Source: Cyanobium sp. M30B3 (GTDB lineage: Bacteria > Cyanobacteriota > Cyanobacteriia > PCC-6307 > Cyanobiaceae). Taken from it: a DNA stretch of 64,000 bases. The translations under genes and the position numbers were made by a program. The stretch spans positions 2,666,001-2,730,000 of the forward strand of contig CP073761.1 in NCBI GenBank assembly GCA_018399015.1. The letters run 5' to 3'. The notes beneath the pieces are model-generated. The model did not search any database and was not told the origin of the DNA. It saw only the letters and a program-made list of their open reading frames with translations. Positions 1 to 64,000 of this stretch are shown piece by piece (the stretch's first letter is position 1; each line of letters starts with the position of its first letter).

Positions 1-1
1 G

Positions 2-808
2 ATGCAGGTGCTCAGCGCCGCGCTGGAGCAGGGCCTGCGGGCAGCGGGGGGGCAGCTGCGCCTGCGCCATCGGGTGAGCGCGCTGCGCCGCCAGGCCAAT
101 GGCGGCTGGCTGGTGGAGGGCGAGCGGGACGGCGGCCGCGCCCCGTTCCGCCTGGAGGCCAGCGAGCTGGTGCTGGCCGTGCCGCCCCAGCTGCTGCCGG
201 AGCTGCTCGGGGAGGCCCTGCCAGCTCCCTACCGCCAGCGTCTGGCTGCACTGCCCGACCCCTCCGGGGCCCTGGTGTTCTACGGGGCCCTGGAGCGCAG
301 CCACCTGCCGGCCGCCACCCCCGGCCACCTGCAGTTCGCCTGGGACGACCCCGGCTCCCTGTTCGTCTCGGTGAGCCGGGAGGGGGATGGCCGCGCCCCG
401 GCAGGCCAGGCCACCGTGATCGCCAGCGTGTTCACGGCCGCCCGCCCCTGGTTCAGCGGCGATCGCCAGGGCTACGAGGCCGCCAAGCAGCAGGCCATGG
501 CGGGAATTCGCCGCGGCCTGGAGCGGGGCCTGGGGCTGGATCCCGGTGCCTGGTTGCACCAGGAACTGGCCACACCGCGGGGCTTTGCCCGCTGGACTGG
601 CCGCCCCTTCGGCTTTGTGGGCGGGCTGGGCCAGCGGCCCCGGCTGTTCGGCCCCTTCGGCCTGGCCAGCCGCACCCCCATCCCCGGGCTCTGGCTCTGC
701 GGCGATGCGATCTACCCCGGCGAGGGCACCGCCGGGGTCAGCCTGTCGGCCCTGATGTGCTGCCGCCAGCTGCTGGCGCGGCGGGGGCAGGTGCTGGAGC
801 TGGCCTGA
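2..808 (+). CDS. FAD-dependent oxidoreductase, carotenoid desaturase/isomerase-like (5' partial)
   Basis: The reading frame is open at the left window edge, so the N-terminal FAD-binding Rossmann motif lies outside and the ATG at position 2 is probably internal. The visible 268 residues fit the C-terminal half of the CrtI/CrtH/amine-oxidase superfamily: a substrate/FAD middle region, then the terminal FAD-contact signature PIPGLWLCGDAIYPGEGTAG near residue 225 followed by a short helix. Members oxidise or isomerise carotenoids such as phytoene or prolycopene at membranes. The exact substrate (CrtD, CrtH or another) cannot be told from this part. The last 71 bases overlap the end of the convergent tyrA. 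Confidence 0.8.
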   Translation: MQVLSAALEQGLRAAGGQLRLRHRVSALRRQANGGWLVEGERDGGRAPFRLEASELVLAVPPQLLPELLGEALPAPYRQRLAALPDPSGALVFYGALERSHLPAATPGHLQFAWDDPGSLFVSVSREGDGRAPAGQATVIASVFTAARPWFSGDRQGYEAAKQQAMAGIRRGLERGLGLDPGAWLHQELATPRGFARWTGRPFGFVGGLGQRPRLFGPFGLASRTPIPGLWLCGDAIYPGEGTAGVSLSALMCCRQLLARRGQVLELA

Positions 809-1745
809 GCTCCCCCGCAGGCGCGAGAAACTGGGGACGGAGCTGCTGGCTCTCCGCCAGCAGGGCCTGCAGGGCACGCCAATCGCCCTGCTCCAGCTGG
901 CACTCCAGGGCCTCCAGGCTGCGGCGGTAGCCGGCCAGGGCCTGGCGCAGGGCCGCCCGGTTGCAGCGGGCCATCAACGTGCCCAGCTCCGGGTTGCCCC
1001 CACCCACCCGACTGGTGTCGGCAAAGCCACTGGAGGCCAGCTGCCGCACCAGGGCGGGCAGCTGGCCCTCGGGATCGGCGGCCGCCTGCCCGTGGGCGGT
1101 GTGGATCAGGGCGGCACTCACCAGCACCGGCAGGTGGGAGATCAGGGCCACGGCACGGTCGTGCTCAGCGGCGCCGCAGCACAGCCACTGGGCGCCCACG
1201 GCCGCGGCCAGCGCCTCCACCCGCCGCAGGGCGGCGGGGTCGGTGGCGGCCGTAGGGGTGGCCACCCAGGGCCGCCCCTGGAAGAGCTGGGGCACGCCGG
1301 CCTCCACCCCGGCCAGGGCCGTGCCGGCCATCGGATGGCTGGCCACGAAGCGGGGATGCAGGGCCTGCCAGCGCTCCAGCACCGGCAGCTTCACCGAGCC
1401 CACATCGGTGACCACCGCCTGGGCGGGCAGGGCTGCCACCAGGGCCGCATCCGGCTCCAGCAGGCGATCCAGGGGCAGCGCCAGCACCACCAGGCGGCAG
1501 TCGGCCAGCAGCTGGGGATCGGTGGACACCTGCTGGGCCAGTCCCCGGGCCCGGGCCCGCTCGACAGTGGCCTGGCGATGCACCACCCCCCGCACCTCCA
1601 CACCGAGGCGCTGCAGGTCGAGCCCAAGGGAGCCCCCGATCAGCCCCAGGCCCACGATCCCCACCGGACCGCCCAGGCAAGCGGAAGCATCGGAAGAGGG
1701 CGGATCCATTGGCTTGGTGGCGGATCCGGCGGAAGGGGATGTCAT
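738..1745 (-). CDS. tyrA: prephenate/arogenate dehydrogenase
   Basis: Catalyses the NAD(P)-dependent oxidative step of tyrosine synthesis; cyanobacterial enzymes usually prefer arogenate and NADP. The N-terminal Rossmann motif GIVGLGLIGGSLG is at about residues 29-41. DVGSVK and the catalytic-type segment SHPMAGTALAGVEAG follow, then the all-helical dimerisation half. The C-terminus ends in an unusual Ala/Pro-rich tail encoded antisense to the end of the neighbouring oxidoreductase gene. ATG at 1745 is used; ATG at 1709 would remove 12 residues of poorly conserved leader. It is divergent from the helicase-like gene, with only 59 bases between them. Confidence 0.93.
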   Translation of the reverse strand: MTSPSAGSATKPMDPPSSDASACLGGPVGIVGLGLIGGSLGLDLQRLGVEVRGVVHRQATVERARARGLAQQVSTDPQLLADCRLVVLALPLDRLLEPDAALVAALPAQAVVTDVGSVKLPVLERWQALHPRFVASHPMAGTALAGVEAGVPQLFQGRPWVATPTAATDPAALRRVEALAAAVGAQWLCCGAAEHDRAVALISHLPVLVSAALIHTAHGQAAADPEGQLPALVRQLASSGFADTSRVGGGNPELGTLMARCNRAALRQALAGYRRSLEALECQLEQGDWRALQALLAESQQLRPQFLAPAGELRPAPAPAPAAPAAGGSTSGPTG

Positions 1746-1804
1746 CGCTGCTGCAGTGCGATCCGGCCAGCTTCCTACGATTCGAGCCCATCGGCTGACA
1801 GCGG

Positions 1805-3247
1805 ATGCTCGAAGCCCGAGCCCACCACCAGCTCAAGGCACTGCTGCGGCAGGAGGGGGGCGAGCGCTGGCCCCACCACCTCAGCCTCAGCCGGCTGGTG
1901 GCCCGCAGCCTGCACCGCGGCGACCAGACCCTGGTGCGGCTGGTGCCCGGCAGTGATCCCAGCTGGCTGATCAGCCTGCTGGTGCCCCTGGCCCTGAGCG
2001 AGGCCCCGCTGGCCCTGGTGGTGAGCGACCCCCTGCGCCAGCGGCTGCTGCAGGTGGAGCTCCCCCGCCTGCAGGCCGCCGGCCATGGCCTGGCCCTGCC
2101 TTGCCTCGAGGGGGACGAGCCCGGTCGCGCCAGGGTGTGGCTGCTGAATCACCGCCAGCTGCTGAAGGCCTGGCAGCAGGGACTGCTCGACTCCAGGCAG
2201 GTGGTGATCCCGGAGGCGGAACTGCTGGATCCCCTGCTCAGAGAGGCCCTGGAGATCCGCCTGGCCCCCGAACACTGGGACCAGCTGCGCCGGGCCCATC
2301 CCCAGGCGGAATCCAGCCTGCTGGACCTGCACAGCCGGTTGAACAGGCTGGTGCTGGGCCATCCCCGCACCGCCGATGGGCTGGTGCCCCTGGCGGCCGA
2401 TGCCGAAGCTCCCCTGCGCCAGCTGCTGGCCCTGCTGGGCGATCTGCCCGACCCCTGGAGCCGCTGGTTGCGCCACGGGGACGCCAGCTGGACCAGCTGG
2501 GCCCGCCGCGATCCCCAGTTGCTGCAGTGGAGCCTGCACCGCCAACCCCTCGACCCACTGGCGGCGGTGCCGGGTCTGCTGCTGCAGCGCGGCGCCGTGC
2601 TGGTGGGGCAGCTGGGGGCGGAGTGGAGTCCGCGCGGGCTGCTGGGACGCGAGGCCGACGTGGTCGTGGACCTGGGCGACCCACCCCTGGCCGACCCCCT
2701 GCCCCTCTACGCGCCCCTGCGCCAGCCTCTGCCGAACAGCCCCTGCTACGGCGAGCATCTGCTGGAGCAGAGCCGGCGGCTGGTGCTGGGTCAGGCGGGG
2801 CTCAGCGTGGTGCTGGTCGACGACGATGCCCTGCGGCTGGCCCTCGCCAGTGGCCTGGCCGCTGAATTCGGCAGCCGGGTGGTGCAGGAACACACCGCCC
2901 CCGAGAGCAACGGGGTGGTGTGCTGCCGCTGGAACTGGTGGCTCGCCCACCAGAACCGACTGCCCCTGCCCGACCAGCTGATCGTGGCCCTGCTGCCGAT
3001 CGCCAGCCTGGAGGATCCGCTCACGGCGGCCCAGGTGCAGCATCTGCGCCTGCAGGGGCGCGACTGGTTCCGGGAACGGCTGCTGCCCGATGGCATCACC
3101 CGGCTGCAGCTGGCGGTGGCGGGGCTGCGGCGACGCGGCGGCAGGCTGGCCATCCTCGACGGCAGGCTGCGCGGCCGCAGCTGGGGGCAGGCGGTGCTGG
3201 CCGCCCTGGAGCCCTGGCTCAACCTCACGCGTCTGCTGCCCCACTGA
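1805..3247 (+). CDS. DinG/Rad3-like helicase homologue with degenerate ATPase motifs
   Basis: 480 residues. The overall plan matches XPD/DinG superfamily 2 helicases: an N-terminal motor lobe, a central region, and a C-terminal lobe ending in GGRLAILDGRLRGRSWG, which aligns with the family motif VI region. The position of Walker A reads VPGSDPSW (about residues 47-54) with no GKS/T, and the Walker B/DEAH position reads IPEAEL (about 135-140) without the Asp. No FeS cysteine cluster is seen. ATP hydrolysis is therefore doubtful, and the protein may be structural or regulatory. The family assignment is inference from architecture and scattered motifs. Confidence 0.65.
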   Translation: MLEARAHHQLKALLRQEGGERWPHHLSLSRLVARSLHRGDQTLVRLVPGSDPSWLISLLVPLALSEAPLALVVSDPLRQRLLQVELPRLQAAGHGLALPCLEGDEPGRARVWLLNHRQLLKAWQQGLLDSRQVVIPEAELLDPLLREALEIRLAPEHWDQLRRAHPQAESSLLDLHSRLNRLVLGHPRTADGLVPLAADAEAPLRQLLALLGDLPDPWSRWLRHGDASWTSWARRDPQLLQWSLHRQPLDPLAAVPGLLLQRGAVLVGQLGAEWSPRGLLGREADVVVDLGDPPLADPLPLYAPLRQPLPNSPCYGEHLLEQSRRLVLGQAGLSVVLVDDDALRLALASGLAAEFGSRVVQEHTAPESNGVVCCRWNWWLAHQNRLPLPDQLIVALLPIASLEDPLTAAQVQHLRLQGRDWFRERLLPDGITRLQLAVAGLRRRGGRLAILDGRLRGRSWGQAVLAALEPWLNLTRLLPH

Positions 3248-3316
3248 ACCCAGCCCCCCAGGGGATGGGCCCTGGCTGACTAGCCTCCAGGCGACCGTCC
3301 ACCTGAGCCACAACCG

Positions 3317-3562
3317 ATGGGGGAAGCCAAGCGCCGCCAGATCCAGGGCCTGCCGCCGCGGCAGGCAAAAGCGGGCCAGTCCGGTGCCGACACCAGCCCC
3401 CGGATCACCTCCTGGCTTCCCCTCAACCGCGATCAGGCCAACCGGTTCGTGACCATCACCACCAAAGGAGCCTGGATCGGTATCGCCGCCCTGGTGATCT
3501 TCTGGCTCACGGTGCGCTTCATCGGCCCGGCCGCCGGCTGGTGGACCCTGGCCGACGGCTGA
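3317..3562 (+). CDS. DUF2839 family small membrane protein
   Basis: 81 residues. It starts with the family-typical MGEAKRR and has the conserved segment FVTITTKGAWIGIAALVIFW, which begins one transmembrane helix (about residues 50-70), followed by RFIGPAAGWW. The family is essentially restricted to cyanobacteria and has no established function. The N-terminal half is basic and polar, so a single-pass protein with a cytoplasmic N-terminus is plausible. It lies 69 bases after the helicase-like gene on the same strand. Confidence 0.85.
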   Translation: MGEAKRRQIQGLPPRQAKAGQSGADTSPRITSWLPLNRDQANRFVTITTKGAWIGIAALVIFWLTVRFIGPAAGWWTLADG

Positions 3563-3633
3563 GCGGTAAGCATTCGTACCCACGCAAACCTGAAGAAAAC
3601 CTTATGCTTGTCTGATCGCATGGGACTTGAGCC

Positions 3634-3993
3634 ATGTTCTTCCGGCTGGCAGAGCAATACCGCGCCGTGGTCCTCGACCTGGTGCTCAGCCTGCAGGCCC
3701 TGGCCCGCAGCCTGCAGGACCGGGGACTGGCCGCCACCTGCTACACCTGCGGTGATGGACGCAACGGTCAGGGTGCATCCTTCGTCGCCAACCTGGGCGA
3801 GAACCACATGGTGCGCTTTCTGGTGTCGGATTTCGGCATCAGCTGGGTTGAATCCCGCGACGGCCACGAGCTGGTGAAGCTGGAAGGCGCCGAGGCCATC
3901 CAGGAACTGCAGCGGGTGGCCGAAATGCTGCAACAGCCAGCTCCCGTCGAGCCAGCTACCAAGTCAGCCACAGGCTCACCGTCCAAGCGCTGA
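3634..3993 (+). CDS. DUF1815 family protein
   Basis: 119 residues. The body matches the cyanobacterial DUF1815 family, including FFRLAEQYRAVVLDLV, the CYTCGDG pair of cysteines, LGENHMVRFLVSDFGISW and VKLEGAEAIQELQ. It is a soluble, compact alpha/beta protein of unknown function. The two Cys of CYTC could bind metal or form a disulfide. The last 15-20 residues are a polar tail unlike the conserved core. It is convergent with recA, with a perfect inverted repeat between the two genes. Confidence 0.85.
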   Translation: MFFRLAEQYRAVVLDLVLSLQALARSLQDRGLAATCYTCGDGRNGQGASFVANLGENHMVRFLVSDFGISWVESRDGHELVKLEGAEAIQELQRVAEMLQQPAPVEPATKSATGSPSKR

Positions 3994-4008
3994 GCTGATC
4001 ACGCTGGT

Positions 4009-4030
4009 GCCAGGGGCAGTTGCCCCTGGC
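4009..4030. terminator. perfect inverted repeat between convergent DUF1815 and recA genes
   Basis: GCCAGGGGCA at 4009-4018 and TGCCCCTGGC at 4021-4030 form a 10-bp GC-rich stem with two unpaired bases. It sits just past both stop codons, where a bidirectional terminator is expected. Neither side has a T run, so it is not a canonical intrinsic terminator. Confidence 0.45.
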
Positions 4031-4060
4031 GTCGCTACGGCCGACGTTCGCGGGCCAACG

Positions 4061-5290
4061 TCAGTTCACTGCGGCCGCAGGCTCAGCCACCGCAGCCTTG
4101 GCCGCCGCCGCCAGGGGCTTCATCGAGTTGGCCGTGACCTCCGAGCCCTCCGTGAGCTTCTGGCGGGTACGTTGCTCGATCACCAGGGCCTGGTCGGGGT
4201 TCTGCTCCAGCCAGGTGATGGTGTTGTCACGGCCCTGGCCGATGTTGTCGCCCTCGTAGCTGTACCAGGCCCCCTTGCGGGTCACCACCCCGGTTTCCTC
4301 GGCCAGGTCGAGCAGACAGCCCAGGGTGCTGATGCCCCGCCCGAACAGGATGTCGAATTCCGCGATCCGGAAAGGCGGCGCCACCTTGTTCTTGGCCACC
4401 TTCACCTTGGCCCGGATGCCGTACTCCTCCGTGCCGCGCTTGAGGGTCTGGATACGGCGAATATCCAGTCGCACCGATGCGTAGAACTTGAGGGCATTGC
4501 CGCCGGTGGTGGTTTCGGGGTTGCCGTAGGTCACACCGATCTTCTGGCGCAGCTGGTTCAGGAAGATCACGGTGCAGCCTGACTTGCCGATGTTCCCTGT
4601 GATCTTGCGCATCGCCTGACTCATCAGGCGGGCCTGGCTGCCCACCGCCAGATCGCCCATCTCCCCCTCGATCTCAGCCCGCGGCGTGAGGGCGGCCACC
4701 GAGTCGACCACCACGATGTCCACGGCGGCGGAGCGCACCAGCTGGTCGACGATCTCCAGGGCCATCTCACCGGTATCGGGCTGGGACACCAGCAGATTCT
4801 CGATATCCACCCCCAGGGCCGCCGCGTACACCGGATCGAGGGCATGCTCCGCATCCACGAAGGCAGCCACCCCACCGCGCCGTTGCACCTCGGCGATGGC
4901 GTGGAGGGTGAGGGTGGTTTTACCGGAGCTCTCCGGCCCGTACACCTCCACCACCCTGCCCCGCGGATAGCCGCCCCCCAGGGCCAGATCGAGGGTGAGG
5001 GCTCCGGTGGAGATGGTCTCCACCCGCATGCGGGAGGCATCGCCGAGGCGCATGATCGAGCCCTTGCCGAAGTTGCGCTCGATCTGGTTCAGCACCAGAC
5101 CAAGGGCCTTGTCACGCTCGGCCATGGCCTTGGCGTCAGCGGCGCCCACGGTGTTGGCAGGGGATGGCATGGCGGGGGAAGAAGCCCTGGATGAGGGAGA
5201 CGTGGATGAGGGAGAGGTGGACGGGGAAGCCGTGGATGGGGAAGAGGTGGCAGGGGTGGACACGGCAGCGGCCTTCGGGTCAGCAGGCAT
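4061..5290 (-). CDS. recA: recombinase RecA
   Basis: Strand-exchange ATPase of homologous recombination and co-protease for LexA. Visible motifs are Walker [10 protein letters not shown] (about residues 118-126), the central [10 protein letters not shown], loop L2 [14 protein letters not shown] and the C-terminal domain ending in a variable Ala-rich tail. The ATG at 5290 (MPADPK) is chosen because picocyanobacterial RecA proteins begin MPAD; the frame is open 27 codons further upstream. Odd: residues about 11-45 are a low-complexity Ser/Pro/Thr stretch from an imperfect DNA repeat (about 5180-5265), making this 409-residue protein longer than the usual 350-375. A LexA box lies about 185 bases upstream. 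Confidence 0.96.
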
Positions 5291-5474
5291 GGAAAAAGTT
5301 GCGATGGAACGGGCCGCCCAGCCATCCTGACGGACTCTGGACCCGGCAGACAGGCGCTGCCAGGACAGCACACGCCACCGGAAGAGACAGGGGGCATGAC
5401 CAGGTCACACCTCCCGACCCCGACCTCCAGAAAGCAAGTGCCACCACCAGAGGGCCGGCGTCTCAACCGCGTTT

Positions 5475-5488
5475 AGTACAGAAGTACT
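5475..5488. promoter_or_regulatory. LexA (SOS) box, candidate
   Basis: AGTACAGAAGTACT has inverted AGTAC/GTACT half-sites separated by four bases. It fits the reported cyanobacterial LexA consensus RGTACNNNDGTWCB at every position on both strands. It lies between the 3' end of the HAD gene and recA, both on the minus strand, about 185 bases upstream of the recA start. TACTAA immediately downstream on the minus strand could be part of a -10 element. Control of recA is the obvious reading and is inferred. Confidence 0.72.
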
Positions 5489-5497
5489 CTACGGCAA

Positions 5498-6265
5498 TCA
5501 GGGCCAGCGTGCCAGGGGGGCAGCAAACGCCTCCGGCTCCAGCCAGTGGATCCCGGGCGGCAGGTCCTGGCCATCAGAGGGGAGGAGATAGCCCCAGCTG
5601 GCCAGAAAACAGCGCACATCCGCCAGTCCGGGCTGCCTGCGCACCTGTTCCAGGGTGGGCCGGCGGTCCTCGAGGAACCAGAGGGGGCGGACCTGATCCC
5701 GCAGCAGCCGGGCCAGCACCTCCGGCTTGCTTCCCTGTTCATGGCCGTAGATCGCCCAGGGCTCCAGCCCGGCGGACCTCAGGATCTGCCGGGCGAACAC
5801 CCCACCCTTGGTGGTGAGCACGGCCCAGCTCGCCCCCTCATCGCCAAGCCGGCGCAGGCGCTCCTGCACCCCGGGGTAAAAGTGATGCAGCCCAAGCCAG
5901 CGCCGCGGATCGCTGGCGATGGCCTGCTCGCGCACCCGCTCCAGCTGCGCCTGCAGCTGGTCAGCTGTCCAGCCCCGGCGCGCCAGGGCCAGCGGCAGCT
6001 GATCGGCATAGGCCTCCAGCCAGGACGGCAGGTGGAAATCGGCCCGGGCCAGCTCAGCCGCCACCAACACCATTTCCCAACCCTTGTGGATCAGGGGCCG
6101 CAGGCGCCGGAAGGCCTCAGGCAGGACCTGCGGCAACTGGAGCGTGGCGTCGAGGTCGAGGGCGGCGCGACGGGCCGCAAACCAGTACTCGGCCATGCCG
6201 TTCACGAGCACGCCGTCGAAATCGCACACCAGCAGCGGGGCCACGACCATCTCCGTGCAAGCCAT
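5498..6265 (-). CDS. HAD-superfamily hydrolase
   Basis: About 255 residues from ATG 6265 (ATG 6250 is a second candidate; the frame is open to 6352 but that leader is not protein-like). The catalytic HAD motif I DFDGVL (nucleophile Asp15, acid/base Asp17) is near the N-terminus, VLTTKGG fits motif II, and the terminal FLEDRRPTLEQV resembles motif IV. Between them is a helical cap. It is probably a phosphatase of small cytosolic substrates, and the substrate cannot be predicted. It lies upstream of recA on the same strand, separated by the LexA box. Confidence 0.82.
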   Translation of the reverse strand: MACTEMVVAPLLVCDFDGVLVNGMAEYWFAARRAALDLDATLQLPQVLPEAFRRLRPLIHKGWEMVLVAAELARADFHLPSWLEAYADQLPLALARRGWTADQLQAQLERVREQAIASDPRRWLGLHHFYPGVQERLRRLGDEGASWAVLTTKGGVFARQILRSAGLEPWAIYGHEQGSKPEVLARLLRDQVRPLWFLEDRRPTLEQVRRQPGLADVRCFLASWGYLLPSDGQDLPPGIHWLEPEAFAAPLARWP

Positions 6266-6382
6266 CGGCAACGGGGGTTGAGCGTAAGGGCAGTGCCGCC
6301 ATGAGGGAGGCCCGCACAGACCCTGAGGCCAGAACCGAAGCCATCCCAGCATCCGGCCGGGTCTGGAAAAGTGAGCTCAGAA

Positions 6383-6454
6383 CTGGGCCGCTAGGATTCG
6401 AACCTAGGAATGGCGGGACCAAAACCCGCTGCCTTACCGCTTGGCGACGGCCCA
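6383..6454 (-). tRNA. tRNA-Gln (anticodon UUG)
   Basis: 72 nucleotides on the minus strand. The 7-bp acceptor stem is TGGGCCG/CGGCCCA with discriminator G. The anticodon arm is GCGGG-TTTTGGT-CCCGC, giving UUG, and the T arm is CTAGG-TTCGAAT-CCTAG. CCA is not encoded. It stands alone between the ycf45 and HAD genes. Confidence 0.96.
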
Positions 6455-6584
6455 AAGAAACGTGCCGGGAGAGCAGCGCCTCCTGGTTCTTGGCAAGCGG
6501 TCAGGCCGCTGCCCTGATTAGTTACCCACAGCGGCAGGCCCTTCGTCAACGCCCCTGGGGCCGGCTGCCGCTCCGGCGTTGGGC

Positions 6585-8272
6585 TCAGGCCGGAAACACC
6601 CGCACGCGCTGCTGTTCGCCATGGCCGAACACCGCCGTGCGCAGGCGGTAACGGCCGGCCAGTTCGGCCTGTTGCTGGCGCACGGCGGCACTGCGGGGCA
6701 GCAGCTCCACCGGCTGGCCCTGGGCGAGCACCACCTGCTCCACGGCCAGGCGGCACTCCTCCAGGGCTGCATGGGCATCGTCCAGGTCGCCAGAGCCGAA
6801 GGCATCGGCGGCGCCACGGAGGAGCGTCGGCGCGGCCGGCCGGTGACGCTGCAGCAGCCGCTCCAGGGCCCGCTGCAGCTGGGGCAGGGCGTCGCTCTTG
6901 ATCACCAGGATCGGCAGGCCGAGCTCCTGGGCCTGGCGGCGCACATGGGGGTCGCGGCCCAGCTGCTGGCGCACACTCAGCACCACATCGGCCAGTTCCA
7001 CGCTGCCCACCACCTGCACCGGCAGCTGGCGGGCGCGCACCACCTGCTCCAGCAGGCCGCTGTTGATGCCGGCGCCGTACACCCGCAGGGGAGCACTGCC
7101 GGGACAGGGGGCGGGGGCCGATGGGGACGGCGGTGTCGGCGACGGCGAGGGGCCATCCAGCACCGGCGGCAGGGGAACGGCCACCAGCGCCGGGGGCGAG
7201 GGCCGCCGCAGGGCACGCAGCAGGGGCGGCGGGGGCGGGGTGTCCTGCACGTCCACCCGGCCGTCAGGGGCCAGCTCACGCACCTGGGGCCGGGCGGGCT
7301 GGCCGCGCAACAGGGCATCCACCGTGGCGGCCACATCGGCATGCACCAGCCAGCGCTGGCGGCTGTGCATCTCCACCGCCAGCGGGAAGGTGGGTTCCGC
7401 CGCCCGCTCCAGCACCGTCTTCTGGGTGCGCCGCCGGCGGGCCTCCTCATCGCCCAGGGTCACCGACTGAATGCCGCCCACCAGGTCGGCCAGGGTGGGG
7501 TTCTTGATCAGGTTGGCCAGGGCGTTGCCGTGGGCCGTGGCCACCAGCATCACCCCCCGCTCGGCGATCGTGCGCGCCGCCTGGGCCTCCAGTTCCGTGC
7601 CGATCTCATCGATCACGATCACTTCGGGCATGTGGTTTTCCACCGCCTCGATCATCACCTGGTGCTGCAGCTCCGGCCGGGCCACCTGCATGCGCCGGGC
7701 CCGGCCGATCGCCGGATGGGGGATGTCGCCGTCGCCGGCGATCTCGTTGCTGGTGTCGATCACCACCACCCGCTTCTCCAGCTCGTCGGCCAGCACCCGG
7801 GCGATCTCCCGCAGGGCCGTGGTCTTGCCCACACCCGGTCGGCCCATCAGCAGCAGCGACTGGCCGGAATCGAGCAGATCGCGCACCATCACCACCGTGC
7901 CGAACACGGCCCGGCCCACCCGGCAGGTGAGGCCCACGATCTCGCCGCCGCGGTTGCGGATGGCGCTGATGCGGTGCAGGGTGCGCTCGATGCCGGCCCG
8001 GTTGTCGCCGCCGAAGGCCCCAGCCGCTCCACCACGGCCGCCAGATCGGCACGCTGCACCGGCTCCTCGCCCAGGTTCAGGGCCCGGCCGGGATAGCGCG
8101 CCTCCGGCAGGCGGCCGAGGTCGAGCACCACCTCCAGCAACTGGTCGCGGTCGGGATCGCGGACCAGGGCGCCGGCCACGGGCTCGGGCAGCACCGCCAG
8201 CAGCCGATCGAGGTCGTCGGTGACCCGCTGGGTCGGGGAGGCCGGCAGCTCGGAGCTGGACACCACGACCAA
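6585..8272 (-). CDS. ycf45: Ycf45-like AAA ATPase with R3H domain, single-base frameshift
   Basis: Family of plastid Ycf45 and cyanobacterial SpoIIIAA-like ATPases with a C-terminal single-strand nucleic-acid-binding R3H domain. The N-terminal segment ([13 protein letters not shown] to AAVVERLG) is in one frame. The rest, from [16 protein letters not shown] through Walker [10 protein letters not shown], Walker [11 protein letters not shown] and the C-terminal R3H, is in the next frame. The frames join at a run of four C at 8018-8021 (four G in the gene). One extra G restores LGAFGGDN and a protein of about 562 residues. Start is TTG at 8272, 13 bases after ldpA. A Pro-rich linker precedes R3H. 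Sequencing error or true lesion cannot be separated here. Confidence 0.85.
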
Positions 8273-8285
8273 CCGCTGGCAAGGA

Positions 8286-9298
8286 TCAGACCCGTTCTAG
8301 CCAGGGGGTTACCAGCTGCCGCGCCAGGGCAAGGGCCTGGGGCCAGAGATCACCCGCATGGAGCAGGGCCTGGCCCCGCCCCTGCGCCTGGAGCAACAGG
8401 GGCTGCAGCTGGCGGCGGGCCACACCGCCGAAGGCCACTCCGGCGCAGAAACCCGCTGGCAACGGCTCCGCCGCCAGCAGGGGCAGGCTGCGCCGATTGG
8501 TGCCACCGGCCAGCTGCAGGGGCCCGGGGGGCATCGCCCTGTGCCGTGACGCCAGCAGAGCCACCGCCGCCCGGGCGGTGCCGTCCCCCACATCGCCGCT
8601 CATCGGCCGGCCATCCAGCTGCCAGAGGGGGCGGAAGCCGCCACGGCGCAGGGCCCCAAACCGCTGCCAGAGTTCAGTCGGTGGCACATCGGCACCGGCG
8701 CTCACAGCGAGGCGGCGCAGGGGCACTCCGCTGGCCGCCAGCTGGCCGAGTCGCTCCTCAAAAGCCAGCTGGCGGCCCGGCTGGGTGTGCAGCTCCACCG
8801 CATCGGGGCTGAGCTCGCGCAGCAGGGGCGGCACGGCCTGGGGGGCCAGCACCTGGCCACGCTCCTCGATCAGGCCCCGGGGGCAGGCGGGCAGGCAGCG
8901 ACCGCAGCCGTAGCAGCGCTCCTCCAGCACCCCCGCCTGGCCCGTTGCCTGCGCACCGATGGCCTGGGCCGGACACACCCGTTCACAGGGTCGCGGGCAC
9001 TGCGGCGGACAGCGGCGGGGATCAAACCAGGCCTTGCGGAAGTGGGGGTCCTGCCCATCACTGAGGCTCACCATCAGCCAGGGGCGGGCAGCGCCGCGGG
9101 CCACCGCCCAGGCGATCCCCGGCGTGCGGCCGCCACCACGGCCTGGTCCGCGGCCACATCCAGGCAGTGAACCCCGGCCAGGGCATAGATCCCGGCCAGG
9201 TCCTCAATGGCTGCCAGATCCTGGTTGGAAGCGCCGGCAATCCACTTCACCCAGCGCCCGGCGACCAGGGCCGCATCCCCGCGGGAGGGGTCGGTCAT
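8286..9298 (-). CDS. ldpA: LdpA, Fe-S circadian input protein, single-base frameshift
   Basis: LdpA is an iron-sulfur protein that senses redox state and modulates the cyanobacterial clock. The N-terminus ([20 protein letters not shown], then YALAGVHCLDVAADQAVVAAAR) reads from ATG 9298. The rest (ARPWLMVSLSDGQDPHFRK onward) is in another frame that can also begin at GTG 9104. Adding one G to the four-G run at 9117-9120 joins them as ARRGIAWAVARG and gives about 337 residues, the family's size. Two ferredoxin-like cysteine clusters are present: CPPQCPRPCERVCP and CYGCGRCLPACP. The start overlaps the kinase stop as ATGA. Confidence 0.87.
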
Positions 9299-10878
9299 CC
9301 GGCTGGCGGGTCGTCGGGGGGAGTGGGCAACGCCGGAAAGCGCAGCGTCATCGCTGCCCCACCCAGGGGCGAGCGGCCCAGACGCAGGCTGCCGCCATGG
9401 TTCTCCATGGTGGTGTTCACCACGTAGAGGCCCACACCCTTCCCCCCGGCCTGGCCGCTGGACAAGGCGTTGGCGGCGACCAGCTCAGGTGGCAGGCCCG
9501 GGCCGTTGTCCTCCACCGCCAGTTCCAGGGCCTCGCCAGTGCGCCGCAGGGCCACGGCGATGTGGGGCTGGACCGTGGCCGCCGCCTGCAGGGCCTGCTG
9601 GGCATTGCGCAGCAGGTTGACCACCACGATCTGCAGCTGGGCCCCATCGCCGGCCACCCAACAGGGGGCCTGCGTGGCCCGGGAGTCAACGGTGATCCCG
9701 GCACCCAGGAGCGTGCGGCGCAGGAACAACAGGGCACTCTCCACCACTTCGCTGAGATTCACCGGCAGGTGCGGGGTCTGCACGTTGCGCAGCAGGGTGC
9801 GCATCTTTTCGGTGGTCTGCAGCAACTGCCGCGCCTGGTCGCGCTGGGCGGCCAGCAGACCGCGCAGCTGGGCGGAGGTCGGGTCGGCAGCCTGCTCGAT
9901 GCTGGCGAGGGCCAGCTGTGCTCCGATCAACAGGGTGCTGAGGGGCTGCTGAATCTCATGCACCATGGCGGCCGCCGTGAGGCTGGATTGGAGCTTGCGC
10001 TCCAGCTCAGCCTGCTGCTGCCGGCGCTGCCGCCGTCCCCGGCGCCTGGCCAGGGCCAGGGCCAGCTCCGCCCGCCTGCGCTCGGTGATGTCCAGGAATG
10101 CCGCCACCAGCAGATCGTCCAGCACCACGGCACTGAGCCACACATCGCGACGGCTGCCATCCCGGCAGGTCACGCGGTAGTCCCGGGCAGGAATCCGGCC
10201 ATCGCCCCGCAGAGCGGCGGCCAGGTCTCGCTGCCAGCGCTCGCTGTAGAAACGGCGGCGCAGCGGATGGGGATAGGCCTGCCTCATCCAGTCGGCAACG
10301 CTCTCCACGCTGCCCAGGTCGTGGCCGAAGGTTTCGCTGAAGCAGCGATTCAGATACTCAAACCTCTGCTCTCCCTCCACCCGGCTGCTGCCCACGGGAA
10401 TCGGCAGGTGGGCGAGGATGCGGTGCAGTTCCTGCTGCTGCTGCTGCAGCTCCTGCTCGCGCTGTTTGAGGTCGCTGATGTCGATCATCACCCCCTCCCA
10501 CAGGAGGCAGCCGTCGGCCTCCCGTGTAGGGGTCGACTGGATGCGCACCCAGCTCACCTCGCCGCGCACCAGCAGGCGGCCGTGCCAGAGGAACGGCGTG
10601 CCGGCCGAGAGCGCCTCCACGTTGTGCCGGCGCAGGTCCTCCCGGTCGTCGGGGTGCACCGCTGCAATCGCCAGGTGCGGGTTGGCCTGAAGGTCCTCGA
10701 GCTCCAGATCCACCATCGCCAGCCATGCCCGGCTGGCGAACAGAAAGGTTTCGCTGAGATCCGGCCGGCTGCGCATCACATAGAGGCCCACCGGAATGTT
10801 CTCGCTCAGCTCCTGCCAGCGGGCTGCCCGCTCGGGAGCGCCAGCCTGGACGGCCTGCGGTCCAGGCTGGGGATTCAC
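9295..10878 (-). CDS. PAS-domain sensor histidine kinase
   Basis: 527 residues with no membrane segment, so a cytoplasmic sensor. Two PAS/PAC modules occupy about residues 20-140 and 150-275, each ending in an [11 protein letters not shown]-like connector; a Gln-rich coiled stretch lies between them. The HisKA helix has the phosphoacceptor in MVHEIQQPL (His307). The HATPase domain shows the N box ([10 protein letters not shown]), G1 (DNGPGLP) and G2 (GGKGVGLYV). The ligand is unknown. It overlaps both ndhN (10875-10878) and ldpA (9295-9298) by four bases, so it is translated from the same message as NDH-1 and clock-input proteins. No response regulator is adjacent. Confidence 0.88.
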
Positions 10879-11330
10879 ACCAGTTCGGCCAGGGGCTGCC
10901 AGCGCAGCGCCCGCGCGCCGCCCATCTCCACCACCAGCTTGAGACGGGGTTCGCGCTGGCTGAGATTCACCAGGGAGGTGAGCTCGGCGGACGAGAGCAC
11001 CTGGCCCTCCAGCAGCCAGAGCACGATGGGTGCCTCACCCTCCAGCAGGGCCCCGAGCTGGGGCATCACCCGCAGCACCTCACCCACGGCTGCGCCGCGG
11101 CCCACGCTCTGGTGACCCAGGTGGGGGGGGCGGACGCCATGGAGCTGCAACAGGTAGGCCTCCGGATCACCCAGGCCCCGCGCCGAGCTGATCTGGGCCC
11201 GGTAGCCATGGGCCCGCAAGCGGCGCAGCAGCCGGGTTTCAGCCCCACCCTCGAGCGGGGCAAACAGGGCCAGGGCCCCAGCCCGCTCAAGCTCCTGGCG
11301 AAAACCGCGGCCGGAGAGCAGCAGGGGCAT
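10875..11330 (-). CDS. ndhN: NAD(P)H-quinone oxidoreductase subunit N
   Basis: 151 residues from ATG 11330 ([15 protein letters not shown]). Conserved segments are [57 protein letters not shown] and the C-terminal [15 protein letters not shown]. NdhN is an oxygenic-photosynthesis-specific peripheral subunit of NDH-1, located near the hydrophilic/membrane arm junction and needed for cyclic electron flow and respiration. The open frame extends far upstream, but that stretch lacks family similarity. It is the first gene of the ndhN-kinase-ldpA-ycf45 run. Confidence 0.94.
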
Positions 11331-11801
11331 CGGGCTCAGAAAATGCTGCTGTGAGTCTGACAGCTGAAAAGACGCAGGCGAGCGCGTAGGCCTCCCCGCG
11401 GGAGGGGTGGGAGGCTGTGGGTTACAGTTGTGAGCTGTGCTTCGATCCTGCGCCCGACCGCTAGCCGGGCCTCCAGGTCTCTGCACCGGATCACCAGTGG
11501 TGGTGGTCTGCCCCATGGCCGGGAAACTGGTTGAACGCATCGGCACAGCCCAGTTGTGTCAGATCCGGTTCAGACAAGTCCCGTCGCCACGCTGATCAGC
11601 TTCTGATCGGCCGTCCCGCTAGCTCCTCGGTTGTTCTGATCCGTCCGGATCGCAGATCCAAGGACTTCACACGCGCTGTGGCCCACGCCAGCGCCCGTGT
11701 GTCAAAGCGAAGTCGGGTCGCCGCCTCAGCCCTGCCTCAGCCACAGCGGGTTTTCCCGTTTCCGGTTCACCGGACGTCCAGCTGGCGCTTCCATCCCTCC
11801 T
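11331..11801. other. divergent intergenic region between ndhN and rplC
   Basis: About 470 bases hold the outward promoters for ndhN (minus) and the ribosomal cluster (plus). I see no protein-like frame and no clear -35/-10 pair. A small GC-rich hairpin, CCTCCC-CGC-GGGAGG, is at 11391-11405. The rplC start is preceded by a pyrimidine-rich stretch rather than a Shine-Dalgarno sequence. The length leaves room for a long ribosomal leader. Confidence 0.5.
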
Positions 11802-12449
11802 ATGTCCATCGGCATCCTTGGGAAGAAACTGGGCATGTCCCAGTTCTTCGACGACGAGGGCAGGTCCATCCCGGTCACCCTGATCGAGGCCGGTCCCTGC
11901 CGCATCACCCAGCTCAAATCCACCAGCACCGACGGCTACAACGCCGTGCAGCTCGGCTTCGGCGAGGTGCGCCAGAAGCTCGTCAACAAGCCGGCCCAGG
12001 GTCATCTGGCCAAGTCCGGCGACGAGCCCCTGCGCCACCTCAAGGAATACCGGGTCGACAACCTTGACGGGCTCGAGCTGGGTGGCTCTGTCACCGTGAC
12101 CGCCTTCGAGACAGGCCAGAAGGTGGATGTGAGTGGCGACACGATGGGCCGCGGCTTCGCCGGCTATCAGAAACGCCACGGGTTCAGCCGGGGGCCCATG
12201 TCCCACGGTTCAAAGAACCACCGGGAGCCCGGCTCCACCGGCGCCGGCACCACCCCAGGCCGGATCTACCCCGGCAAGCGCATGGCCGGCCGCTATGGCG
12301 GCAAGCAGATCACCACCCGGGGGCTCACCATCCTCAAGGTGGATGCCGAGCGCAACCTGCTGGTGGTCAAGGGCTCGGTGCCCGGCAAGCCCGGCGCCCT
12401 GCTCAACATCCGCCCGGCCAACCGGGTGGGCGCCAAGCCGGCCAACTGA
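11802..12449 (+). CDS. rplC: 50S ribosomal protein L3
   Basis: 215 residues from ATG 11802 ([16 protein letters not shown]). Contains the family core [30 protein letters not shown], written here only to mark the loop that reaches the peptidyl-transferase centre (about residues 120-150). L3 initiates 50S assembly by binding the 3' domain of 23S rRNA. It is the first gene of the cluster here; rpsJ is not upstream, as usual in cyanobacteria. An upstream extension of the frame is not protein-like. Confidence 0.97.
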
Positions 12450-12463
12450 GGAGGACCGAGAAC

Positions 12464-13099
12464 ATGGCTAACTGTGTGATTCACGACTGGCAGGGCAAGG
12501 AGGCCGGCAAGGCCAGCCTCGACCTGAAGGTCGCCAAGGAGAGCTCCGCCACCGACCTGGTGCACCGCGCCGTGGTGCGGCAACTGGCCCACGCCCGGCA
12601 GGGAACGGCCAGCACCCTCACCCGCGCCGAGGTCGCCGGCGGCGGTCGCAAGCCCTACAAGCAGAAAGGCACCGGCCGAGCCCGCCAGGGTTCGATCCGT
12701 ACCCCCCTGCGGCCCGGCGGCGGTGTGGTGTTCGGGCCCAAGCCCCGCAGCTACACCCTGGCGATGAACCGCAAGGAGCGTCGCCTGGCCCTGCGCACCG
12801 CCCTGATGAGCCGGATCAATGATCTGGTGGTGGTGAAGGGCTTCGGATCCGGGCTGGACACCCCGAAGACCAGGGACATCGTGGCCGGCCTGGGCCGCCT
12901 CGGCATCCAGCCACAAGCCAAGGTGCTCGTGGTGCTGGACAACCCCTCGGAGGTGGTGCGCAAGTCCGTGCGCAACCTCGAAAAAGTGAAGCTGATCGCC
13001 GCTGATCAGCTCAACGTGTTCGACCTGCTCCACGCCAACTCCCTGGTGGTGAGCGACGAGGCACTCGCGAAGATTCAGGAGGTCTACGGCGATGGCTGA
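12464..13099 (+). CDS. rplD: 50S ribosomal protein L4
   Basis: 211 residues. The conserved tentacle loop region [19 protein letters not shown] lies at about residues 62-80 and lines the exit tunnel. A strong GAGGAG Shine-Dalgarno precedes ATG 12464. In enterobacteria L4 represses its own operon; no comparable leader is evident here. It overlaps rplW by eight bases. Confidence 0.97.
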
Positions 13100-13394
13100 A
13101 CGTTTTGCAGGCCGGCTCGCGGATGTGATCCGCCGGCCGCTGATCACCGAGAAGGCCACCCGTGCCCTCGAGCTGAACCAATACACCTTTGAGGTGGATC
13201 ACCGGGCCGCCAAGCCCGACATCAAGGCGGCCGTCGAAGAGCTCTTCGACGTCAAGGTGGTGGGTGTCAGCACCATGAATCCGCCGCGCCGCACGCGCCG
13301 CGTCGGTCGCTTTGCCGGCAAGCGCGCCCAGGTGAAAAAGGCCGTGGTGCGCCTGGCCGAGGGCAACGCCATCCAGCTGTTCCCTGAGTCCTGA
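13092..13394 (+). CDS. rplW: 50S ribosomal protein L23
   Basis: 100 residues: [19 protein letters not shown], then the loop [19 protein letters not shown] and the terminal strand. L23 sits at the tunnel exit and docks trigger factor, SRP and SecYEG. The start lies inside the end of rplD, suggesting translational coupling. Length is normal for the family. Confidence 0.97.
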
Positions 13395-13409
13395 GGCGCC
13401 TGAACACCC

Positions 13410-14273
13410 ATGGCAATCCGTAACTACCGCCCCATCACACCCGGCACCCGCACCCGCGTCGCCAGCAATTTCGCTGAGGTGAGCGGCCGCGAGCGCATCA
13501 AGGGCCTGGTGGTGGCCAAGCACCGTCACAAGGGCCGCAACAACCGCGGCGTGATCACCTGCCGCCACCGCGGCGGTGGCCACAAGCGCCTCTATCGAAT
13601 CGTCGACTTCCGTCGCGACAAGCACGGCGTGGTGGCGAAGGTGGCCGCCATCCACTACGACCCCCATCGCAACGCCCGCCTGGCCCTGCTCTTCTACGCC
13701 GATGGCGAGAAGCGCTACATCCTTGCCCCGGCAGGCATTGAGATCGGCCAGCAGGTGGTGTCCGGTCCCGATTCACCGATCGAAACCGGCAACGCCCTCC
13801 CCCTTTCCGCCATCCCCCTGGGCTCCAGCGTTCACAACGTGGAGCTGTATGCCGGCCGTGGTGGCCAGATGGTGCGCACCGCCGGCGCCAGCGCCCAGGT
13901 GATGGCCAAGGAAGGCGACTACGTCGCCCTCAAGCTGCCCTCCACCGAGGTGCGCCTGGTGCGCCGTGAGTGCTACGCCACCCTGGGCGAGGTGGGCAAT
14001 TCCGAGGTGCGCAACACCAGCCTGGGCAAGGCCGGCCGCAAACGCTGGCTGGGCCGTCGGCCCGAGGTGCGCGGCTCGGTGATGAACCCCTGCGACCACC
14101 CCCACGGTGGTGGTGAGGGTCGGGCGCCGATCGGCCGCTCCGGTCCGGTTACCCCCTGGGGCAAGCCGGCCCTGGGCCTGAAAACCCGTAAGCGGAACAA
14201 ACCGAGCAACCGGTTTGTGCTCCGGAAACGTCGCCGCACCTCCAAGCGGAGCCGTGGCGGACGCGATTCCTGA
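13410..14273 (+). CDS. rplB: 50S ribosomal protein L2
   Basis: 287 residues with the diagnostic [18 protein letters not shown] near residue 227, which includes the conserved His needed for peptidyl-transferase-centre function. The C-terminus is strongly basic ([14 protein letters not shown]). L2 binds 23S rRNA domain IV and bridges to 16S. It begins 16 bases after rplW. Confidence 0.98.
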
Positions 14274-14308
14274 TGAACCACACCGCTTTGCACGCCGCTT
14301 AATCCGCT

Positions 14309-14584
14309 ATGGGACGCTCACTCAAAAAAGGTCCGTTCGTTGCCGACAGCCTGCTCCGCAAGGTTGAAAAGCAGAACGCCGCCGACGACAAATCCGTGAT
14401 CAAGACCTGGTCGCGGGCTTCCACCATCCTGCCGATGATGATCGGCCACACGATTGCCGTGCACAATGGCAAATCCCACGTGCCCGTCTACGTGACGGAG
14501 CAGATGGTGGGCCACAAGCTCGGGGAATTCGCCCCAACCCGCACGTTCCGGGGCCACATCAAGGACAAGAAAGGAGGCCGTTGA
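14309..14584 (+). CDS. rpsS: 30S ribosomal protein S19
   Basis: 91 residues beginning [20 protein letters not shown], with the core [23 protein letters not shown] and the end [11 protein letters not shown]19 pairs with S13 in the small-subunit head. Its stop is three bases before the rplV start, with a shared AAGGAGG site upstream of rplV. Confidence 0.98.
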
Positions 14585-14587
14585 ACC

Positions 14588-14941
14588 ATGGCAACTACCA
14601 CTGCCAATCAGGCCCAGGCCCACGGCCGCTTCATCCGCGGCTCCGCCTCCAAGGTGCGGCGGGTGCTGGATCAGATCCGGGGTCGCAGTTATCGCGACGC
14701 CCTGATCCTGCTCGAGTTCATGCCTTACCGCTCCACCGGCCCCATCACCAAGGTGCTGCGCAGCGCGGTGGCCAACGCCGAGCACAATCTGGGTCTGGAT
14801 CCCGCCACCCTGGTGATCACCCAGGCCAGCGCCGACATGGGGCCCTCCCTGAAGCGCTACCGGCCCCGCGCCCAGGGTCGCGCCTACGCGATCAAGAAAC
14901 AGACCTGCCACATCAGCATTGCTGTGGCTCCTTCCGCCTGA
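14588..14941 (+). CDS. rplV: 50S ribosomal protein L22
   Basis: 117 residues; the conserved [19 protein letters not shown] and the C-terminal hairpin [18 protein letters not shown], which lines the exit tunnel and is where macrolide-resistance changes arise in other bacteria. An Ala/Gln N-terminal extension of about 10 residues is seen, as in other picocyanobacteria. Confidence 0.97.
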
Positions 14942-14960
14942 CCCCCGAGGACACCGCCCG

Positions 14961-15689
14961 ATGGGACACAAGATCCATCCAACCGGACTGCGCCTGGGGA
15001 TCACCCAGGAGCACCGGTCCCGCTGGTACGCCCCCAGCAAGACCTATCCGACCCTCCTCCAGGAGGACGACCGGATCCGCAAATTCATCCACAAGAAATA
15101 CGGCGCTGCCGGTATCTCTGATGTGCTGATCGCCCGCAAGGCCGACCAGCTCGAGGTGGAACTCAAAACCGCCCGCCCGGGTGTGCTGGTCGGCCGCCAG
15201 GGCAGTGGGATTGAGGAGCTGCGCACCGGTATCCAGAACACCGTGGGGGATACGAACCGCCAGGTGCGTATCAACGTGGTGGAAGTGGAGCGGGTGGACG
15301 CCGACGCCTTCCTGTTGGCCGAGTACATCGCCCAGCAGCTGGAGAAGCGCGTGGCCTTCCGCCGCGTGATCCGCATGGCCGTGCAGCGGGCCCAGCGGGC
15401 CGGTGTGCTCGGCCTGAAGATCCAGGTGAGCGGCCGCCTCAACGGCGCCGAGATCGCCCGCACCGAGTGGACCCGCGAAGGCCGTGTGCCCCTGCACACC
15501 CTCCGGGCCGACATTGACTACGCCACCAAGCTGGCCAGCACCACCTACGGGGTGCTGGGCATCAAGGTGTGGGTGTTCAAAGGCGAGGTTCTGCCTGGCC
15601 AGAAGGAGCAGGTGCCCGTGGGCGCCGCCCCCCGCCGCCGGACCAGCCGGCAGCCCCAACAGTTCGAAGACCGCTCCAACCAGGAGTGA
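14961..15689 (+). CDS. rpsC: 30S ribosomal protein S3
   Basis: 242 residues from ATG 14961 ([15 protein letters not shown]); an in-frame extension to 14919 overlaps rplV and is not conserved. It has a KH domain with the GxxG-type loop [13 protein letters not shown] (about residues 74-86) and a C-terminal domain with the [18 protein letters not shown] segment. It forms part of the mRNA entry channel with S4 and S5. The tail is Arg/Gln-rich. Confidence 0.97.
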
Positions 15690-15705
15690 TCAGGAGGCCT
15701 GAACC

Positions 15706-16167
15706 ATGCTGAGTCCAAGACGCGTCAAATTCCGCAAACAGCAGCGCGGCCGCATGCGCGGCATCGCCACTCGCGGCAACACGATTGCCTTCGGTGAGTT
15801 TGCCCTGCAAGCCCAGGAATGTGGCTGGATCACCTCGCGCCAGATCGAGGCCAGTCGCCGGGCGATGACCCGCTACGTGAAGCGGGGCGGCAAGATCTGG
15901 ATCCGGATCTTCCCCGACAAGCCCGTCACCATGCGCCCGGCGGAAACCCGCATGGGTTCCGGTAAGGGCAACCCGGAGTTCTGGGTGGCGGTGATCAAGC
16001 CCGGTCGCATCCTGTTTGAGATGGGCGGTGCCGACATCACCCCCGAGATCGCCAAGGAGGCCATGCGCCTGGCGCAGTACAAGCTGCCCATGAAAACCAA
16101 GTTCCTGTCCCTGGCGGATCAGGAAGCCGACCAGGCCGCCGAGGCGGTCGCCACCGTGGAGTCCTGA
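15706..16167 (+). CDS. rplP: 50S ribosomal protein L16
   Basis: 153 residues: [19 protein letters not shown], then [14 protein letters not shown] and [15 protein letters not shown]. It sits at the base of the central protuberance near the A site. It is preceded by CAGGAGG. The C-terminal Glu/Ala tail after about residue 138 is longer than in E. coli (136 residues). Confidence 0.97.
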
Positions 16168-16169
16168 CC

Positions 16170-16394
16170 ATGGCTCGTCCCTCGATCGCCGAAACCCGCA
16201 AACTCGCCGAAGGCGAGTTTGCCGAGCAGATCAACGCCGTCCGGCGTGAACTGTTCGAACTGCGCTTCCAGCAGGCCACCCGCCGGCTGGAGACCACCCA
16301 CCGCTTCAAGGAAGCCCGCATCAAGCTGGCCCACCTGCTGACGGTGCAGAAGGAGCGGCAGCGCTCCGGCAGCCCGGCTGCCGCCTCAACCTGA
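16170..16394 (+). CDS. rpmC: 50S ribosomal protein L29
   Basis: 74 residues, an all-helical two-helix protein with the family motif [22 protein letters not shown] in the middle, located beside L23 at the tunnel exit. It starts two bases after the rplP stop. Short Ser/Ala/Pro tail. Confidence 0.95.
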
Positions 16395-16423
16395 ACCGCC
16401 TCCTGATTTTCCCCCCAAGTCCC

Positions 16424-16675
16424 ATGGCTACCAAGGAACGGGTCGGCGTCGTCGTCAGCGACAAGATGGACAAAACGGTGGTGGTGGCGGTGGAAAACCG
16501 CTTCCCCCATCCCATCTACAAGAAGACGGTGAGCCGCACCAAGCGCTACAAGGCGCATGATGAAACCAACAACTGCAAGGTGGGCGACCAGGTTCGTATC
16601 ACCGAAACCCGCCCTCTCAGCCGCACCAAGCGCTGGACCGTGGCCGAGGTGATCAACACCTCCGCCGCCAATTGA
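16424..16675 (+). CDS. rpsQ: 30S ribosomal protein S17
   Basis: 83 residues, OB-fold: [38 protein letters not shown] and the [13 protein letters not shown] signature near residue 64. It is a primary 16S rRNA binding protein. The order rpmC-rpsQ-rplN is the standard spc junction. Confidence 0.97.
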
Positions 16676-16688
16676 GGAGGACCGACCG

Positions 16689-17054
16689 ATGATTCAACAG
16701 GAAACCTTCCTCAACGTCGCTGACAACAGCGGCGCCAAGCGCATCCAGTGCATCCGCGTGCTGGGTACCAACCGTCGCTACGCCCATGTGGGTGATGTGA
16801 TCGTGGCCGCCGTCAAGGACGCCATGCCCAACATGGGTGTGAAGAAGTCTGATGTGGTCAAGGCCGTGGTGGTACGCACCAAGGCCACCCTGCGTCGCGA
16901 AACCGGAAACTCCATCCGCTTCGATGACAACGCGGCGGTGATCCTGGGTACTGACAACAACCCCAAGGGCACCCGCGTATTCGGCCCTGTGGCCCGTGAA
17001 CTGCGCGAGCGCAACTTCACCAAGATCGTGTCCCTCGCCCCGGAGGTGATCTGA
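16689..17054 (+). CDS. rplN: 50S ribosomal protein L14
   Basis: 121 residues: [19 protein letters not shown] and the signature [20 protein letters not shown] near the C-terminus. It interacts with 16S rRNA at a subunit bridge and is a docking site for silencing factor RsfS. A GAGGAGG ribosome site precedes the ATG. Confidence 0.98.
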
Positions 17055-17055
17055 G

Positions 17056-17412
17056 ATGGCTACCGCAACCCCAAAGGCCAAACCAGCCGAGCGCATCAAG
17101 ATGCGCATCAAAAAAGGCGACACCGTTCAGGTGATTGCCGGCAAGGACAAGGGCAAGACCGGCGAGGTGCTGCGCACCCTGCCCTACGAAAACCGTGTGG
17201 TGGTGCAGGGCATCAACCTGCGCACCCGCCACGTGAAGCCCACCCAGGAGGGCGAAACTGGTCGCATCGTCACCGAAGAGGCTGCAGTGCATGCCTCCAA
17301 CGTGATGCTCTACTCCACCACCAAGAAGGTGGCCAGCCGAGTGGAGATCGTCGTCGACAACGACGGCAATAAAAAGCGGCGGCTGAAGAAGACGGGGGAA
17401 ACGCTGGATTGA
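17056..17412 (+). CDS. rplX: 50S ribosomal protein L24
   Basis: 118 residues. The KOW motif [20 protein letters not shown] is at about residues 16-35, then the [18 protein letters not shown] strand pair. An assembly initiator protein at the 5' end of 23S rRNA. It starts one base after the rplN stop. The leading 15 residues are a variable Ala/Pro/Lys arm. Confidence 0.96.
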
Positions 17413-17516
17413 TCAGGGCCTTCCCCTGACACCGGTTTTCTTCTTCAGTCTTGTCATCAATCCTGTTCATGTCCGCCTTCTGACCCCGACCAGAAGCGCA
17501 TCCCCCATCCCCTGCC

Positions 17517-18056
17517 ATGTCACTCAAACAGCGCTACCGGGAGGCCATTCAGCCCAAACTTCTCAAGGAGCTGAATCTCTCCAACATCCACGAAGTCCCC
17601 AAGGTGGTGAAAGTCACCGTGAACCGGGGTCTCGGCGAAGCCGCCCAGAACGCCAAGGCGCTGGAGGCCTCCATTGAGGAGCTGGCCAACATCACCGGCC
17701 AGAAGGTGGTGGTGACCCGCGCCAAGAAGGCCATTGCCGGCTTCAAGATCCGCCAGGGCATGCCGATCGGCGTGGCTGTCACCCTGCGCGGTGAGCGGAT
17801 GTATGCCTTCCTGGAGCGCCTGATTCACCTGGCGCTGCCCCGCATCCGTGACTTCCGCGGCGTGAGCCCGAAGAGCTTCGACGGACGCGGGAACTACACC
17901 CTGGGGATCCGCGAGCAGATCATCTTCCCCGAGATCTCGTTCGACAAGATCGACGCGATCCGTGGCATGGACGTCACGATCGTCACTTCAGCCCGTAACG
18001 ACGAAGAGGGCCGGGCCCTCCTCCGCGAGATGGGAATGCCGTTCCGCAGCAACTGA
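17517..18056 (+). CDS. rplE: 50S ribosomal protein L5
   Basis: 179 residues, normal length. Conserved [36 protein letters not shown] and [19 protein letters not shown]. It binds 5S rRNA in the central protuberance. The 104-base gap after rplX is the widest in this section; rpsN, which follows rplE in many bacteria, is absent. Confidence 0.97.
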
Positions 18057-18075
18057 GCCCTCTTCGGACCCGACC

Positions 18076-18477
18076 ATGGCCAATCACGACCCTATTTCCG
18101 ACATGCTCACCCGCATTCGCAATGCGAGTGAGAAGCGTCACGAGACCACCCGCATCCCCTCCTCAAGGCTGCTGCGCAACATCGCCAACGTGCTGCAGCA
18201 GGAAGGCTTCATCGCCGGCATCAGCGAAGAAGGTGATGGCGTGAAAAAAGAACTGGTGCTTGAGCTCAAGTACAGCGGCAAGCACCGCCAACCCACGATC
18301 CGTTCGGTGCAACGCGTCAGCAAGCCTGGCCTGCGCATCTACAAGAACACCCGCCAGCTCCCCAAGGTGCTCGGCGGTCTGGGAGTGGCGATCATCTCCA
18401 CCTCCAGGGGTGTGATGAGCGACCGCGATGCCCGCAAGCAGGGCGTCGGCGGCGAAGTGCTCTGCTACGTCTATTGA
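18076..18477 (+). CDS. rpsH: 30S ribosomal protein S8
   Basis: 133 residues from ATG 18076 ([17 protein letters not shown]); the frame is open further upstream inside rplE but that part is unconserved. The C-terminal signature [20 protein letters not shown] is intact. It binds 16S rRNA helix 21 and in E. coli represses the spc operon. Confidence 0.97.
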
Positions 18478-18493
18478 TCCGGGAGGTCGTTCC

Positions 18494-19033
18494 ATGTCAC
18501 GTATCGGTAAAGCACCCATTCCCGTCCCCGGTGGCGTCACCGTGACCCTCAAGGGTCCCGATGTCACCATCAAGGGTCCCAAGGGAGAACTGAGTCGCAC
18601 CCTTCCCGACGGGGTGTCCATTGCCCAGGAAGGCGACACCCTGGTGGTGAGCCCGGACGGCGAGAGCCGCCGCTCCCGTGAGCGCCACGGCCTCTGCCGC
18701 ACGCTGGTGGCCAACATGGTGGAGGGCGTCAGCCAGGGTTTCACCCGCAAGCTGGAGATCGTCGGCGTGGGCTACCGCGCCGCGGTGCAGGGCAAGAAGC
18801 TGGTGGTGAGCGCCGGCTACAGCCACCAGGTGGAAATGATTCCCCCGGATGGCGTGAGCTTCACGGTCGAAAACAACACCACCGTGCTGGTGTCCGGGGC
18901 CAACAAGGAGCTGGTGGGCAACGAAGCCGCCAAGGTGCGGGCCATTCGTCCTCCCGAGCCCTACAAGGGCAAGGGCATCAAGTACGAGGGCGAGCGCATC
19001 CTGCGCAAGGCCGGTAAGACCGGTAAGAAATGA
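18494..19033 (+). CDS. rplF: 50S ribosomal protein L6
   Basis: 179 residues from ATG 18494 ([15 protein letters not shown]). Two related alpha/beta repeats, and the C-terminal signature [19 protein letters not shown]. Located near the factor-binding site. A GGGAGG site precedes the start. The frame opens upstream into rpsH but without similarity. Confidence 0.97.
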
Positions 19034-19065
19034 GGTCTGCCTGAGCGTCGTTACCCTTTATCTCC

Positions 19066-19431
19066 ATGTCAACTCTCTCCCGCAAGCAGCAGACCCAGAA
19101 ACGCCACCGGCGTCTGCGGCGCAATCTCACCGGCACGGCCAGCCGTCCCAGGCTGGCGGTCTTCCGCTCCAACAATCACATCTACGCCCAGCTCATCGAC
19201 GACGACGCCCAGAGCACCCTGTGCTCGGCGTCGACTGTCGACAAGGAGCTGCGTGCCGATGTGCCGACCGGCGCCACCTGCGATGCCTCCGTGGCCGTAG
19301 GTCAGCTGGTCGCCAAGCGTGCCCTGGCCAAGGGCATCTCCCAGGTGGTCTTCGATCGCGGCGGCAACCTGTACCACGGCCGGGTCAAGGCCCTGGCTGA
19401 CGCCGCCCGGGAAGCGGGCCTTCAGTTCTGA
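19066..19431 (+). CDS. rplR: 50S ribosomal protein L18
   Basis: 121 residues: [40 protein letters not shown], then [22 protein letters not shown]. It binds 5S rRNA with L5. The gap to rplF is 32 bases. Confidence 0.97.
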
Positions 19432-19445
19432 TCCCTGCTCTCACC

Positions 19446-20087
19446 ATGACCGAAACCAACGACCAGATCCAGTCCAGCGGCATCCCGGCCGCCGCTGACG
19501 TTCCCGCCGCCGCCGAGGGGCAGGAGCGCCGTGGGGGCCGCGGCGAGGGCCGGGGCGACCGCCGCGGTGGCCGTGGCCGCGACAACCGCCGGGGCCAGGA
19601 GCGCGACTCCGAGTGGCAGGAGCGCGTGGTGCAGATCCGCCGCGTCTCCAAGACCGTGAAGGGCGGTAAGAAAATGAGCTTCCGGGCCATCGTTGTCGTC
19701 GGCAACGAGAAGGGCCAGGTGGGTGTGGGCGTCGGCAAGGCCGGCGACGTGATCGGCGCCGTGCGCAAGGGCGTGGCCGATGGCAAGAAGCACCTGGTCA
19801 AGGTGCCCCTCACCCGCCACAGCTCCATCCCCACCGTGGGCAATGGCCGTGACGGCGCAGCCAGCGTGCTGATCCGCCCCGCAGCCCCCGGTACAGGGGT
19901 GATCGCCGGCGGTTCGATCCGCACGGTGCTGGAACTGGCTGGCATCAAGAACGTGCTGGCCAAGCGCCTGGGCTCCAAGACCCCCCTCAACAATGCCCGC
20001 GCCGCCATGGACGCCCTGGCCGGCCTGCGCACCCACAAGGAGACCGCCAAGGAGCGGGGCATCTCCCTCGAGCAGATCTACTCCTGA
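19446..20087 (+). CDS. rpsE: 30S ribosomal protein S5
   Basis: 213 residues, about 45 more than E. coli S5. The excess is an N-terminal arm (about residues 18-58) rich in Gly/Arg ([18 protein letters not shown]). The conserved core follows: [20 protein letters not shown] (double-stranded-RNA-binding fold) and [20 protein letters not shown]. It works in decoding fidelity. Arg/Gly arms on S5 occur in other cyanobacteria; their role is not known to me. Confidence 0.97.
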
Positions 20088-20096
20088 GGCCTCGCC

Positions 20097-20546
20097 ATGA
20101 GCATCAATCTCCAATCACTGAAAGCCAACCCCGGCGCCCGCCGCCGCAAGCTGCGCAAGGGCCGGGGCATCGCCGCCGGTCAGGGTGCCAGCTGCGGTTT
20201 CGGCATGCGCGGCCAGAAGTCCCGCTCCGGCCGGCCCACCCGCCCCGGCTTTGAGGGCGGCCAGATGCCCCTCTACCGCCGCATCCCCAAGCTCAAGCAC
20301 TTTGAGCTGGTGAACCGCAAGGAATTCACCGTGATCAACGTGGCCAAACTGGCCGACTGCAAGGCCGGCAGCACCGTGTCCCTCGACTCCCTGGTCAAGG
20401 ACGGCATCGTCACCAGCCCCAAGCACCCCCTCAAGGTGCTGGGCAACGGCGAACTCGAGGTGAAACTCACCGTGCAGGCCGCCGCCTTCACCGAGAGTGC
20501 CCGCACCAAGATCGAGGCTGCCGGAGGCAGCTGCGAAATCGTCTGA
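20097..20546 (+). CDS. rplO: 50S ribosomal protein L15
   Basis: 149 residues with the glycine-rich N-terminus [18 protein letters not shown] and the signature [17 protein letters not shown], and a C-terminal L18e-type fold. It starts 9 bases after rpsE; rpmD (L30), which usually separates them, is absent as in cyanobacteria generally. A strong hairpin with T run follows. Confidence 0.97.
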
Positions 20547-20577
20547 TTCCGCTGGCGGCCCTCCGGCCTAGGGTCTG

Positions 20578-20613
20578 AGCCGTTCGCCAGGGTTGCCGGG
20601 CGAACGGCTTTTT
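20578..20613 (+). terminator. intrinsic terminator/attenuator between rplO and secY
   Basis: AGCCGTTCGCC (20578-20588) pairs with GGCGAACGGCT (20599-20609) as an 11-bp perfect stem with a 10-base loop, ending in five T. It sits inside the otherwise collinear ribosomal cluster, so it probably sets the ratio of upstream to downstream transcripts or marks a transcription-unit boundary. Confidence 0.8.
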
Positions 20614-20671
20614 GTATGGGACCAGGCCCTCCCACCCACGCCATCCACCCCCTCATTTCTCCCCAGCCACC

Positions 20672-21991
20672 ATGCTTGTCAGTCGGGGACGCAATCCCAG
20701 CGCCGGCGAAATTGTCAGTCAACTGATCCAGTCGAAGGGCCTGCGCGACCGGGTGCTCACCACCCTGGGTCTGCTGCTGCTGGTGCGACTGGGGATCTAC
20801 ATCCCCGTGCCGGGGATCGACCGGGTGGCCTTTCAGGACTTCCTCTCCCGCGGCGGCCAGCTGATCGGCTTCCTCGATATCTTCACCGGTGGCGGTCTCT
20901 CCACCCTCGGCGTGTTCGCCCTGGGGATCCTGCCGTTCATCAACGCCTCGATCATCATCCAGCTGCTCACCGCCGCCCTGCCCCAGCTGGAGGAGCTGCA
21001 GAAGAACGAGGGTGAGGCCGGGCGCCGCAAGCTGGCCCAGATCACCCGCTACGTGGCCCTGGGCTGGGGGATCCTGCAGAGCACGGTCTTTGCCCTGATC
21101 CTGCGGCAATACGCCACCCAGGGGCTGGCCGAGCCCGTGTTCGTGATCCAGACGGCCCTGGCCCTGGTCACCGGCTCGATGGTGGTGATGTGGATCAGCG
21201 AGGTGATCACCGAGCGGGGCATCGGCCAGGGTGCCTCCCTGGTGATCTTCGTGAACATCGTGGCCACCCTGCCGAAGGCCCTTGGCTCCACCATCGAACT
21301 GGCCCAGAGCGGCGACCGGGCCACCGTGGCCGGCATCGTGGTGCTGGTGCTGGTGTTCCTGGTCACCATCGTGGGGATCATCTTCGTGCAGGAAGGCAGC
21401 CGCCGGATTCCGATCGTGAGCGCCAAGCGCCAGGTGGGCGGGGCCGGTGTGCTGGCGGCCCGCCAGAGCTACCTGCCTCTGAAGCTCAATGCCGGCGGCG
21501 TGATGCCGATCATCTTCGCCTCGGCCGTGGTGTTCCTGCCCCTCACCATCGCCAACCTCACCGGTTCGCCCTGGCTGATCCAGCTGGCCGGCTACCTCAA
21601 CCCCAACAGCAGCACCCCCTGGCTGTACGCCCTGCTGTTCTTCGCCCTGATCGTGGGCTTCTCCTTCTTCTACGCCTCCCTCACCGTCAATCCAGTGGAT
21701 GTGGCCAGCAACCTCAAGCGCGGCGGCGTGGCCGTCCCCGGGGTGCGCCCTGGCTCGGCCACGGCCAACTACCTCAGCGGCGTTCAGAACCGCCTCACCC
21801 TGCTGGGGGCCCTGTTCCTCGGGGCGGTGGCGATCATCCCCTCAGCCGTGGAAGGTGCCACCCAGGTGCGCACCTTCCAGGGGCTGGGCGCCACCTCCCT
21901 GCTGATCCTGGTGGGCGTGGCGATCGACACGGCCAAACAGGTCCAGACTTACGTGATCTCCCAGCGCTACGAGGGCATGGTGAGGCAATAG
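20672..21991 (+). CDS. secY: preprotein translocase subunit SecY
   Basis: 439 residues from ATG 20672, with ten predicted membrane helices. Signatures are LGIYIPVPGIDR in TM1/plug, GILPFINASIIIQLL in TM2, and QGASLVIFVNI and LNAGGVMPIIFASAV further on. It forms the central pore of SecYEG in plasma and thylakoid membranes. The frame extends 20 codons upstream, across the terminator's far side, without similarity. It is transcribed after the rplO terminator, so it may have its own promoter. Confidence 0.97.
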   Translation: MLVSRGRNPSAGEIVSQLIQSKGLRDRVLTTLGLLLLVRLGIYIPVPGIDRVAFQDFLSRGGQLIGFLDIFTGGGLSTLGVFALGILPFINASIIIQLLTAALPQLEELQKNEGEAGRRKLAQITRYVALGWGILQSTVFALILRQYATQGLAEPVFVIQTALALVTGSMVVMWISEVITERGIGQGASLVIFVNIVATLPKALGSTIELAQSGDRATVAGIVVLVLVFLVTIVGIIFVQEGSRRIPIVSAKRQVGGAGVLAARQSYLPLKLNAGGVMPIIFASAVVFLPLTIANLTGSPWLIQLAGYLNPNSSTPWLYALLFFALIVGFSFFYASLTVNPVDVASNLKRGGVAVPGVRPGSATANYLSGVQNRLTLLGALFLGAVAIIPSAVEGATQVRTFQGLGATSLLILVGVAIDTAKQVQTYVISQRYEGMVRQ

Positions 21992-22105
21992 GCCGAAGCC
22001 ATCCGCCCAACCCGCACCCCGTCCCGTCCCGCAGCCGTTCGGCGCCACCCCCATCGGCAGCCCCAACCTTCGGGGTTGTGCCCTTCCCTCCCCCGCTTCC
22101 CAGCG

Positions 22106-22666
22106 ATGAAACGATGTCTTCTCTTTCTCGGTCCCCCCGGTGCCGGCAAGGGCACCCAGGCCCAGCAGCTGGCCGCCCGCCATGGCCTGCTGCACCTCTC
22201 CACCGGCGATCTGCTGCGGGCCGAGGTGGCCGCTGGCAGCGCCCTGGGCCAGGAGGCCGCGGCCGTGATGGCCCGGGGCGAACTGGTGAGCGATGCGCTG
22301 GTGCTGGCCATCGTGCGCAGCCGGCTGGAGGCGCAGAACGCCGCCGGCGGCAGTGGCTGGCTGCTGGATGGCTTCCCCCGCAATGTGGCCCAGGCCGATG
22401 CCCTGGCGACCCTGCTGGAGGAGCTGGGGCAGCAGATCGAACTGGTGGTGCTGATGGAACTGGACGATGGGGTGCTGGTGCAGCGCCTGCTGAGCCGCGG
22501 CCGCGCCGATGACAACGAGGATGTGATCCGTCACCGGCTGGAGGTGTACCGGCAGCAGACGGCCCCCCTCATCAGCTACTACCGCGAAGCCGCACTCCTG
22601 CAGGCGGTGGAAGCCGACGGCACGGTGGATCAGATCGCAGAGCGCATCGAAGCCCTGCTGGCGTGA
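22106..22666 (+). CDS. adk: adenylate kinase
   Basis: 186 residues from ATG 22106. P-loop GPPGAGKGT at residues 9-17, [10 protein letters not shown], the NMP-binding DGFPRN (about 90) and the short lid [16 protein letters not shown] without the zinc-finger insertion. It interconverts ATP+AMP and 2 ADP. The secY-adk pairing is common because both sit in the spc operon. The frame opens ten codons upstream without similarity. Confidence 0.96.
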
Positions 22667-22736
22667 GCCGGGGCAAGCGGCCCCATTGACCCGTGTGATA
22701 GGGTTTCGGTTTGCAAATTCGGAGAGCACAACGCCC

Positions 22737-22850
22737 ATGAAGGTGCGTGCCTCAGTCAAGAAGATGTGCGACAAGTGCCGGGTGATCCGCCGCCACGGCC
22801 GGGTGATGGTGATCTGCACCAACCCCAAGCACAAGCAGCGCCAGGGCTGA
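22737..22850 (+). CDS. rpmJ: 50S ribosomal protein L36
   Basis: 37 residues. A zinc-ribbon with Cys11, Cys14, Cys27 and His32 (MCDKC ... [13 protein letters not shown]), the zinc-binding (C+) form. GGAGAG lies about 10 bases before the ATG. TTGACC at 22686-22691 is a possible -35 for a local promoter, but no convincing -10 follows. Confidence 0.96.
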
Positions 22851-22972
22851 TCCGCCCTGCCGTTCCCTTCTCTTTCCCCATCACCTCACCCCATCTCCGC
22901 CCCGCCCTGTCCTTCCGGCCAGTGGTCAGCGGCGAGCCGGTGAACCCACTGACCCCCTGAAGCGATTACCCC

Positions 22973-23338
22973 GTGGCTCGGATTGCAGGCGTCGATATCC
23001 CTCGCGACAAGCGGGTTGAGATCGCCCTCACCTACGTGTACGGCATCGGTCTCACCCGTGCCCAGAAAATTCTCGCCAAGAGTGGCGTGAACCCCGACAC
23101 CCGGGTGAAGGACCTCAGCGACGCCGATGTGCAGAAGCTGCGCGGTGCCGCCGACAGCTTCACCCTGGAAGGCGACCTGCGCCGCCAGGAGGGCATGGCC
23201 CTCAAGCGCCTGCAGGACATCGGCTGCCTGCGCGGCCGTCGCCATCGCATGGGCCTGCCGGTGCGCGGCCAGCGCACCCGCACCAACGCCCGCACCCGCC
23301 GCGGCGCCCGCAAGACCGTGGCCGGCAAGAAGAAGTAG
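22973..23338 (+). CDS. rpsM: 30S ribosomal protein S13
   Basis: 121 residues with GTG start at 22973 ([19 protein letters not shown]). Helix-two-turn-helix core [16 protein letters not shown] and the C-terminal tail [24 protein letters not shown], which reaches tRNAs in the P site. About 120 bases separate it from rpmJ with no gene between. Confidence 0.97.
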
Positions 23339-23537
23339 GGCCGGCTGTGGGCCATTGGCCTCCCTGCCCTTCCTCCATGTGTCATGCCGCCTGAGGGCAT
23401 GACCGTCGCGCTCTGCCGGGCGTCAGCCTGCACCACTCTCTGGAGATCGCCAGGGAGCTGTCCGGCCCAACCAGTCCCGTCACCAGAGCCGCCCCCCGTC
23501 CCCCGATCACCTCTGCTGCCCCGGCAGCGTCACCACC

Positions 23538-23930
23538 ATGGCCAAGCCAGCCAAGAAATCAGGCCCCAAGAAGGCCAAGCGCAACGTCCCCAACGGGGTC
23601 GCCCACATCCAGAGCACCTTCAACAACACCATCGTGTCGATCACCGACACGGCCGGTGAGGTGATCTCCTGGAGCTCGGCCGGAGCCAGCGGCTTCAAGG
23701 GCGCCCGCAAGGGCACCCCCTTCGCCGCCCAGACCGCCGCCGAAGCCGCCGCCCGCCGCGCCCTCGAGCAGGGCATGCGCCAGATCGAGGTGCTGGTGCG
23801 TGGACCTGGTTCGGGCCGCGAGACAGCGATTCGCGCCCTGCAGGTGGCCGGACTGGAGATCACGCTGATCCGCGATGTGACTCCCCTGCCCCACAACGGC
23901 TGCCGCCGTTCCAAGCGCCGTCGGGTCTGA
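23538..23930 (+). CDS. rpsK: 30S ribosomal protein S11
   Basis: 130 residues: [39 protein letters not shown] and the terminal [17 protein letters not shown]. It lies on the platform at the E site. The 200 bases before it contain no protein-like frame. Upstream rpsM and downstream rpoA give the alpha-operon order, although rpsD is not included, as in other cyanobacteria. Confidence 0.97.
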
Positions 23931-23981
23931 TCCGCCGTCCCTTCCCCCACGGGAATCCGCCAACCCTTCGAGCTCCAGACC

Positions 23982-24920
23982 GTGCTGCACTACCAAATTG
24001 ACCGGATCGAACACCAGGTCAGTGAGAACCGGTCCCAGACCGGTGTTTTTCTGATCGGGCCCCTGGATCGCGGCCAGGCCACCACCCTGGGCAACGCCCT
24101 GCGTCGCGTGCTGATCGGTGCCCTCGAGGGCAGCGCCATCACCGCCGTGCGCATTTCCGGCGTCAATCACGAGTACGCCACCGTTCCAGGCGTCCGCGAG
24201 GACGTTCTCGACATCCTGCTCAACTGCAAGCAGGTGGCCGTGAGCAGCCGCAGTCGCGAGCTGGAGATCGGCCGCCTGGTGGTGACCGGCCCCGCCACCG
24301 TCACGGCAGCCGACCTGCAGTTCTCCTCCCAGGTGCAGGTGATCGACCCCGATCGCCTGATCGCCACCGTGGCTGACGGCCACAGCCTGGAGATGGAAGT
24401 GCATGTGGAGCGGGGCGTCGGCTACCGCCCCGTCGACCGCCACAGCGAGGACACCAGCGCCATCGATCTGCTCCAGATCGATGCGGTGTTCAAACCGGTG
24501 CGGCGGGTGAACTACACGGTGGACGAAACCGCCGTGGGTGAGGGCGGTTCCGCCCGCGAGCGTCTGCGCCTGGAGATCGAAACCAACGGCAGCATCACCC
24601 CCGATGACGCCATGGCCCAGGCGGCCAACCAGCTGATCGCCCTGTTCCAGCCCCTGGCCAGCCTCACGGCCGTGGAAGAGCCCGGTCTGGAGCCGGAGCC
24701 CTCGGCGGAGGCCCAGATTCCCCTGGAGGAACTGAATCTCTCCGTGCGGGCCTACAACTGCCTGAAGCGCGCCCAGGTGAACTCCGTGAGCGACCTGATG
24801 GGCTTCAGTTACGAAGATCTGCTGGAGATCAAGAACTTCGGCTCCAAGTCAGCCGATGAGGTGATCGAAGCGCTTGAGCGCATCGGCATCAGCCTCCCCC
24901 AGAGCCGCACCAGCGCCTGA
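23982..24920 (+). CDS. rpoA: DNA-directed RNA polymerase subunit alpha
   Basis: 312 residues, GTG start at 23982. The N-terminal dimerisation domain has [23 protein letters not shown] and [18 protein letters not shown]. The C-terminal domain from about residue 245 ([34 protein letters not shown]) binds UP elements and activators. Length is as in other cyanobacteria. Confidence 0.98.
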
Positions 24921-24968
24921 TCGGCGGCCACCCTTCCCCCCGTCGTTCACCCCAGGAGCACCCAGACC

Positions 24969-25319
24969 ATGCGCCACCAATGCCGAGTCCCCCAACTGGG
25001 ACGCCCCGCCGACCAACGCAAGGCCATGCTGCGTGGCCTCACCACCCAGCTGATCCGCGAAGGTCGCGTCACCACCACCAAGGCGCGGGCCAAGGCCCTG
25101 CGCGATGAGGCCGAGCGGATGATCACCCTGGCCAAGGAGGGCAGCCTGGCCGCCCGCCGCAGGGCCATCGGCTACATCTACGACAAGCAGCTCGTCCACG
25201 CCCTGTTCGAGAAGGCCCAGGAACGCTACGGCGATCGCCAGGGTGGCTACACCCGCATCATCCGCACGGTGCCCCGCCGCGGCGACAACGCCGAGATGGC
25301 CATCATCGAGCTGGTGTGA
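24969..25319 (+). CDS. rplQ: 50S ribosomal protein L17
   Basis: 116 residues: [39 protein letters not shown] and the end [14 protein letters not shown]. It is the last gene of the alpha-type group and is followed by a clear terminator hairpin. Confidence 0.97.
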
Positions 25320-25383
25320 GTCCTGCCCAGGGGCTGCGCCTGCGCCCCACTGGGCGAATGATCGTCAAACACTGCTCCGCCTG

Positions 25384-25415
25384 AGCCGTGGCCCCATCGC
25401 CGGCCACGGCTTTTT
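25384..25415 (+). terminator. intrinsic terminator after rplQ
   Basis: AGCCGTGGCC (25384-25393) and GGCCACGGCT (25402-25411) form a perfect 10-bp stem with an 8-base loop, followed by five T (25411-25415). It separates rplQ from truA. Confidence 0.85.
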
Positions 25416-25465
25416 GCTGGCAGCTGCCCGCGGGCGCCCCGTGAGCTCTTCACCCCTGAGCTGGC

Positions 25466-26344
25466 ATGGCTTTGCAACCAAGCGCGGAAGACGGAACGGA
25501 TCCAGGACGCAAGCCACAGCCGAGGCGCATTGCCCTCTGCCTGCAGTACGACGGCAGCGCCTTCCACGGCTGGCAGCGCCAGCGCAACGCCCCCAGCGTG
25601 CAGGACACCCTGGAGCACGCGATCCGCAGGCTGGATCCCACCAGCAGCGGCCAGACCATGGCGGCGGGGCGCACCGACACCGGCGTGCATGCCGCCGCCC
25701 AGGTGGTGCACTTCGACTGCGCGGGTCCAATCCCTGCCCAGCGCTGGCCCAAGGCCCTCAACGGTGCGCTGCCCGCGAGCGTGCGGGTGCGGGCGGCCGC
25801 CGAGGTGCCGGACCATTGGCACGCCTGCTTTTCGGCCACCTACCGGCGCTATCGCTACACCATTTACAACGGCCGGCTTCCGAACCTGTTTCTCGCCCCC
25901 TGGTGCTGGCACCGCTACCGCCTGCGCCTCGACGAGACCCTGATGGAGCATGCCCTGCAGGGCATGCTCGGGGAGCATGACTTCGCCGCCTTCCAGCGGG
26001 CGGGCAGCCGCCGCAGCCACTCCCGCACCTGCCTGCAGGAGGTGCGGGTGGAGCGGCGGGGCGACCTGATCGAGGTGGACCTCCAGGCCAGCGGCTTTCT
26101 GTACGGCATGGTGCGGCTGGTGATGGGCCAGCTGGTGGCCGTTGGCGAAGGGCGCCTGCAGCTGGAGAGCTTTGAACAGCGCTGGCGGCAGCGGCTGCGG
26201 GCCGAGGTGAAGGAAGCGGCTCCGCCCCATGGCCTGTGTTTGCTGCGGGTGGGCTACCCGCAGCCGGTGTTTCCCGAAGCCGCCTGGTATGATTGCCAAC
26301 CGCGGTTTCAGCTGGAGACCACCGAGCCACCACCAGCTCCCTGA
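25466..26344 (+). CDS. truA: tRNA pseudouridine(38-40) synthase
   Basis: 292 residues. The catalytic Asp71 sits in [16 protein letters not shown]. Other family segments are [14 protein letters not shown] near the N-terminus and [18 protein letters not shown]. It isomerises uridines 38-40 in tRNA anticodon arms. Residues 1-22 are a variable leader, so a start further downstream is possible. The position between rplQ and rplM is typical for cyanobacteria. Confidence 0.95.
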
Positions 26345-26562
26345 TCTTCGATCCCCAGCGATCGGCCAGGTATCCGGTGCCCCGAGGAAGGTTTCCCGCT
26401 GGACAACCCGTCGATCCGCCGGCCCTCAACCGGCCAAGCGGTAGGGTCGAGAGGTTGCGACCAACGCAGCGGCACTGCCCACAGGCACTGTCACCTGCGT
26501 CGCGCCGAACCCACGACCACCAGCCCAGCCCCCTACGGCCTGCCGGTGCCTGACCAGGCGAT

Positions 26563-27015
26563 ATGAACAAGACTCCCCTGCCCTCCGTTGATTCGCTAGA
26601 CCGCCAGTGGTACCTGGTGGACGCTGAGAATCAGACCCTCGGCCGACTGGCCAGCGAGGTGGCCTCCGTGCTGCGCGGCAAGAACAAGCCCACCTACACC
26701 CCCCACCTCGACACCGGCGACTTCGTCATCGTGATCAACGCTGACAAGATCCGGGTGAGTGGCAACAAGCCCACCCAGAAGCTCTATCGCCGCCACTCCG
26801 GGCGTCCCGGTGGCATGAAGACGGAAACGTTCGCCCACCTCCAGGCCCGCATTCCCGAGCGCATCGTGGAAAAGGCCGTGAAAGGCATGCTTCCCCACAA
26901 TGCCCTCGGCCGCCAGCTGTTCCGCAAGCTGAAGGTGTACAAGGGCAGCGAGCATCCCCACGCCGCCCAGCAACCCCAGGTTCTCGCCCTCGATCCCGCC
27001 GCCGCTGCCCAATGA
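26563..27015 (+). CDS. rplM: 50S ribosomal protein L13
   Basis: 150 residues: [35 protein letters not shown], then the signature [22 protein letters not shown]. An early 50S assembly protein. The stop overlaps the rpsI start as ATGA. 218 bases separate it from truA with no visible gene. Confidence 0.97.
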
Positions 27016-27413
27016 GCTCCACCAAAGTCGTCTACTGGGGTACCGGTCGCCGTAAGACCGCCGTTGCCCGCGTTCGGGTGGTGCCCGGCACCGGCACCGT
27101 GACCATCAACGGCCGGCCCGGCGACAATTACCTCAACTACAACCCCGTCTACCTGGCGGCGGTGAAGGCGCCCCTCAACACCCTGGGGCTGGCCACCGAG
27201 TACGACCTGCTGGTGAACGTGCGTGGGGGTGGTCTCACCGGCCAGGCTGACGCCATCAAGCAGGGTGCCGCCCGCGCCCTCTGTGAGCTCTCCAGCGACA
27301 ATCGCAAGCCCCTCAAGACCGAGGGCCATCTGAGCCGCGATCCCCGCGCCAAGGAACGCCGCAAGTACGGCCTCAAGAAAGCCCGCAAGGCTCCCCAGTT
27401 CTCGAAGCGTTGA
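27012..27413 (+). CDS. rpsI: 30S ribosomal protein S9
   Basis: 133 residues: [40 protein letters not shown] and the tail [17 protein letters not shown], whose terminal Arg-type residue touches P-site tRNA. Coupled to rplM by a four-base overlap. Confidence 0.98.
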
Positions 27414-27445
27414 TTGCGCCTCTCCCCCTTCAGCACCTTCCAGCC

Positions 27446-27712
27446 ATGCCCAAGGCCGACATTCACCCCACCTGGTATCCCGATGCCAAGGTGATCTGCA
27501 ATGGAGAGGTGGTGATGACCACTGGCTCCACCCAGCCGGAGATCCACGTCGATGTGTGGAGCGGCAACCACCCCTTCTACACCGGCACCCAGAAGATCCT
27601 CGACACCGAGGGCCGGGTCGATCGCTTCATGCGCAAATACGGCATGGCCGGGGCCTCCAACGCCAAGGACGAGACCAAGGGCGAAACGGCCAAGAGTGAA
27701 GCCCAGGCCTGA
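27446..27712 (+). CDS. rpmE: 50S ribosomal protein L31, zinc-free form
   Basis: 88 residues from ATG 27446 (MPKADIHPTWYPDAKVICNG). The HPFYTGTQKILDTEGRVDRFMRKYG signature is intact, but only one cysteine (Cys18) remains, and the residue before HPFYTG is Asn rather than Cys. It is therefore the non-zinc-binding form. The Lys/Glu-rich C-terminal tail after about residue 67 is variable. Confidence 0.95.
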   Translation: MPKADIHPTWYPDAKVICNGEVVMTTGSTQPEIHVDVWSGNHPFYTGTQKILDTEGRVDRFMRKYGMAGASNAKDETKGETAKSEAQA

Positions 27713-27741
27713 TCCAGCCCGGCTCAGATCCGCTGTTGCTG

Positions 27742-27772
27742 GCCGGATGTTCCACTGGGACATCCGGCTTTT
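27742..27772 (+). terminator. intrinsic terminator after rpmE
   Basis: GCCGGATGT (27742-27750) pairs with ACATCCGGC (27760-27768), a 9-bp stem with a 9-base loop and four T after it. It ends the rplM-rpsI-rpmE unit just before prfA. Confidence 0.8.
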
Positions 27773-27793
27773 CCGTGTGCGAGCATCCGGCCC

Positions 27794-28900
27794 ATGGATC
27801 CCACCCTGCTGCACGCGCGCCTAGAAACGGCGCAGCGCACCTTCGCCAGCCTGGAGCGCCAGCTGGCTGATCCCGCCGTCACGGCCAACCCGGCCCAGCT
27901 GCAGGCCATCGCCCGGGAGCGGTCGCGGCTGGAGCCCCTGGTGCACGACCACCAACGGCTATGCAAGCTGCAGCAGGAGCAGCAGGAGGCGCGCCAGCTG
28001 CTGCGGGAGCACCGCGGCGACCCGGCCATGGAGGAGTTGGCCAACGACGAGCTGGCCCACCTGGAGCAGGAGATCGGCGCCCTCGAGCAGCGGCTCACCA
28101 TCGCCCTGTTGCCCCACGATCCGCGGGATGAGCGCAGCGTGATGCTGGAGATCCGAGCCGGGGCCGGTGGCGACGAGGCGGCGATCTGGGCCGGCGACCT
28201 GGCTCGGATGTACGAGCGCTATGCCCAGAGCCAGGGCTGGCGGGTGGAGCCGGTGAGTGCATCCGAAGCCGAACTGGGCGGCTACAAGGAGCTGATCCTG
28301 GCGATCAGGGGCGAGGGGGTGTTCAGCCAGCTGAAGTTCGAGGCGGGGGTGCACCGGGTGCAGCGGGTGCCGGCCACCGAGAGCCAGGGCCGCGTGCACA
28401 CTTCCACGGCCACGGTGGCGGTGATGCCCGAGGCCGATCCGGTGGAGGTGCAGATCGACCCCACCGAGATCGAGATCAGCACAGCCCGCTCCGGCGGTGC
28501 CGGCGGCCAGAACGTGAACAAGGTGGAAACGGCGGTGGATCTGCTGCACAAGCCCACCGGCATCCGCGTGTTCTGCACCCAGGAGCGCTCCCAGCTGCAG
28601 AACCGGGAACGGGCCCTGGAGATCCTGCGGGCCAAGCTCTACGAGCGGGAGCTGGCCGCCGCCCAGGCCGAGGAGCGCTCGGCCCGGCTGGCCCAGGTGG
28701 GCAGCGGCGACCGCAGCGAGAAGATCCGCACCTACAACGTCAAGGACAACCGCGCCACCGACCATCGCCTGGGCCGCAATTTCAGCCTCGACCCTGTGCT
28801 GAATGGCGAGCTGGCAGACCTGATCGGGGCCTGCATCGCCGCCGATCAGAGCCGGCAGCTGGAGGAACTGGCGGAGAATGCCGCTCAGGCCGGCAGCTGA
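27794..28900 (+). CDS. prfA: peptide chain release factor 1
   Basis: 368 residues. The codon-recognition PAT tripeptide lies in [14 protein letters not shown] (about residue 193), and the catalytic GGQ is at residues 237-239 ([11 protein letters not shown]). It decodes UAA and UAG and hydrolyses peptidyl-tRNA. The ATG is 21 bases after the rpmE terminator. The 3' end overlaps the convergent HNH gene by 16 bases. Confidence 0.97.
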
Positions 28901-29445
28901 TCGGCCAGCCGCTCGGCGGCGTCTGTGGGCCTGAACTCCAGCAGGTCGAGACCGATCACGTACTTGGCCCATTCCCGGTGCTGGCCGGAGCGGATCAGGC
29001 GGGTGGCCTCAAAGCCCGGACCACTGAGCGGGCGGTGGGGCGGGCGGGCCAGCACCATGCCGGCCTCGCGGGGGGTGCGGCTGCCCTTGCGCACATTGCA
29101 GCTGAGGCAGGCGGTGGTCACGTTCTCCCAGTTGTCGGTGCCGCCGCGGCTGCGGGGAAGCACGTGATCCACCGACAGCCGCTCCTGGCGGCTGCCGCAG
29201 TACTGGCAGCGATGGCCGTCGCGCTGAAAGAGGTTGCGGCGGGTGAGGGGCAGGGGGCGATAGGGCACGCGCACGAACTGGCGCAGGCGAATCACGGTGG
29301 GCTGCATCAGGTCTGCGCGGATCTGCCGGCCCCAGTCGTGCTCCAACCCCTCGGCCTTACCCTTGAGCACCATCACCACGGCCCGGCGCCAGCTGGTGAT
29401 GTTCAGCGGTTCGTATGACGCATTGAGCACAAGAACCTGGCCCAT
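28885..29445 (-). CDS. HNH endonuclease-family protein
   Basis: 186 residues from ATG 29445 ([21 protein letters not shown]). The zinc-stabilised HNH motif is visible: CQYC at about residues 78-81, then [20 protein letters not shown] and [13 protein letters not shown]. This conserved cyanobacterial/actinobacterial HNH protein is usually a single-copy housekeeping gene of unknown role, not a restriction enzyme. The open frame continues upstream antisense to alr, but that stretch is a shadow. Divergent from alr. Confidence 0.88.
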
Positions 29446-29499
29446 GGTTGTCGAACCCCGCGACAAAAGAAGCCCTGGGCGGCATGCTAGGGGCAATTC

Positions 29500-30720
29500 T
29501 TGGGCAATTTCGTGACCCAGGCCACCAAGCCAGCCTGGCGGCCCGGTGACCACCGGCCCGAATGGCCCGATCGCGATGGCGAGGGGTTGGAGCGGCAGCG
29601 CGCCTGGGTGGAGGTGGATGCGGCCGCCATCGCGGCCAATGCCCGCAGCCTGCGGCGCCACCTCGACAGCCGCAGCCAGCTGATGGCCGTGGTGAAGGCC
29701 GACGGCTACGGCCATGGCGCCGTGACGGTGGCCCGCGCAGCCCTGGCCGGCGGGGCCGACGCCTTCGGGGTGGCCACCCTGGAGGAGGGCATGGAGCTGC
29801 GCCAGGCGGGCATCGAAGCGCCGGTGCTGGTGCTGGGCAGCCTCACCCAGGCCGAGGAACTGCGGGGCTGCCTCCACTGGCAGCTGATGCCCACGATCAG
29901 CGGCATGCGCGAGGCCCTGCTCTGCCAGAACCTGGCGAGTGGTCAGGGCCGGCCGATGCCGCTGCAACTGAAGCTGGACACCGGCATGGCCCGGCTCGGG
30001 GCCGACTGGCAGGAGGGGCCGCGCCTGGTGGAGGCGATCCAGGCACTGGAGGCGGTGCAGCTGGCGGGGGTGTACTCCCACCTGGCCAGCGCCGACCTGG
30101 GCGAGGCAGAGGATGGCGGCCTCACCCGGGAACAGCAGCGGCGCTTCGACACGGTGCTGCGCAGCCTCAGCGAGCGAGGCCTCGACGGCGGGTGCCGCCA
30201 CCTGGCCAACTCCGCCGGCACCCTGCGCGGACGGGCGCTGCACTACGACATGGTGCGGGTGGGCCTGGCCCTCTACGGCCACCGGCCAGCCGACCACCTC
30301 GGCGGCGACGTGGGGCTGCAACCCGCCCTGCAGCTGCACGCCCGCGTGCGCCTGGTGCGGGAGGTGGGCACAGGCGTGGGGGTGAGCTACGGCCACCGCT
30401 TCCGCACCAGCCGGCCCAGCCGACTGGCGGTGGTGGGCATCGGCTACGCCGACGGCGTGCCGCGCCAGCTCTCCAACCAGCTGGAGGTGCTCTTCCAGGG
30501 CCAGCGCCTGCCCCAGGTGGGCGCGATCACCATGGACCAACTGGTGCTGGATGTGACCGACTGTGCGGCGGTGGACGTGGGCTCGGTGGTGACGCTGCTG
30601 GGCCGCGATGGCCAGGAAGCGATCGGCCCGTGCGACTGGAGTGAGCGCTGCGGCACGATCCCCTGGGAGATCCTCTGCGGCTTCAAGCACCGGCTGCCCC
30701 GGCTGAGCACGGCGCACTGA
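29500..30720 (+). CDS. alr: alanine racemase
   Basis: 406 residues from TTG 29500, preceded by AGGGG; GTG 29512 is an alternative. The PLP-binding lysine is in VVKADGYGHGA (Lys66 in this numbering), and the second-base tyrosine is in VGIGYADGVPR. TIM barrel followed by a C-terminal beta domain (ITMDQLVLDVTD). It makes D-alanine for peptidoglycan in the cytoplasm. tRNA-Ser follows 18 bases later on the same strand. Confidence 0.95.
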   Translation: MGNFVTQATKPAWRPGDHRPEWPDRDGEGLERQRAWVEVDAAAIAANARSLRRHLDSRSQLMAVVKADGYGHGAVTVARAALAGGADAFGVATLEEGMELRQAGIEAPVLVLGSLTQAEELRGCLHWQLMPTISGMREALLCQNLASGQGRPMPLQLKLDTGMARLGADWQEGPRLVEAIQALEAVQLAGVYSHLASADLGEAEDGGLTREQQRRFDTVLRSLSERGLDGGCRHLANSAGTLRGRALHYDMVRVGLALYGHRPADHLGGDVGLQPALQLHARVRLVREVGTGVGVSYGHRFRTSRPSRLAVVGIGYADGVPRQLSNQLEVLFQGQRLPQVGAITMDQLVLDVTDCAAVDVGSVVTLLGRDGQEAIGPCDWSERCGTIPWEILCGFKHRLPRLSTAH

Positions 30721-30738
30721 TAAGCTCAACCAGCCCCT

Positions 30739-30827
30739 GGAGAGGTGGCTGAGTGGTTGAAAGCGGCTCCCTGCTAAGGAGTTACAGGAGGCAACTTCTG
30801 TCGAGGGTTCGAATCCCTCCCTCTCCG
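30739..30827 (+). tRNA. tRNA-Ser (anticodon GCU)
   Basis: 89-nucleotide class II tRNA: acceptor GGAGAGG/CCTCTCC with discriminator G, anticodon loop CTGCTAA giving GCU, a variable arm (about 30782-30803), and T arm AGGG-TTCGAAT-CCCT. CCA is not encoded. A T run follows directly. The next 2 kb consist of small, poorly conserved genes, as often seen beside tRNA genes that serve as integration sites. Confidence 0.96.
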
Positions 30828-31080
30828 TTTTAATTGGGTTTCAGGAGGGTTTCCCCGTTCCAGAAACCGCCCGGAACTTGGATGGGAACTGGGTTCCATG
30901 CGAAAGCAGGGTGTTGGTCGCCCAGATCGAAACACCTCAGTCCCGTTCTGGGCTCCCGCGCTGTGTAGCTGCTGAGCGGCAGCTCCCATACCCTGAGAGC
31001 ACTCCTCGAGGCCCGATGAAGCGTCTGCTGCCCACCGGAACACCCCAGGCCGGAACGCACCAGGAAGGACGCAGGCGGTG

Positions 31081-31428
31081 ATGGTCAAGCACCTACTGCC
31101 CCTGGCAACGGCACTCCTGCTGGTACCCGGCGCCCACGCCCAGGAAGCCGAGATCCAATGTCCCGGGGAGAACACCTTGGAGATGCGCTACTGCGCTGAA
31201 AAATCGTGGCAGCAATCCACGGCAGACCTGCAGCGCAAGATCCCCGAGGCACTGCTCCAGCAGTGGCAGGACACCACCCGGGCGGTGTGTGCCCACAGCT
31301 ATCGCCCCTACAAGCAGGGCAGCATCTACCCGCAGTTGGTGGTGGGGTGCGACGGCAACCTCAATCGGGCACTGCTGAAGGAGTTCCAACCACTCAACAA
31401 CCAGGGAGACCCTGAGAGAACGCCGTGA
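31081..31428 (+). CDS. secreted LprI/DUF1311-like small protein
   Basis: 115 residues. A clear signal peptide (MVKHLLPLATALLLVPGAHAQ) with cleavage near residue 20. The mature part has four cysteines and the pattern of the lysozyme-inhibitor LprI N-terminal/DUF1311 family: C...TLEMRYCAEKSWQQSTADL..., a central W...C, then GS.YP..VVGCDGNLNRALL. A periplasmic role is likely; the target is unknown. GTG 31078 directly before the ATG is an alternative start. Its stop overlaps the next gene. Confidence 0.7.
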   Translation: MVKHLLPLATALLLVPGAHAQEAEIQCPGENTLEMRYCAEKSWQQSTADLQRKIPEALLQQWQDTTRAVCAHSYRPYKQGSIYPQLVVGCDGNLNRALLKEFQPLNNQGDPERTP

Positions 31429-31619
31429 GCGCTGAGATCCTCCTGGCACTTGGCATCCCCAGCGCCTACCTGCTGGTCAGCACGACCCTACTGCTGCGTC
31501 GCCATCAACCCCTGCCCGCCTTCCTGTTGCGTCTGAGCACCCGCAGGGCAATCGCCTGGAACAGCATGGTGGGCGTCTCCATCGCTTGTGGAGCACTGCG
31601 TTGGGCGATGAGTTGGTGA
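31425..31619 (+). CDS. hypothetical small membrane protein
   Basis: 64 residues, GTG start overlapping the upstream stop (GTGA). One strong membrane helix at about residues 5-24 and a weaker second one at 43-60, with a basic loop LRRHQPLPAFLLRLSTRRA between them. I do not recognise a family. The tight four-base overlap upstream and the one-base overlap downstream argue that it is translated with its neighbours. Confidence 0.5.
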   Translation: MSAEILLALGIPSAYLLVSTTLLLRRHQPLPAFLLRLSTRRAIAWNSMVGVSIACGALRWAMSW

Positions 31620-31795
31620 TGAACAACCCGCTCTGGATGCTGGTTCCCTGGGTGGTCTTTACCGTTGCTGCGGGGGTGAAGTTCTGGCGGGTCACCACCC
31701 TGTTCCGCAGGCACCTGCTGAGCCCCCCCACCAGCACCGAACGCTTCAGGCAGTCACTGGAGCAGATCTGGCAGCAGGATCAGCAGCGGGCGTAG
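31619..31795 (+). CDS. hypothetical small membrane protein
   Basis: 58 residues from ATG 31619, sharing one base with the upstream stop (TGATG). One membrane helix (about residues 5-22, WMLVPWVVFTVAAGVKFW), then a polar tail with STERFRQSLEQIWQQDQQRA. Family not recognised. It is the third gene of a compact set with the LprI-like gene. Confidence 0.5.
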   Translation: MNNPLWMLVPWVVFTVAAGVKFWRVTTLFRRHLLSPPTSTERFRQSLEQIWQQDQQRA

Positions 31796-31824
31796 CGGAT
31801 GTGGGGGAAGCAGACCCAACCCTC

Positions 31825-31853
31825 GACACTGTGACCCCTGGACACTGTGACCC
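31825..31853. repeat. short tandem direct repeat
   Basis: GACACTGTGACCC occurs at 31825-31837 and again at 31841-31853, a 16-base period. It lies in the 287-base gap between the mini membrane protein and the first RHH gene. It could be an operator array or a remnant of a mobile-element end; there is no transposase nearby. Confidence 0.5.
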
Positions 31854-32082
31854 AGGTGCCGAACATCGCCGTGGCATTCGGATGACTGATGGTTTAGTGC
31901 TCATGCAGCAAAGCACAGCGGCAGGGGGAGGCTGATCAACGCGTCTCACACGATCCGGTGTTTTCCTGACAAGCACTCCTGGACGCGCTATCAATGAAGC
32001 CAGATGCTTTCCGCAGCCAAAGAAGCCAAGCAGTTTTCTTTCTTGCGCAGCATTTGACTCTTGCAGGCAACACTGATTGCAA

Positions 32083-32259
32083 ATGACACCCGAGAAAACC
32101 ACCACATCTCTGCGCCTTGATCCCGAGGACTTTCCCAAGCGCATCGAATTGGAGCTGTCCGACGAGGCAGCGGAGAAGATCAGGGAGATTTCCCAGCGGA
32201 CCGGGCGCTCTTTCTCCGAGGTGGCAACAGACATTCTTTCCAAAGCGCTTGAACAGTAG
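32083..32259 (+). CDS. ribbon-helix-helix (CopG-like) DNA-binding protein
   Basis: 58 residues from ATG 32083. The beta-strand segment RIELELSDEAAEKIREISQRTGRS followed by FSEVATDILSKALEQ is the RHH pattern: a strand, helix A, a turn with TGRS, then helix B. Such proteins dimerise and bind inverted repeats, and many are antitoxins. No toxin gene is adjacent; the following gene is a second RHH protein. A 12-base upstream extension from TTG 32077 is possible. Confidence 0.65.
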   Translation: MTPEKTTTSLRLDPEDFPKRIELELSDEAAEKIREISQRTGRSFSEVATDILSKALEQ

Positions 32260-32310
32260 CGCCTGAGCCAAAAGCGCAAACCAACCACAATGCTCATGGG
32301 AGCACGTGGG

Positions 32311-32328
32311 TGCAAGTGCTCACTTGCA
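32311..32328. promoter_or_regulatory. palindromic operator candidate before the second RHH gene
   Basis: TGCAAGTG-CT-CACTTGCA is a perfect 8-bp inverted repeat with a two-base centre. It overlaps the candidate -35 (TTGCAG, 32324-32329), which is 16 bases from TAAGAT (32346-32351). The site lies between two RHH genes, which typically autoregulate through such palindromes. The regulator is inferred, not shown. Confidence 0.5.
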
Positions 32329-32351
32329 GCAAAGTGAAAGTGCTCTAAGAT
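32324..32351 (+). promoter_or_regulatory. sigma70-type promoter candidate for the second RHH gene
   Basis: TTGCAG, a 16-base spacer, then TAAGAT. It lies 34 bases upstream of the RHH start at 32385 and overlaps the palindrome at 32311-32328, so a repressor bound there would exclude polymerase. Confidence 0.45.
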
Positions 32352-32384
32352 TTAATAGCAACCCCAATAAACCTGCTCCTTTGC

Positions 32385-32570
32385 ATGGGCATCCAGGCAT
32401 CTCCAGGCGACACGCGCCCACCTCTTGCTTTCCGGAAACCCCAGCGAATTACCATCACAATTCCCCATGCGGTTTATGAGAATCTGAGCACGATCAGTTT
32501 TAGGGACGGACGCTCCATGAGCAACCTTGCCTCCTTCCTGCTGGAGAGGGCAATCAACAATCACCAGTAG
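32385..32570 (+). CDS. ribbon-helix-helix (CopG-like) DNA-binding protein
   Basis: 61 residues. After a variable N-terminal arm, RITITIPHAVYENLSTISFRDGRSMSNLASFLLERAIN has the RHH layout (alternating strand, helix, GRS turn, helix). It is similar in plan to the protein at 32083-32259 but not a close copy. Probably a transcriptional repressor or orphan antitoxin. A palindrome overlapping its promoter is the natural candidate target. Confidence 0.65.
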   Translation: MGIQASPGDTRPPLAFRKPQRITITIPHAVYENLSTISFRDGRSMSNLASFLLERAINNHQ

Positions 32571-32713
32571 GATGTCGTGCGCAACGGGCAACGACCAATC
32601 CCAACCACCCATCCGAGGCTGCCCGATCCGTGGCTGCCCGTTGTGCAAAACGCCACACTCCGCAACCGAGAGCGACAGGTCCCACATACCCTCAGGGAAG
32701 TGCAGCCCAACCG

Positions 32714-32842
32714 ATGCAGCGCCTTCTCCTCCTTGCTCTCACCACCGCGAGCCTGCTGATCGGCTCAGGCGCCAGCGCCCACTGCGATCACAACCACGGG
32801 CATCAGGGCGCCAGCCAGGCCAATCCAGAAGCCCCCCGATAG
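32714..32842 (+). CDS. very small secreted His-rich peptide
   Basis: 42 residues from ATG 32714: signal sequence (MQRLLLLALTTASLLIGSGASA) then HCDHNHGHQGASQANPEAPR. The mature peptide of about 20 residues begins with a His/Cys/Asp cluster that could bind Zn, Cu or Ni in the periplasm. Too short for family assignment, and coding status rests on the good signal peptide. The frame also opens upstream to 32630, without protein-like character. Confidence 0.4.
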   Translation: MQRLLLLALTTASLLIGSGASAHCDHNHGHQGASQANPEAPR

Positions 32843-32907
32843 GCAGCGCCAGGATCGATGGACGGCTGGCATGCTCCCACTCTTCCCCCCAGTCAGGAAG
32901 GCGGCGA

Positions 32908-33831
32908 TCAGCAACCCGGGGTCTCCAGCTTGTAGGCGGCGCTGAGCTGCCGTGTGATCTGGGGCAACAGGCTGGTGTCCTCGGCGCAGCTGGCCCCCTC
33001 GCTGAAGGCCACCAGCAGAAATGGATCGTGGCCCTCCGCCTGCACGTAGACGGCGTCGTGACGGGCCGCACTCATCCAGCCCGCCTTGCTCCACAGCGAG
33101 GCCGTGGGCGGCAGGCCCTCGCCGAGAAAGCCATCCACCTGATTCTCCGGATCGGCAGCCCGCTGGTCGGGGTCGAGGCTGCGGGCCAGCACGGCCTGCA
33201 TGCGGTTGCAGGCAGGAGGAGACACCAAGCGGGAGGCCATCACCGCCTCCAGCAGCCTGGCCGTGGCCTCGGTGCTGAGCCGATTGCGATTCTCCAGCTG
33301 GGCGCCGTAGAATTCACGCTCCCGGCCGAAGGGTCCGTCGCCCCAGGTCTTCTGGCAGGCATTCACCCCTTCCAGCTCGGGCCAGCCCAGGCCGGCAAGC
33401 CAGTGGTTCACCAGCTGACGCTGCTCGCACCAGGTGGCCATCAGCAGGGGCGGCAAGGCCGGGCCGCTGGTGGTGCCGCTGAGCAGATCCACCACCAGGC
33501 CGGTGGCGTCGTTGCTGGAATCCTGAATCATCAGCGCCAGGGCGCGGCGCAACTCGGGGCCGTCCTCCAGGAGGCCGCGCTGCAGCCAGGCTTCGGCGGC
33601 GATCAGATACACCAGCTTCACCACACTGGCGGGATAGCACTGGCGCGCACCGGCCCAGGAGGCTCCCCGGCCAGCCGGGGCCTCCTGGGCGGGATCCAGC
33701 AGGCTGCGGGGATAGCGCACCCAGGTGAGGGCCAGGCGATCGGCCAGGCCGGGGCGGCCGTCGCGTTCCAGGGCCCGCACCAGATCGGCCAGGATCTGAG
33801 CCATGGACGGATCGGGGCTGTAGAACGCCAT
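32908..33831 (-). CDS. serine hydrolase of the class A beta-lactamase fold
   Basis: 307 residues from ATG 33831. The penicilloyl-serine-transferase triad is present: SVVK (SxxK) in CYPASVVKLVYLIAAEAW, SND in QDSSNDATG (SDN-like), and KAG in WSKAGWMSAARHDAVYV (KTG-like). No signal peptide is evident, which is unusual for a true beta-lactamase, so a cytoplasmic or non-classically exported hydrolase is possible. Substrate unknown. It is divergent from the NlpC/P60 gene, whose start is 33 bases away, suggesting a cell-wall link. Confidence 0.78.
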   Translation of the reverse strand: MAFYSPDPSMAQILADLVRALERDGRPGLADRLALTWVRYPRSLLDPAQEAPAGRGASWAGARQCYPASVVKLVYLIAAEAWLQRGLLEDGPELRRALALMIQDSSNDATGLVVDLLSGTTSGPALPPLLMATWCEQRQLVNHWLAGLGWPELEGVNACQKTWGDGPFGREREFYGAQLENRNRLSTEATARLLEAVMASRLVSPPACNRMQAVLARSLDPDQRAADPENQVDGFLGEGLPPTASLWSKAGWMSAARHDAVYVQAEGHDPFLLVAFSEGASCAEDTSLLPQITRQLSAAYKLETPGC

Positions 33832-33863
33832 CGCTACTGGCAACCAATGCGGCGAGATTAGGC

Positions 33864-34643
33864 ATGGCCCCGCTCCCCCCCGTTTCCAATCCCACCAACC
33901 TCCAGGCCGCCAAGATCCAGGCCCCCATGGCGGCCGTTGAGCTGCTGCAGCCTGGCAGCATCTGGCAGCTGGAGTGGCCGCTCAACCTCTACAGCCGCTC
34001 TGGCGGCCGCGGTCTCACCACCCAGGCAGCCGCCGGCCGCCGGCTGCAGGTGCTCAGCGAACGGGCCCACGGGCGGCTGCGGGTGCGGCTGCTGGAGGAT
34101 GGCTACCCAGGCTGGCTGGAGCCGGGTGATCTGGTGGGTCGGGCGGTGGCATCGGAGCGGCCCCGGCCACTGTTACTGCAGCGGGCGCAGATCAGCCAAA
34201 GGCTGCCACAGGTGCTGGCCCTGGCCCTGAGCTGGATGGAGCGGGCCAACGTCTATCTCTGGGGCGGCACGATCGGGCCCGATCTGGACTGCTCCGGCCT
34301 GGTGCAGACGGCCTACGCCACTGCCGGGATCTGGCTGCCCCGCGATGCCTATCTGCAGGAGCGCTTCTGCATGCCCGTGGCCGTGCAACCGGGTCAGAGC
34401 CAGCTGCTGGAGCCGGGCGACCTGATCTTCTTCGGCACGCCCCAGCGCTGCACCCATGTGGGACTGCATCTGGGCGGCGGGCGCTATCTGCACAGCTCGG
34501 GGCAGGAGCATGGCCGCAATGGCCTGGGCATCGATGACCTCCATCCCCGCAACAGCCATCCAGTGGCCTGCCATTACCGGCGGGAGCTGCGCGGCGCCGG
34601 GCGGGTGATGCGCTGCCACGACGGCAGTCCCCTGCCCGCCTGA
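33864..34643 (+). CDS. NlpC/P60 family peptidase (C40)
   Basis: 259 residues. An N-terminal SH3-like domain (about residues 25-95, GRRLQVLSERAHGRLRVRLL and GYPGWLEPGDLVG) precedes the catalytic domain: DCSGLVQTAYATAG with the nucleophile Cys, THVGLHLGGGRYLHSS with the catalytic His, and a further His near HPRNSHPV. It probably cleaves D-Glu to diamino-acid bonds in peptidoglycan peptides. No signal peptide is seen at the chosen start. A GT2 gene follows 11 bases on. Confidence 0.88.
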   Translation: MAPLPPVSNPTNLQAAKIQAPMAAVELLQPGSIWQLEWPLNLYSRSGGRGLTTQAAAGRRLQVLSERAHGRLRVRLLEDGYPGWLEPGDLVGRAVASERPRPLLLQRAQISQRLPQVLALALSWMERANVYLWGGTIGPDLDCSGLVQTAYATAGIWLPRDAYLQERFCMPVAVQPGQSQLLEPGDLIFFGTPQRCTHVGLHLGGGRYLHSSGQEHGRNGLGIDDLHPRNSHPVACHYRRELRGAGRVMRCHDGSPLPA

Positions 34644-34653
34644 GGGAGCGAGC

Positions 34654-35604
34654 ATGGATCTCTCCATCGTGGTGCCCCTCTACAACGAGGCGGCCAGCCT
34701 GCCCCTGCTGGTGGAGCAGCTACTGGCGGCGGTCCGCCCCCTGGGCCGGAGCTTTGAGCTTTTGCTGGTGGACGACGGCTCCCGGGACGGCAGCCCGGCT
34801 GTGCTGGAGGAGCTCAGCCGCAGGGTGCCGGAACTGGTGGCCCTGCTGCTGCGCCGCAACTACGGCCAGACCGCCGCCATGGCCGCGGGCTTTGATGCCA
34901 GCCGCGGCGAGGTGATCGTGACCCTCGACGGCGACCTGCAGAACGACCCGGCCGATATCCCCCTGCTGCTGGCGCACCTCGGCGAGGGCTACGACCTGGT
35001 GAGCGGCTGGCGGCACCAGCGCCAGGATGCGGCCGTGAGCCGGCTGCTGCCCAGCCGCCTGGCCAATCGGTTGATCGCCCGGGTCACCGGGGTGCAGCTG
35101 CACGACTACGGCTGCTCCCTGAAGGCCTACCGCCGCGAGGTGGTGAACGACCTCAACCTCTACGGCGAGCTGCACCGCTTTCTGCCCGCCCTGGCCGCCA
35201 TCGAAGGGGCCCGCATCGGCGAGGTGAAGGTGCGCCACCACCCCCGCCGCCACGGCAACAGCCACTACGGGATCGACCGCACCCTGCGGGTGCTGATGGA
35301 CCTGCTCACCGTCTGGTTCATGAAACGCTTCCTCACCCGGCCGATGCACGTGTTCGGCCTGGGCGGACTGGTGGCCATGGCGACGGGGCTGCTGCTGGGC
35401 CTCTGGCTGGTGGGACAGAAGCTGCTGCTGGGAACTGACATCGGCGGCCGACCCCTGCTGCTGGCAGCCGTGCTCAGCCTGCTGGCGGGGGTGCAGCTGT
35501 TCTGCTTCGGCCTGCTGGCGGAACTGCAGATGCGCACCTACCACGAAAGCCAGGGCCGGCCGATCTACCGGGTGCGGGCCACCCTGAGGGGGGCTTTGGA
35601 TTGA
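34654..35604 (+). CDS. GT2 glycosyltransferase, dolichyl/polyprenyl-phosphate sugar synthase-like
   Basis: 316 residues. A GT-A domain with IVVPLYNEAASLPLLVEQLL, LLVDDGSRDGS and the DxD-type TLDGDLQNDPADI; ARVTGVQLHDYGCSLKAYRRE is the DPM1/ArnC-like middle. Two C-terminal membrane helices (about 230-255 and 268-292) anchor it. Members transfer a sugar from a nucleotide to undecaprenyl phosphate for later use in glycan assembly. GGGAGCGAGC precedes the ATG. Confidence 0.9.
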   Translation: MDLSIVVPLYNEAASLPLLVEQLLAAVRPLGRSFELLLVDDGSRDGSPAVLEELSRRVPELVALLLRRNYGQTAAMAAGFDASRGEVIVTLDGDLQNDPADIPLLLAHLGEGYDLVSGWRHQRQDAAVSRLLPSRLANRLIARVTGVQLHDYGCSLKAYRREVVNDLNLYGELHRFLPALAAIEGARIGEVKVRHHPRRHGNSHYGIDRTLRVLMDLLTVWFMKRFLTRPMHVFGLGGLVAMATGLLLGLWLVGQKLLLGTDIGGRPLLLAAVLSLLAGVQLFCFGLLAELQMRTYHESQGRPIYRVRATLRGALD

Positions 35605-35687
35605 ACTTTTATGTCGCCACCCGCAGGCCCGAAAGGCTGGCCTGGAGAGGCTCCTTACAGTGCGAATGCTTGCTATAGGCCTGTGCC

Positions 35688-35804
35688 ATGACTGGAGATT
35701 TCGTCGCTGCCTGGATGCCTTCGGTGTTTGTCCCCCTGGTGGGGATCCTCGGCGCGGCAGTGGCCATGGCCCTGCTGTTCAACGTGATCGAGGCCACCGA
35801 GTGA
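35688..35804 (+). CDS. psaI: photosystem I subunit VIII (PsaI)
   Basis: 38 residues, beginning MTGDFVAAWMPSVFVPLVG and ending LLFNVIEATE; a single transmembrane helix. PsaI lies beside PsaL at the trimerisation domain of photosystem I. psaI immediately upstream of psaL is the usual picocyanobacterial order. A possible -10 TATAGG lies near 35674, with no good -35 partner. Confidence 0.93.
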   Translation: MTGDFVAAWMPSVFVPLVGILGAAVAMALLFNVIEATE

Positions 35805-35852
35805 GGCCGCCCCTCAGCAACTCCTGATTCGTCCAGCCCTGTTTCCCCACCC

Positions 35853-36341
35853 ATGACCGTGACCCCCGTGGCCGACCCCTGTGTCGGCAATCTGGCCACC
35901 CCCGTCAACAGCAGCTACTTCACCAAGGCGTTCCTGAACGCCCTTCCTGCCTATCGCCCCTCCCTGTCTCCAAACCGCCGTGGCCTGGAGGTGGGCATGG
36001 CCCATGGCTATCTGCTCTACGGGCCGTTCGCCTTCACCGGCCCCCTGCGCATGACTGACTACGCCAGCACCGCCGGACTGCTGGCGGCGATTGGACTGGT
36101 GTCGATCCTCACCGTCTGCCTGTCGATCTACGGCACGGCCGGCAACGGTCCGAACGTCCAGCCCGCCGATGCCACGATTGATCATCCGCCCGCCGACCTG
36201 TTCACCAAGGCCGGCTGGGCGGAGTTTGCCAGCGGCTTCTGGCTCGGTGGCTGCGGCGGCGCCGCCTTTGCCTGGTTCCTGGCCAGCATCGCCCTGAACA
36301 GTCCCCTGGCCCAGCTGGGTGGCATCTGGAGCGCCGGCTGA
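35853..36341 (+). CDS. psaL: photosystem I reaction center subunit XI (PsaL)
   Basis: 162 residues: [20 protein letters not shown] and [18 protein letters not shown] at the conserved N-terminal chlorophyll-binding region, then two or three membrane helices (about 68-90, 118-142). PsaL forms the contacts that make PSI trimers. A terminator hairpin follows 34 bases after the stop. Confidence 0.97.
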
Positions 36342-36374
36342 GCCCACGCCGGACTCCAATCAGCAACCGCTAAA

Positions 36375-36407
36375 CCCACCTCTCCCAGACGGAGGGGTGG
36401 GTTTTTT
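36375..36407 (+). terminator. intrinsic terminator after psaL
   Basis: CCCACCTCTCC (36375-36385) pairs with GGAGGGGTGGG (36391-36401) with one T-G wobble and a 5-base loop, followed by six T. It ends the psaI-psaL unit. Confidence 0.88.
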
Positions 36408-36454
36408 GCTTTGCTTTGCTTGATCACCTCCCAATGGCTCCCCGCTGATCCGCC

Positions 36455-36712
36455 ATGGTCAACAGATCCGCCGCTGCGCCTCCTGCCAGCCCGCATGTGT
36501 ATGGGGGCCCGGTGGCGCTCCTGGCCGTGGCCCTCAGCCTGGGTGGCTGCGCTCAGCCTGGGTGGCAGCGGTCCGTTGAGGCCCTGATGCAGCAAGGCCA
36601 TGCCGCCACGGTGGACTGCCTGCAGGCCGAGCGCGCCATCACCGGCGGCGATGAACTGCGCTGTGAGGAGTGGGCCTACGTGCGCCAGAACTACCTCAGG
36701 CCGAAGGACTGA
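36455..36712 (+). CDS. small putative lipoprotein
   Basis: 85 residues. Hydrophobic signal segment PVALLAVALSLGGC with a lipobox-type LGGC (Cys32). The mature part of about 53 residues has two further Cys (VDCLQAERA, ELRCEEWAYVRQNYLRPKD). Family not recognised; similar short Cys-pair lipoproteins occur in picocyanobacteria. It ends near the psaB terminator on the opposite strand. Confidence 0.6.
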   Translation: MVNRSAAAPPASPHVYGGPVALLAVALSLGGCAQPGWQRSVEALMQQGHAATVDCLQAERAITGGDELRCEEWAYVRQNYLRPKD

Positions 36713-36747
36713 GCCACAGCGCACAAGGCCACAGGCCACAGGCCATG

Positions 36748-36773
36748 AAAAAACCCCGGCCATGGGGCCGGGG
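36748..36773 (-). terminator. intrinsic terminator after psaB
   Basis: On the minus strand CCCCGGCC-CCAT-GGCCGGGG is an 8-bp perfect GC stem with a tetraloop, followed by six T. It lies 33 bases past the psaB stop. Confidence 0.9.
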
Positions 36774-36805
36774 TGTGGGTCGTCCCTCAAGGGGTTGTTC
36801 AGGCG

Positions 36806-39031
36806 TCAGCCGAACTTGCCGGAGGTGGAAGCGATCAGGAAGGCGGCATAGGTGAGGAAGTAGCCGATGGTGAAGTGGGCCAGGCCCACCACACGGGCTT
36901 GCACGATCGAGAGGGCCACGGGCTTGTCACGCCAGCCCACCAGGTTGGCGAGCGGGGTGCGCTGGTGCGCCCACACGATGGTTTCGATCAGTTCCTGCCA
37001 GTAACCACGCCAGGAGATCAGGAACATGAATCCGGTTGCCCAGACCAGGTGCCCGAAGAGGAACATCCAGGCCCAGACGGCCAGGTTGTTGGTGCCGGCG
37101 GGGTTGTAGCCGTTGATCAGCTGGGAGCTGTTGAGCCACAGGTAATCGCGGAACCAGCCCATCAGATAGGTGCTGGATTCGTTGAACTGGGCCACGTTGC
37201 CCTGCCAGATGGCCAGGTGCTTCCAGTGCCAGTAGAAGGTGAGCCAGCCCACGGTGTTCAGGGCCCAGAAGACAGCCAGATAGAAGGCGTCCCAGGCGCT
37301 GATGTCGCAGGTGCCACCACGGCCGGGGCCGTCGCAGGGGAAGGAGTAGCCGAAGTCCTTCTTGTCGGGCATCAGCTTGGAGCCGCGGGCATCGAGGGCG
37401 CCCTTCACCAGGATCAGGGTGGTGGTGTGCAGACCCAGCGCAATGGCGTGGTGCACCAGGAAGTCACCAGGACCGATCTGCAGGAAGAGGCTGTTGTTGC
37501 CGGCGTTGATGCCATCGAGCCAGCCGGGCAGCCAGACGGCGCCGGGGCCAGGGGCATTGCTCACCAGGCTGTCGGGATTGGACAGCAGCACGTTCATGCC
37601 GTAGACGGCTTTGCCGGAGGCAGCCTGCACGAACTGGGCGAACACGGGCTCCACCAGGATCTGCTTCTCGGGGGTACCAAAGGCCACCACCACGTCGTTG
37701 TGGACGTAGAGACCCAGGGTGTGGAAACCGAGGAACAGGGACACCCAGCTCAGGTGGCTGATGATCGCTTCCTTGTGCTCGAGCATCCGGGCCAACACGT
37801 TGTTCTTGTTGGCTTCGGGGTCGTAGTCACGGATGAAGAAGATCGCACCGTGGGCGAAGGCACCGCACATCAGGAAGATGGCGATGTACTGGTGGTGGGT
37901 GTAGAGGGCAGCTTGCGTCGTGTAGTCCTTGGCGATGAACGCGTAGGACGGCATCGAATACATGTGCTGCGCCACCAGGCTCGTGACCACACCCAGGGAG
38001 GCCAGGGCCAGACCCAGTTGGAAGTGGAGCGAGTTGTTGATGGTGTCGTACAGACCCTTGTGGCCGGCGCCGAGGGCGCCACCAAAGGGAGTGCCCTTGG
38101 GAGGGTTGTGGGCCTCGAGGATCTCGCGGATCGAGTGGCCGATACCGAAGTTGGTCCGGTACATGTGGCCAGCGATCACGAACAGACAGCCGATCGCCAG
38201 GTGGTGATGGGCGATGTCGGTGAGCCAGAGGGCCTCACTCTGGGGGTGGAAACCACCCAGGAAGGTGAGGATCGCGGTGCCGGCACCCTCGGAACTGCCG
38301 AAGGCCTGGTACACGCTGTCGGGGTTCTGGGCATAGACGCCCCAGTTGCCGGTGAAGAACGGACCCAGACCTGCGGGGTGTGGCAGGACGGAGAGGAAAT
38401 TGTCCCAACCGACGTGCTGACCACGGGCCTCAGGGATGGCCACGTGAACCAGGTGACCGGTCCAGGCGATCGAGCTGAAACCGAACAGAACCGCCAGGTG
38501 GTGGTTGAGCCGGGATTCAGCGTTCTTGAACCAGGCCAGGGAAGGCCGGAACTTGGGCTGGAGATGGAGCCAGCCGGCGAACAGGGCCCAGGCCGACAGG
38601 ATCATCATGAAGATGGAACCCTGGTACAGCTCGGCGTTGGTGCGCATGCCGATCGTGTACCACCAGTGGTACAGACCGGAATAGGCGATGTTCACCGGGG
38701 AAGAAGCGCCCGCCTGGGTGAAGGCGGTGATGGCGCCCTGGCCGAAGTGGGGATCCCAGATCGCATGAGCGATGGGACGCACGTGCAGAGGATCGGCGAC
38801 CCACTGCTCAAAGTTGCCCTGCCAGGCGATATGGAACAGGTTGCCCGAAACCCAGAGGCCAATGATGGCCAGGTGTCCGAAGTGGGTGGAGAACAGCTTC
38901 TGGTAAAGCCGCTCCTCGGTCATGCCGTCGTGGCTCTCGAAGTCGTGAGCCGTGGCAATGCCGTACCAGATCCGGCGGGTTGTCGGGTCCTGTGCCAGAC
39001 CCTGGCTGAACGAAGGAAATTTCGTTGCCAT
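36806..39031 (-). CDS. psaB: photosystem I P700 apoprotein A2 (PsaB)
   Basis: 741 residues with eleven membrane helices and many paired His ligands for chlorophyll. [18 protein letters not shown] provides the two cysteines contributed to the FX 4Fe-4S cluster. It begins [20 protein letters not shown] and ends SGKFG. It starts 19 bases after psaA and is co-transcribed with it. Length and sequence look intact. Confidence 0.98.
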
Positions 39032-39050
39032 TGGGAAAGGTCAGGAAAGG

Positions 39051-41354
39051 TCAGCCGACCGCGACGATGCGGGCCAGGAAGAATGCCCAGGTGGTCGCGA
39101 TGCCGCCCAGGAGGTAGTGGGCGACACCCACGGCACGGCCCTGGGTGATGGAGAGGGCACGCGGCTGGATGGCCGGGGCCACCTTCAGCTTGTTGTGAGC
39201 CCAGACGATGGACTCGATCAGCTCCTGCCAGTAGCCGCGGCCACTGAACAGGAACATCAGGCTGAAGGCCCAGATGAAGTGGGCACCCAGGAACATCAGG
39301 CCATAGGCACTGCTGCTGGAGCCATAGCTGTTGATCACCTGTGCGGCCTGGGCCCACAGGAAGTCACGCAGCCAACCATTGATGGTGATGGCGCTCTGGG
39401 CGAAGTTGCCGTTGGTGATGTGCTGGACGGTGCCGTCGGGGTTGACGGTGCCCCACACGTCGCTCTGCATCTTCCAGGAGAAGTGGAAGATCACGATCGA
39501 CAGGGAGTTGTACATCCAGAACAGGCCGAGGAACACGTGGTCCCAAGCCGACACCTGGCAGGTACCGCCACGGCCGGGGCCGTCGCAGGGGAAGCGGAAG
39601 CCCAGGTTCGCCTTGTCGGGGACAAGACGGGAGCTGCGGCTGTACAGCACACCCTTCAGCAGGATCAGCACGGTGACGTGGATCGTGAAGGCATGGATGT
39701 GGTGCACCATGAAGTCGGCCGTTCCCAGGGGGATCGGCGCAGCGGCAACCTTGCCGCCCACGGCAACGACGGCGCCATTGAACACTTCGCTCACACCCGC
39801 GAGGGCATTGGGAGCGGTGGTGCCGGCGGCGGCGGCGTGCAGACCCTGGATCCACTGCGCGAAGACGGGCTTCAGGGCAATGGCGGAGTCGCTGAACATG
39901 TCCTGGGGACGGCCCAGGGCACGCATGGTGTCGTTGTGGATGTAGAGGCCGAAGCTGTGGAAGCCGAGCCAGATGCACACCCAGTTGAGGTGGCTGATCA
40001 GGGCATCGCGGGCCTTGAGCACCCGATCCAGCACGTTGTCGATGTGCTTGGCGGGGTCGTAGTCGCGCACCATCGCAATGGCGGCGTGCGCACCGGCACC
40101 CACGATCAGGAAGCCACCGATCCACATGTGGTGGGTGAAGATCGAGAGCTGGGTGGGGTAATCAATCCCGATGTAGGGATACGGGGGCATCGCATACATG
40201 TGATGCGCCACGATGATGGTCAGCGAGCCGAGCAGGGCCAGGTTCACGCCGAGCTGGGCATGCCAGCTGGTGGTCATGAACTCGAACAGGCCGTCGTGAC
40301 CGTTGGGAGCCGGGAACAGCAGGGGATCGCCCTTCTGGCCTTCCAGGATCTCCTTGATGCTGTGACCGATACCCCAGTTGGTGCGGTACATGTGACCGGC
40401 CACGATGAACAGCACCGCGATCGCCAGGTGGTGATGGGCGATGTCGGTCATCCAGAGGCTGCCGGTGACAGGATTCAGCCCACCCTTGAAGGTGAGGAAA
40501 TCGCTGTAGGCCGCCCAGTTGCCGGTGAAGAAGGCAGAAATGCCAGCACCGAAGCCGGGGAAGATCTGGGCCAGCACGTCCTGATTGAGGAATTCGTGCG
40601 GCAGGGGGATGTCGCCGTAGGTGGCGATGGTCTTGCCGTTGATCGCCAGCGGCTTGCCGGCGTCGATGGCATCCATCAGGGCCGTGGTGGGCAGGGACAC
40701 GTGCAGCAGGTGCCCGGTCCACGACAGGGATCCCAGACCCAGCAGACCTGCCAGGTGGTGGTTGAGCATCGACTCAACGTTCTGGAACCACTCCAGCTTG
40801 GGAGCTGCCTTGTGGTAGTGGAAGACGCCGGCATTGAGCATCAGGCCGGCCATCACCAGGGCACCGATGGCGGTGCACAGGAGCTGGAACTCGCTGGTGA
40901 AGCCCCAGGCCCTCCACACGTGGAAGAGACCGGAGGTGATCTGGATGCCGTGGAAGCCGGCACCCACATCGCCATTGAGGATTTCCTGGCCGAAGATCGG
41001 CCAGACCACCTGGGCTGAAGGCTTGACGTGGAGAGGGTCAGCCAGCCAGCCGGTGTAGTTGGAGAAGCGGGCGCCATGGAAGAAGGCACCGCTCAACCAG
41101 ATGAAGATGACGGCCAGATGGCCGAAGTGAGCCGAAAAGATCTTGCGAGAGACCTCTTCGAGGTCGCTCGTGTGGCTGTCGAAGTCGTGAGCGTTGGCGT
41201 GGAGGTTCCAAATCCAGGTGGTGGTTTTGGGACCCTTGGCCAGGGTGCGGTCGAAATGTCCGGGCTTTTCGAAAAGCTCAAACGTGGCCGGAACGCGGTT
41301 CCGGTCGACCATGGCCTTGGCCTTTTCCCCACGCTCTGGTGGGCTGATGGTCAT
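39051..41354 (-). CDS. psaA: photosystem I P700 apoprotein A1 (PsaA)
   Basis: 767 residues from ATG 41354 ([20 protein letters not shown]); the open frame continues 25 codons upstream, but that Arg-rich leader is not conserved. [18 protein letters not shown] supplies the other two FX cysteines. It forms the core heterodimer with PsaB, binding P700, A0 and A1. First gene of the psaAB operon. Confidence 0.98.
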
Positions 41355-41785
41355 CGAGACGTTCCTCGAGGGACGGGGTCGAGGTGGTGGTCCACCCCTG
41401 TGGACGGAGCGGGCGCGGCTGCGGTGCAACCACGACAGCGCCGCCTGTGGGCCCCATGGCCTGACCGGGCGAACCCGGGGCAGGTCATGGGCGCCAGCCG
41501 GGCGAGAGGCCGGGAAACCTGACGGAGGCGCCGAGAACGGCGGAACCGCGGATGGAAACCCTGAAACCGACTGCCACAGCTGGGGCTTTGGGCCCCAGAT
41601 AGGGGACCGCTCGGCGCAGTATAGGGGCCAGATTCAAGCCTTTTCGGGCCTCAGTTACAAAGGTTCAATCCGCTGAATCGCCAGACCAGGACAGGGGTCT
41701 GGCATCCAGTAAGCACCACTTTCAAGACGTTATCTTTGGGGATTGTTTTATACCGTTTTCCACGGTTGCCACGCCAGCCAGCAGA
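41355..41785. other. psaA leader and divergent promoter region
   Basis: About 430 bases between psaA (minus) and the lipoprotein gene (plus). The psaA side has TATACT at 41619-41624 on the minus strand, about 265 bases before the start codon, implying a long 5' leader as is common for psaAB. A single TTACA-type half-site (GTTACAAAG, 41654-41662 on the plus strand) resembles half of an RpaB/HLR1 box, but no second half is clear. The plus side has TTATAC near 41749. No protein-like frame. Confidence 0.5.
41619..41624 (-). promoter_or_regulatory. psaA -10 element candidate
   Basis: TATACT on the minus strand. No consensus -35 lies 16-18 bases upstream; TTGAAT is only 8 bases away. High-light-regulated psaA promoters often depart from consensus and depend on RpaB, so the call rests on the -10 alone. 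Confidence 0.3.
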
Positions 41786-43125
<1,340 letters not shown>

Positions 43126-43129
<4 letters not shown>

Positions 43130-44916
43130 GCGGCAACCAGCAGCCGCTGCGCCAGCGGCACGGGGTGTGGGCCCTGGGATTCAGCGCCGCCGCCGAACCG
43201 CTGCTCGTCCAGCTCCAGGCCGCCGGACTGGTGGATGGCTGCCTGCAGGCCGAGCAGCTCGAGGAGCACTGGCCCCGGGCCGAGGCCTTCGTGCTGGTGG
43301 CGGCCTGCGGGCTGGTGGTGCGCCGGATCGCCCCCCTGCTGCAGGGCAAAACCCTCGATCCGGCGGTGGTGGTGCTCGATCCGGGGGGCCGCTTCGCCAT
43401 CCCCCTGCTCGGTGCCCACCGGGCCGGTGGCGAGGCCCTCTGCCAGCGGTTGGCGGCGGTGCTGGGCGCTGCCGTGGTGGCCACCGGCAGCAGCAGCGGC
43501 CGGGGCCAGCTCGCCCTCGACAGCTTCGGGCTGCGCTGGGGCTGGCGGCCGGGCCCCGGCGGCGACTGGAACGCGCTGATGCAGCGGGCCGCCCGCAGCC
43601 GGGATCCCCTGCCGGTGCTGCAGGAGGCGGGCAACCGCAGCTGGCGCCAGCTGGGGGCGGCCACCGGGCTGGAGGACTGGCAACCGCAGGCCGGCACACC
43701 AGCCGCGATGCAGGTGACGGCCCGCCGGGGCGAGGGCTGCCGCTGGCATCCCCCCTGCCTGTGGCTGGGACTCGGCTGCGAACGGCACACCAGCCTGGCC
43801 CTGCTGGAGCGGCTGGTGGAGCAGCAGCTGCAGGCCGCCGGTCTGGCCAGTGAGGCGGTGGCCGGACTGGCCAGCATCGACCGCAAGGCCGATGAGCCGG
43901 CCCTGCTGGAGCTGGCCCGCCGGCGGCAGTGGCCCCTGCGCTGGTTCGGTGCCGAGGAGCTGGGCAGCGTGCCGGTGCCGAACCCGTCAGCCGCGGTGGC
44001 GGCGGAGATGGGCACCGCCAGCGTGGCGGAGGCGGCGGCGCTGCTGGCGGCGGGGCCCGAGGCCCGGCTGCTGCTGCCCAAGCAGGTGGAGCACCACCAG
44101 CCCGGCGAACGGGGGGCGGCGACGCTGGCCATCGCCCAGGCGAGTGAGCAATGGGCGCCCGGCCGGGGGCAGCTGCATCTGGTGGGCAGTGGCCCGGGCC
44201 GGCTGGATCTGCTCACCCCCGATGCCCGGCGCGCCCTGGCCGAGGCCAGCGTGTGGGTGGGCTACGGGCTCTATCTGGATCTGCTGGAGCCCCTGCGGCG
44301 GCCGGATCAACTGCGCTGCGACGGCCAGCTCACCCAGGAGCGGGCCCGCTGCCAGCAGGCCCTCGACCTGGCCAACCAGGGGCTGAATGTGGCCCTGGTG
44401 TCGTCGGGCGACAGCGGCATCTACGCCATGGCCGGCCTGGCCCTGGAGCTGTGGCTGGCCCAACCGGCCGATGGACGCCCGGGCTTCACGGTGCACCCGG
44501 GCCTGTCGGCGCTGCAGCTGGCGGCGGCCCGGGCCGGCGCCCCCCTGATGCACGACTTCTGCACGATCAGCCTCAGCGATCGGCTCACCCCCTGGACGGT
44601 GATCGAACAACGGCTGCGGGCCGCCGCCAGCGGCGACTTCGTGGTGGCGCTCTACAACCCGCGCTCCCTGGGCCGCGACTGGCAGCTGGGCCGGGCCCGG
44701 GAGCTGCTGCTGGAAGGCAGGCCCCCCTCCACACCGGTGGTGCTGGCCCGCCAGCTGGGGCGGGCGGAGGAGCAGGTGAGCATCCACACCCTGGGGGATC
44801 TGCCGATCGCCGAGGTGGACATGCTCACCCTGGTGCTGGTGGGCAACAGCACCAGCCGCAGCGCCGACGGCTGGGTGGTGACCCCACGGGGCTACCCAGG
44901 GGCGGAACTCACCTGA
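43126..44916 (+). CDS. cobJ: CbiG-CobJ fusion: cobalt-precorrin-5A hydrolase / precorrin-3B C17-methyltransferase
   Basis: 596 residues. Residues about 1-340 are CbiG-like ([41 protein letters not shown], then [10 protein letters not shown] and [18 protein letters not shown]); residues about 349-590 are the SAM-dependent methyltransferase ([41 protein letters not shown]). It acts in ring contraction of the corrin pathway, here for pseudocobalamin. The fusion is a known cyanobacterial arrangement. Translationally coupled to the upstream lipoprotein. Confidence 0.92.
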
Positions 44917-44920
44917 TCAA

Positions 44921-44994
44921 TCGGGATGACAGGATTCGAACCTGCGGCCCCTTCGTCCCGAACGAAGTGCGCTACCAAGCTGCGCTACATCCCG
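44921..44994 (-). tRNA. tRNA-Pro (anticodon CGG)
   Basis: 74 nucleotides on the minus strand. Acceptor CGGGATG/CATCCCG with discriminator A, anticodon arm CTTCG-TTCGGGA-CGAAG giving CGG, and T arm GCAGG-TTCGAAT-CCTGT. CCA not encoded. It lies between cobJ and lipA. Confidence 0.96.
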
Positions 44995-45124
44995 ATGGAG
45001 CGACTTTACGGGATCGCCCTGCGGCCCTGCCCGGGGGACGGAGCCAGGCCCTGAACCCACCGCTGCCAGTGGATTTCTAGAGTTGAGGGTGATACGCGGC
45101 CGGGTGATCGGCCCCTGATTCGTT

Positions 45125-46018
45125 TTGCTCAAACCCGACTGGCTGCGCGTGAAGGCGCCACAGCGTGAACGGATCGGCGCCGTGGCCGACCTGCTGGTGG
45201 ACCTGAAGCTCAACACGGTGTGCCAGGAGGCCAGTTGCCCCAACATCGGCGAGTGCTTCGCCGGCGGCACGGCCACCTTCCTGATCATGGGGCCGGGCTG
45301 CACCCGGGCCTGCCCCTACTGCGACATCGACTTCGACAAGAGCGTGCGGCCGCTCGACCCCACGGAACCGGAACGGCTGGGGGAGGCGGTGCAGCGCCTG
45401 GGGCTCAGCCACGTGGTGATCACGGCCGTGAACCGCGACGACCTGGCCGATGGCGGCGCCAGCCAGTTCGTGGCCTGCGTGCAGGCGGTGCGTCGCCGCT
45501 CGCCCCTCACCACGATCGAACTGCTGATCCCGGACTTCTGCGGCGACTGGGACGCCCTGGCCGCCGTGATGGACGCCGCGCCGGACGTGCTCAACCACAA
45601 CATCGAAACCGTGCCGCGGCTCTACCGCAGGGCCAGGCCCCAGGCGATCTATGAGCGGTCGCTGGAGCTGCTGCAACGGGTGCAGGAGGGCTGGCCCCGC
45701 ACCTACACCAAATCAGGGCTGATGGTGGGGCTGGGGGAAACGGACGCCGAGGTGCTCGCGGTGCTGGCCGACCTGCGCCGCCACGCCGTGGACATCGTGA
45801 CCATCGGCCAGTACCTCTCACCGGGCCCGAAACACCTGCCGGTGGATCGCTTCGTGACGCCGGAGCAGTTTGAGCAGTTTCACCTAGTGGGCGAACAGGA
45901 GCTCGGCTTTCTGCAGGTGGTGAGCAGTCCGCTCACGCGCAGCAGCTACCATGCAGCTGATGTGCAGCAGCTGATGGAAAAGCATCCGAAAGCACAAACC
46001 ACCAGCCATCACGGCTGA
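45125..46018 (+). CDS. lipA: lipoyl synthase
   Basis: 297 residues. TTG 45125 is the first available start, because an in-frame TGA lies at 45116. Auxiliary cluster cysteines C33, C38 and C44 ([13 protein letters not shown]), and the radical-SAM CxxxCxxC C59, C63, C66 ([12 protein letters not shown]); terminal [11 protein letters not shown]. It inserts two sulfurs into octanoyl groups on carrier proteins. Cyanobacteria often have two lipA genes, so this may be one of two. Confidence 0.94.
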
Positions 46019-46089
46019 GCCAGGCGAAAAGCGCAACAACCCACAGCTAACGCCTCGATTACAGATCCATCCCTCCGGAAAAGATCTAC

Positions 46090-49000
46090 ATGCCCATTCG
46101 GCGAAAACTCCGAACACTCCTCCTCTCCGCTGCCGGGCCAGCGACGAATCAGAATCATCTCGCCGAAATTTCCACAGAAAGCGCAACTGATACACCATCC
46201 GAAATCGCTTCCCAGCTATGTAAGCGTTATCGCCTCACCCATCTATCCAGCCAGCAAATTCTGCAGTCACTGCGTGTTCTGACCCGTGGAGGCTGGCTCT
46301 GGGTCATCACCGAGCAGCAGCTTCCGAACCACGAGACAAACAGCAGCCCCCCCTTCTGCCTCCAGACCAGACCTCGCCTGACCCGCATCCTTGAGTCGCT
46401 CAACGACCCATCCAGGGCGACCAGCGTGTTCTGCCCCCTGCTCGATGTTGCTTGCAGGCCTCAATTACAGGGACCATTCGATCCGGGTGCCCACAGCCTT
46501 TGCAATGCCACTCCCAGTATTCTGCAGCACCTGAACCTGGCTGCCGCGGGCCAGGAGCCCGATGGTCTGCTGTTTATCGCCTATCACGTTGCCAGGCAAC
46601 TACGGCACTGGCATCAGCATCCCCAGGAGCAGGAATCCCTTCTCACCAGGTTTGCCAGACTGGATCATCATTTTCATGCACTGATCAGTCCCCACCCCTG
46701 CTTTGACAGCCAGCATTACCTGAACCAGCGCCGCCAGCTTGACCACGTCAGCGCCCCGGGGCACTACCACCCCCTGCTCGATTATTTGCGCAATTGCGAG
46801 CGGACCGCTCGATTTCGCTATCTCGAGCCGGTTGCATCGTTCAACCCATCCCTCTGGGAGGTGCGGAGCGCGCAGAACAGTCCAGCCCAGACTGCCGTGC
46901 TCCAGGCCCCTCTGATCAGCTATCTCTCCACCATGGCCAACGCAAAGGACAGTTGCCCCATCAGCTTTCCCAGGCTGGCAGGCCGGGTGGACGGACTGGA
47001 CCAGCAAGGTCTGCTGAAGGGATGGTGCCATTCGCCGGAGAGCGGAAGCCCCATTGAGCTGGAGGTCTGGCTGGCGGGCGTCCGGCTCGGTGCCGGCGTC
47101 GCCCGGGAGGACCGTCCAGACGTGGCCAGCCGGGGCCTGGCCATGCGCGAATGCGGATTCGCGATTCCCCTCGACTTTGAAGCCCTACCCCTGGATCTCC
47201 TACCAAGCCTGAAAGGGGAGCGCTGGCGGATCGTCAGCACCGACCACCGGTACAGCCTCGGCCGAGGTGACTGGAGGCTCACCCCTGAGGACCGGGGCAT
47301 GGTGATGGATCACCTGTTGTTGCGTTCCCTGGCAGAGCAGGATCTCAGCTGCATGAAAACGTGGTTGAGTCGCGACGCCGATGCGGCGGTCGTGGCTTCA
47401 GCCCGCTACCGGATCGTGGAATGGGTGGCCACCGGCGCCATGGCCGGCACCTGGGACACAGCCGCTGTTCTACAGGCCCACCAGGCTGCCCTGGCCAATC
47501 CAGCGTTGCTGCAGGGCGTTGAAGCCGACAGCTGCTGCCGAGCCGAACTGCTGCTTCTCGCCCTGGACCAACTGCAGCGTTGCTGGGCGCAGAAGCCCGG
47601 CAACGCCCAGGAGATACCCCCGCTATCCCAGGACAGCCGCGACCCTGGCCAGCGCAGTGAGGATCTCGCCCACCAGCTGGCTGAACGGTGCTATTTCGGC
47701 CCCACAAGCCGCGAGCGCCAAGCCTGGGACAGCCAACTGCGGCCCTTGTTCAATGTGGTGATCGCCACCCTGCTGCTTCGGGACAACCCCCCCGATCTGG
47801 CCTCCAGCCAGCCATTGATGAAAGCGCTGGTGCGACTCAGCCAGGAGGTATTCGGGGATCTGCAGCTGGCCACCACCCTCACCAACCTGCTCGACCGCAG
47901 CCAACCCAACGGCGATGCCGCCGCTCTCCGTCTGCAGCTGCGCAGTGGCGATGCCCTTGGCGTTGCCATTGCCCACTTCCACCAGCGGCAGGCCGGCCTC
48001 TCCCCATCCCTCACACCCTTCGACCAGGCCCTGGCCCTGCTGGAGGTCAGCAAGCAATCCCTCATCACCATTCAGGCTGCCCTCGAACGCCTGATTCCCC
48101 TCATCCCCGCCCAGCAGGCCCGCACGCCCCGCAGCTCCTTCTCACGCCGCCTGCTCGACCAACTCGGCTGGCATGTCAACACGCTCTCCGCAGGCCTGAT
48201 CGATCAATTCATTGCCCTCGGCCTGCCCAAGCAGCAGGGGCTCTCTCTGCGCCAGCGCTCCGTTGCCCTGCTCACCCAGATCAGCCAGGCTCTCTGGTGC
48301 GGTGACGACGGTCACAGCGGCTGCACCGCCCTGCCCCGATCCACTGCCGCACCCCTGCGCTGGCTGCTCATCGGTGAGCGCTCCCTGCCCCAGTGCTGGC
48401 TCTACCGCGTTGAGCAGAAGCGCCAGCAGCTCGAGCGCTCCGGCGCCGAGGTGCGCTGCATCGACCGAGCCGAACTGGATGCCTGGAGTTCAAGCCAGCA
48501 GATCGCCTGGGCCGATGCCGTGCTCTTCTGCCGTACCCCAGCCACCTACGCCGTGATCAGGGCCCTCACCTTCGCCCGGCACATCGGCAAACAGGTGCTG
48601 GCCGACGTGGATGACCTCGTCTTCTCCACCGATTTCCCCGCTCCCTACATCACCTATGGCGGCTCGATCAGTCGAGCTATCCATCGCCGCCTTGGCCTCG
48701 ACGCTCCCCTGCAGCGCTGGCCTCTGGAGCAGGCCGATGCCGTGATCACCTCCACAGCCGCCCTGGCCGACGCCTGCCGTGGCGCCAGCGCAGCACTGGC
48801 AGACAAGCCCATCACCGTTCTGCCCAACCTGCCCTTACCGGAACTTCAGGGTCTTGCCAAACGCCTTGAACATCAACCACCCCACCGACCCCAGCGCCTG
48901 GTGGTCAGTTCCGGCACCCTCGCCCACAAGCAAATCTGGACGGAGCAGCTGGCTCCCGCCATCGCCCAGTTGCTGGGCGCCCACACCGACCTGCGCCTCT

Positions 49001-52000
49001 CCCTGATCGGCCATCTCGAGCTCCCCGCCTGCCTGCAGCCCTTCTCCTGCCGCATCAGCTCCGTCCCCTACACCGACTACGGCCACTACCTCCAGCAACT
49101 GGCGGAAGCCACCATCGCCCTGGTGCCGCTCGAATCGCACCCCACCACCCACTGCAAGAGCGCCATCAAGTGGATGGAGGCCAGCCTGCTCGGCCTCGCC
49201 ACCATCTGCTCTCCGGTGCGCGCCTACACCGATGCCGCCACTCCAGACGAGCACCTGCTGCTGGCGGACGATCAACAGGCCTGGGTTCGCCAGGTGGAAC
49301 GTCTCCTCCACGATCCCGACCTGCTGCACAGGCTCAGCAGCCAGGCACGCGACCACGCCCACGCCTGCTTCAACGACCCCTTGGGTGACCAGCTCTGGCT
49401 CGCCCAGCTCCAGCCCGCCAGCAACGACAACCTCCCACCAGCAGTCCGCCGTCAGAAGCTGCTGGTGATCAATGTCTTCTTTGCTCCCCAGAGTGTCGGT
49501 GGTGCCACCCGCGTCGCCCAGGACCAGGTACGGGAAATCCTCCACGACCACGCTGATGCCTACGACGTGACCGTCCTCTGCATCGATCACGACCCCTGGC
49601 AGGACCTCACAGGCGACACCCTTCCCCTCGACATCTGGCACTGGCACGGTGCACGCATCGTCCGCCTGGCCGTTCCACCACGCTCCTGGGCCGACATCCA
49701 GGACGGTCGTGTCGAATCCTTCTGCAGGCAATGGTTCCAGGATGAATCGTTCGATCTCATCCACTGCCACTGCTGCCAGGTGCTCACCGCCTCGCCTCTT
49801 GTGGTGGCCAGGCAGCTCGGCATTCCCTACCTCATCACCCTTCACGATGGCTGGTGGCTCAGCCCTGAGCTCTTCCTCGTGAGCCCCGCAGGCCGACCCA
49901 TCGACCCCGCCAAGCCCTTTGATCACATCGATGGCGTTCCCACCGCAGAAGAAAAATCTGTCGCCCTCGAAAGACGCAGCATTCTGTTTGATTTGCTCCG
50001 CCAGGCCAGCCACAGACTGGCGGTATCTAAATCCTTTCGGCAAGTGTATGGACAAGCCGGAGTACCCAATATCGAGACAAACGAGAACACCTACACCCCA
50101 ATGGCATTGGGGAAAGAGAGACCCCTGCGCCAGCCAGAAGAGTCCCTGAGGCTCTGCCACGTAGGTGGAATGGCCTCGCACAAGGGCTATCACATCCTGC
50201 GTCAAGCGGCCCACATCCTTCCAGCGGACCTCCGGCTCACCTTCACAGTCATCGACCATCACCTTCAGGAAGACGATCCTCCCTATACATCCACCTGGAA
50301 TACATACCCTGTTCGATTCATCCCGCCAGTCCCCATGGCGGAGATGGCCAACTTCTACAGCAGTCAGGACATCCTGGTTGCTCCCTCCATCTGGCCCGAG
50401 AGCTTTGGCCTTGTAACTCGGGAAGCGATCAGCGCCGGGCTGTGGGTGATCGCATCAGACATTGGCGCCCTAGCGGAGCCGATCAAAGATGGCATCAACG
50501 GCAACTCGCTGCGACCAAACGACGTCGAGGAGTTGGCGGCAGCAATTCTTGACGTACATCAACGGGGAATCAACCACGACCAAATTTCCAGCCAACCAAT
50601 TTCAGTTGCGCCAACGGCACCCAGCGGCCCACCTAAAAGCAGAATCACTCGCTTTTACAAGCCGAGCACAACCCACAAACTTCTCGGAGAAAAGCTGCAG
50701 TCAAGTCGGCGGCGAAAAGCTCGATCAGCCGATTCCCGCTACCGAATGGTTGCCTGGTGTGCGGCCAACGCCATGGCAGGCCACTGGGATATGGGCGTTG
50801 TTGAATTAGCACAACAAACCACACGCAATAATCCTTCGCAGCAACAGAGCTCGGAAGCAGAAGGATGCAGCAGGGCCGAACTTTTGTTGCTTGCTCTTGG
50901 CCAGCTTCTGCAGTGCTGGGACAGTGATCGCATCCATACCATTCTTGCGACCCCCCCATCCGACCTCGTCAACCCCAGCCAACGTTGTCAGATCCTGGCC
51001 GACCAACTAGCAGAACGCTGTTATTTCGGTCCCAGCGCTCGCGAGCGCCAGTGCTGGGACGCGCAGGTAAGACCCCTGTTCAATGTGGTGATCGCCACCC
51101 TGTTGCTGCAAACCGATCCCCCAGACGTCACACCTACACGACCCATTCTGAACAGTTTGGTAACCCTCAGCCAGGAGGTATTCGGGGATCTGCAGCTGGC
51201 CACCACCCTCACCAACCTGCTCGACCGCAGCCAACCCAACGGCGATGCCGCCTCTCTCCGTCTGCAGCTGCGCAGTGGCGATGCCCTTGGCGTTGCCATT
51301 GCCCACTTCCACCAGCGACAGGCCGGCCTCTCCCCATCCCTCACCCCCTTCGACCAGGCCCTGGCCCTGCTGGAGGTCAGCAAGCAATCCCTCATCACCA
51401 TTCAGGCTGCCCTCGAACGCCTGATTCCCCTCGTCCCCGCCCAGCAGGCCCGCACCCCCCGCAGCTCCTTCTCACGCCGCCTGCTCGACCAACTCGGCTG
51501 GCATGTCAACACGCTCTCCGCTGGCCTGATCGATCAATTCATTGCCCTCGGCCTGCCCAAGCAGCAGGGGCTCTCTCTGCGCCAGCGCTCCGTTGCCCTG
51601 CTCACCCAGATCAGCCAGGCTCTCTGGTGCGGTGACGACGGTCACAGCGGCTGCACCGCCCTGCCCCGATCCACTGCCGCACCCCTGCGCTGGCTCCTCA
51701 TCGGTGAGCGCTCCCTGCCCCAGTGCTGGCTCTACCGCGTTGAGCAGAAGCGCCAGCAGCTCGAGCGCTCCGGCGCCGAGGTGCGCTGCATCGACCGCAG
51801 CGAACTGGATGCCTGGAGTTCCAGTCAGCAGATCGCCTGGGCCGATGCCGTGCTCTTCTGCCGTACCCCAGCCACCTACGGCGTGATCAGGGCCCTCACC
51901 TTCGCCCGGCACATCGGCAAACAGGTGCTGGCCGACGTGGATGACCTCGTCTTCTCCACCGATTTCCCCGCTCCCTACATCACCTATGGCGGCTCGATCA

Positions 52001-53994
52001 GTCGAGCTATCCATCGCCGCCTTGGCCTCGACGCTCCCCTGCAGCGCTGGCCTCTGGAGCAGGCCGATGCCGTGATCACCTCCACAGCCGCCCTGGCCGA
52101 CGCCTGCCGGGGCGCCAGCGCAGCACTGGCAGACAAGCCCATCACCGTTCTGCCCAACCTGCCCTTACCGGAACTTCAGGGTCTTGCCAAACGCCTTGAA
52201 CATCAACCACCCCACCGACCCCAGCGCCTGGTGGTCAGTTCCGGCACCCTCGCCCACAAGCAGATCTGGACGGAGCAGCTGGCTCCCGCCATCGCCCAGT
52301 TGCTGGCCGCCCACCCCGACCTGCGCCTCTCCCTGATCGGCCATCTCGAGCTCCCCGCCTGCCTGCAGCCCTTCTCCTGCCGCATCAGCTCCGTTCCCTA
52401 CACCGACTACGGCCACTACCTCCAGCAACTGGCGGAAGCCACCATCGCCCTGGTGCCGCTCGAATCGCACCCCACCACCCACTGCAAGAGCGCCATCAAG
52501 TGGATGGAGGCCAGCCTGCTCGGCCTCGCCACCATCTGCTCACCGGTGCGCGCCTACACCGATGCCGCCACTCCAGACGAGCACCTGCTGCTGGCGGACG
52601 ATCAACAGGCCTGGGTTCGCCAGGTGGAACGTCTCCTCCACGATCCCGACCTGCTGCACAGGCTCAGCAGCCAGGCACGCGATCACGCCCACGCCTGCTT
52701 CAACGACCCCTTGGGTGACCAACTCTGGCTCGCCCAGCTCCAGCCCGCCAGCAACGACAACCTCCCACCAGCAGTCCGCCGTCAGAAGCTGCTGGTGATC
52801 AATGTCTTCTTTGCTCCCCAGAGTGTCGGTGGTGCCACCCGCGTCGCCCAGGACCAGGTACGGGAAATCCTCCACGACCACGCTGATGCCTACGACGTGA
52901 CCGTCCTCTGCATCGATCACGACCCCTGGCAGGACCTCACAGGCGACACCCTTCCCCTCGACATCTGGCACTGGCACGGTGCACGCATCGTCCGCCTGGC
53001 CGTTCCACCACGCTCCTGGGCCGACATCCAGGACGGTCGTGTCGAATCCTTCTGCAGGCAATGGTTCCAGGATGAATCGTTCGATCTCATCCACTGCCAC
53101 TGCTGCCAGGTGCTCACCGCCTCGCCTCTTGTGGTGGCCAGGCAGCTCGGCATTCCCTACCTCATCACCCTTCACGATGGCTGGTGGCTCAGCCCTGAGC
53201 TCTTCCTCGTGAGCCCCGCAGGCCGACCCATCGACCCCGCCAAGCCCTTTGATCACATCGATGGCGTTCCCACGGCAGAAGAAAAATCTGTCGCCCTCGA
53301 AAGACGCAGCATTCTCTCAGGAATTCTGCAGGGCGCCCAACAGCGACTGGCAGTATCGGATCCATTCCGAAAGGTATATGAAAAGGCCGGAATTTCCAAG
53401 GTCGGAGTGCGGGAGAATACATTCACTCCGATGCCTTCTCAACAACCACGGACGCCACGATCACCGGGAAGCCGAGTGCGCATTTGCCACATAGGGGGGA
53501 TGGCCATGCACAAGGGCTTCCAGATACTACGCAAGGCCGTGCACCTATTGCCTCCCCAGCTCAACTTAGAACTAACCATCATCGATCATCGCCTGCAAGA
53601 GGACGATACATCCTACTCCTCAAGCTGGAATGGCTACCCAATTCATTTCATTCCGCCAATACCGATGGGTAAAATGGCGAACTTCTACGCCACGCAAGAC
53701 GCCTTAGTCGCACCTTCGATTTGGCCAGAGAGCTTCGGGCTCGTGACAAGGGAAGCACTTAGTGCTGGCCTATGCGTTGTTGCAACCAACACGGGGGCAC
53801 TCTCAGCAGGACTTGAAGGCAATCCCGATGCTTTCATTATTAATGAATGCAACCCAAGGGTGCTAGCACAAGAACTCGCCAATACACTTGTCAAGCTACC
53901 GAATATAAAACTGGCTTGCAAGGCCGTGGCAAACCAACCTGCCGAAGTGAAGGAGATGACTGAGCAAAGCCAAAGGCTAAGGCTAAGCAATTGA
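46090..53994 (+). CDS. giant four-module glycosyltransferase with internal duplication
   Basis: 2,634 residues, no membrane segment seen. Order: residues 1-290, unclear, with FDSQHYLNQRRQLD typical of large glycosyltransferases; 298-364, a beta-domain (GRVDGLDQQGLLKGWC ... GFAIPLDF); about 420-740, a helical region; then GT-B module A1 (about 756-1107), module B1 (about 1123-1495, FGLVTREAISAG), a second helical region, A2 (1866-2217) and B2 (2233 to end). A modules show KSAIKWMEASLLG; B modules show HVGGMASHKG and PSIWPESFGLVTREA. These fit the GT4 family (NDP-sugar transfer). Unit 2 lies exactly 3,330 bases after unit 1. Probably assembles a repeating surface glycan. Confidence 0.85.
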   Translation: MPIRRKLRTLLLSAAGPATNQNHLAEISTESATDTPSEIASQLCKRYRLTHLSSQQILQSLRVLTRGGWLWVITEQQLPNHETNSSPPFCLQTRPRLTRILESLNDPSRATSVFCPLLDVACRPQLQGPFDPGAHSLCNATPSILQHLNLAAAGQEPDGLLFIAYHVARQLRHWHQHPQEQESLLTRFARLDHHFHALISPHPCFDSQHYLNQRRQLDHVSAPGHYHPLLDYLRNCERTARFRYLEPVASFNPSLWEVRSAQNSPAQTAVLQAPLISYLSTMANAKDSCPISFPRLAGRVDGLDQQGLLKGWCHSPESGSPIELEVWLAGVRLGAGVAREDRPDVASRGLAMRECGFAIPLDFEALPLDLLPSLKGERWRIVSTDHRYSLGRGDWRLTPEDRGMVMDHLLLRSLAEQDLSCMKTWLSRDADAAVVASARYRIVEWVATGAMAGTWDTAAVLQAHQAALANPALLQGVEADSCCRAELLLLALDQLQRCWAQKPGNAQEIPPLSQDSRDPGQRSEDLAHQLAERCYFGPTSRERQAWDSQLRPLFNVVIATLLLRDNPPDLASSQPLMKALVRLSQEVFGDLQLATTLTNLLDRSQPNGDAAALRLQLRSGDALGVAIAHFHQRQAGLSPSLTPFDQALALLEVSKQSLITIQAALERLIPLIPAQQARTPRSSFSRRLLDQLGWHVNTLSAGLIDQFIALGLPKQQGLSLRQRSVALLTQISQALWCGDDGHSGCTALPRSTAAPLRWLLIGERSLPQCWLYRVEQKRQQLERSGAEVRCIDRAELDAWSSSQQIAWADAVLFCRTPATYAVIRALTFARHIGKQVLADVDDLVFSTDFPAPYITYGGSISRAIHRRLGLDAPLQRWPLEQADAVITSTAALADACRGASAALADKPITVLPNLPLPELQGLAKRLEHQPPHRPQRLVVSSGTLAHKQIWTEQLAPAIAQLLGAHTDLRLSLIGHLELPACLQPFSCRISSVPYTDYGHYLQQLAEATIALVPLESHPTTHCKSAIKWMEASLLGLATICSPVRAYTDAATPDEHLLLADDQQAWVRQVERLLHDPDLLHRLSSQARDHAHACFNDPLGDQLWLAQLQPASNDNLPPAVRRQKLLVINVFFAPQSVGGATRVAQDQVREILHDHADAYDVTVLCIDHDPWQDLTGDTLPLDIWHWHGARIVRLAVPPRSWADIQDGRVESFCRQWFQDESFDLIHCHCCQVLTASPLVVARQLGIPYLITLHDGWWLSPELFLVSPAGRPIDPAKPFDHIDGVPTAEEKSVALERRSILFDLLRQASHRLAVSKSFRQVYGQAGVPNIETNENTYTPMALGKERPLRQPEESLRLCHVGGMASHKGYHILRQAAHILPADLRLTFTVIDHHLQEDDPPYTSTWNTYPVRFIPPVPMAEMANFYSSQDILVAPSIWPESFGLVTREAISAGLWVIASDIGALAEPIKDGINGNSLRPNDVEELAAAILDVHQRGINHDQISSQPISVAPTAPSGPPKSRITRFYKPSTTHKLLGEKLQSSRRRKARSADSRYRMVAWCAANAMAGHWDMGVVELAQQTTRNNPSQQQSSEAEGCSRAELLLLALGQLLQCWDSDRIHTILATPPSDLVNPSQRCQILADQLAERCYFGPSARERQCWDAQVRPLFNVVIATLLLQTDPPDVTPTRPILNSLVTLSQEVFGDLQLATTLTNLLDRSQPNGDAASLRLQLRSGDALGVAIAHFHQRQAGLSPSLTPFDQALALLEVSKQSLITIQAALERLIPLVPAQQARTPRSSFSRRLLDQLGWHVNTLSAGLIDQFIALGLPKQQGLSLRQRSVALLTQISQALWCGDDGHSGCTALPRSTAAPLRWLLIGERSLPQCWLYRVEQKRQQLERSGAEVRCIDRSELDAWSSSQQIAWADAVLFCRTPATYGVIRALTFARHIGKQVLADVDDLVFSTDFPAPYITYGGSISRAIHRRLGLDAPLQRWPLEQADAVITSTAALADACRGASAALADKPITVLPNLPLPELQGLAKRLEHQPPHRPQRLVVSSGTLAHKQIWTEQLAPAIAQLLAAHPDLRLSLIGHLELPACLQPFSCRISSVPYTDYGHYLQQLAEATIALVPLESHPTTHCKSAIKWMEASLLGLATICSPVRAYTDAATPDEHLLLADDQQAWVRQVERLLHDPDLLHRLSSQARDHAHACFNDPLGDQLWLAQLQPASNDNLPPAVRRQKLLVINVFFAPQSVGGATRVAQDQVREILHDHADAYDVTVLCIDHDPWQDLTGDTLPLDIWHWHGARIVRLAVPPRSWADIQDGRVESFCRQWFQDESFDLIHCHCCQVLTASPLVVARQLGIPYLITLHDGWWLSPELFLVSPAGRPIDPAKPFDHIDGVPTAEEKSVALERRSILSGILQGAQQRLAVSDPFRKVYEKAGISKVGVRENTFTPMPSQQPRTPRSPGSRVRICHIGGMAMHKGFQILRKAVHLLPPQLNLELTIIDHRLQEDDTSYSSSWNGYPIHFIPPIPMGKMANFYATQDALVAPSIWPESFGLVTREALSAGLCVVATNTGALSAGLEGNPDAFIINECNPRVLAQELANTLVKLPNIKLACKAVANQPAEVKEMTEQSQRLRLSN
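47836..49985 (+). repeat. homogenised repeat unit, copy 1
   Basis: 2,150 bases inside the giant glycosyltransferase gene (codons about 583-1299), nearly identical to 51166-53315 at a constant offset of 3,330 bases. I counted about 22 single-base differences by eye, most of them silent. Sequence on both sides aligns at the same offset as protein but is clearly diverged in DNA. Confidence 0.9.
51166..53315 (+). repeat. homogenised repeat unit, copy 2
   Basis: Second copy (codons about 1693-2409) of the block at 47836-49985. It covers the end of the helical region, all of module A and the N-terminal half of module B. The acceptor-type half of B (LFDLLRQ in copy 1, LSGILQG in copy 2) begins right at the boundary. 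Confidence 0.9.
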
Positions 53995-54133
53995 GAGCTT
54001 TGACGGTTCCAGGCAGGCCAAGAAGGCTAAGCAACTATGCAATGCACGAATTATGGCATGAATCGTGCGGGATTCTGGCATGTTAGCATTCGCCCATGAC
54101 CATCTCAAGACCCGACCGCTACACATTGAAGCA

Positions 54134-54913
54134 ATGAACATTGATTTTATAATTTGTGGAGTTGAGCATAGCGGTACAACACTTGCCTCAGATTTATTCC
54201 GGCAGATTCCAGGCTGCGACTCTGGCTTTGAGTGCGGTGTTCTACTCGCGGACAGCCCCCAGGCATTCAAAGGAATGAACCCTTTTTACAACAACATGAA
54301 GGGAGGATGGAGGCTAACCGATAGGGCCCTCGAATCCGCATGCGCAAAGGAAACATTCGACGAGTTCTACGAGTGCATTTACAAGGATTCAGAACTTGTT
54401 CAGGGCTCAAGGATCAAGTTTGACAAGACACCACGCTATATAACAAAAATACAAAGCATCCGCCAGAAATGCGATGCCCCCGTTATTGCAATGACGAAGA
54501 GCATTGAAGGTATTGCATGGTCAGACTACAAGAGATCTGCCTTTTTCAAAAGCTCTGATTTGCATTCGTTTATCGATCAATGGATCACTCCTAAGACGGG
54601 ATATCTTAAGAGCGCCCTAAAGGGATATAGGTTTGCGTCCAAAGATCCCTCATGCAAAATAATACACCTAGAAGATCTGGCCTTCCAAGCTCTCAATACA
54701 TGCAATCGCATGTTTGAGCATGCAAATCAAGTATTTGACCCGAGCTACTTTACTCTTGCAAACCAAAGATATGGACATACGCGAAGCAATTCCATCAATC
54801 TTTCGATAGCCACAGAGCACATGTCCACTGACGCGGAAGAACTTACGAGCATTGTATCTAGCAAGATGAGTGACTTAATCAAGGCATGGCCGAAGCCTCG
54901 CCACAGCAACTGA
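54134..54913 (+). CDS. sulfotransferase-like protein (type 1)
   Basis: 259 residues from ATG 54134; the frame also opens from GTG 54065 and ATG 54080. The P-loop-like 5' phosphosulfate-binding motif is GVEHSGTT at residues 9-16, near the N-terminus as in PAPS-dependent sulfotransferases. RIKFDKTPRYITKIQSIRQ resembles the Stf0/sulfotransferase-3 middle segment. It would transfer sulfate from PAPS to a sugar hydroxyl. AT-rich codon usage contrasts sharply with the upstream genes. Acceptor unknown. Confidence 0.65.
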   Translation: MNIDFIICGVEHSGTTLASDLFRQIPGCDSGFECGVLLADSPQAFKGMNPFYNNMKGGWRLTDRALESACAKETFDEFYECIYKDSELVQGSRIKFDKTPRYITKIQSIRQKCDAPVIAMTKSIEGIAWSDYKRSAFFKSSDLHSFIDQWITPKTGYLKSALKGYRFASKDPSCKIIHLEDLAFQALNTCNRMFEHANQVFDPSYFTLANQRYGHTRSNSINLSIATEHMSTDAEELTSIVSSKMSDLIKAWPKPRHSN

Positions 54914-54931
54914 ATTCACCACTTCTGAACA

Positions 54932-56032
54932 ATGGATACTACTCGGAAAGTCTGCATTGTCCAAATGGAGGCGGTACATGAAGAAATCATCCCTTCACTA
55001 ATACATGCCTTGAATTCAATACACATCAAGCCAGATATATACATCAATAGAGATTGCAAGCTGAGGCGAGGAGATATCTTCAAAGAGATCACTGGCCTTA
55101 ATGCTTGCATAAGTTATGTTCCTATCAACGGAAAGCCAGACTGGCAGAATCTTCAAAAACTTATCCAGAGCAAAAACTATAATGCCTGCCTATTTTCAAC
55201 ATATCAACGAAAAAGTATTCTCGATTTCTCGCTGGCCCTTGAGATTCCAGTGTTCGGCATTGTCCACAATGTTTCATTATTTATCGAAGCTTTCTTGACA
55301 TCAAGGCATGCAAAGCCAAAGCAGGATCAGATTCGAGGCATAATAACGCTTTCAGAACATGTATGTAGCACCCTGATCAGTGAATTCAAGTACGCGTCAG
55401 CGACTGACCTAATTACCAGCTGTATCAAGCCATACTTCTGGCAGGATATATCTCATATTGATATTGACGTGCCTAGACACAGTTCGACAACTTTTGTCAT
55501 ACCAGGTGGGGTCAACTTTGCGAATAGAGATTTTAAAGGCTTAATAGAAGCCATTAAAGAGATGCCTATCAGCAGCAGTCAAGTACATTTTATCGTAGCA
55601 GGTGGAGGACGAGATCGCAACAGTCTTGAAGCAACAGTCAAAGATTTGGGTCTGGATCAGTATTTTAGTTTTGCAGCACGAAACTCTCTGGGCTGGGTTG
55701 AATACAAAGACTATTATGAATGCATTTTATCTTCGACCTATGTGCTACCACTTACAAGCAACAAAGCATATCTAAGCACAAAGATCACCAGTGCGATACC
55801 AACATCTATCGGGTTTTGCAAGCCTTCGCTGATACCGGAAGAGCAGAAAGAGCTTTACAAGATACCGGCCTTCCCATTCCCAGGAGATGACCTTAGAGAA
55901 GCCATTATGAATGTTGTAAGTTGCGACGAAATGAAGTATCTCGAGACCAAGAATGATTTGAAGGAATTACTTAGCGAGCAGCTAAAGTCTAATGCCGAAT
56001 CGACATCGATCCTTTTGTCACACGCGACTTAG
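54932..56032 (+). CDS. GT4-like glycosyltransferase
   Basis: 366 residues. GT-B plan: the N-terminal half holds IPVFGIVHNVSLFIEAF, and the C-terminal half begins TTFVIPGGVNFANRDFKGLIEAI, with VHFIVAGGGRDRNSLEATVKDLGL and YYECILSSTYVLPLTSNKAY. This corresponds to a donor-binding domain, but the usual E-x7-E is weak. AT-rich. It lies 18 bases after the type 1 sulfotransferase and 3 bases before the next one, so the three are probably co-transcribed. Confidence 0.68.
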   Translation: MDTTRKVCIVQMEAVHEEIIPSLIHALNSIHIKPDIYINRDCKLRRGDIFKEITGLNACISYVPINGKPDWQNLQKLIQSKNYNACLFSTYQRKSILDFSLALEIPVFGIVHNVSLFIEAFLTSRHAKPKQDQIRGIITLSEHVCSTLISEFKYASATDLITSCIKPYFWQDISHIDIDVPRHSSTTFVIPGGVNFANRDFKGLIEAIKEMPISSSQVHFIVAGGGRDRNSLEATVKDLGLDQYFSFAARNSLGWVEYKDYYECILSSTYVLPLTSNKAYLSTKITSAIPTSIGFCKPSLIPEEQKELYKIPAFPFPGDDLREAIMNVVSCDEMKYLETKNDLKELLSEQLKSNAESTSILLSHAT

Positions 56033-56035
56033 AGC

Positions 56036-56755
56036 ATGCCATACATAAAAAGTTTAAATCTATTTCACGTCCACAACCCTCGTTGCGGTGGCACAACAAT
56101 AAATGCCGCATTGTCTCAGTCAGGCCACTTTCCAATCCCTAACATTTATGATTTATCTCCACGGCCCGATCTCTTTTACGGCAATACAGACTGCTACAAG
56201 GATGCAGATAGATATTCTATTCCAAAACTAGAGCTTGATCACTTGCCCATCTCGATGGTGCTATCTCGATTACAGTTAGATGATATTAAGTCCCTTATCT
56301 TTTTTTCAACGGTTAGGCATCCCTGGGATCGCTTCATGTCGGAATATAATAGGAAAAAGGCAACCAATGATAACAGACTTTTTTGCGCTCAGGACTCAAC
56401 GTTTGAAGATTTTCTGATTAAGTTCACAACCATTATTACAAACAAACGTGGTGCGCTGAAAAGCCAGTTCAATGCGTCTCACTTTTGGCCTCAGCACTAC
56501 TATGCTGGTTTCTCTCATCACGCTGACATCGATCAATATTGTATCTTACATCTTGAGAGATTAGAACTAGAGTGGTATAACCTGGAAAAAAAACTAGGGT
56601 TTATAGCCCCTTTGCCTGCAAGAAAAAACTCCTCAAAAATCTTTTCAAACGAATCTATGATCACTGAAATGGATTTTAAAAGCAAACACCCTAAGGAATA
56701 CTCAGTTTATAGAGATTACTACGAGCTTGACTACAAGTTATTCAATTACCAATAA
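56036..56755 (+). CDS. sulfotransferase family 2-like protein (type 2)
   Basis: 239 residues. HNPRCGGTT at about residues 13-21 matches the PKxGGTS-type 5'-PSB loop of membrane-type carbohydrate sulfotransferases. FFSTVRHPWDRFMSEYNRKK (about 90-110) fits the 3'-PB motif with its conserved R-x-P-W-R/D-R. No transmembrane helix. The last 14 bases overlap the convergent GT2 gene. AT-rich. Confidence 0.75.
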   Translation: MPYIKSLNLFHVHNPRCGGTTINAALSQSGHFPIPNIYDLSPRPDLFYGNTDCYKDADRYSIPKLELDHLPISMVLSRLQLDDIKSLIFFSTVRHPWDRFMSEYNRKKATNDNRLFCAQDSTFEDFLIKFTTIITNKRGALKSQFNASHFWPQHYYAGFSHHADIDQYCILHLERLELEWYNLEKKLGFIAPLPARKNSSKIFSNESMITEMDFKSKHPKEYSVYRDYYELDYKLFNYQ

Positions 56756-57503
56756 TTGGAATAGCGCCCCATTTAGTTTCAAAGTACTTCTGGGCTTCTA
56801 ACTTTTTCAAGCCAGCCTCTCTCTTCTGCGAACCCGTCTGATAACTTCCTGGGTAGTGCTCGAACACAGAACATGGATTGGCATAGATTTTTAGTTGTTG
56901 ATTATAGCATTGAAAAAAGAAGTCAAAGAGTTCCATAAAGAATTGGTACTCTGGATCAAAGCGGACCTTATTAAATATGCTTGACTTGACTAATAATGAC
57001 GCTTGGACATCATGGAGCTGAACAGGATGTGAGCGCTCTGCCCCTTTGAACCTATGCTTTTCAATACATAATTGATTTTTCCTTAATGATTCTAAATAGA
57101 CAAATCCAAGAGGTCTTTCGCTCTGTGTGTCATTTCGGTAGTCTATCCACCGGCCTGAACAAATGTCGATGGATTCATTGGCGTTCATCAACATTATCAT
57201 GTTTTCAATTGCATCCCTTCTGGCAACGAGGTCTTCATCAAGAAAGAGTATCTTGTCGCAACCTAAGGCTAATGCTTTGTCTGCGCCAATTTGGCGAGCC
57301 TCAGATGGTCCAGACCAGGGCGAGAAAAGCTGAGTACAGTGATATTTGATTGATATTTCTTCGTATTTTTGGAGGATCTGATCGTGGTGCGCCGGACTGG
57401 TATTGACTATAATAATACTGGAAAACAAGTCAAGGCTTAGAGAGCATAGCAATCGCTCTAGCTTTTCAGGTCTTCCGCAAACAGGGATACAAAGGGAAAT
57501 CAT
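56742..57503 (-). CDS. GT2-family glycosyltransferase
   Basis: 253 residues on the opposite strand. ISLCIPVCGRPEKLERLLCSL, SGPSEARQIGADKALAL and KILFLDEDLVARRDAI (DxD-type) define a GT-A domain. A later segment RSHPVQLHDVQASLLVKSSIF and FMELFDFFFQCYNQQLKIYANP fits the acceptor part. AT-rich like its neighbours. The inverted orientation inside the cluster suggests piecemeal assembly. Confidence 0.78.
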   Translation of the reverse strand: MISLCIPVCGRPEKLERLLCSLSLDLFSSIIIVNTSPAHHDQILQKYEEISIKYHCTQLFSPWSGPSEARQIGADKALALGCDKILFLDEDLVARRDAIENMIMLMNANESIDICSGRWIDYRNDTQSERPLGFVYLESLRKNQLCIEKHRFKGAERSHPVQLHDVQASLLVKSSIFNKVRFDPEYQFFMELFDFFFQCYNQQLKIYANPCSVFEHYPGSYQTGSQKREAGLKKLEAQKYFETKWGAIPIIGN

Positions 57504-57933
57504 TGCAGATGATAAAGGTGTTTCAGAAGGAATAGAAGATCCGAGAGCAAGTACAGAGTCCTTTACGTTCTACCATTGAACCCCAAAATGGTTAAACAAA
57601 CAGAAGCTTAACAGCGGACTCATGCCAGAATAACAGGTGATGCTCATTTTATCGAATCCTAGCAGTCATAGGCGAATGAAGCGGCGTATTCTTCAAAAGA
57701 TAGGAGTATAGATATACGCAGAGAAGCAGGATAAGCAATCCTGAATTGACAATAGAGGCTAATCGTACAGGCAGCCACCAGGTTCTTCCTTCGTCGCCAC
57801 GATATTGATTAAGGCTTTGATTCCGATAAGAAAGGAACTCTTGTAAAGCCAGGCGATCTCAAGCAATGGGTTTCGAGGGCGTGACAAAGTCGCCTTAAAT
57901 GCTATCCTAGAGCGAACAAGGACAAAAATCAAC
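57504..57933. other. AT-rich gap without recognisable gene
   Basis: 430 bases between the minus-strand GT2 gene and the next sulfotransferase. Both flanking genes are read outward from it, so it must hold two promoters. I see no conserved frame; a 78-codon minus-strand frame at its right edge is antisense to the next gene. It may include decayed sequence. Confidence 0.4.
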
Positions 57934-58734
57934 ATGATGTATTGCAAGATATTTGGGGAAAGAAATACGGGGACAAACTTTTTAACTCGATTCATTAGGC
58001 TAAATACTGACTTAGAATATATAGATAGTCAGTCGATTCGAAAGTCAGTTCAGAAAAGAGATGCAATTATACGCAACTGCATTCAAGAAAATTTGATCCC
58101 AGTGGCAGCTCCCATCATAAATCAGTACTTGGCTCCATTGGTGCTAGACCGCTTGATCGATGAGCAACGCGAGGATGAGTTCGAGACTACTTTTGGCTGG
58201 AAACATGCAAGAGTTTTAAAAGATAGAATCATGAAGTCACCGCGATATTCAGATACACTATTTGTCTGTCTTATCCGAAATCCGTGGCGATTCATATCGG
58301 CATTGCATAAACGGCCCTACAATCTCTTCCCAAAAGTAAAGTGTACTTTGGAACAGTTTATTACAATGCCATGTCTGGCAAACCAGCGAGATGCCCTTGA
58401 TGATCTTCTCGTAATCAACCCTGTTGATTTCTGGAATCAAAAAGTCAATTCATATTTTAGCTTTGCCGATGCGAGCAATCAAGTTCTCATTATATACTAC
58501 GAACAACTAGTAGCAGATCCCGAATTGTTCACGGATCAGCTTCGTACTTTCTGCAGTGTTTCTGATAAGTTGGTGATTCCCAGTAATTCGACTAAAGGAG
58601 ACCCTCAGACATTTGACGACTACAGACGAGAAGCCCAAAACTATGATGCAAGAAAGATATTAGGCGATCGAGCATATACAATGATCCAGGAAAGATTAGA
58701 CAATAAGGTTCTGGCAAAAACACTTTATAGCTAA
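57934..58734 (+). CDS. sulfotransferase-like protein (type 3)
   Basis: 266 residues. FGERNTGTNFL at residues 7-17 is a variant 5'-PSB loop (GERNxGTN) seen in a distinct group of sulfotransferase-like proteins, and LFVCLIRNPWRFISALHKRPYN is a good 3'-PB-type strand-helix. TFGWKHARVL between them fits the same group. No membrane segment. AT-rich. The acceptor is unknown, and the sulfate-transfer activity is inferred from the fold signatures alone. Confidence 0.65.
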   Translation: MMYCKIFGERNTGTNFLTRFIRLNTDLEYIDSQSIRKSVQKRDAIIRNCIQENLIPVAAPIINQYLAPLVLDRLIDEQREDEFETTFGWKHARVLKDRIMKSPRYSDTLFVCLIRNPWRFISALHKRPYNLFPKVKCTLEQFITMPCLANQRDALDDLLVINPVDFWNQKVNSYFSFADASNQVLIIYYEQLVADPELFTDQLRTFCSVSDKLVIPSNSTKGDPQTFDDYRREAQNYDARKILGDRAYTMIQERLDNKVLAKTLYS

Positions 58735-58997
58735 GCTGACCTACGCCCAAACCTTCTCTGGGCACCCCTGCAGACCTTGTATTAGTTTCTATATGCTGAT
58801 TGGTGATCCTTGGTCTTAAGACATGCGAGCAAGAATGCAATCGGGGTATTAGCGTGCTCCTTGAACTTACCTTGCGCTAAGTCAATTCCGAATACAAACT
58901 CCCTCAGGCCTTCAAAAATAAATGAATGAAATTCACCCGGTCAAGAAAAGTTTGGAAGTTCTGATTGCGCAGCACTCTCGCACTGTCTACCTAGGCG

Positions 58998-59846
58998 ATG
59001 ACACATTGCAACCCTAAGCACCTGCTAAGCTGCTGGTACCAATTCGATGCAGTCGCTAATCACATGGACCCTACTAGATCTGACGAGTTCATACATGTCA
59101 AGCAGCACCATGGTCAGGATGGTCGGACAGATTCGATGCCGATTCAATATTCTGAGAGTATTATGCTGATGCGCCAGGATTCCCCAGTTACTATAATTGC
59201 ATTTGCAGGAATCTCTCAGGCATTTGGCGGCATTCCCCCTTTCAACTTTGTACGAGCTCTGGGCAATGCTAAAGCAAATATCATTTTTGTCCGTGATCCA
59301 AATAACAAGTGGTTTGGGAACCCTATACCCGACCTGGGAGATAGCACGTTAGAAATGGCTGCAAACTTGCGACTGATAGTTAACGAGCTTAACACCAATC
59401 AACTCTGCCTCATGGGCATTTCCTCAGGGGCTTTTGCTGCTCTTATGTTTGCCGCATTAATAGAAGACCCATGTCGAGTGCTTGCCTTCAGTCCACAAAC
59501 CTGCATCCGGCCAAGTTTCCTAAACATGATCGGTGATTCACGATATAATCAAAAACTGCACGGAAGAAGAGACAGCGAAGTGCAAGACGTACTGCCCCTC
59601 CTTGAAACAGCTATCAACATAGAAAAAATACATGCTATTTTGGGAAAGCAGGATCCTCTTGACGTCCACCACATTCAACGACTATCAGACTTGCCGAACG
59701 TAGTCACTCATATAATCGAATGTGGGCATAACACAGCCGGTTACTTAAAGAAGAGACGATTACTGCAATCCGCAATAGACAGGTTTATTCATTGTGATGA
59801 TCAGGGCTTCAGTACCATGCTTTATGAAGAGATCACAATCCTATAA
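58998..59846 (+). CDS. alpha/beta-hydrolase-like protein
   Basis: 282 residues from ATG 58998; ATG 59064 and 59136 are possible and the first 46 residues look unconserved. The core has VTIIAFAGISQAFGGIPPFN, the nucleophile elbow GISSGAFAALMFAAL with Ser, and the late IIECGHNTAGYL with the likely catalytic His. Similar hydrolases occur in capsule and O-antigen loci, where they may act as deacetylases or esterases; that role is inference. Its 3' end runs toward the next sulfotransferase with only a 43-base gap. Confidence 0.65.
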   Translation: MTHCNPKHLLSCWYQFDAVANHMDPTRSDEFIHVKQHHGQDGRTDSMPIQYSESIMLMRQDSPVTIIAFAGISQAFGGIPPFNFVRALGNAKANIIFVRDPNNKWFGNPIPDLGDSTLEMAANLRLIVNELNTNQLCLMGISSGAFAALMFAALIEDPCRVLAFSPQTCIRPSFLNMIGDSRYNQKLHGRRDSEVQDVLPLLETAINIEKIHAILGKQDPLDVHHIQRLSDLPNVVTHIIECGHNTAGYLKKRRLLQSAIDRFIHCDDQGFSTMLYEEITIL

Positions 59847-59889
59847 GTTCAACAGTTTTTTCGCCCTACGCTTTCCAATTATCCAAGTT

Positions 59890-60678
59890 ATGGCAAAACA
59901 ACTTCAGTTTATCTTCATTGCAGGCTGCCCTCATAGCGGAACTAGCATTCTCCATAGGTTATTCTCCTTGCATAAGGATACACTGGGAATTCCTGGCGAG
60001 AGTGGCCTGTTCCTGAACAACCCAAGTAATGAGCGAATTCAGACAACCCTCTCAAGCTGGCGTACCCAGGCAATAGACGAAGGAAAGCGATATATCGTGG
60101 AAAAAACTCCATGGCACGGCCTGAAAACCGGGCAAATCTCAGCTATTTTACCAGGTGCCAGATTTCTCTTTATCATTCGCAATCCAATTGATACGTATGG
60201 GTCCCTAAAGCAACGCGGGGCAACAACCCGGATAAAGGATTCACGCGAAAGCAGAATAGAAGTCATTTCAAAGTTCTTCAAGGCTGCAGCTGAGACGAAG
60301 GCTCCGCTTGTAACTTTAGAAGATCTAACCAATAATCCTACCGATGAATTGCTGAGATGTTTAAATGCAGTTAATATTTTGACGACCAAGCCAGATGCTG
60401 AAGCGATTCTAGCTGCTCAATCTCAGTCAGCATTGGGCGCCAAAGACTCGAGCATGCAAAGAACTGAACCTTCTGATCGCACAGATGGAGCTTCTCACAG
60501 AGAACTTCGTGCTTGGCAAATAAGGCAACCGATCTTTAACAATACGCGTAATCGTAATAACGTTGAGCCAGCCGAGGTTGAACAAATTACTGCTGTGCTC
60601 CATCCGCTTGTCTCTCAGCTCTCTCACCAACTCAACCTGGCGGCTTGGGGACATGACTTTCCATTTTTACTCAACTAG
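59890..60678 (+). CDS. sulfotransferase-like protein (type 4)
   Basis: 262 residues from ATG 59890; the frame opens earlier inside the hydrolase gene. The 5'-PSB loop GCPHSGTS is at residues 12-19, and the 3'-PB segment GARFLFIIRNPIDTYGSL is at about 91-108, with EKTPWHGLK between them. This is the clearest Stf0/sulfotransferase-3 type protein of the four. AT-rich. Probably sulfates a surface glycan made by the neighbouring glycosyltransferases. Confidence 0.76.
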   Translation: MAKQLQFIFIAGCPHSGTSILHRLFSLHKDTLGIPGESGLFLNNPSNERIQTTLSSWRTQAIDEGKRYIVEKTPWHGLKTGQISAILPGARFLFIIRNPIDTYGSLKQRGATTRIKDSRESRIEVISKFFKAAAETKAPLVTLEDLTNNPTDELLRCLNAVNILTTKPDAEAILAAQSQSALGAKDSSMQRTEPSDRTDGASHRELRAWQIRQPIFNNTRNRNNVEPAEVEQITAVLHPLVSQLSHQLNLAAWGHDFPFLLN

Positions 60679-60900
60679 ACTGCGTGAATAAATGATAACC
60701 TTGGGCGAAATCAATAACATAGTATTCCACTAGCATGCATAACAACTTGCACTGCCTGCGCAGTGTGGGTGGAGCTGGTGGCCGCAGCAACAAATCTAAA
60801 GAAATTCCATGCTAGGCTTATGAAGGAGTGTTTGCCGCCGATGGCGGAAGCTTGAAAGACCTCCTCCATCACCCCTTATCGCCGAAGGCGACCTACGTCC

Positions 60901-61170
60901 ATGAACATGAAAGAGCTGGTGGCTGCTGTATCAGCCGAGACCAACATTCCAGCTGCCAAGGTCCGCAAAGTGACTGCTGCTGTGCTCGATCAATTTGCCC
61001 AATTAATTGAATCCAAGGGCAAGTTTACCTCCGCTGCAATCACGATCGCCGGTGTCGTCATTCCGTCGAAACCAGCCACCGATGATAAGCCTGAACAACC
61101 AGAGCGCAGGCTGGCCCGTATGCGCGTCCGCAAGAAGAAAACCGATCCATCATCTGAAGAGAAAGCCTGA
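60901..61170 (+). CDS. small HU-like protein
   Basis: 89 residues. The first 55 (MNMKELVAAVSAETNIPAAK, then VRKVTAAVLDQFAQLIESKG) resemble the helical dimerisation half of HU/IHF. The DNA-wrapping beta-arms are missing and replaced by a basic Lys/Arg/Pro tail (RRLARMRVRKKKTDPS). ATG 60907 is an equally good start. It shares the V-x-x-I/V-x-x-x-T...P...VRK pattern with the C-terminal part of the protein at 61564-62022. DNA binding is plausible but unproven. Confidence 0.55.
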   Translation: MNMKELVAAVSAETNIPAAKVRKVTAAVLDQFAQLIESKGKFTSAAITIAGVVIPSKPATDDKPEQPERRLARMRVRKKKTDPSSEEKA

Positions 61171-61192
61171 GCCAATCACCTCCCGTTAAGGC

Positions 61193-61454
61193 CTGCTGGC
61201 CGCTATCGAGCTGTTCGGCAATCGAGGCGCCATGGTGCTGTCGTTGCCTCTTCATCTGCGCAGTGGCCTTCGCCGCCAGCCAGAGCGTCCTCGCTCAGAT
61301 CGGCTACCAGACGAACGGGATGTTTTATGCATCAGGCAACTACCGCTTCCTCGACTTTCTGCGTTTCGGCTGACCTCTCTCCGTGCTGTTCACCTTAGTG
61401 ACCCCCTCGTGGTTGCTGCTGCTCAGCCCGGTGGTGCTTGCTGCCCAGGTTTGA
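61193..61454 (+). pseudogene. decayed SLC13/DASS-type anion transporter, C-terminal remnant
   Basis: Starting at 61193 one frame reads LLAAIELFGNRGAMVLSLPL, like the conserved N-E-L-x-G-N-x-A-A segment of divalent-anion/sodium symporters. After a frameshift near 61255 the next frame reads AFAASQSVLAQIGYQTNGMF, then YASGNYRFLDFLRFG, the family's terminal SPIGYQTN-type motif. An in-frame TGA (about 61370) interrupts it, and membrane-helix-like sequence LLFT...WLLLLSPVVLAAQV continues to 61454. At least one frameshift and one stop make it non-functional. The N-terminal bulk is missing. Confidence 0.7.
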
Positions 61455-61563
61455 GTTGCCCTGATCACTGACCGATCCCGCCAACGCAGGTGAGAATGGC
61501 CACCTCCGCCAGCTCCCCTGCCATTCGGCTCTGTTCCTCTCGCTGCTCAACGCGTTGTTCACC

Positions 61564-62022
61564 ATGATCTCCTCCATCAAACTCTTCTATCTCGACGGAA
61601 TGGCCATGGTGGCCGTGTACGGCGGCGACCACGAGGGTGCCGACGACTGGCAGTACAACCTGCCTGCCAACGAGGTGCTCGATGGCGACCCATCGGTTCT
61701 GCCTGCTGAGCAGGCTGTGCCGATCGCAGCAGCGCGCCAGCTGGTTCCCTTCACTCCCGGCTTCCGCCGACGTGTGAACCCCGAGGCTCCGCCGATGCGG
61801 GCGGTCCAGCTGGTGGAGACGATCAGCGCCACCACGGACACCCCGGCACCCGAGGTGCGCAAGATCGTGCGGTCGCTGTTGCAGCAGCTGGCTGGCCTGG
61901 TGGAGGCAGGCGGTCGCCTGGAAACTCCCCTGCTGCGCATCCGACCCACCCGCCCAGCAGGCCGCGCCAAGCAGCCCGTGTCACTGCTTGTGCCCAAGCG
62001 GCAAAAACAGCCGGAAGCATGA
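61564..62022 (+). CDS. hypothetical protein with C-terminal HU-like segment
   Basis: 152 residues from ATG 61564; TTG 61555 and ATG 61600 are alternatives. Residues 1-75 (YLDGMAMVAVYGGDHEGADD and onward) are not recognised. From about residue 79, RAVQLVETISATTDTPAPEV followed by VRKIVRSLLQQLAGLVEAGG matches the HU-like helical pattern of the protein at 60901-61170, followed by a basic Pro/Arg tail (RPTRPAGRAKQP). The pair flanks the transporter remnant. GC content is back to the chromosomal level here. Confidence 0.5.
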   Translation: MISSIKLFYLDGMAMVAVYGGDHEGADDWQYNLPANEVLDGDPSVLPAEQAVPIAAARQLVPFTPGFRRRVNPEAPPMRAVQLVETISATTDTPAPEVRKIVRSLLQQLAGLVEAGGRLETPLLRIRPTRPAGRAKQPVSLLVPKRQKQPEA

Positions 62023-62208
62023 CGCATGCCGCTGTGGCCTCTGCTACGGGAGCCAGCCAGCGATCTGTGATTCAATACCTCTCCAGGTGGTGAACCCAGG
62101 TTGGCTTCAGCCCTATTGGTTTAAAGCTGAGTGCCATCCAGTGGACTCCAACCAATGGATGCCAACCAACCCTGAACCGACATCCAACAGCCCAATCTTT
62201 TCCCGAGC

Positions 62209-63144
62209 ATGTCCTGCAACGCCCGCAAGGGCATCATCCTGGCCGGCGGCAGCGGCACCCGCCTCCACCCCATCACCCAGGGGGTGAGCAAGCAGCTGCT
62301 GCCGGTGTACGACAAGCCGATGATCTACTACCCGCTCAGCACGCTGATGCTGGCGGGGATCCGTGAGGTGCTGATCATCACCACCCCGGTGGACCAGCCG
62401 GCCTTTGAACGGCTGTTGGGGGATGGCAGCCGCTGGGGCATGACGATCCAGTACGCCCAGCAGCCCAGTCCGGATGGGCTGGCCCAGGCCTTCCTGATCG
62501 GCGACGACTTCCTGGCAGGCGCCCCGGCGGCGCTGGTGCTGGGCGACAACCTCTTCCATGGCCACGACCTGGTGCCCCAACTGGCCGCCAGCAATGGCAG
62601 CGCCACGGGAGCCACGGTGTATGCCTATCCCGTGAGCGACCCGGAGCGCTACGGGGTTGTGGCCTTCGATCGGCAGGGTCGGGTGACCAGCCTGGAGGAG
62701 AAACCCGCCAACCCCAGCAGCCGCTACGCGGTGACCGGCCTCTACTTCTACGACCACACCGTGGTGGAGCGGGCCCGTCAGGTGGTGCCCTCCCCCCGGG
62801 GCGAGCTGGAGATCACCGATCTCAACCGCATGTATCTGGAGGATGGCCTGCTGCAGGTGGAACTGATGGGCCGGGGCATGGCCTGGCTGGATACGGGCAC
62901 CTGCGACTCCCTGCACGAGGCAGCCAGCTACATCCGCACCCTGGAACACCGCCAGGGCCTGAAGGTGGGCTGCCCGGAGGAGGTGGCCTGGCGGCAGGGC
63001 TGGATCAACAGCGAGCAGCTGGAACGGCTGGCGCTGCCGCTGCGCAAGAGTGGCTATGGCGACTACCTGCTGCAGCTGCTGCAGGAGGGCGAGGGCGACC
63101 ACGTGGCGCTGCAACAGAGTCTGGAGGTTCCCCATGCAGGTTGA
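62209..63144 (+). CDS. rfbA: glucose-1-phosphate thymidylyltransferase
   Basis: 311 residues. The nucleotidyltransferase signature [16 protein letters not shown] is at residues 8-23, with [17 protein letters not shown] next; LGDNLFHG carries the metal-binding Asp, and [16 protein letters not shown] follows. It makes dTDP-glucose, the first step of dTDP-L-rhamnose synthesis. It overlaps rfbC by 11 bases. rfbB, the dehydratase, is not in this window. Confidence 0.96.
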
Positions 63145-63724
63145 AGAGCTCAGCACAGCCGGGGGGCAGCTGATGGAGGGGCCCCTGCTGATCACGCCCA
63201 AGCTGTTCGGCGATGACCGGGGCTTCTTTTTCGAGAGCTGGAACCAGCGCCGCTTCGACGAAGCCGTTGGAGCGGCCATCAGCTTTTCCCAGGACAACCA
63301 TTCCCGCTCCTGCCGCGGCGTGCTGCGCGGCCTGCACTACCAGCTGGAGCCAGAACCCCAGGGCAAGCTGGTGCGCTGCCCCATGGGAGCGGTGTTCGAT
63401 GTGGCGGTGGACCTGCGCCGCGGATCGCCCACCTTCGGCCAGTGGGTGGGTGCCGAGCTCAGCGCCGACAACCAACAGCAGCTGTGGGTGCCGGTGGGCT
63501 TCGCCCACGGCTTCCTCACGTTGACTGAGACTGCCGAGGTGCTCTACAAGGCCAGCGGTTTCTGGAGCAAAACCTGTGAGCGATCCCTGCTCTGGAACGA
63601 CCCTGAGCTGGCAATTGCCTGGCCCCTGGATCGCCTCAACGGCAGCGAGCCACTGCTGGCCGAGAAGGATGCCGCTGCCCCCGGCTTTCCCGAGGCCATT
63701 GCCGCCGGGGAGGTGTTCGCGTGA
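63134..63724 (+). CDS. rfbC: dTDP-4-dehydrorhamnose 3,5-epimerase
   Basis: 196 residues from ATG 63134. RmlC cupin signatures are [37 protein letters not shown] (with the catalytic His) and [21 protein letters not shown]. Third step of dTDP-rhamnose synthesis. The stop overlaps the rfbD start (GTGA). Confidence 0.96.
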
Positions 63725-64000
63725 AAATCCTGCTCACCGGCGCCGCCGGCCAGCTGGGCCAGGCCCTGCGCCAGCAAGTGCCCGAAGGGATCGACCTGAT
63801 CGCCACCAGCCGCGGCGGCGGTGAGGGCCTGGTGGCCCTGGATCTGGCCGATGCCGAGGCATGCCGGGCCGCAGTGCACGAGCACCGGCCCGACTGGGTG
63901 CTGAACGGTGGCGCCTACACGGCGGTGGACAAGGCCGAGAGCGAACCGGAGCTGGCCCTGGCGGTGAACGGCGGCGCACCGAGAGCCTTCGCGGAGGCAC
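63721..64000 (+). CDS. rfbD: dTDP-4-dehydrorhamnose reductase (3' partial)
   Basis: GTG start at 63721, overlapping the rfbC stop by four bases. The first 93 residues are in the window: Rossmann motif ILLTGAAGQLGQALRQQ and RPDWVLNGGAYTAVDKAE, typical of RmlD. It makes dTDP-L-rhamnose. It runs off the right edge. Confidence 0.93.
   Translation, partial: MKILLTGAAGQLGQALRQQVPEGIDLIATSRGGGEGLVALDLADAEACRAAVHEHRPDWVLNGGAYTAVDKAESEPELALAVNGGAPRAFAEA

Follow-up and report, generated by a model that had tools for sequence, protein, structure and literature searches.

A 64,000-nucleotide stretch of Cyanobium sp. M30B3 DNA (the window) carries four sulfotransferase-type (ST) genes, two glycosyltransferase (GT) genes and an alpha/beta hydrolase gene within 6.6 kb, and all seven are open frames (Table 1). 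A Pfam scan likewise places STs and GTs together in this one locus. A preliminary description had reported four loops, two interleaved GTs, a hydrolase and one inverted gene in AT-rich DNA, all of which is confirmed by the coordinates and by a G+C content of 43.0% for window 54065-60678, against 68% for window 1-46000. In 394 equal-sized stretches of window 1-46000, G+C ranged from 63.9 to 71.2%; since the lowest was 63.9%, the dip in the ST stretch is not due to chance. Gaps of 430 and 263 bases within the stretch do not suggest one operon.

Table 1. Features of the insertion and its left border. Positions are those of the window unless another stretch (L012) is named.
Feature	Position	Strand	Matches and motifs
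lipA-like gene, Radical SAM protein, left border of insertion	45125..46018	+	PF04055 E 9e-22
Giant multidomain glycosyltransferase, 2634 aa, first gene of insertion	46090..53994	+	PF00534 E 1.4e-49; PF13692 E 1.2e-48
ST-A, sulfotransferase	54134..54913	+	loop GVEHSGTT 54158-54181; 3'-phosphate residues K122, S130
GT-B, group 1 type glycosyltransferase, weak match	54932..56032	+	PF00534 E 0.0064, below cut-off
ST-C, Sulfotransfer_2 type	56036..56755	+	PF03567 E 7.7e-11, over cut-off; loop PRCGGTT 56078-56098; R94, S102
GT2-D, family 2 glycosyltransferase, inverted	56742..57503	-	PF00535 E 1.6e-10, passes cut-off
ST-E, divergent sulfotransferase-like protein	57934..58734	+	loop GERNTGTN 57955-57978; R115, serine at +7
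Alpha/beta hydrolase-like protein	58998..59846	+	PF00561 E 0.0091, below cut-off; GISSG motif
ST-G, Sulfotransfer_3 type	about 59890-60678	+	PF13469 E 1.4e-14, over cut-off; loop GCPHSGTS 59923-59946; R97, S105
rfbA-like gene, nucleotidyl transferase	62209..63144	+	PF00483 E 1e-72
rfbC-like ORF, after rfbA-like gene	63050-63724		name recognised from sequence
rfbD-like	L012:30-632, beyond window		PF04321 5.2e-51
rfbB-like	L012:771-1850, beyond window		PF16363 4.4e-81

PAPS sulfotransferases have a 5'-phosphosulfate loop and, at the 3'-phosphate site, an Arg or Lys with a Ser eight residues on. The loop starts at residue 9 in ST-A, 15 in ST-C, 8 in ST-E and 12 in ST-G, and is accompanied by the Arg/Lys-Ser(+8) arrangement in ST-A, ST-C and ST-G. 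On these sequence features we place the three proteins in the PAPS-dependent sulfotransferase family, as members of which they would transfer sulfate. The HMM search that the preliminary description had proposed agrees, in that ST-C and ST-G exceed their Pfam cut-offs. No kinase or other P-loop family was listed for any of the seven proteins in Pfam at E values up to 1, and an identity of that kind was rejected. The proposed sulfotransferase identity of all four ST proteins thus holds for ST-A, ST-C and ST-G and is weaker for ST-E, which falls below the cut-off and has its serine at +7.

ST-A, for which an earlier GTG start at 54065 is possible, alone matched PF13469 only below the Pfam cut-off (E 3.7e-4). 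Its assignment is secured because its relatives match both PF13469 (5/5 family members, best 2.4e-22) and sulfotransferase structures, the nearest solved structures to the family profile being protein-tyrosine sulfotransferases (E 2.3e-8). The predicted fold of ST-A was of low confidence (mean pLDDT 52.4, pTM 0.57) and every Foldseek match lay above E 0.1, so that little weight attaches to the finding that the first 23 matches were sulfotransferases or the related retinol dehydratase. ST-C matched the phage family phrog_3347 (galactose-3-O-sulfotransferase) at E 1.1e-10 and may by this similarity have a phage link; neither the GT-B profile nor the ST-C profile matched a solved structure (limits 0.1 and 1).

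The sulfotransferase assignment of ST-E is weaker than that of the other three. Its matches to PF13469 (5.7e-5) and PF00685 (8e-4) are both below cut-off, and within its family (n = 5), at a limit of 0.01, PF00685 was matched by four members (best 8e-4) and PF13469 by two (best 5.7e-5). In an alignment read by eye, the putative 3'-phosphate serine stands at +7 in ST-E and in its relative in another cyanobacterial genome (G436), neither of which has a serine at +8, and at +8 in three plasmid relatives. The best match of the family profile to solved structures was an EF-hand protein (5.2e-4), which is presumably a chance match, with sulfotransferases at 0.49-0.5 in the same search. A single-sequence structure model reached a mean pLDDT of 35.5, and hhalign comparison with the ST-A and ST-C families was not convincing (probabilities 0.5-7.7%, E 0.11 to 0.0045). 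In 60 relatives' genomes ST-E matched only itself, and no relative turned up in phages, in viral contigs or, with its own peptide patterns, in genome contigs. ST-E is nonetheless not an orphan, given the G436 protein (39% identity) and the three plasmid proteins, which are annotated as hypothetical.

The hydrolase-like protein has a D and an H after its GISSG motif, a possible triad. Beyond the ST stretch lie genes which, from their sequences, we take to be rfbA, rfbC, rfbD and rfbB, and the island also encodes a WbsX/RgpF protein. The glycan setting put forward in the preliminary description is thus supported: GT, polysaccharide and rhamnose-type genes surround both the island and the majority of its relatives. 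No Wzx/Wzy or ABC-type export genes were seen: a crude hydropathy scan of the window from 46000 on and of the stretches L012, L079 and L080, which missed ORFs crossing stretch ends, returned no ORF of at least 150 aa with four or more hydrophobic spans.

The ST stretch belongs to an insertion of 59.3 kb. Its left end lies directly behind a gene we take to be lipA (presumably lipoyl synthase; end at window 46018), and its right end is at gltB, about 41 kb past the window. The best copies of lipA in 12 congeners are 82-90% identical. In 17 of the 22 family genomes whose gltB locus was examined, lipA and gltB are at most 0.45 kb apart; in this survey G012 breaks off at a contig end on either side, in G020 no lipA gene lies 1.5 kb or less from gltB, and G007 and G008 gave no gltB match. 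Low G+C and insertion between these otherwise close neighbours uphold the horizontal acquisition suggested in the preliminary description. Two congeners, G005 and G004, carry other inserts at the same place with ST-like genes that have a weak Pfam match (0.0054) or none, their likeness then lying in the motif; at a limit of 1e-15, the giant GT of the G005 insert did not come out as related to the one in the window. Content varies between strains both at lipA-gltB and at a second shared core-genome site. Tycheposon-type integrative elements insert directly at a tRNA gene, whereas here a tRNA-Pro gene (44920-44995) lies about 1 kb from the left junction, which follows lipA, and no tRNA gene was found in L012, L079 or L080. 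Transposase genes of the IS110, rve and Mu-type families occur mid-island, with no mobility enzyme tied to the ST genes and their partners. Neither the HU-like ORFs nor the island DNA turned up again in any other locus of the comparison.

The closeness of GT genes, STs, rhamnose-type genes and the WbsX/RgpF protein could be read, much as in the preliminary description, as a complete, self-contained sulfated exopolysaccharide pathway acquired as one unit. We think this unlikely. The hydropathy scan, crude as it is, disclosed nothing in the island that resembles a multi-span polymerase or flippase, transposase genes lie in its middle, and the giant GT (62.5% G+C) and window 62209-64000 (68.2%) are near native in composition, unlike the ST stretch, which argues that the pieces differ in origin. 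The gene pairs described below, moreover, recur separately from each other.

Neighbourhoods of relatives were compared, leaving aside a further ST-A match in G238 and weak matches to GT-B and ST-C in 7 and 12 further genomes, respectively. ST-A and GT-B are paired in two other genomes: in G005 their relatives (44% and 35% identity) are separated by 29 bases and lie at the second shared site, where M30B3 also has an ST island, and in L095 they fall within one locus. GT-B and ST-C are paired in three genomes, at distances of 112 bases (G249), 47 bases (G348) and 1.1 kb (G436); in G436 the ST-E relative also lies 24 bases before that of ST-C, the one genome with this pair. Giant GT relatives occur in 6/8 of the ST-A/ST-C/GT-B loci. 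For ST-G, the neighbourhoods fetched were those of two (G283 and G160) of the 13 further genomes with matches, and in G283 its relative has a Sulfotransfer_2 gene as neighbour, both within an AT-rich insert (45.8% G+C). Across the cyanobacterial loci compared, neither GT2-D nor the hydrolase kept a constant partner, and the hydrolase relative in G145 had no recognisable polysaccharide neighbours. Of the cluster, for which the preliminary description had proposed a search in other Synechococcus and Cyanobium genomes, some gene pairs recur elsewhere, rearranged and apart from each other.

Rhodobacterales plasmids, one of them typed as mobilizable, also carry relatives. A plasmid relative of ST-A has rfbFGH and GTs alongside, two of the three of ST-E have a GT2 alongside, and that of GT-B is followed by a GT2 and an annotated sulfotransferase. 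Plasmid relatives of the hydrolase sit in polysaccharide loci (seven matches, neighbourhoods covering four). Phage records held no relative of ST-E or ST-C, and pattern scans of viral contigs, which reach close relatives only, found none of ST-E, ST-C, the hydrolase or ST-A; a viral origin was rejected on these results, though ST-C may have a phage link through its phrog_3347 match.

Such neighbourhoods bear on what the STs would modify. The targets might be proteins, lipids or small molecules instead of a polysaccharide, as the nearness of the ST-A profile to protein-tyrosine sulfotransferases could indicate. Yet a GT-type gene lies close by in 12 of the 13 loci with ST-A, ST-C, ST-E or GT-B relatives examined outside M30B3 (at L108 it is GT-B itself, at L094 the suggestion is of sugar- or export-type genes only, and L133 has none), and we regard such targets as rather improbable. 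It is likewise doubtful, to a slightly greater degree, that acquired genes simply piled up without joint function at an insertion site that tolerates them and stayed there by chance. Strain-specific content, nearby transposases and long gaps between some genes would fit such a pile; against it, all seven frames are open, the four loops persist, as do the 3'-phosphate residues apart from the ST-E serine, and the pairs are found again in other genera, with protein identities of 22-44%.

We consider it reasonably probable that the stretch comprises exchangeable surface-glycan sulfation cassettes that use the host's polysaccharide machinery, rather than a complete sulfated-exopolysaccharide pathway. 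AT-rich glycan-tailoring cassettes would have been acquired horizontally into a 59-kb surface-polysaccharide island between lipA and gltB. The giant GT, GT-B and GT2-D would add sugars, onto which ST-A, ST-C, ST-G and probably ST-E would transfer sulfate from PAPS; that several sites of a single glycan would receive it, as the preliminary description proposed, is conjectural. The PAPS would be supplied by the cell's ordinary sulfate-activation genes (the genome has one APS kinase gene), and polymerisation and export would be carried out by machinery encoded elsewhere. Other genomes and other insertion sites show the same combinations again (ST-A + GT-B, GT-B + ST-C, and ST-E with ST-C or a GT2), so that surface sulfation would vary from strain to strain, perhaps as an escape from phages or grazers. 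A broader proposal is speculative, and we hold it as a minority possibility: AT-rich GT-ST pairs may form a class of exchangeable cassettes that pass between picocyanobacteria and Rhodobacterales, in part via mobilizable plasmids, and settle at a small number of intergenic sites that tolerate them. The combination of sulfated surface sugars peculiar to each strain would then make up a modular sulfation code under phage or grazer pressure.

The xss (synechan) cluster of Synechocystis PCC 6803 similarly has STs of distinct subfamilies among glycosyltransferases, but it has two STs and also encodes Wzx, Wzy, a co-polymerase and dedicated regulators (PMC8205485), whereas the Cyanobium stretch has four ST-type genes in 6.6 kb, no export genes found in the crude scan, variable insertion sites and recurring GT-ST pairs. 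Cyanobacterial STs are reported there to lie mostly in putative, more or less partial polysaccharide clusters, so the preliminary claim that this genetics is poorly understood needs narrowing: the location of STs is on record, while the words Cyanobium and picocyanobacteria are absent from that paper's main text (PMC8205485). In Salinibacter ruber, of a different phylum, STs and GTs are enriched in variable islands of the O-antigen cluster, which the authors link to virus-host recognition; recurring GT-B/ST pairs at different core sites are not described in the portions consulted (PMC6060240). Marine Prochlorococcus, Synechococcus and Cyanobium also have variable islands with gained genes, one with a beta-glycosyltransferase, and the main text of that account never uses the word sulfotransferase (PMC7522525).

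If correct, our reading would provide a genetic basis for variable surface sulfation in picocyanobacteria, no such cluster being named in the portions consulted of the synechan paper (PMC8205485). It points to divergent sulfotransferase-like proteins, including the three plasmid ST-E relatives annotated as hypothetical. It would also offer testable units, namely two- or three-gene cassettes at defined insertion sites with relatives whose site is empty, and would tie the chemistry of sulfation to resistance against phages and grazers.

The genome of Cyanobium sp. M30B3 is a single contig of 3.18 Mb (window, G000:C1:2666001-2730000). Photosystem genes recognised by eye in the window mark it as cyanobacterial. 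Gene calls in the window bore out the gene list of the preliminary description, namely four sulfotransferase (ST)-type genes (ST-A, ST-C, ST-E and ST-G), two glycosyltransferases (GT-B and GT2-D) and an alpha/beta hydrolase-like gene. The AT-richness that it had claimed for them was also found: G+C content is 43.0% across the stretch versus 68% in the window up to position 46000, where equal-length stretches (n = 394) range from 63.9 to 71.2%. Third-position G+C is 0.39-0.50 in the seven island genes, below the other genes called from window position 20000 onward, which span 0.73 (the giant GT, a multidomain glycosyltransferase preceding the stretch) to 0.92. The giant GT gene contains a 2.33-kb direct repeat (96.9% identity) that is probably a recent internal duplication. 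Neither small ORF to the right of the stretch has a copy in the other loci compared.

Coordinates of features in the window and in other loci examined
Feature	Position	Strand	Remark
lipA-like gene	window 45125-46018		left border of insertion
Giant GT	window 46090-53994	+	first gene of insertion
Direct repeat, first copy	window 47662-49985		inside giant GT gene
Direct repeat, second copy	window 50991-53315		inside giant GT gene
AT-rich stretch	window 54065-60678
Hydrolase	window 58998-59846
Small ORF	window 60901-61170		right of AT-rich stretch; weak match to phage DNA-binding family phrog_379, E 9e-4
Small ORF	window 61555-62022		right of AT-rich stretch
Place matching G249 insert	window 30829-32907		beside alanine racemase gene
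G249 two-gene insert	L108 8274-10848
Fused ST-A relative	L095 6936-8636
AT-rich gene past transposases	L012 17788-18615 (G000:C1 about 2747788-2748615)
Four neighbouring AT-rich genes	L017 3776-9821 (G000:C1 about 2244775-2250820)

The preliminary description had taken all four ST-type genes as sulfotransferases. By sequence, this is firm for ST-A, ST-C and ST-G and probable for ST-E, on the basis of Pfam matches, relatives and 3'-phosphate residues. ST-C (Sulfotransfer_2, E 7.7e-11) and ST-G (Sulfotransfer_3, E 1.4e-14) scored above the Pfam cut-off, while ST-A (E 3.7e-4) and ST-E (E 5.7e-5; Sulfotransfer_1 8e-4) fell below it on their own. The assignment of ST-A is settled by its relatives, four of which came from one scan of genome contigs: the alignment is invariant for CGxEHSGTT and DKTP, all five family members match PF13469 (best 2.4e-22), and the family profile matched protein-tyrosine sulfotransferases among solved structures (E 2.3e-8). 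ST-E has one relative in genome G436 (39% identity) and three on Rhodobacterales plasmids (27-29%), and the matches of this family are all weak (PF00685 in four of five members, PF13469 in two). The 3'-phosphate site of sulfotransferases comprises an Arg or Lys and a Ser eight residues further. Both are retained in ST-A, ST-C and ST-G; the Ser is shifted to +7 in ST-E and its G436 relative, and stands at +8 in the plasmid relatives.

The stretch lies in an insertion between two genes that we take, from their sequences, to be lipA (Radical SAM in Pfam) and gltB (GXGXG domain). The best lipA copies in 12 congeners are 82-90% identical (two partial). gltB lies no more than 0.45 kb from lipA in 17 of the 22 family genomes with a gltB locus, and within the genus the two are neighbours in seven of 11 genomes (gap <0.1 kb); lipA adjoined gltB in none of eight loci from other families. 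In M30B3, 59.3 kb separate the end of lipA (2712018) from that of gltB (about 2771362). Besides the giant GT and the AT-rich stretch, this interval contains rfb-type nucleotide-sugar genes, a WbsX/RgpF protein, several transposases, a methyltransferase and, near gltB, one more ST-like gene. In genome G005 the region measures 5.4 kb and includes a large GT and two other genes, one ST-like and one with a Sulfotransfer_2 match (0.0054). In G004 it is spread over two contigs, where transposases occur together with a methyltransferase, a gene of nucleotide-sugar-transferase type and two ST-like genes that match no Pfam family; in G012 it is interrupted by contig ends. One ST-like gene is common to M30B3, G004 and G005: the M30B3 copy near gltB is 70% identical to the G004 copy near gltB and 48% to the G005 gene adjoining lipA. 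As none of these three matches Pfam at 0.01, the label "ST-like" rests on their KTGTS loop. Past the transposases in M30B3 is an AT-rich gene with an ST-like loop recognised by eye (HTGKCAGES) that matched none of the Pfam sulfotransferase families at 0.01.

Another AT-rich island of M30B3 (714000+5.6 to 17.2 kb) has a Sulfotransfer_3 match (6.7e-6). Its flanks recur in G005 (76% and 84% identity, blastn) around a 12-kb AT-rich island that has no blastn match to it. Near the left end of the G005 island there is an ST-A relative (44%), followed 29 bases further by a GT-B relative (35%). The two species therefore carry the ST-A/GT-B pair at different sites, only one of which is lipA-gltB.

When the cluster envisaged in the preliminary description was searched for in other genomes, gene combinations recurred; GT2-D and the hydrolase had no conserved partner in the cyanobacterial loci compared, and a hydrolase relative in cyanobacterium G145 had no recognisable polysaccharide-type neighbours. 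GT-B matched in 10 of 386 phylum genomes, strongly in three (M30B3, G005 and G249), and ST-C in 16 of 400 family genomes, strongly in G249, G436 and G348 besides M30B3. In G249 a small AT-rich insert has GT-B and ST-C relatives as its sole called genes; such relatives are separated by 47 bases in G348 and lie 1.1 kb apart in an AT-rich stretch of G436, where an ST-E relative lies 24 bases before ST-C; the GT-B relatives are only 25% (G348) and 22% (G436) identical. The G249 insert sits between convergent core genes and adjoins tRNA-Ser; the gene calls for the corresponding part of the window include none of ST type. ST-A matched in three of 194 phylum genomes and ST-G in 14 of 292 genomes, M30B3 included in both. 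Locus L095 combines ST-A relatives with a protein carrying a GT-B-like half; one of its proteins fuses an ST-A relative to a methyltransferase domain (PF13469 1.3e-20, PF13578 2.2e-13). The best ST-G relative (G283) adjoins a Sulfotransfer_2 gene in a 2.6-kb stretch of 45.8% G+C. A giant GT relative (31-48% identity, 763-862 residues) is present in six of the eight loci outside M30B3 with ST-A, ST-C or GT-B relatives (L041, containing L093; L095; L096; L107; L129; L130) and absent from L094 and L108.

Relatives also occur on plasmids. ST-E relatives adjoin a GT2 gene on a Paracoccus plasmid, where G+C drops from 0.69-0.73 to 0.40-0.41, and on another Paracoccus plasmid (9.7 kb), which is typed as mobilizable; the one in Roseinatronobacter is without GT neighbours. 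These GT2 genes are not GT2-D relatives (tblastn, 1e-3). On a Ruegeria plasmid, GT2 and a gene annotated as a sulfotransferase come after a GT-B relative, and on a Sulfitobacter plasmid an ST-A relative (37%) adjoins rfbFGH. The hydrolase has plasmid relatives in seven records (22-29% identity); all four loci examined have polysaccharide or sialic-acid-type neighbours. Two of them include an annotated sulfotransferase, and another one a sulfate-activating enzyme. No plasmid matches were found for ST-C, ST-G or GT2-D.

Sulfotransferases have already been placed in cyanobacterial polysaccharide clusters, according to the synechan papers (PMC8205485, PMC13125312). Like the M30B3 island, variable O-antigen islands of Salinibacter ruber hold STs together with GTs (PMC6060240). 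The kind of island is therefore known, and what appears to be new here is that GT-B and ST genes recur as pairs and that lipA-gltB serves as a site; a literature search, mostly outside subscription journals, found no paper on picocyanobacterial ST/GT islands.

Sulfotransfer_3 has 13 matches (about 11 genes) in M30B3. In the family comparison its number, at least 12, is the highest listed of 200 genomes and seven others have at least 11, so it is high and not unique. Ten further ST-type genes of this genome have G+C of 0.41-0.45 (four) or 0.58-0.68 (six); thus, not every ST belongs to an AT-rich island. Elsewhere in this genome, loops of KTGT, KTGS or KCAS type occur in four neighbouring AT-rich genes, of which one matches a Pfam sulfotransferase family at 0.01. 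M30B3 has an APS kinase (a single match), as do 11 of 14 control genomes, so a supply of PAPS is expected. No multi-span ORF emerged from a crude hydropathy scan of the island, so polymerisation and export of the glycan would come from machinery encoded outside it. Our reading is that the AT-rich stretch consists of exchangeable cassettes that would tailor a surface glycan; their activity, acceptor and reason for retention are inferred.
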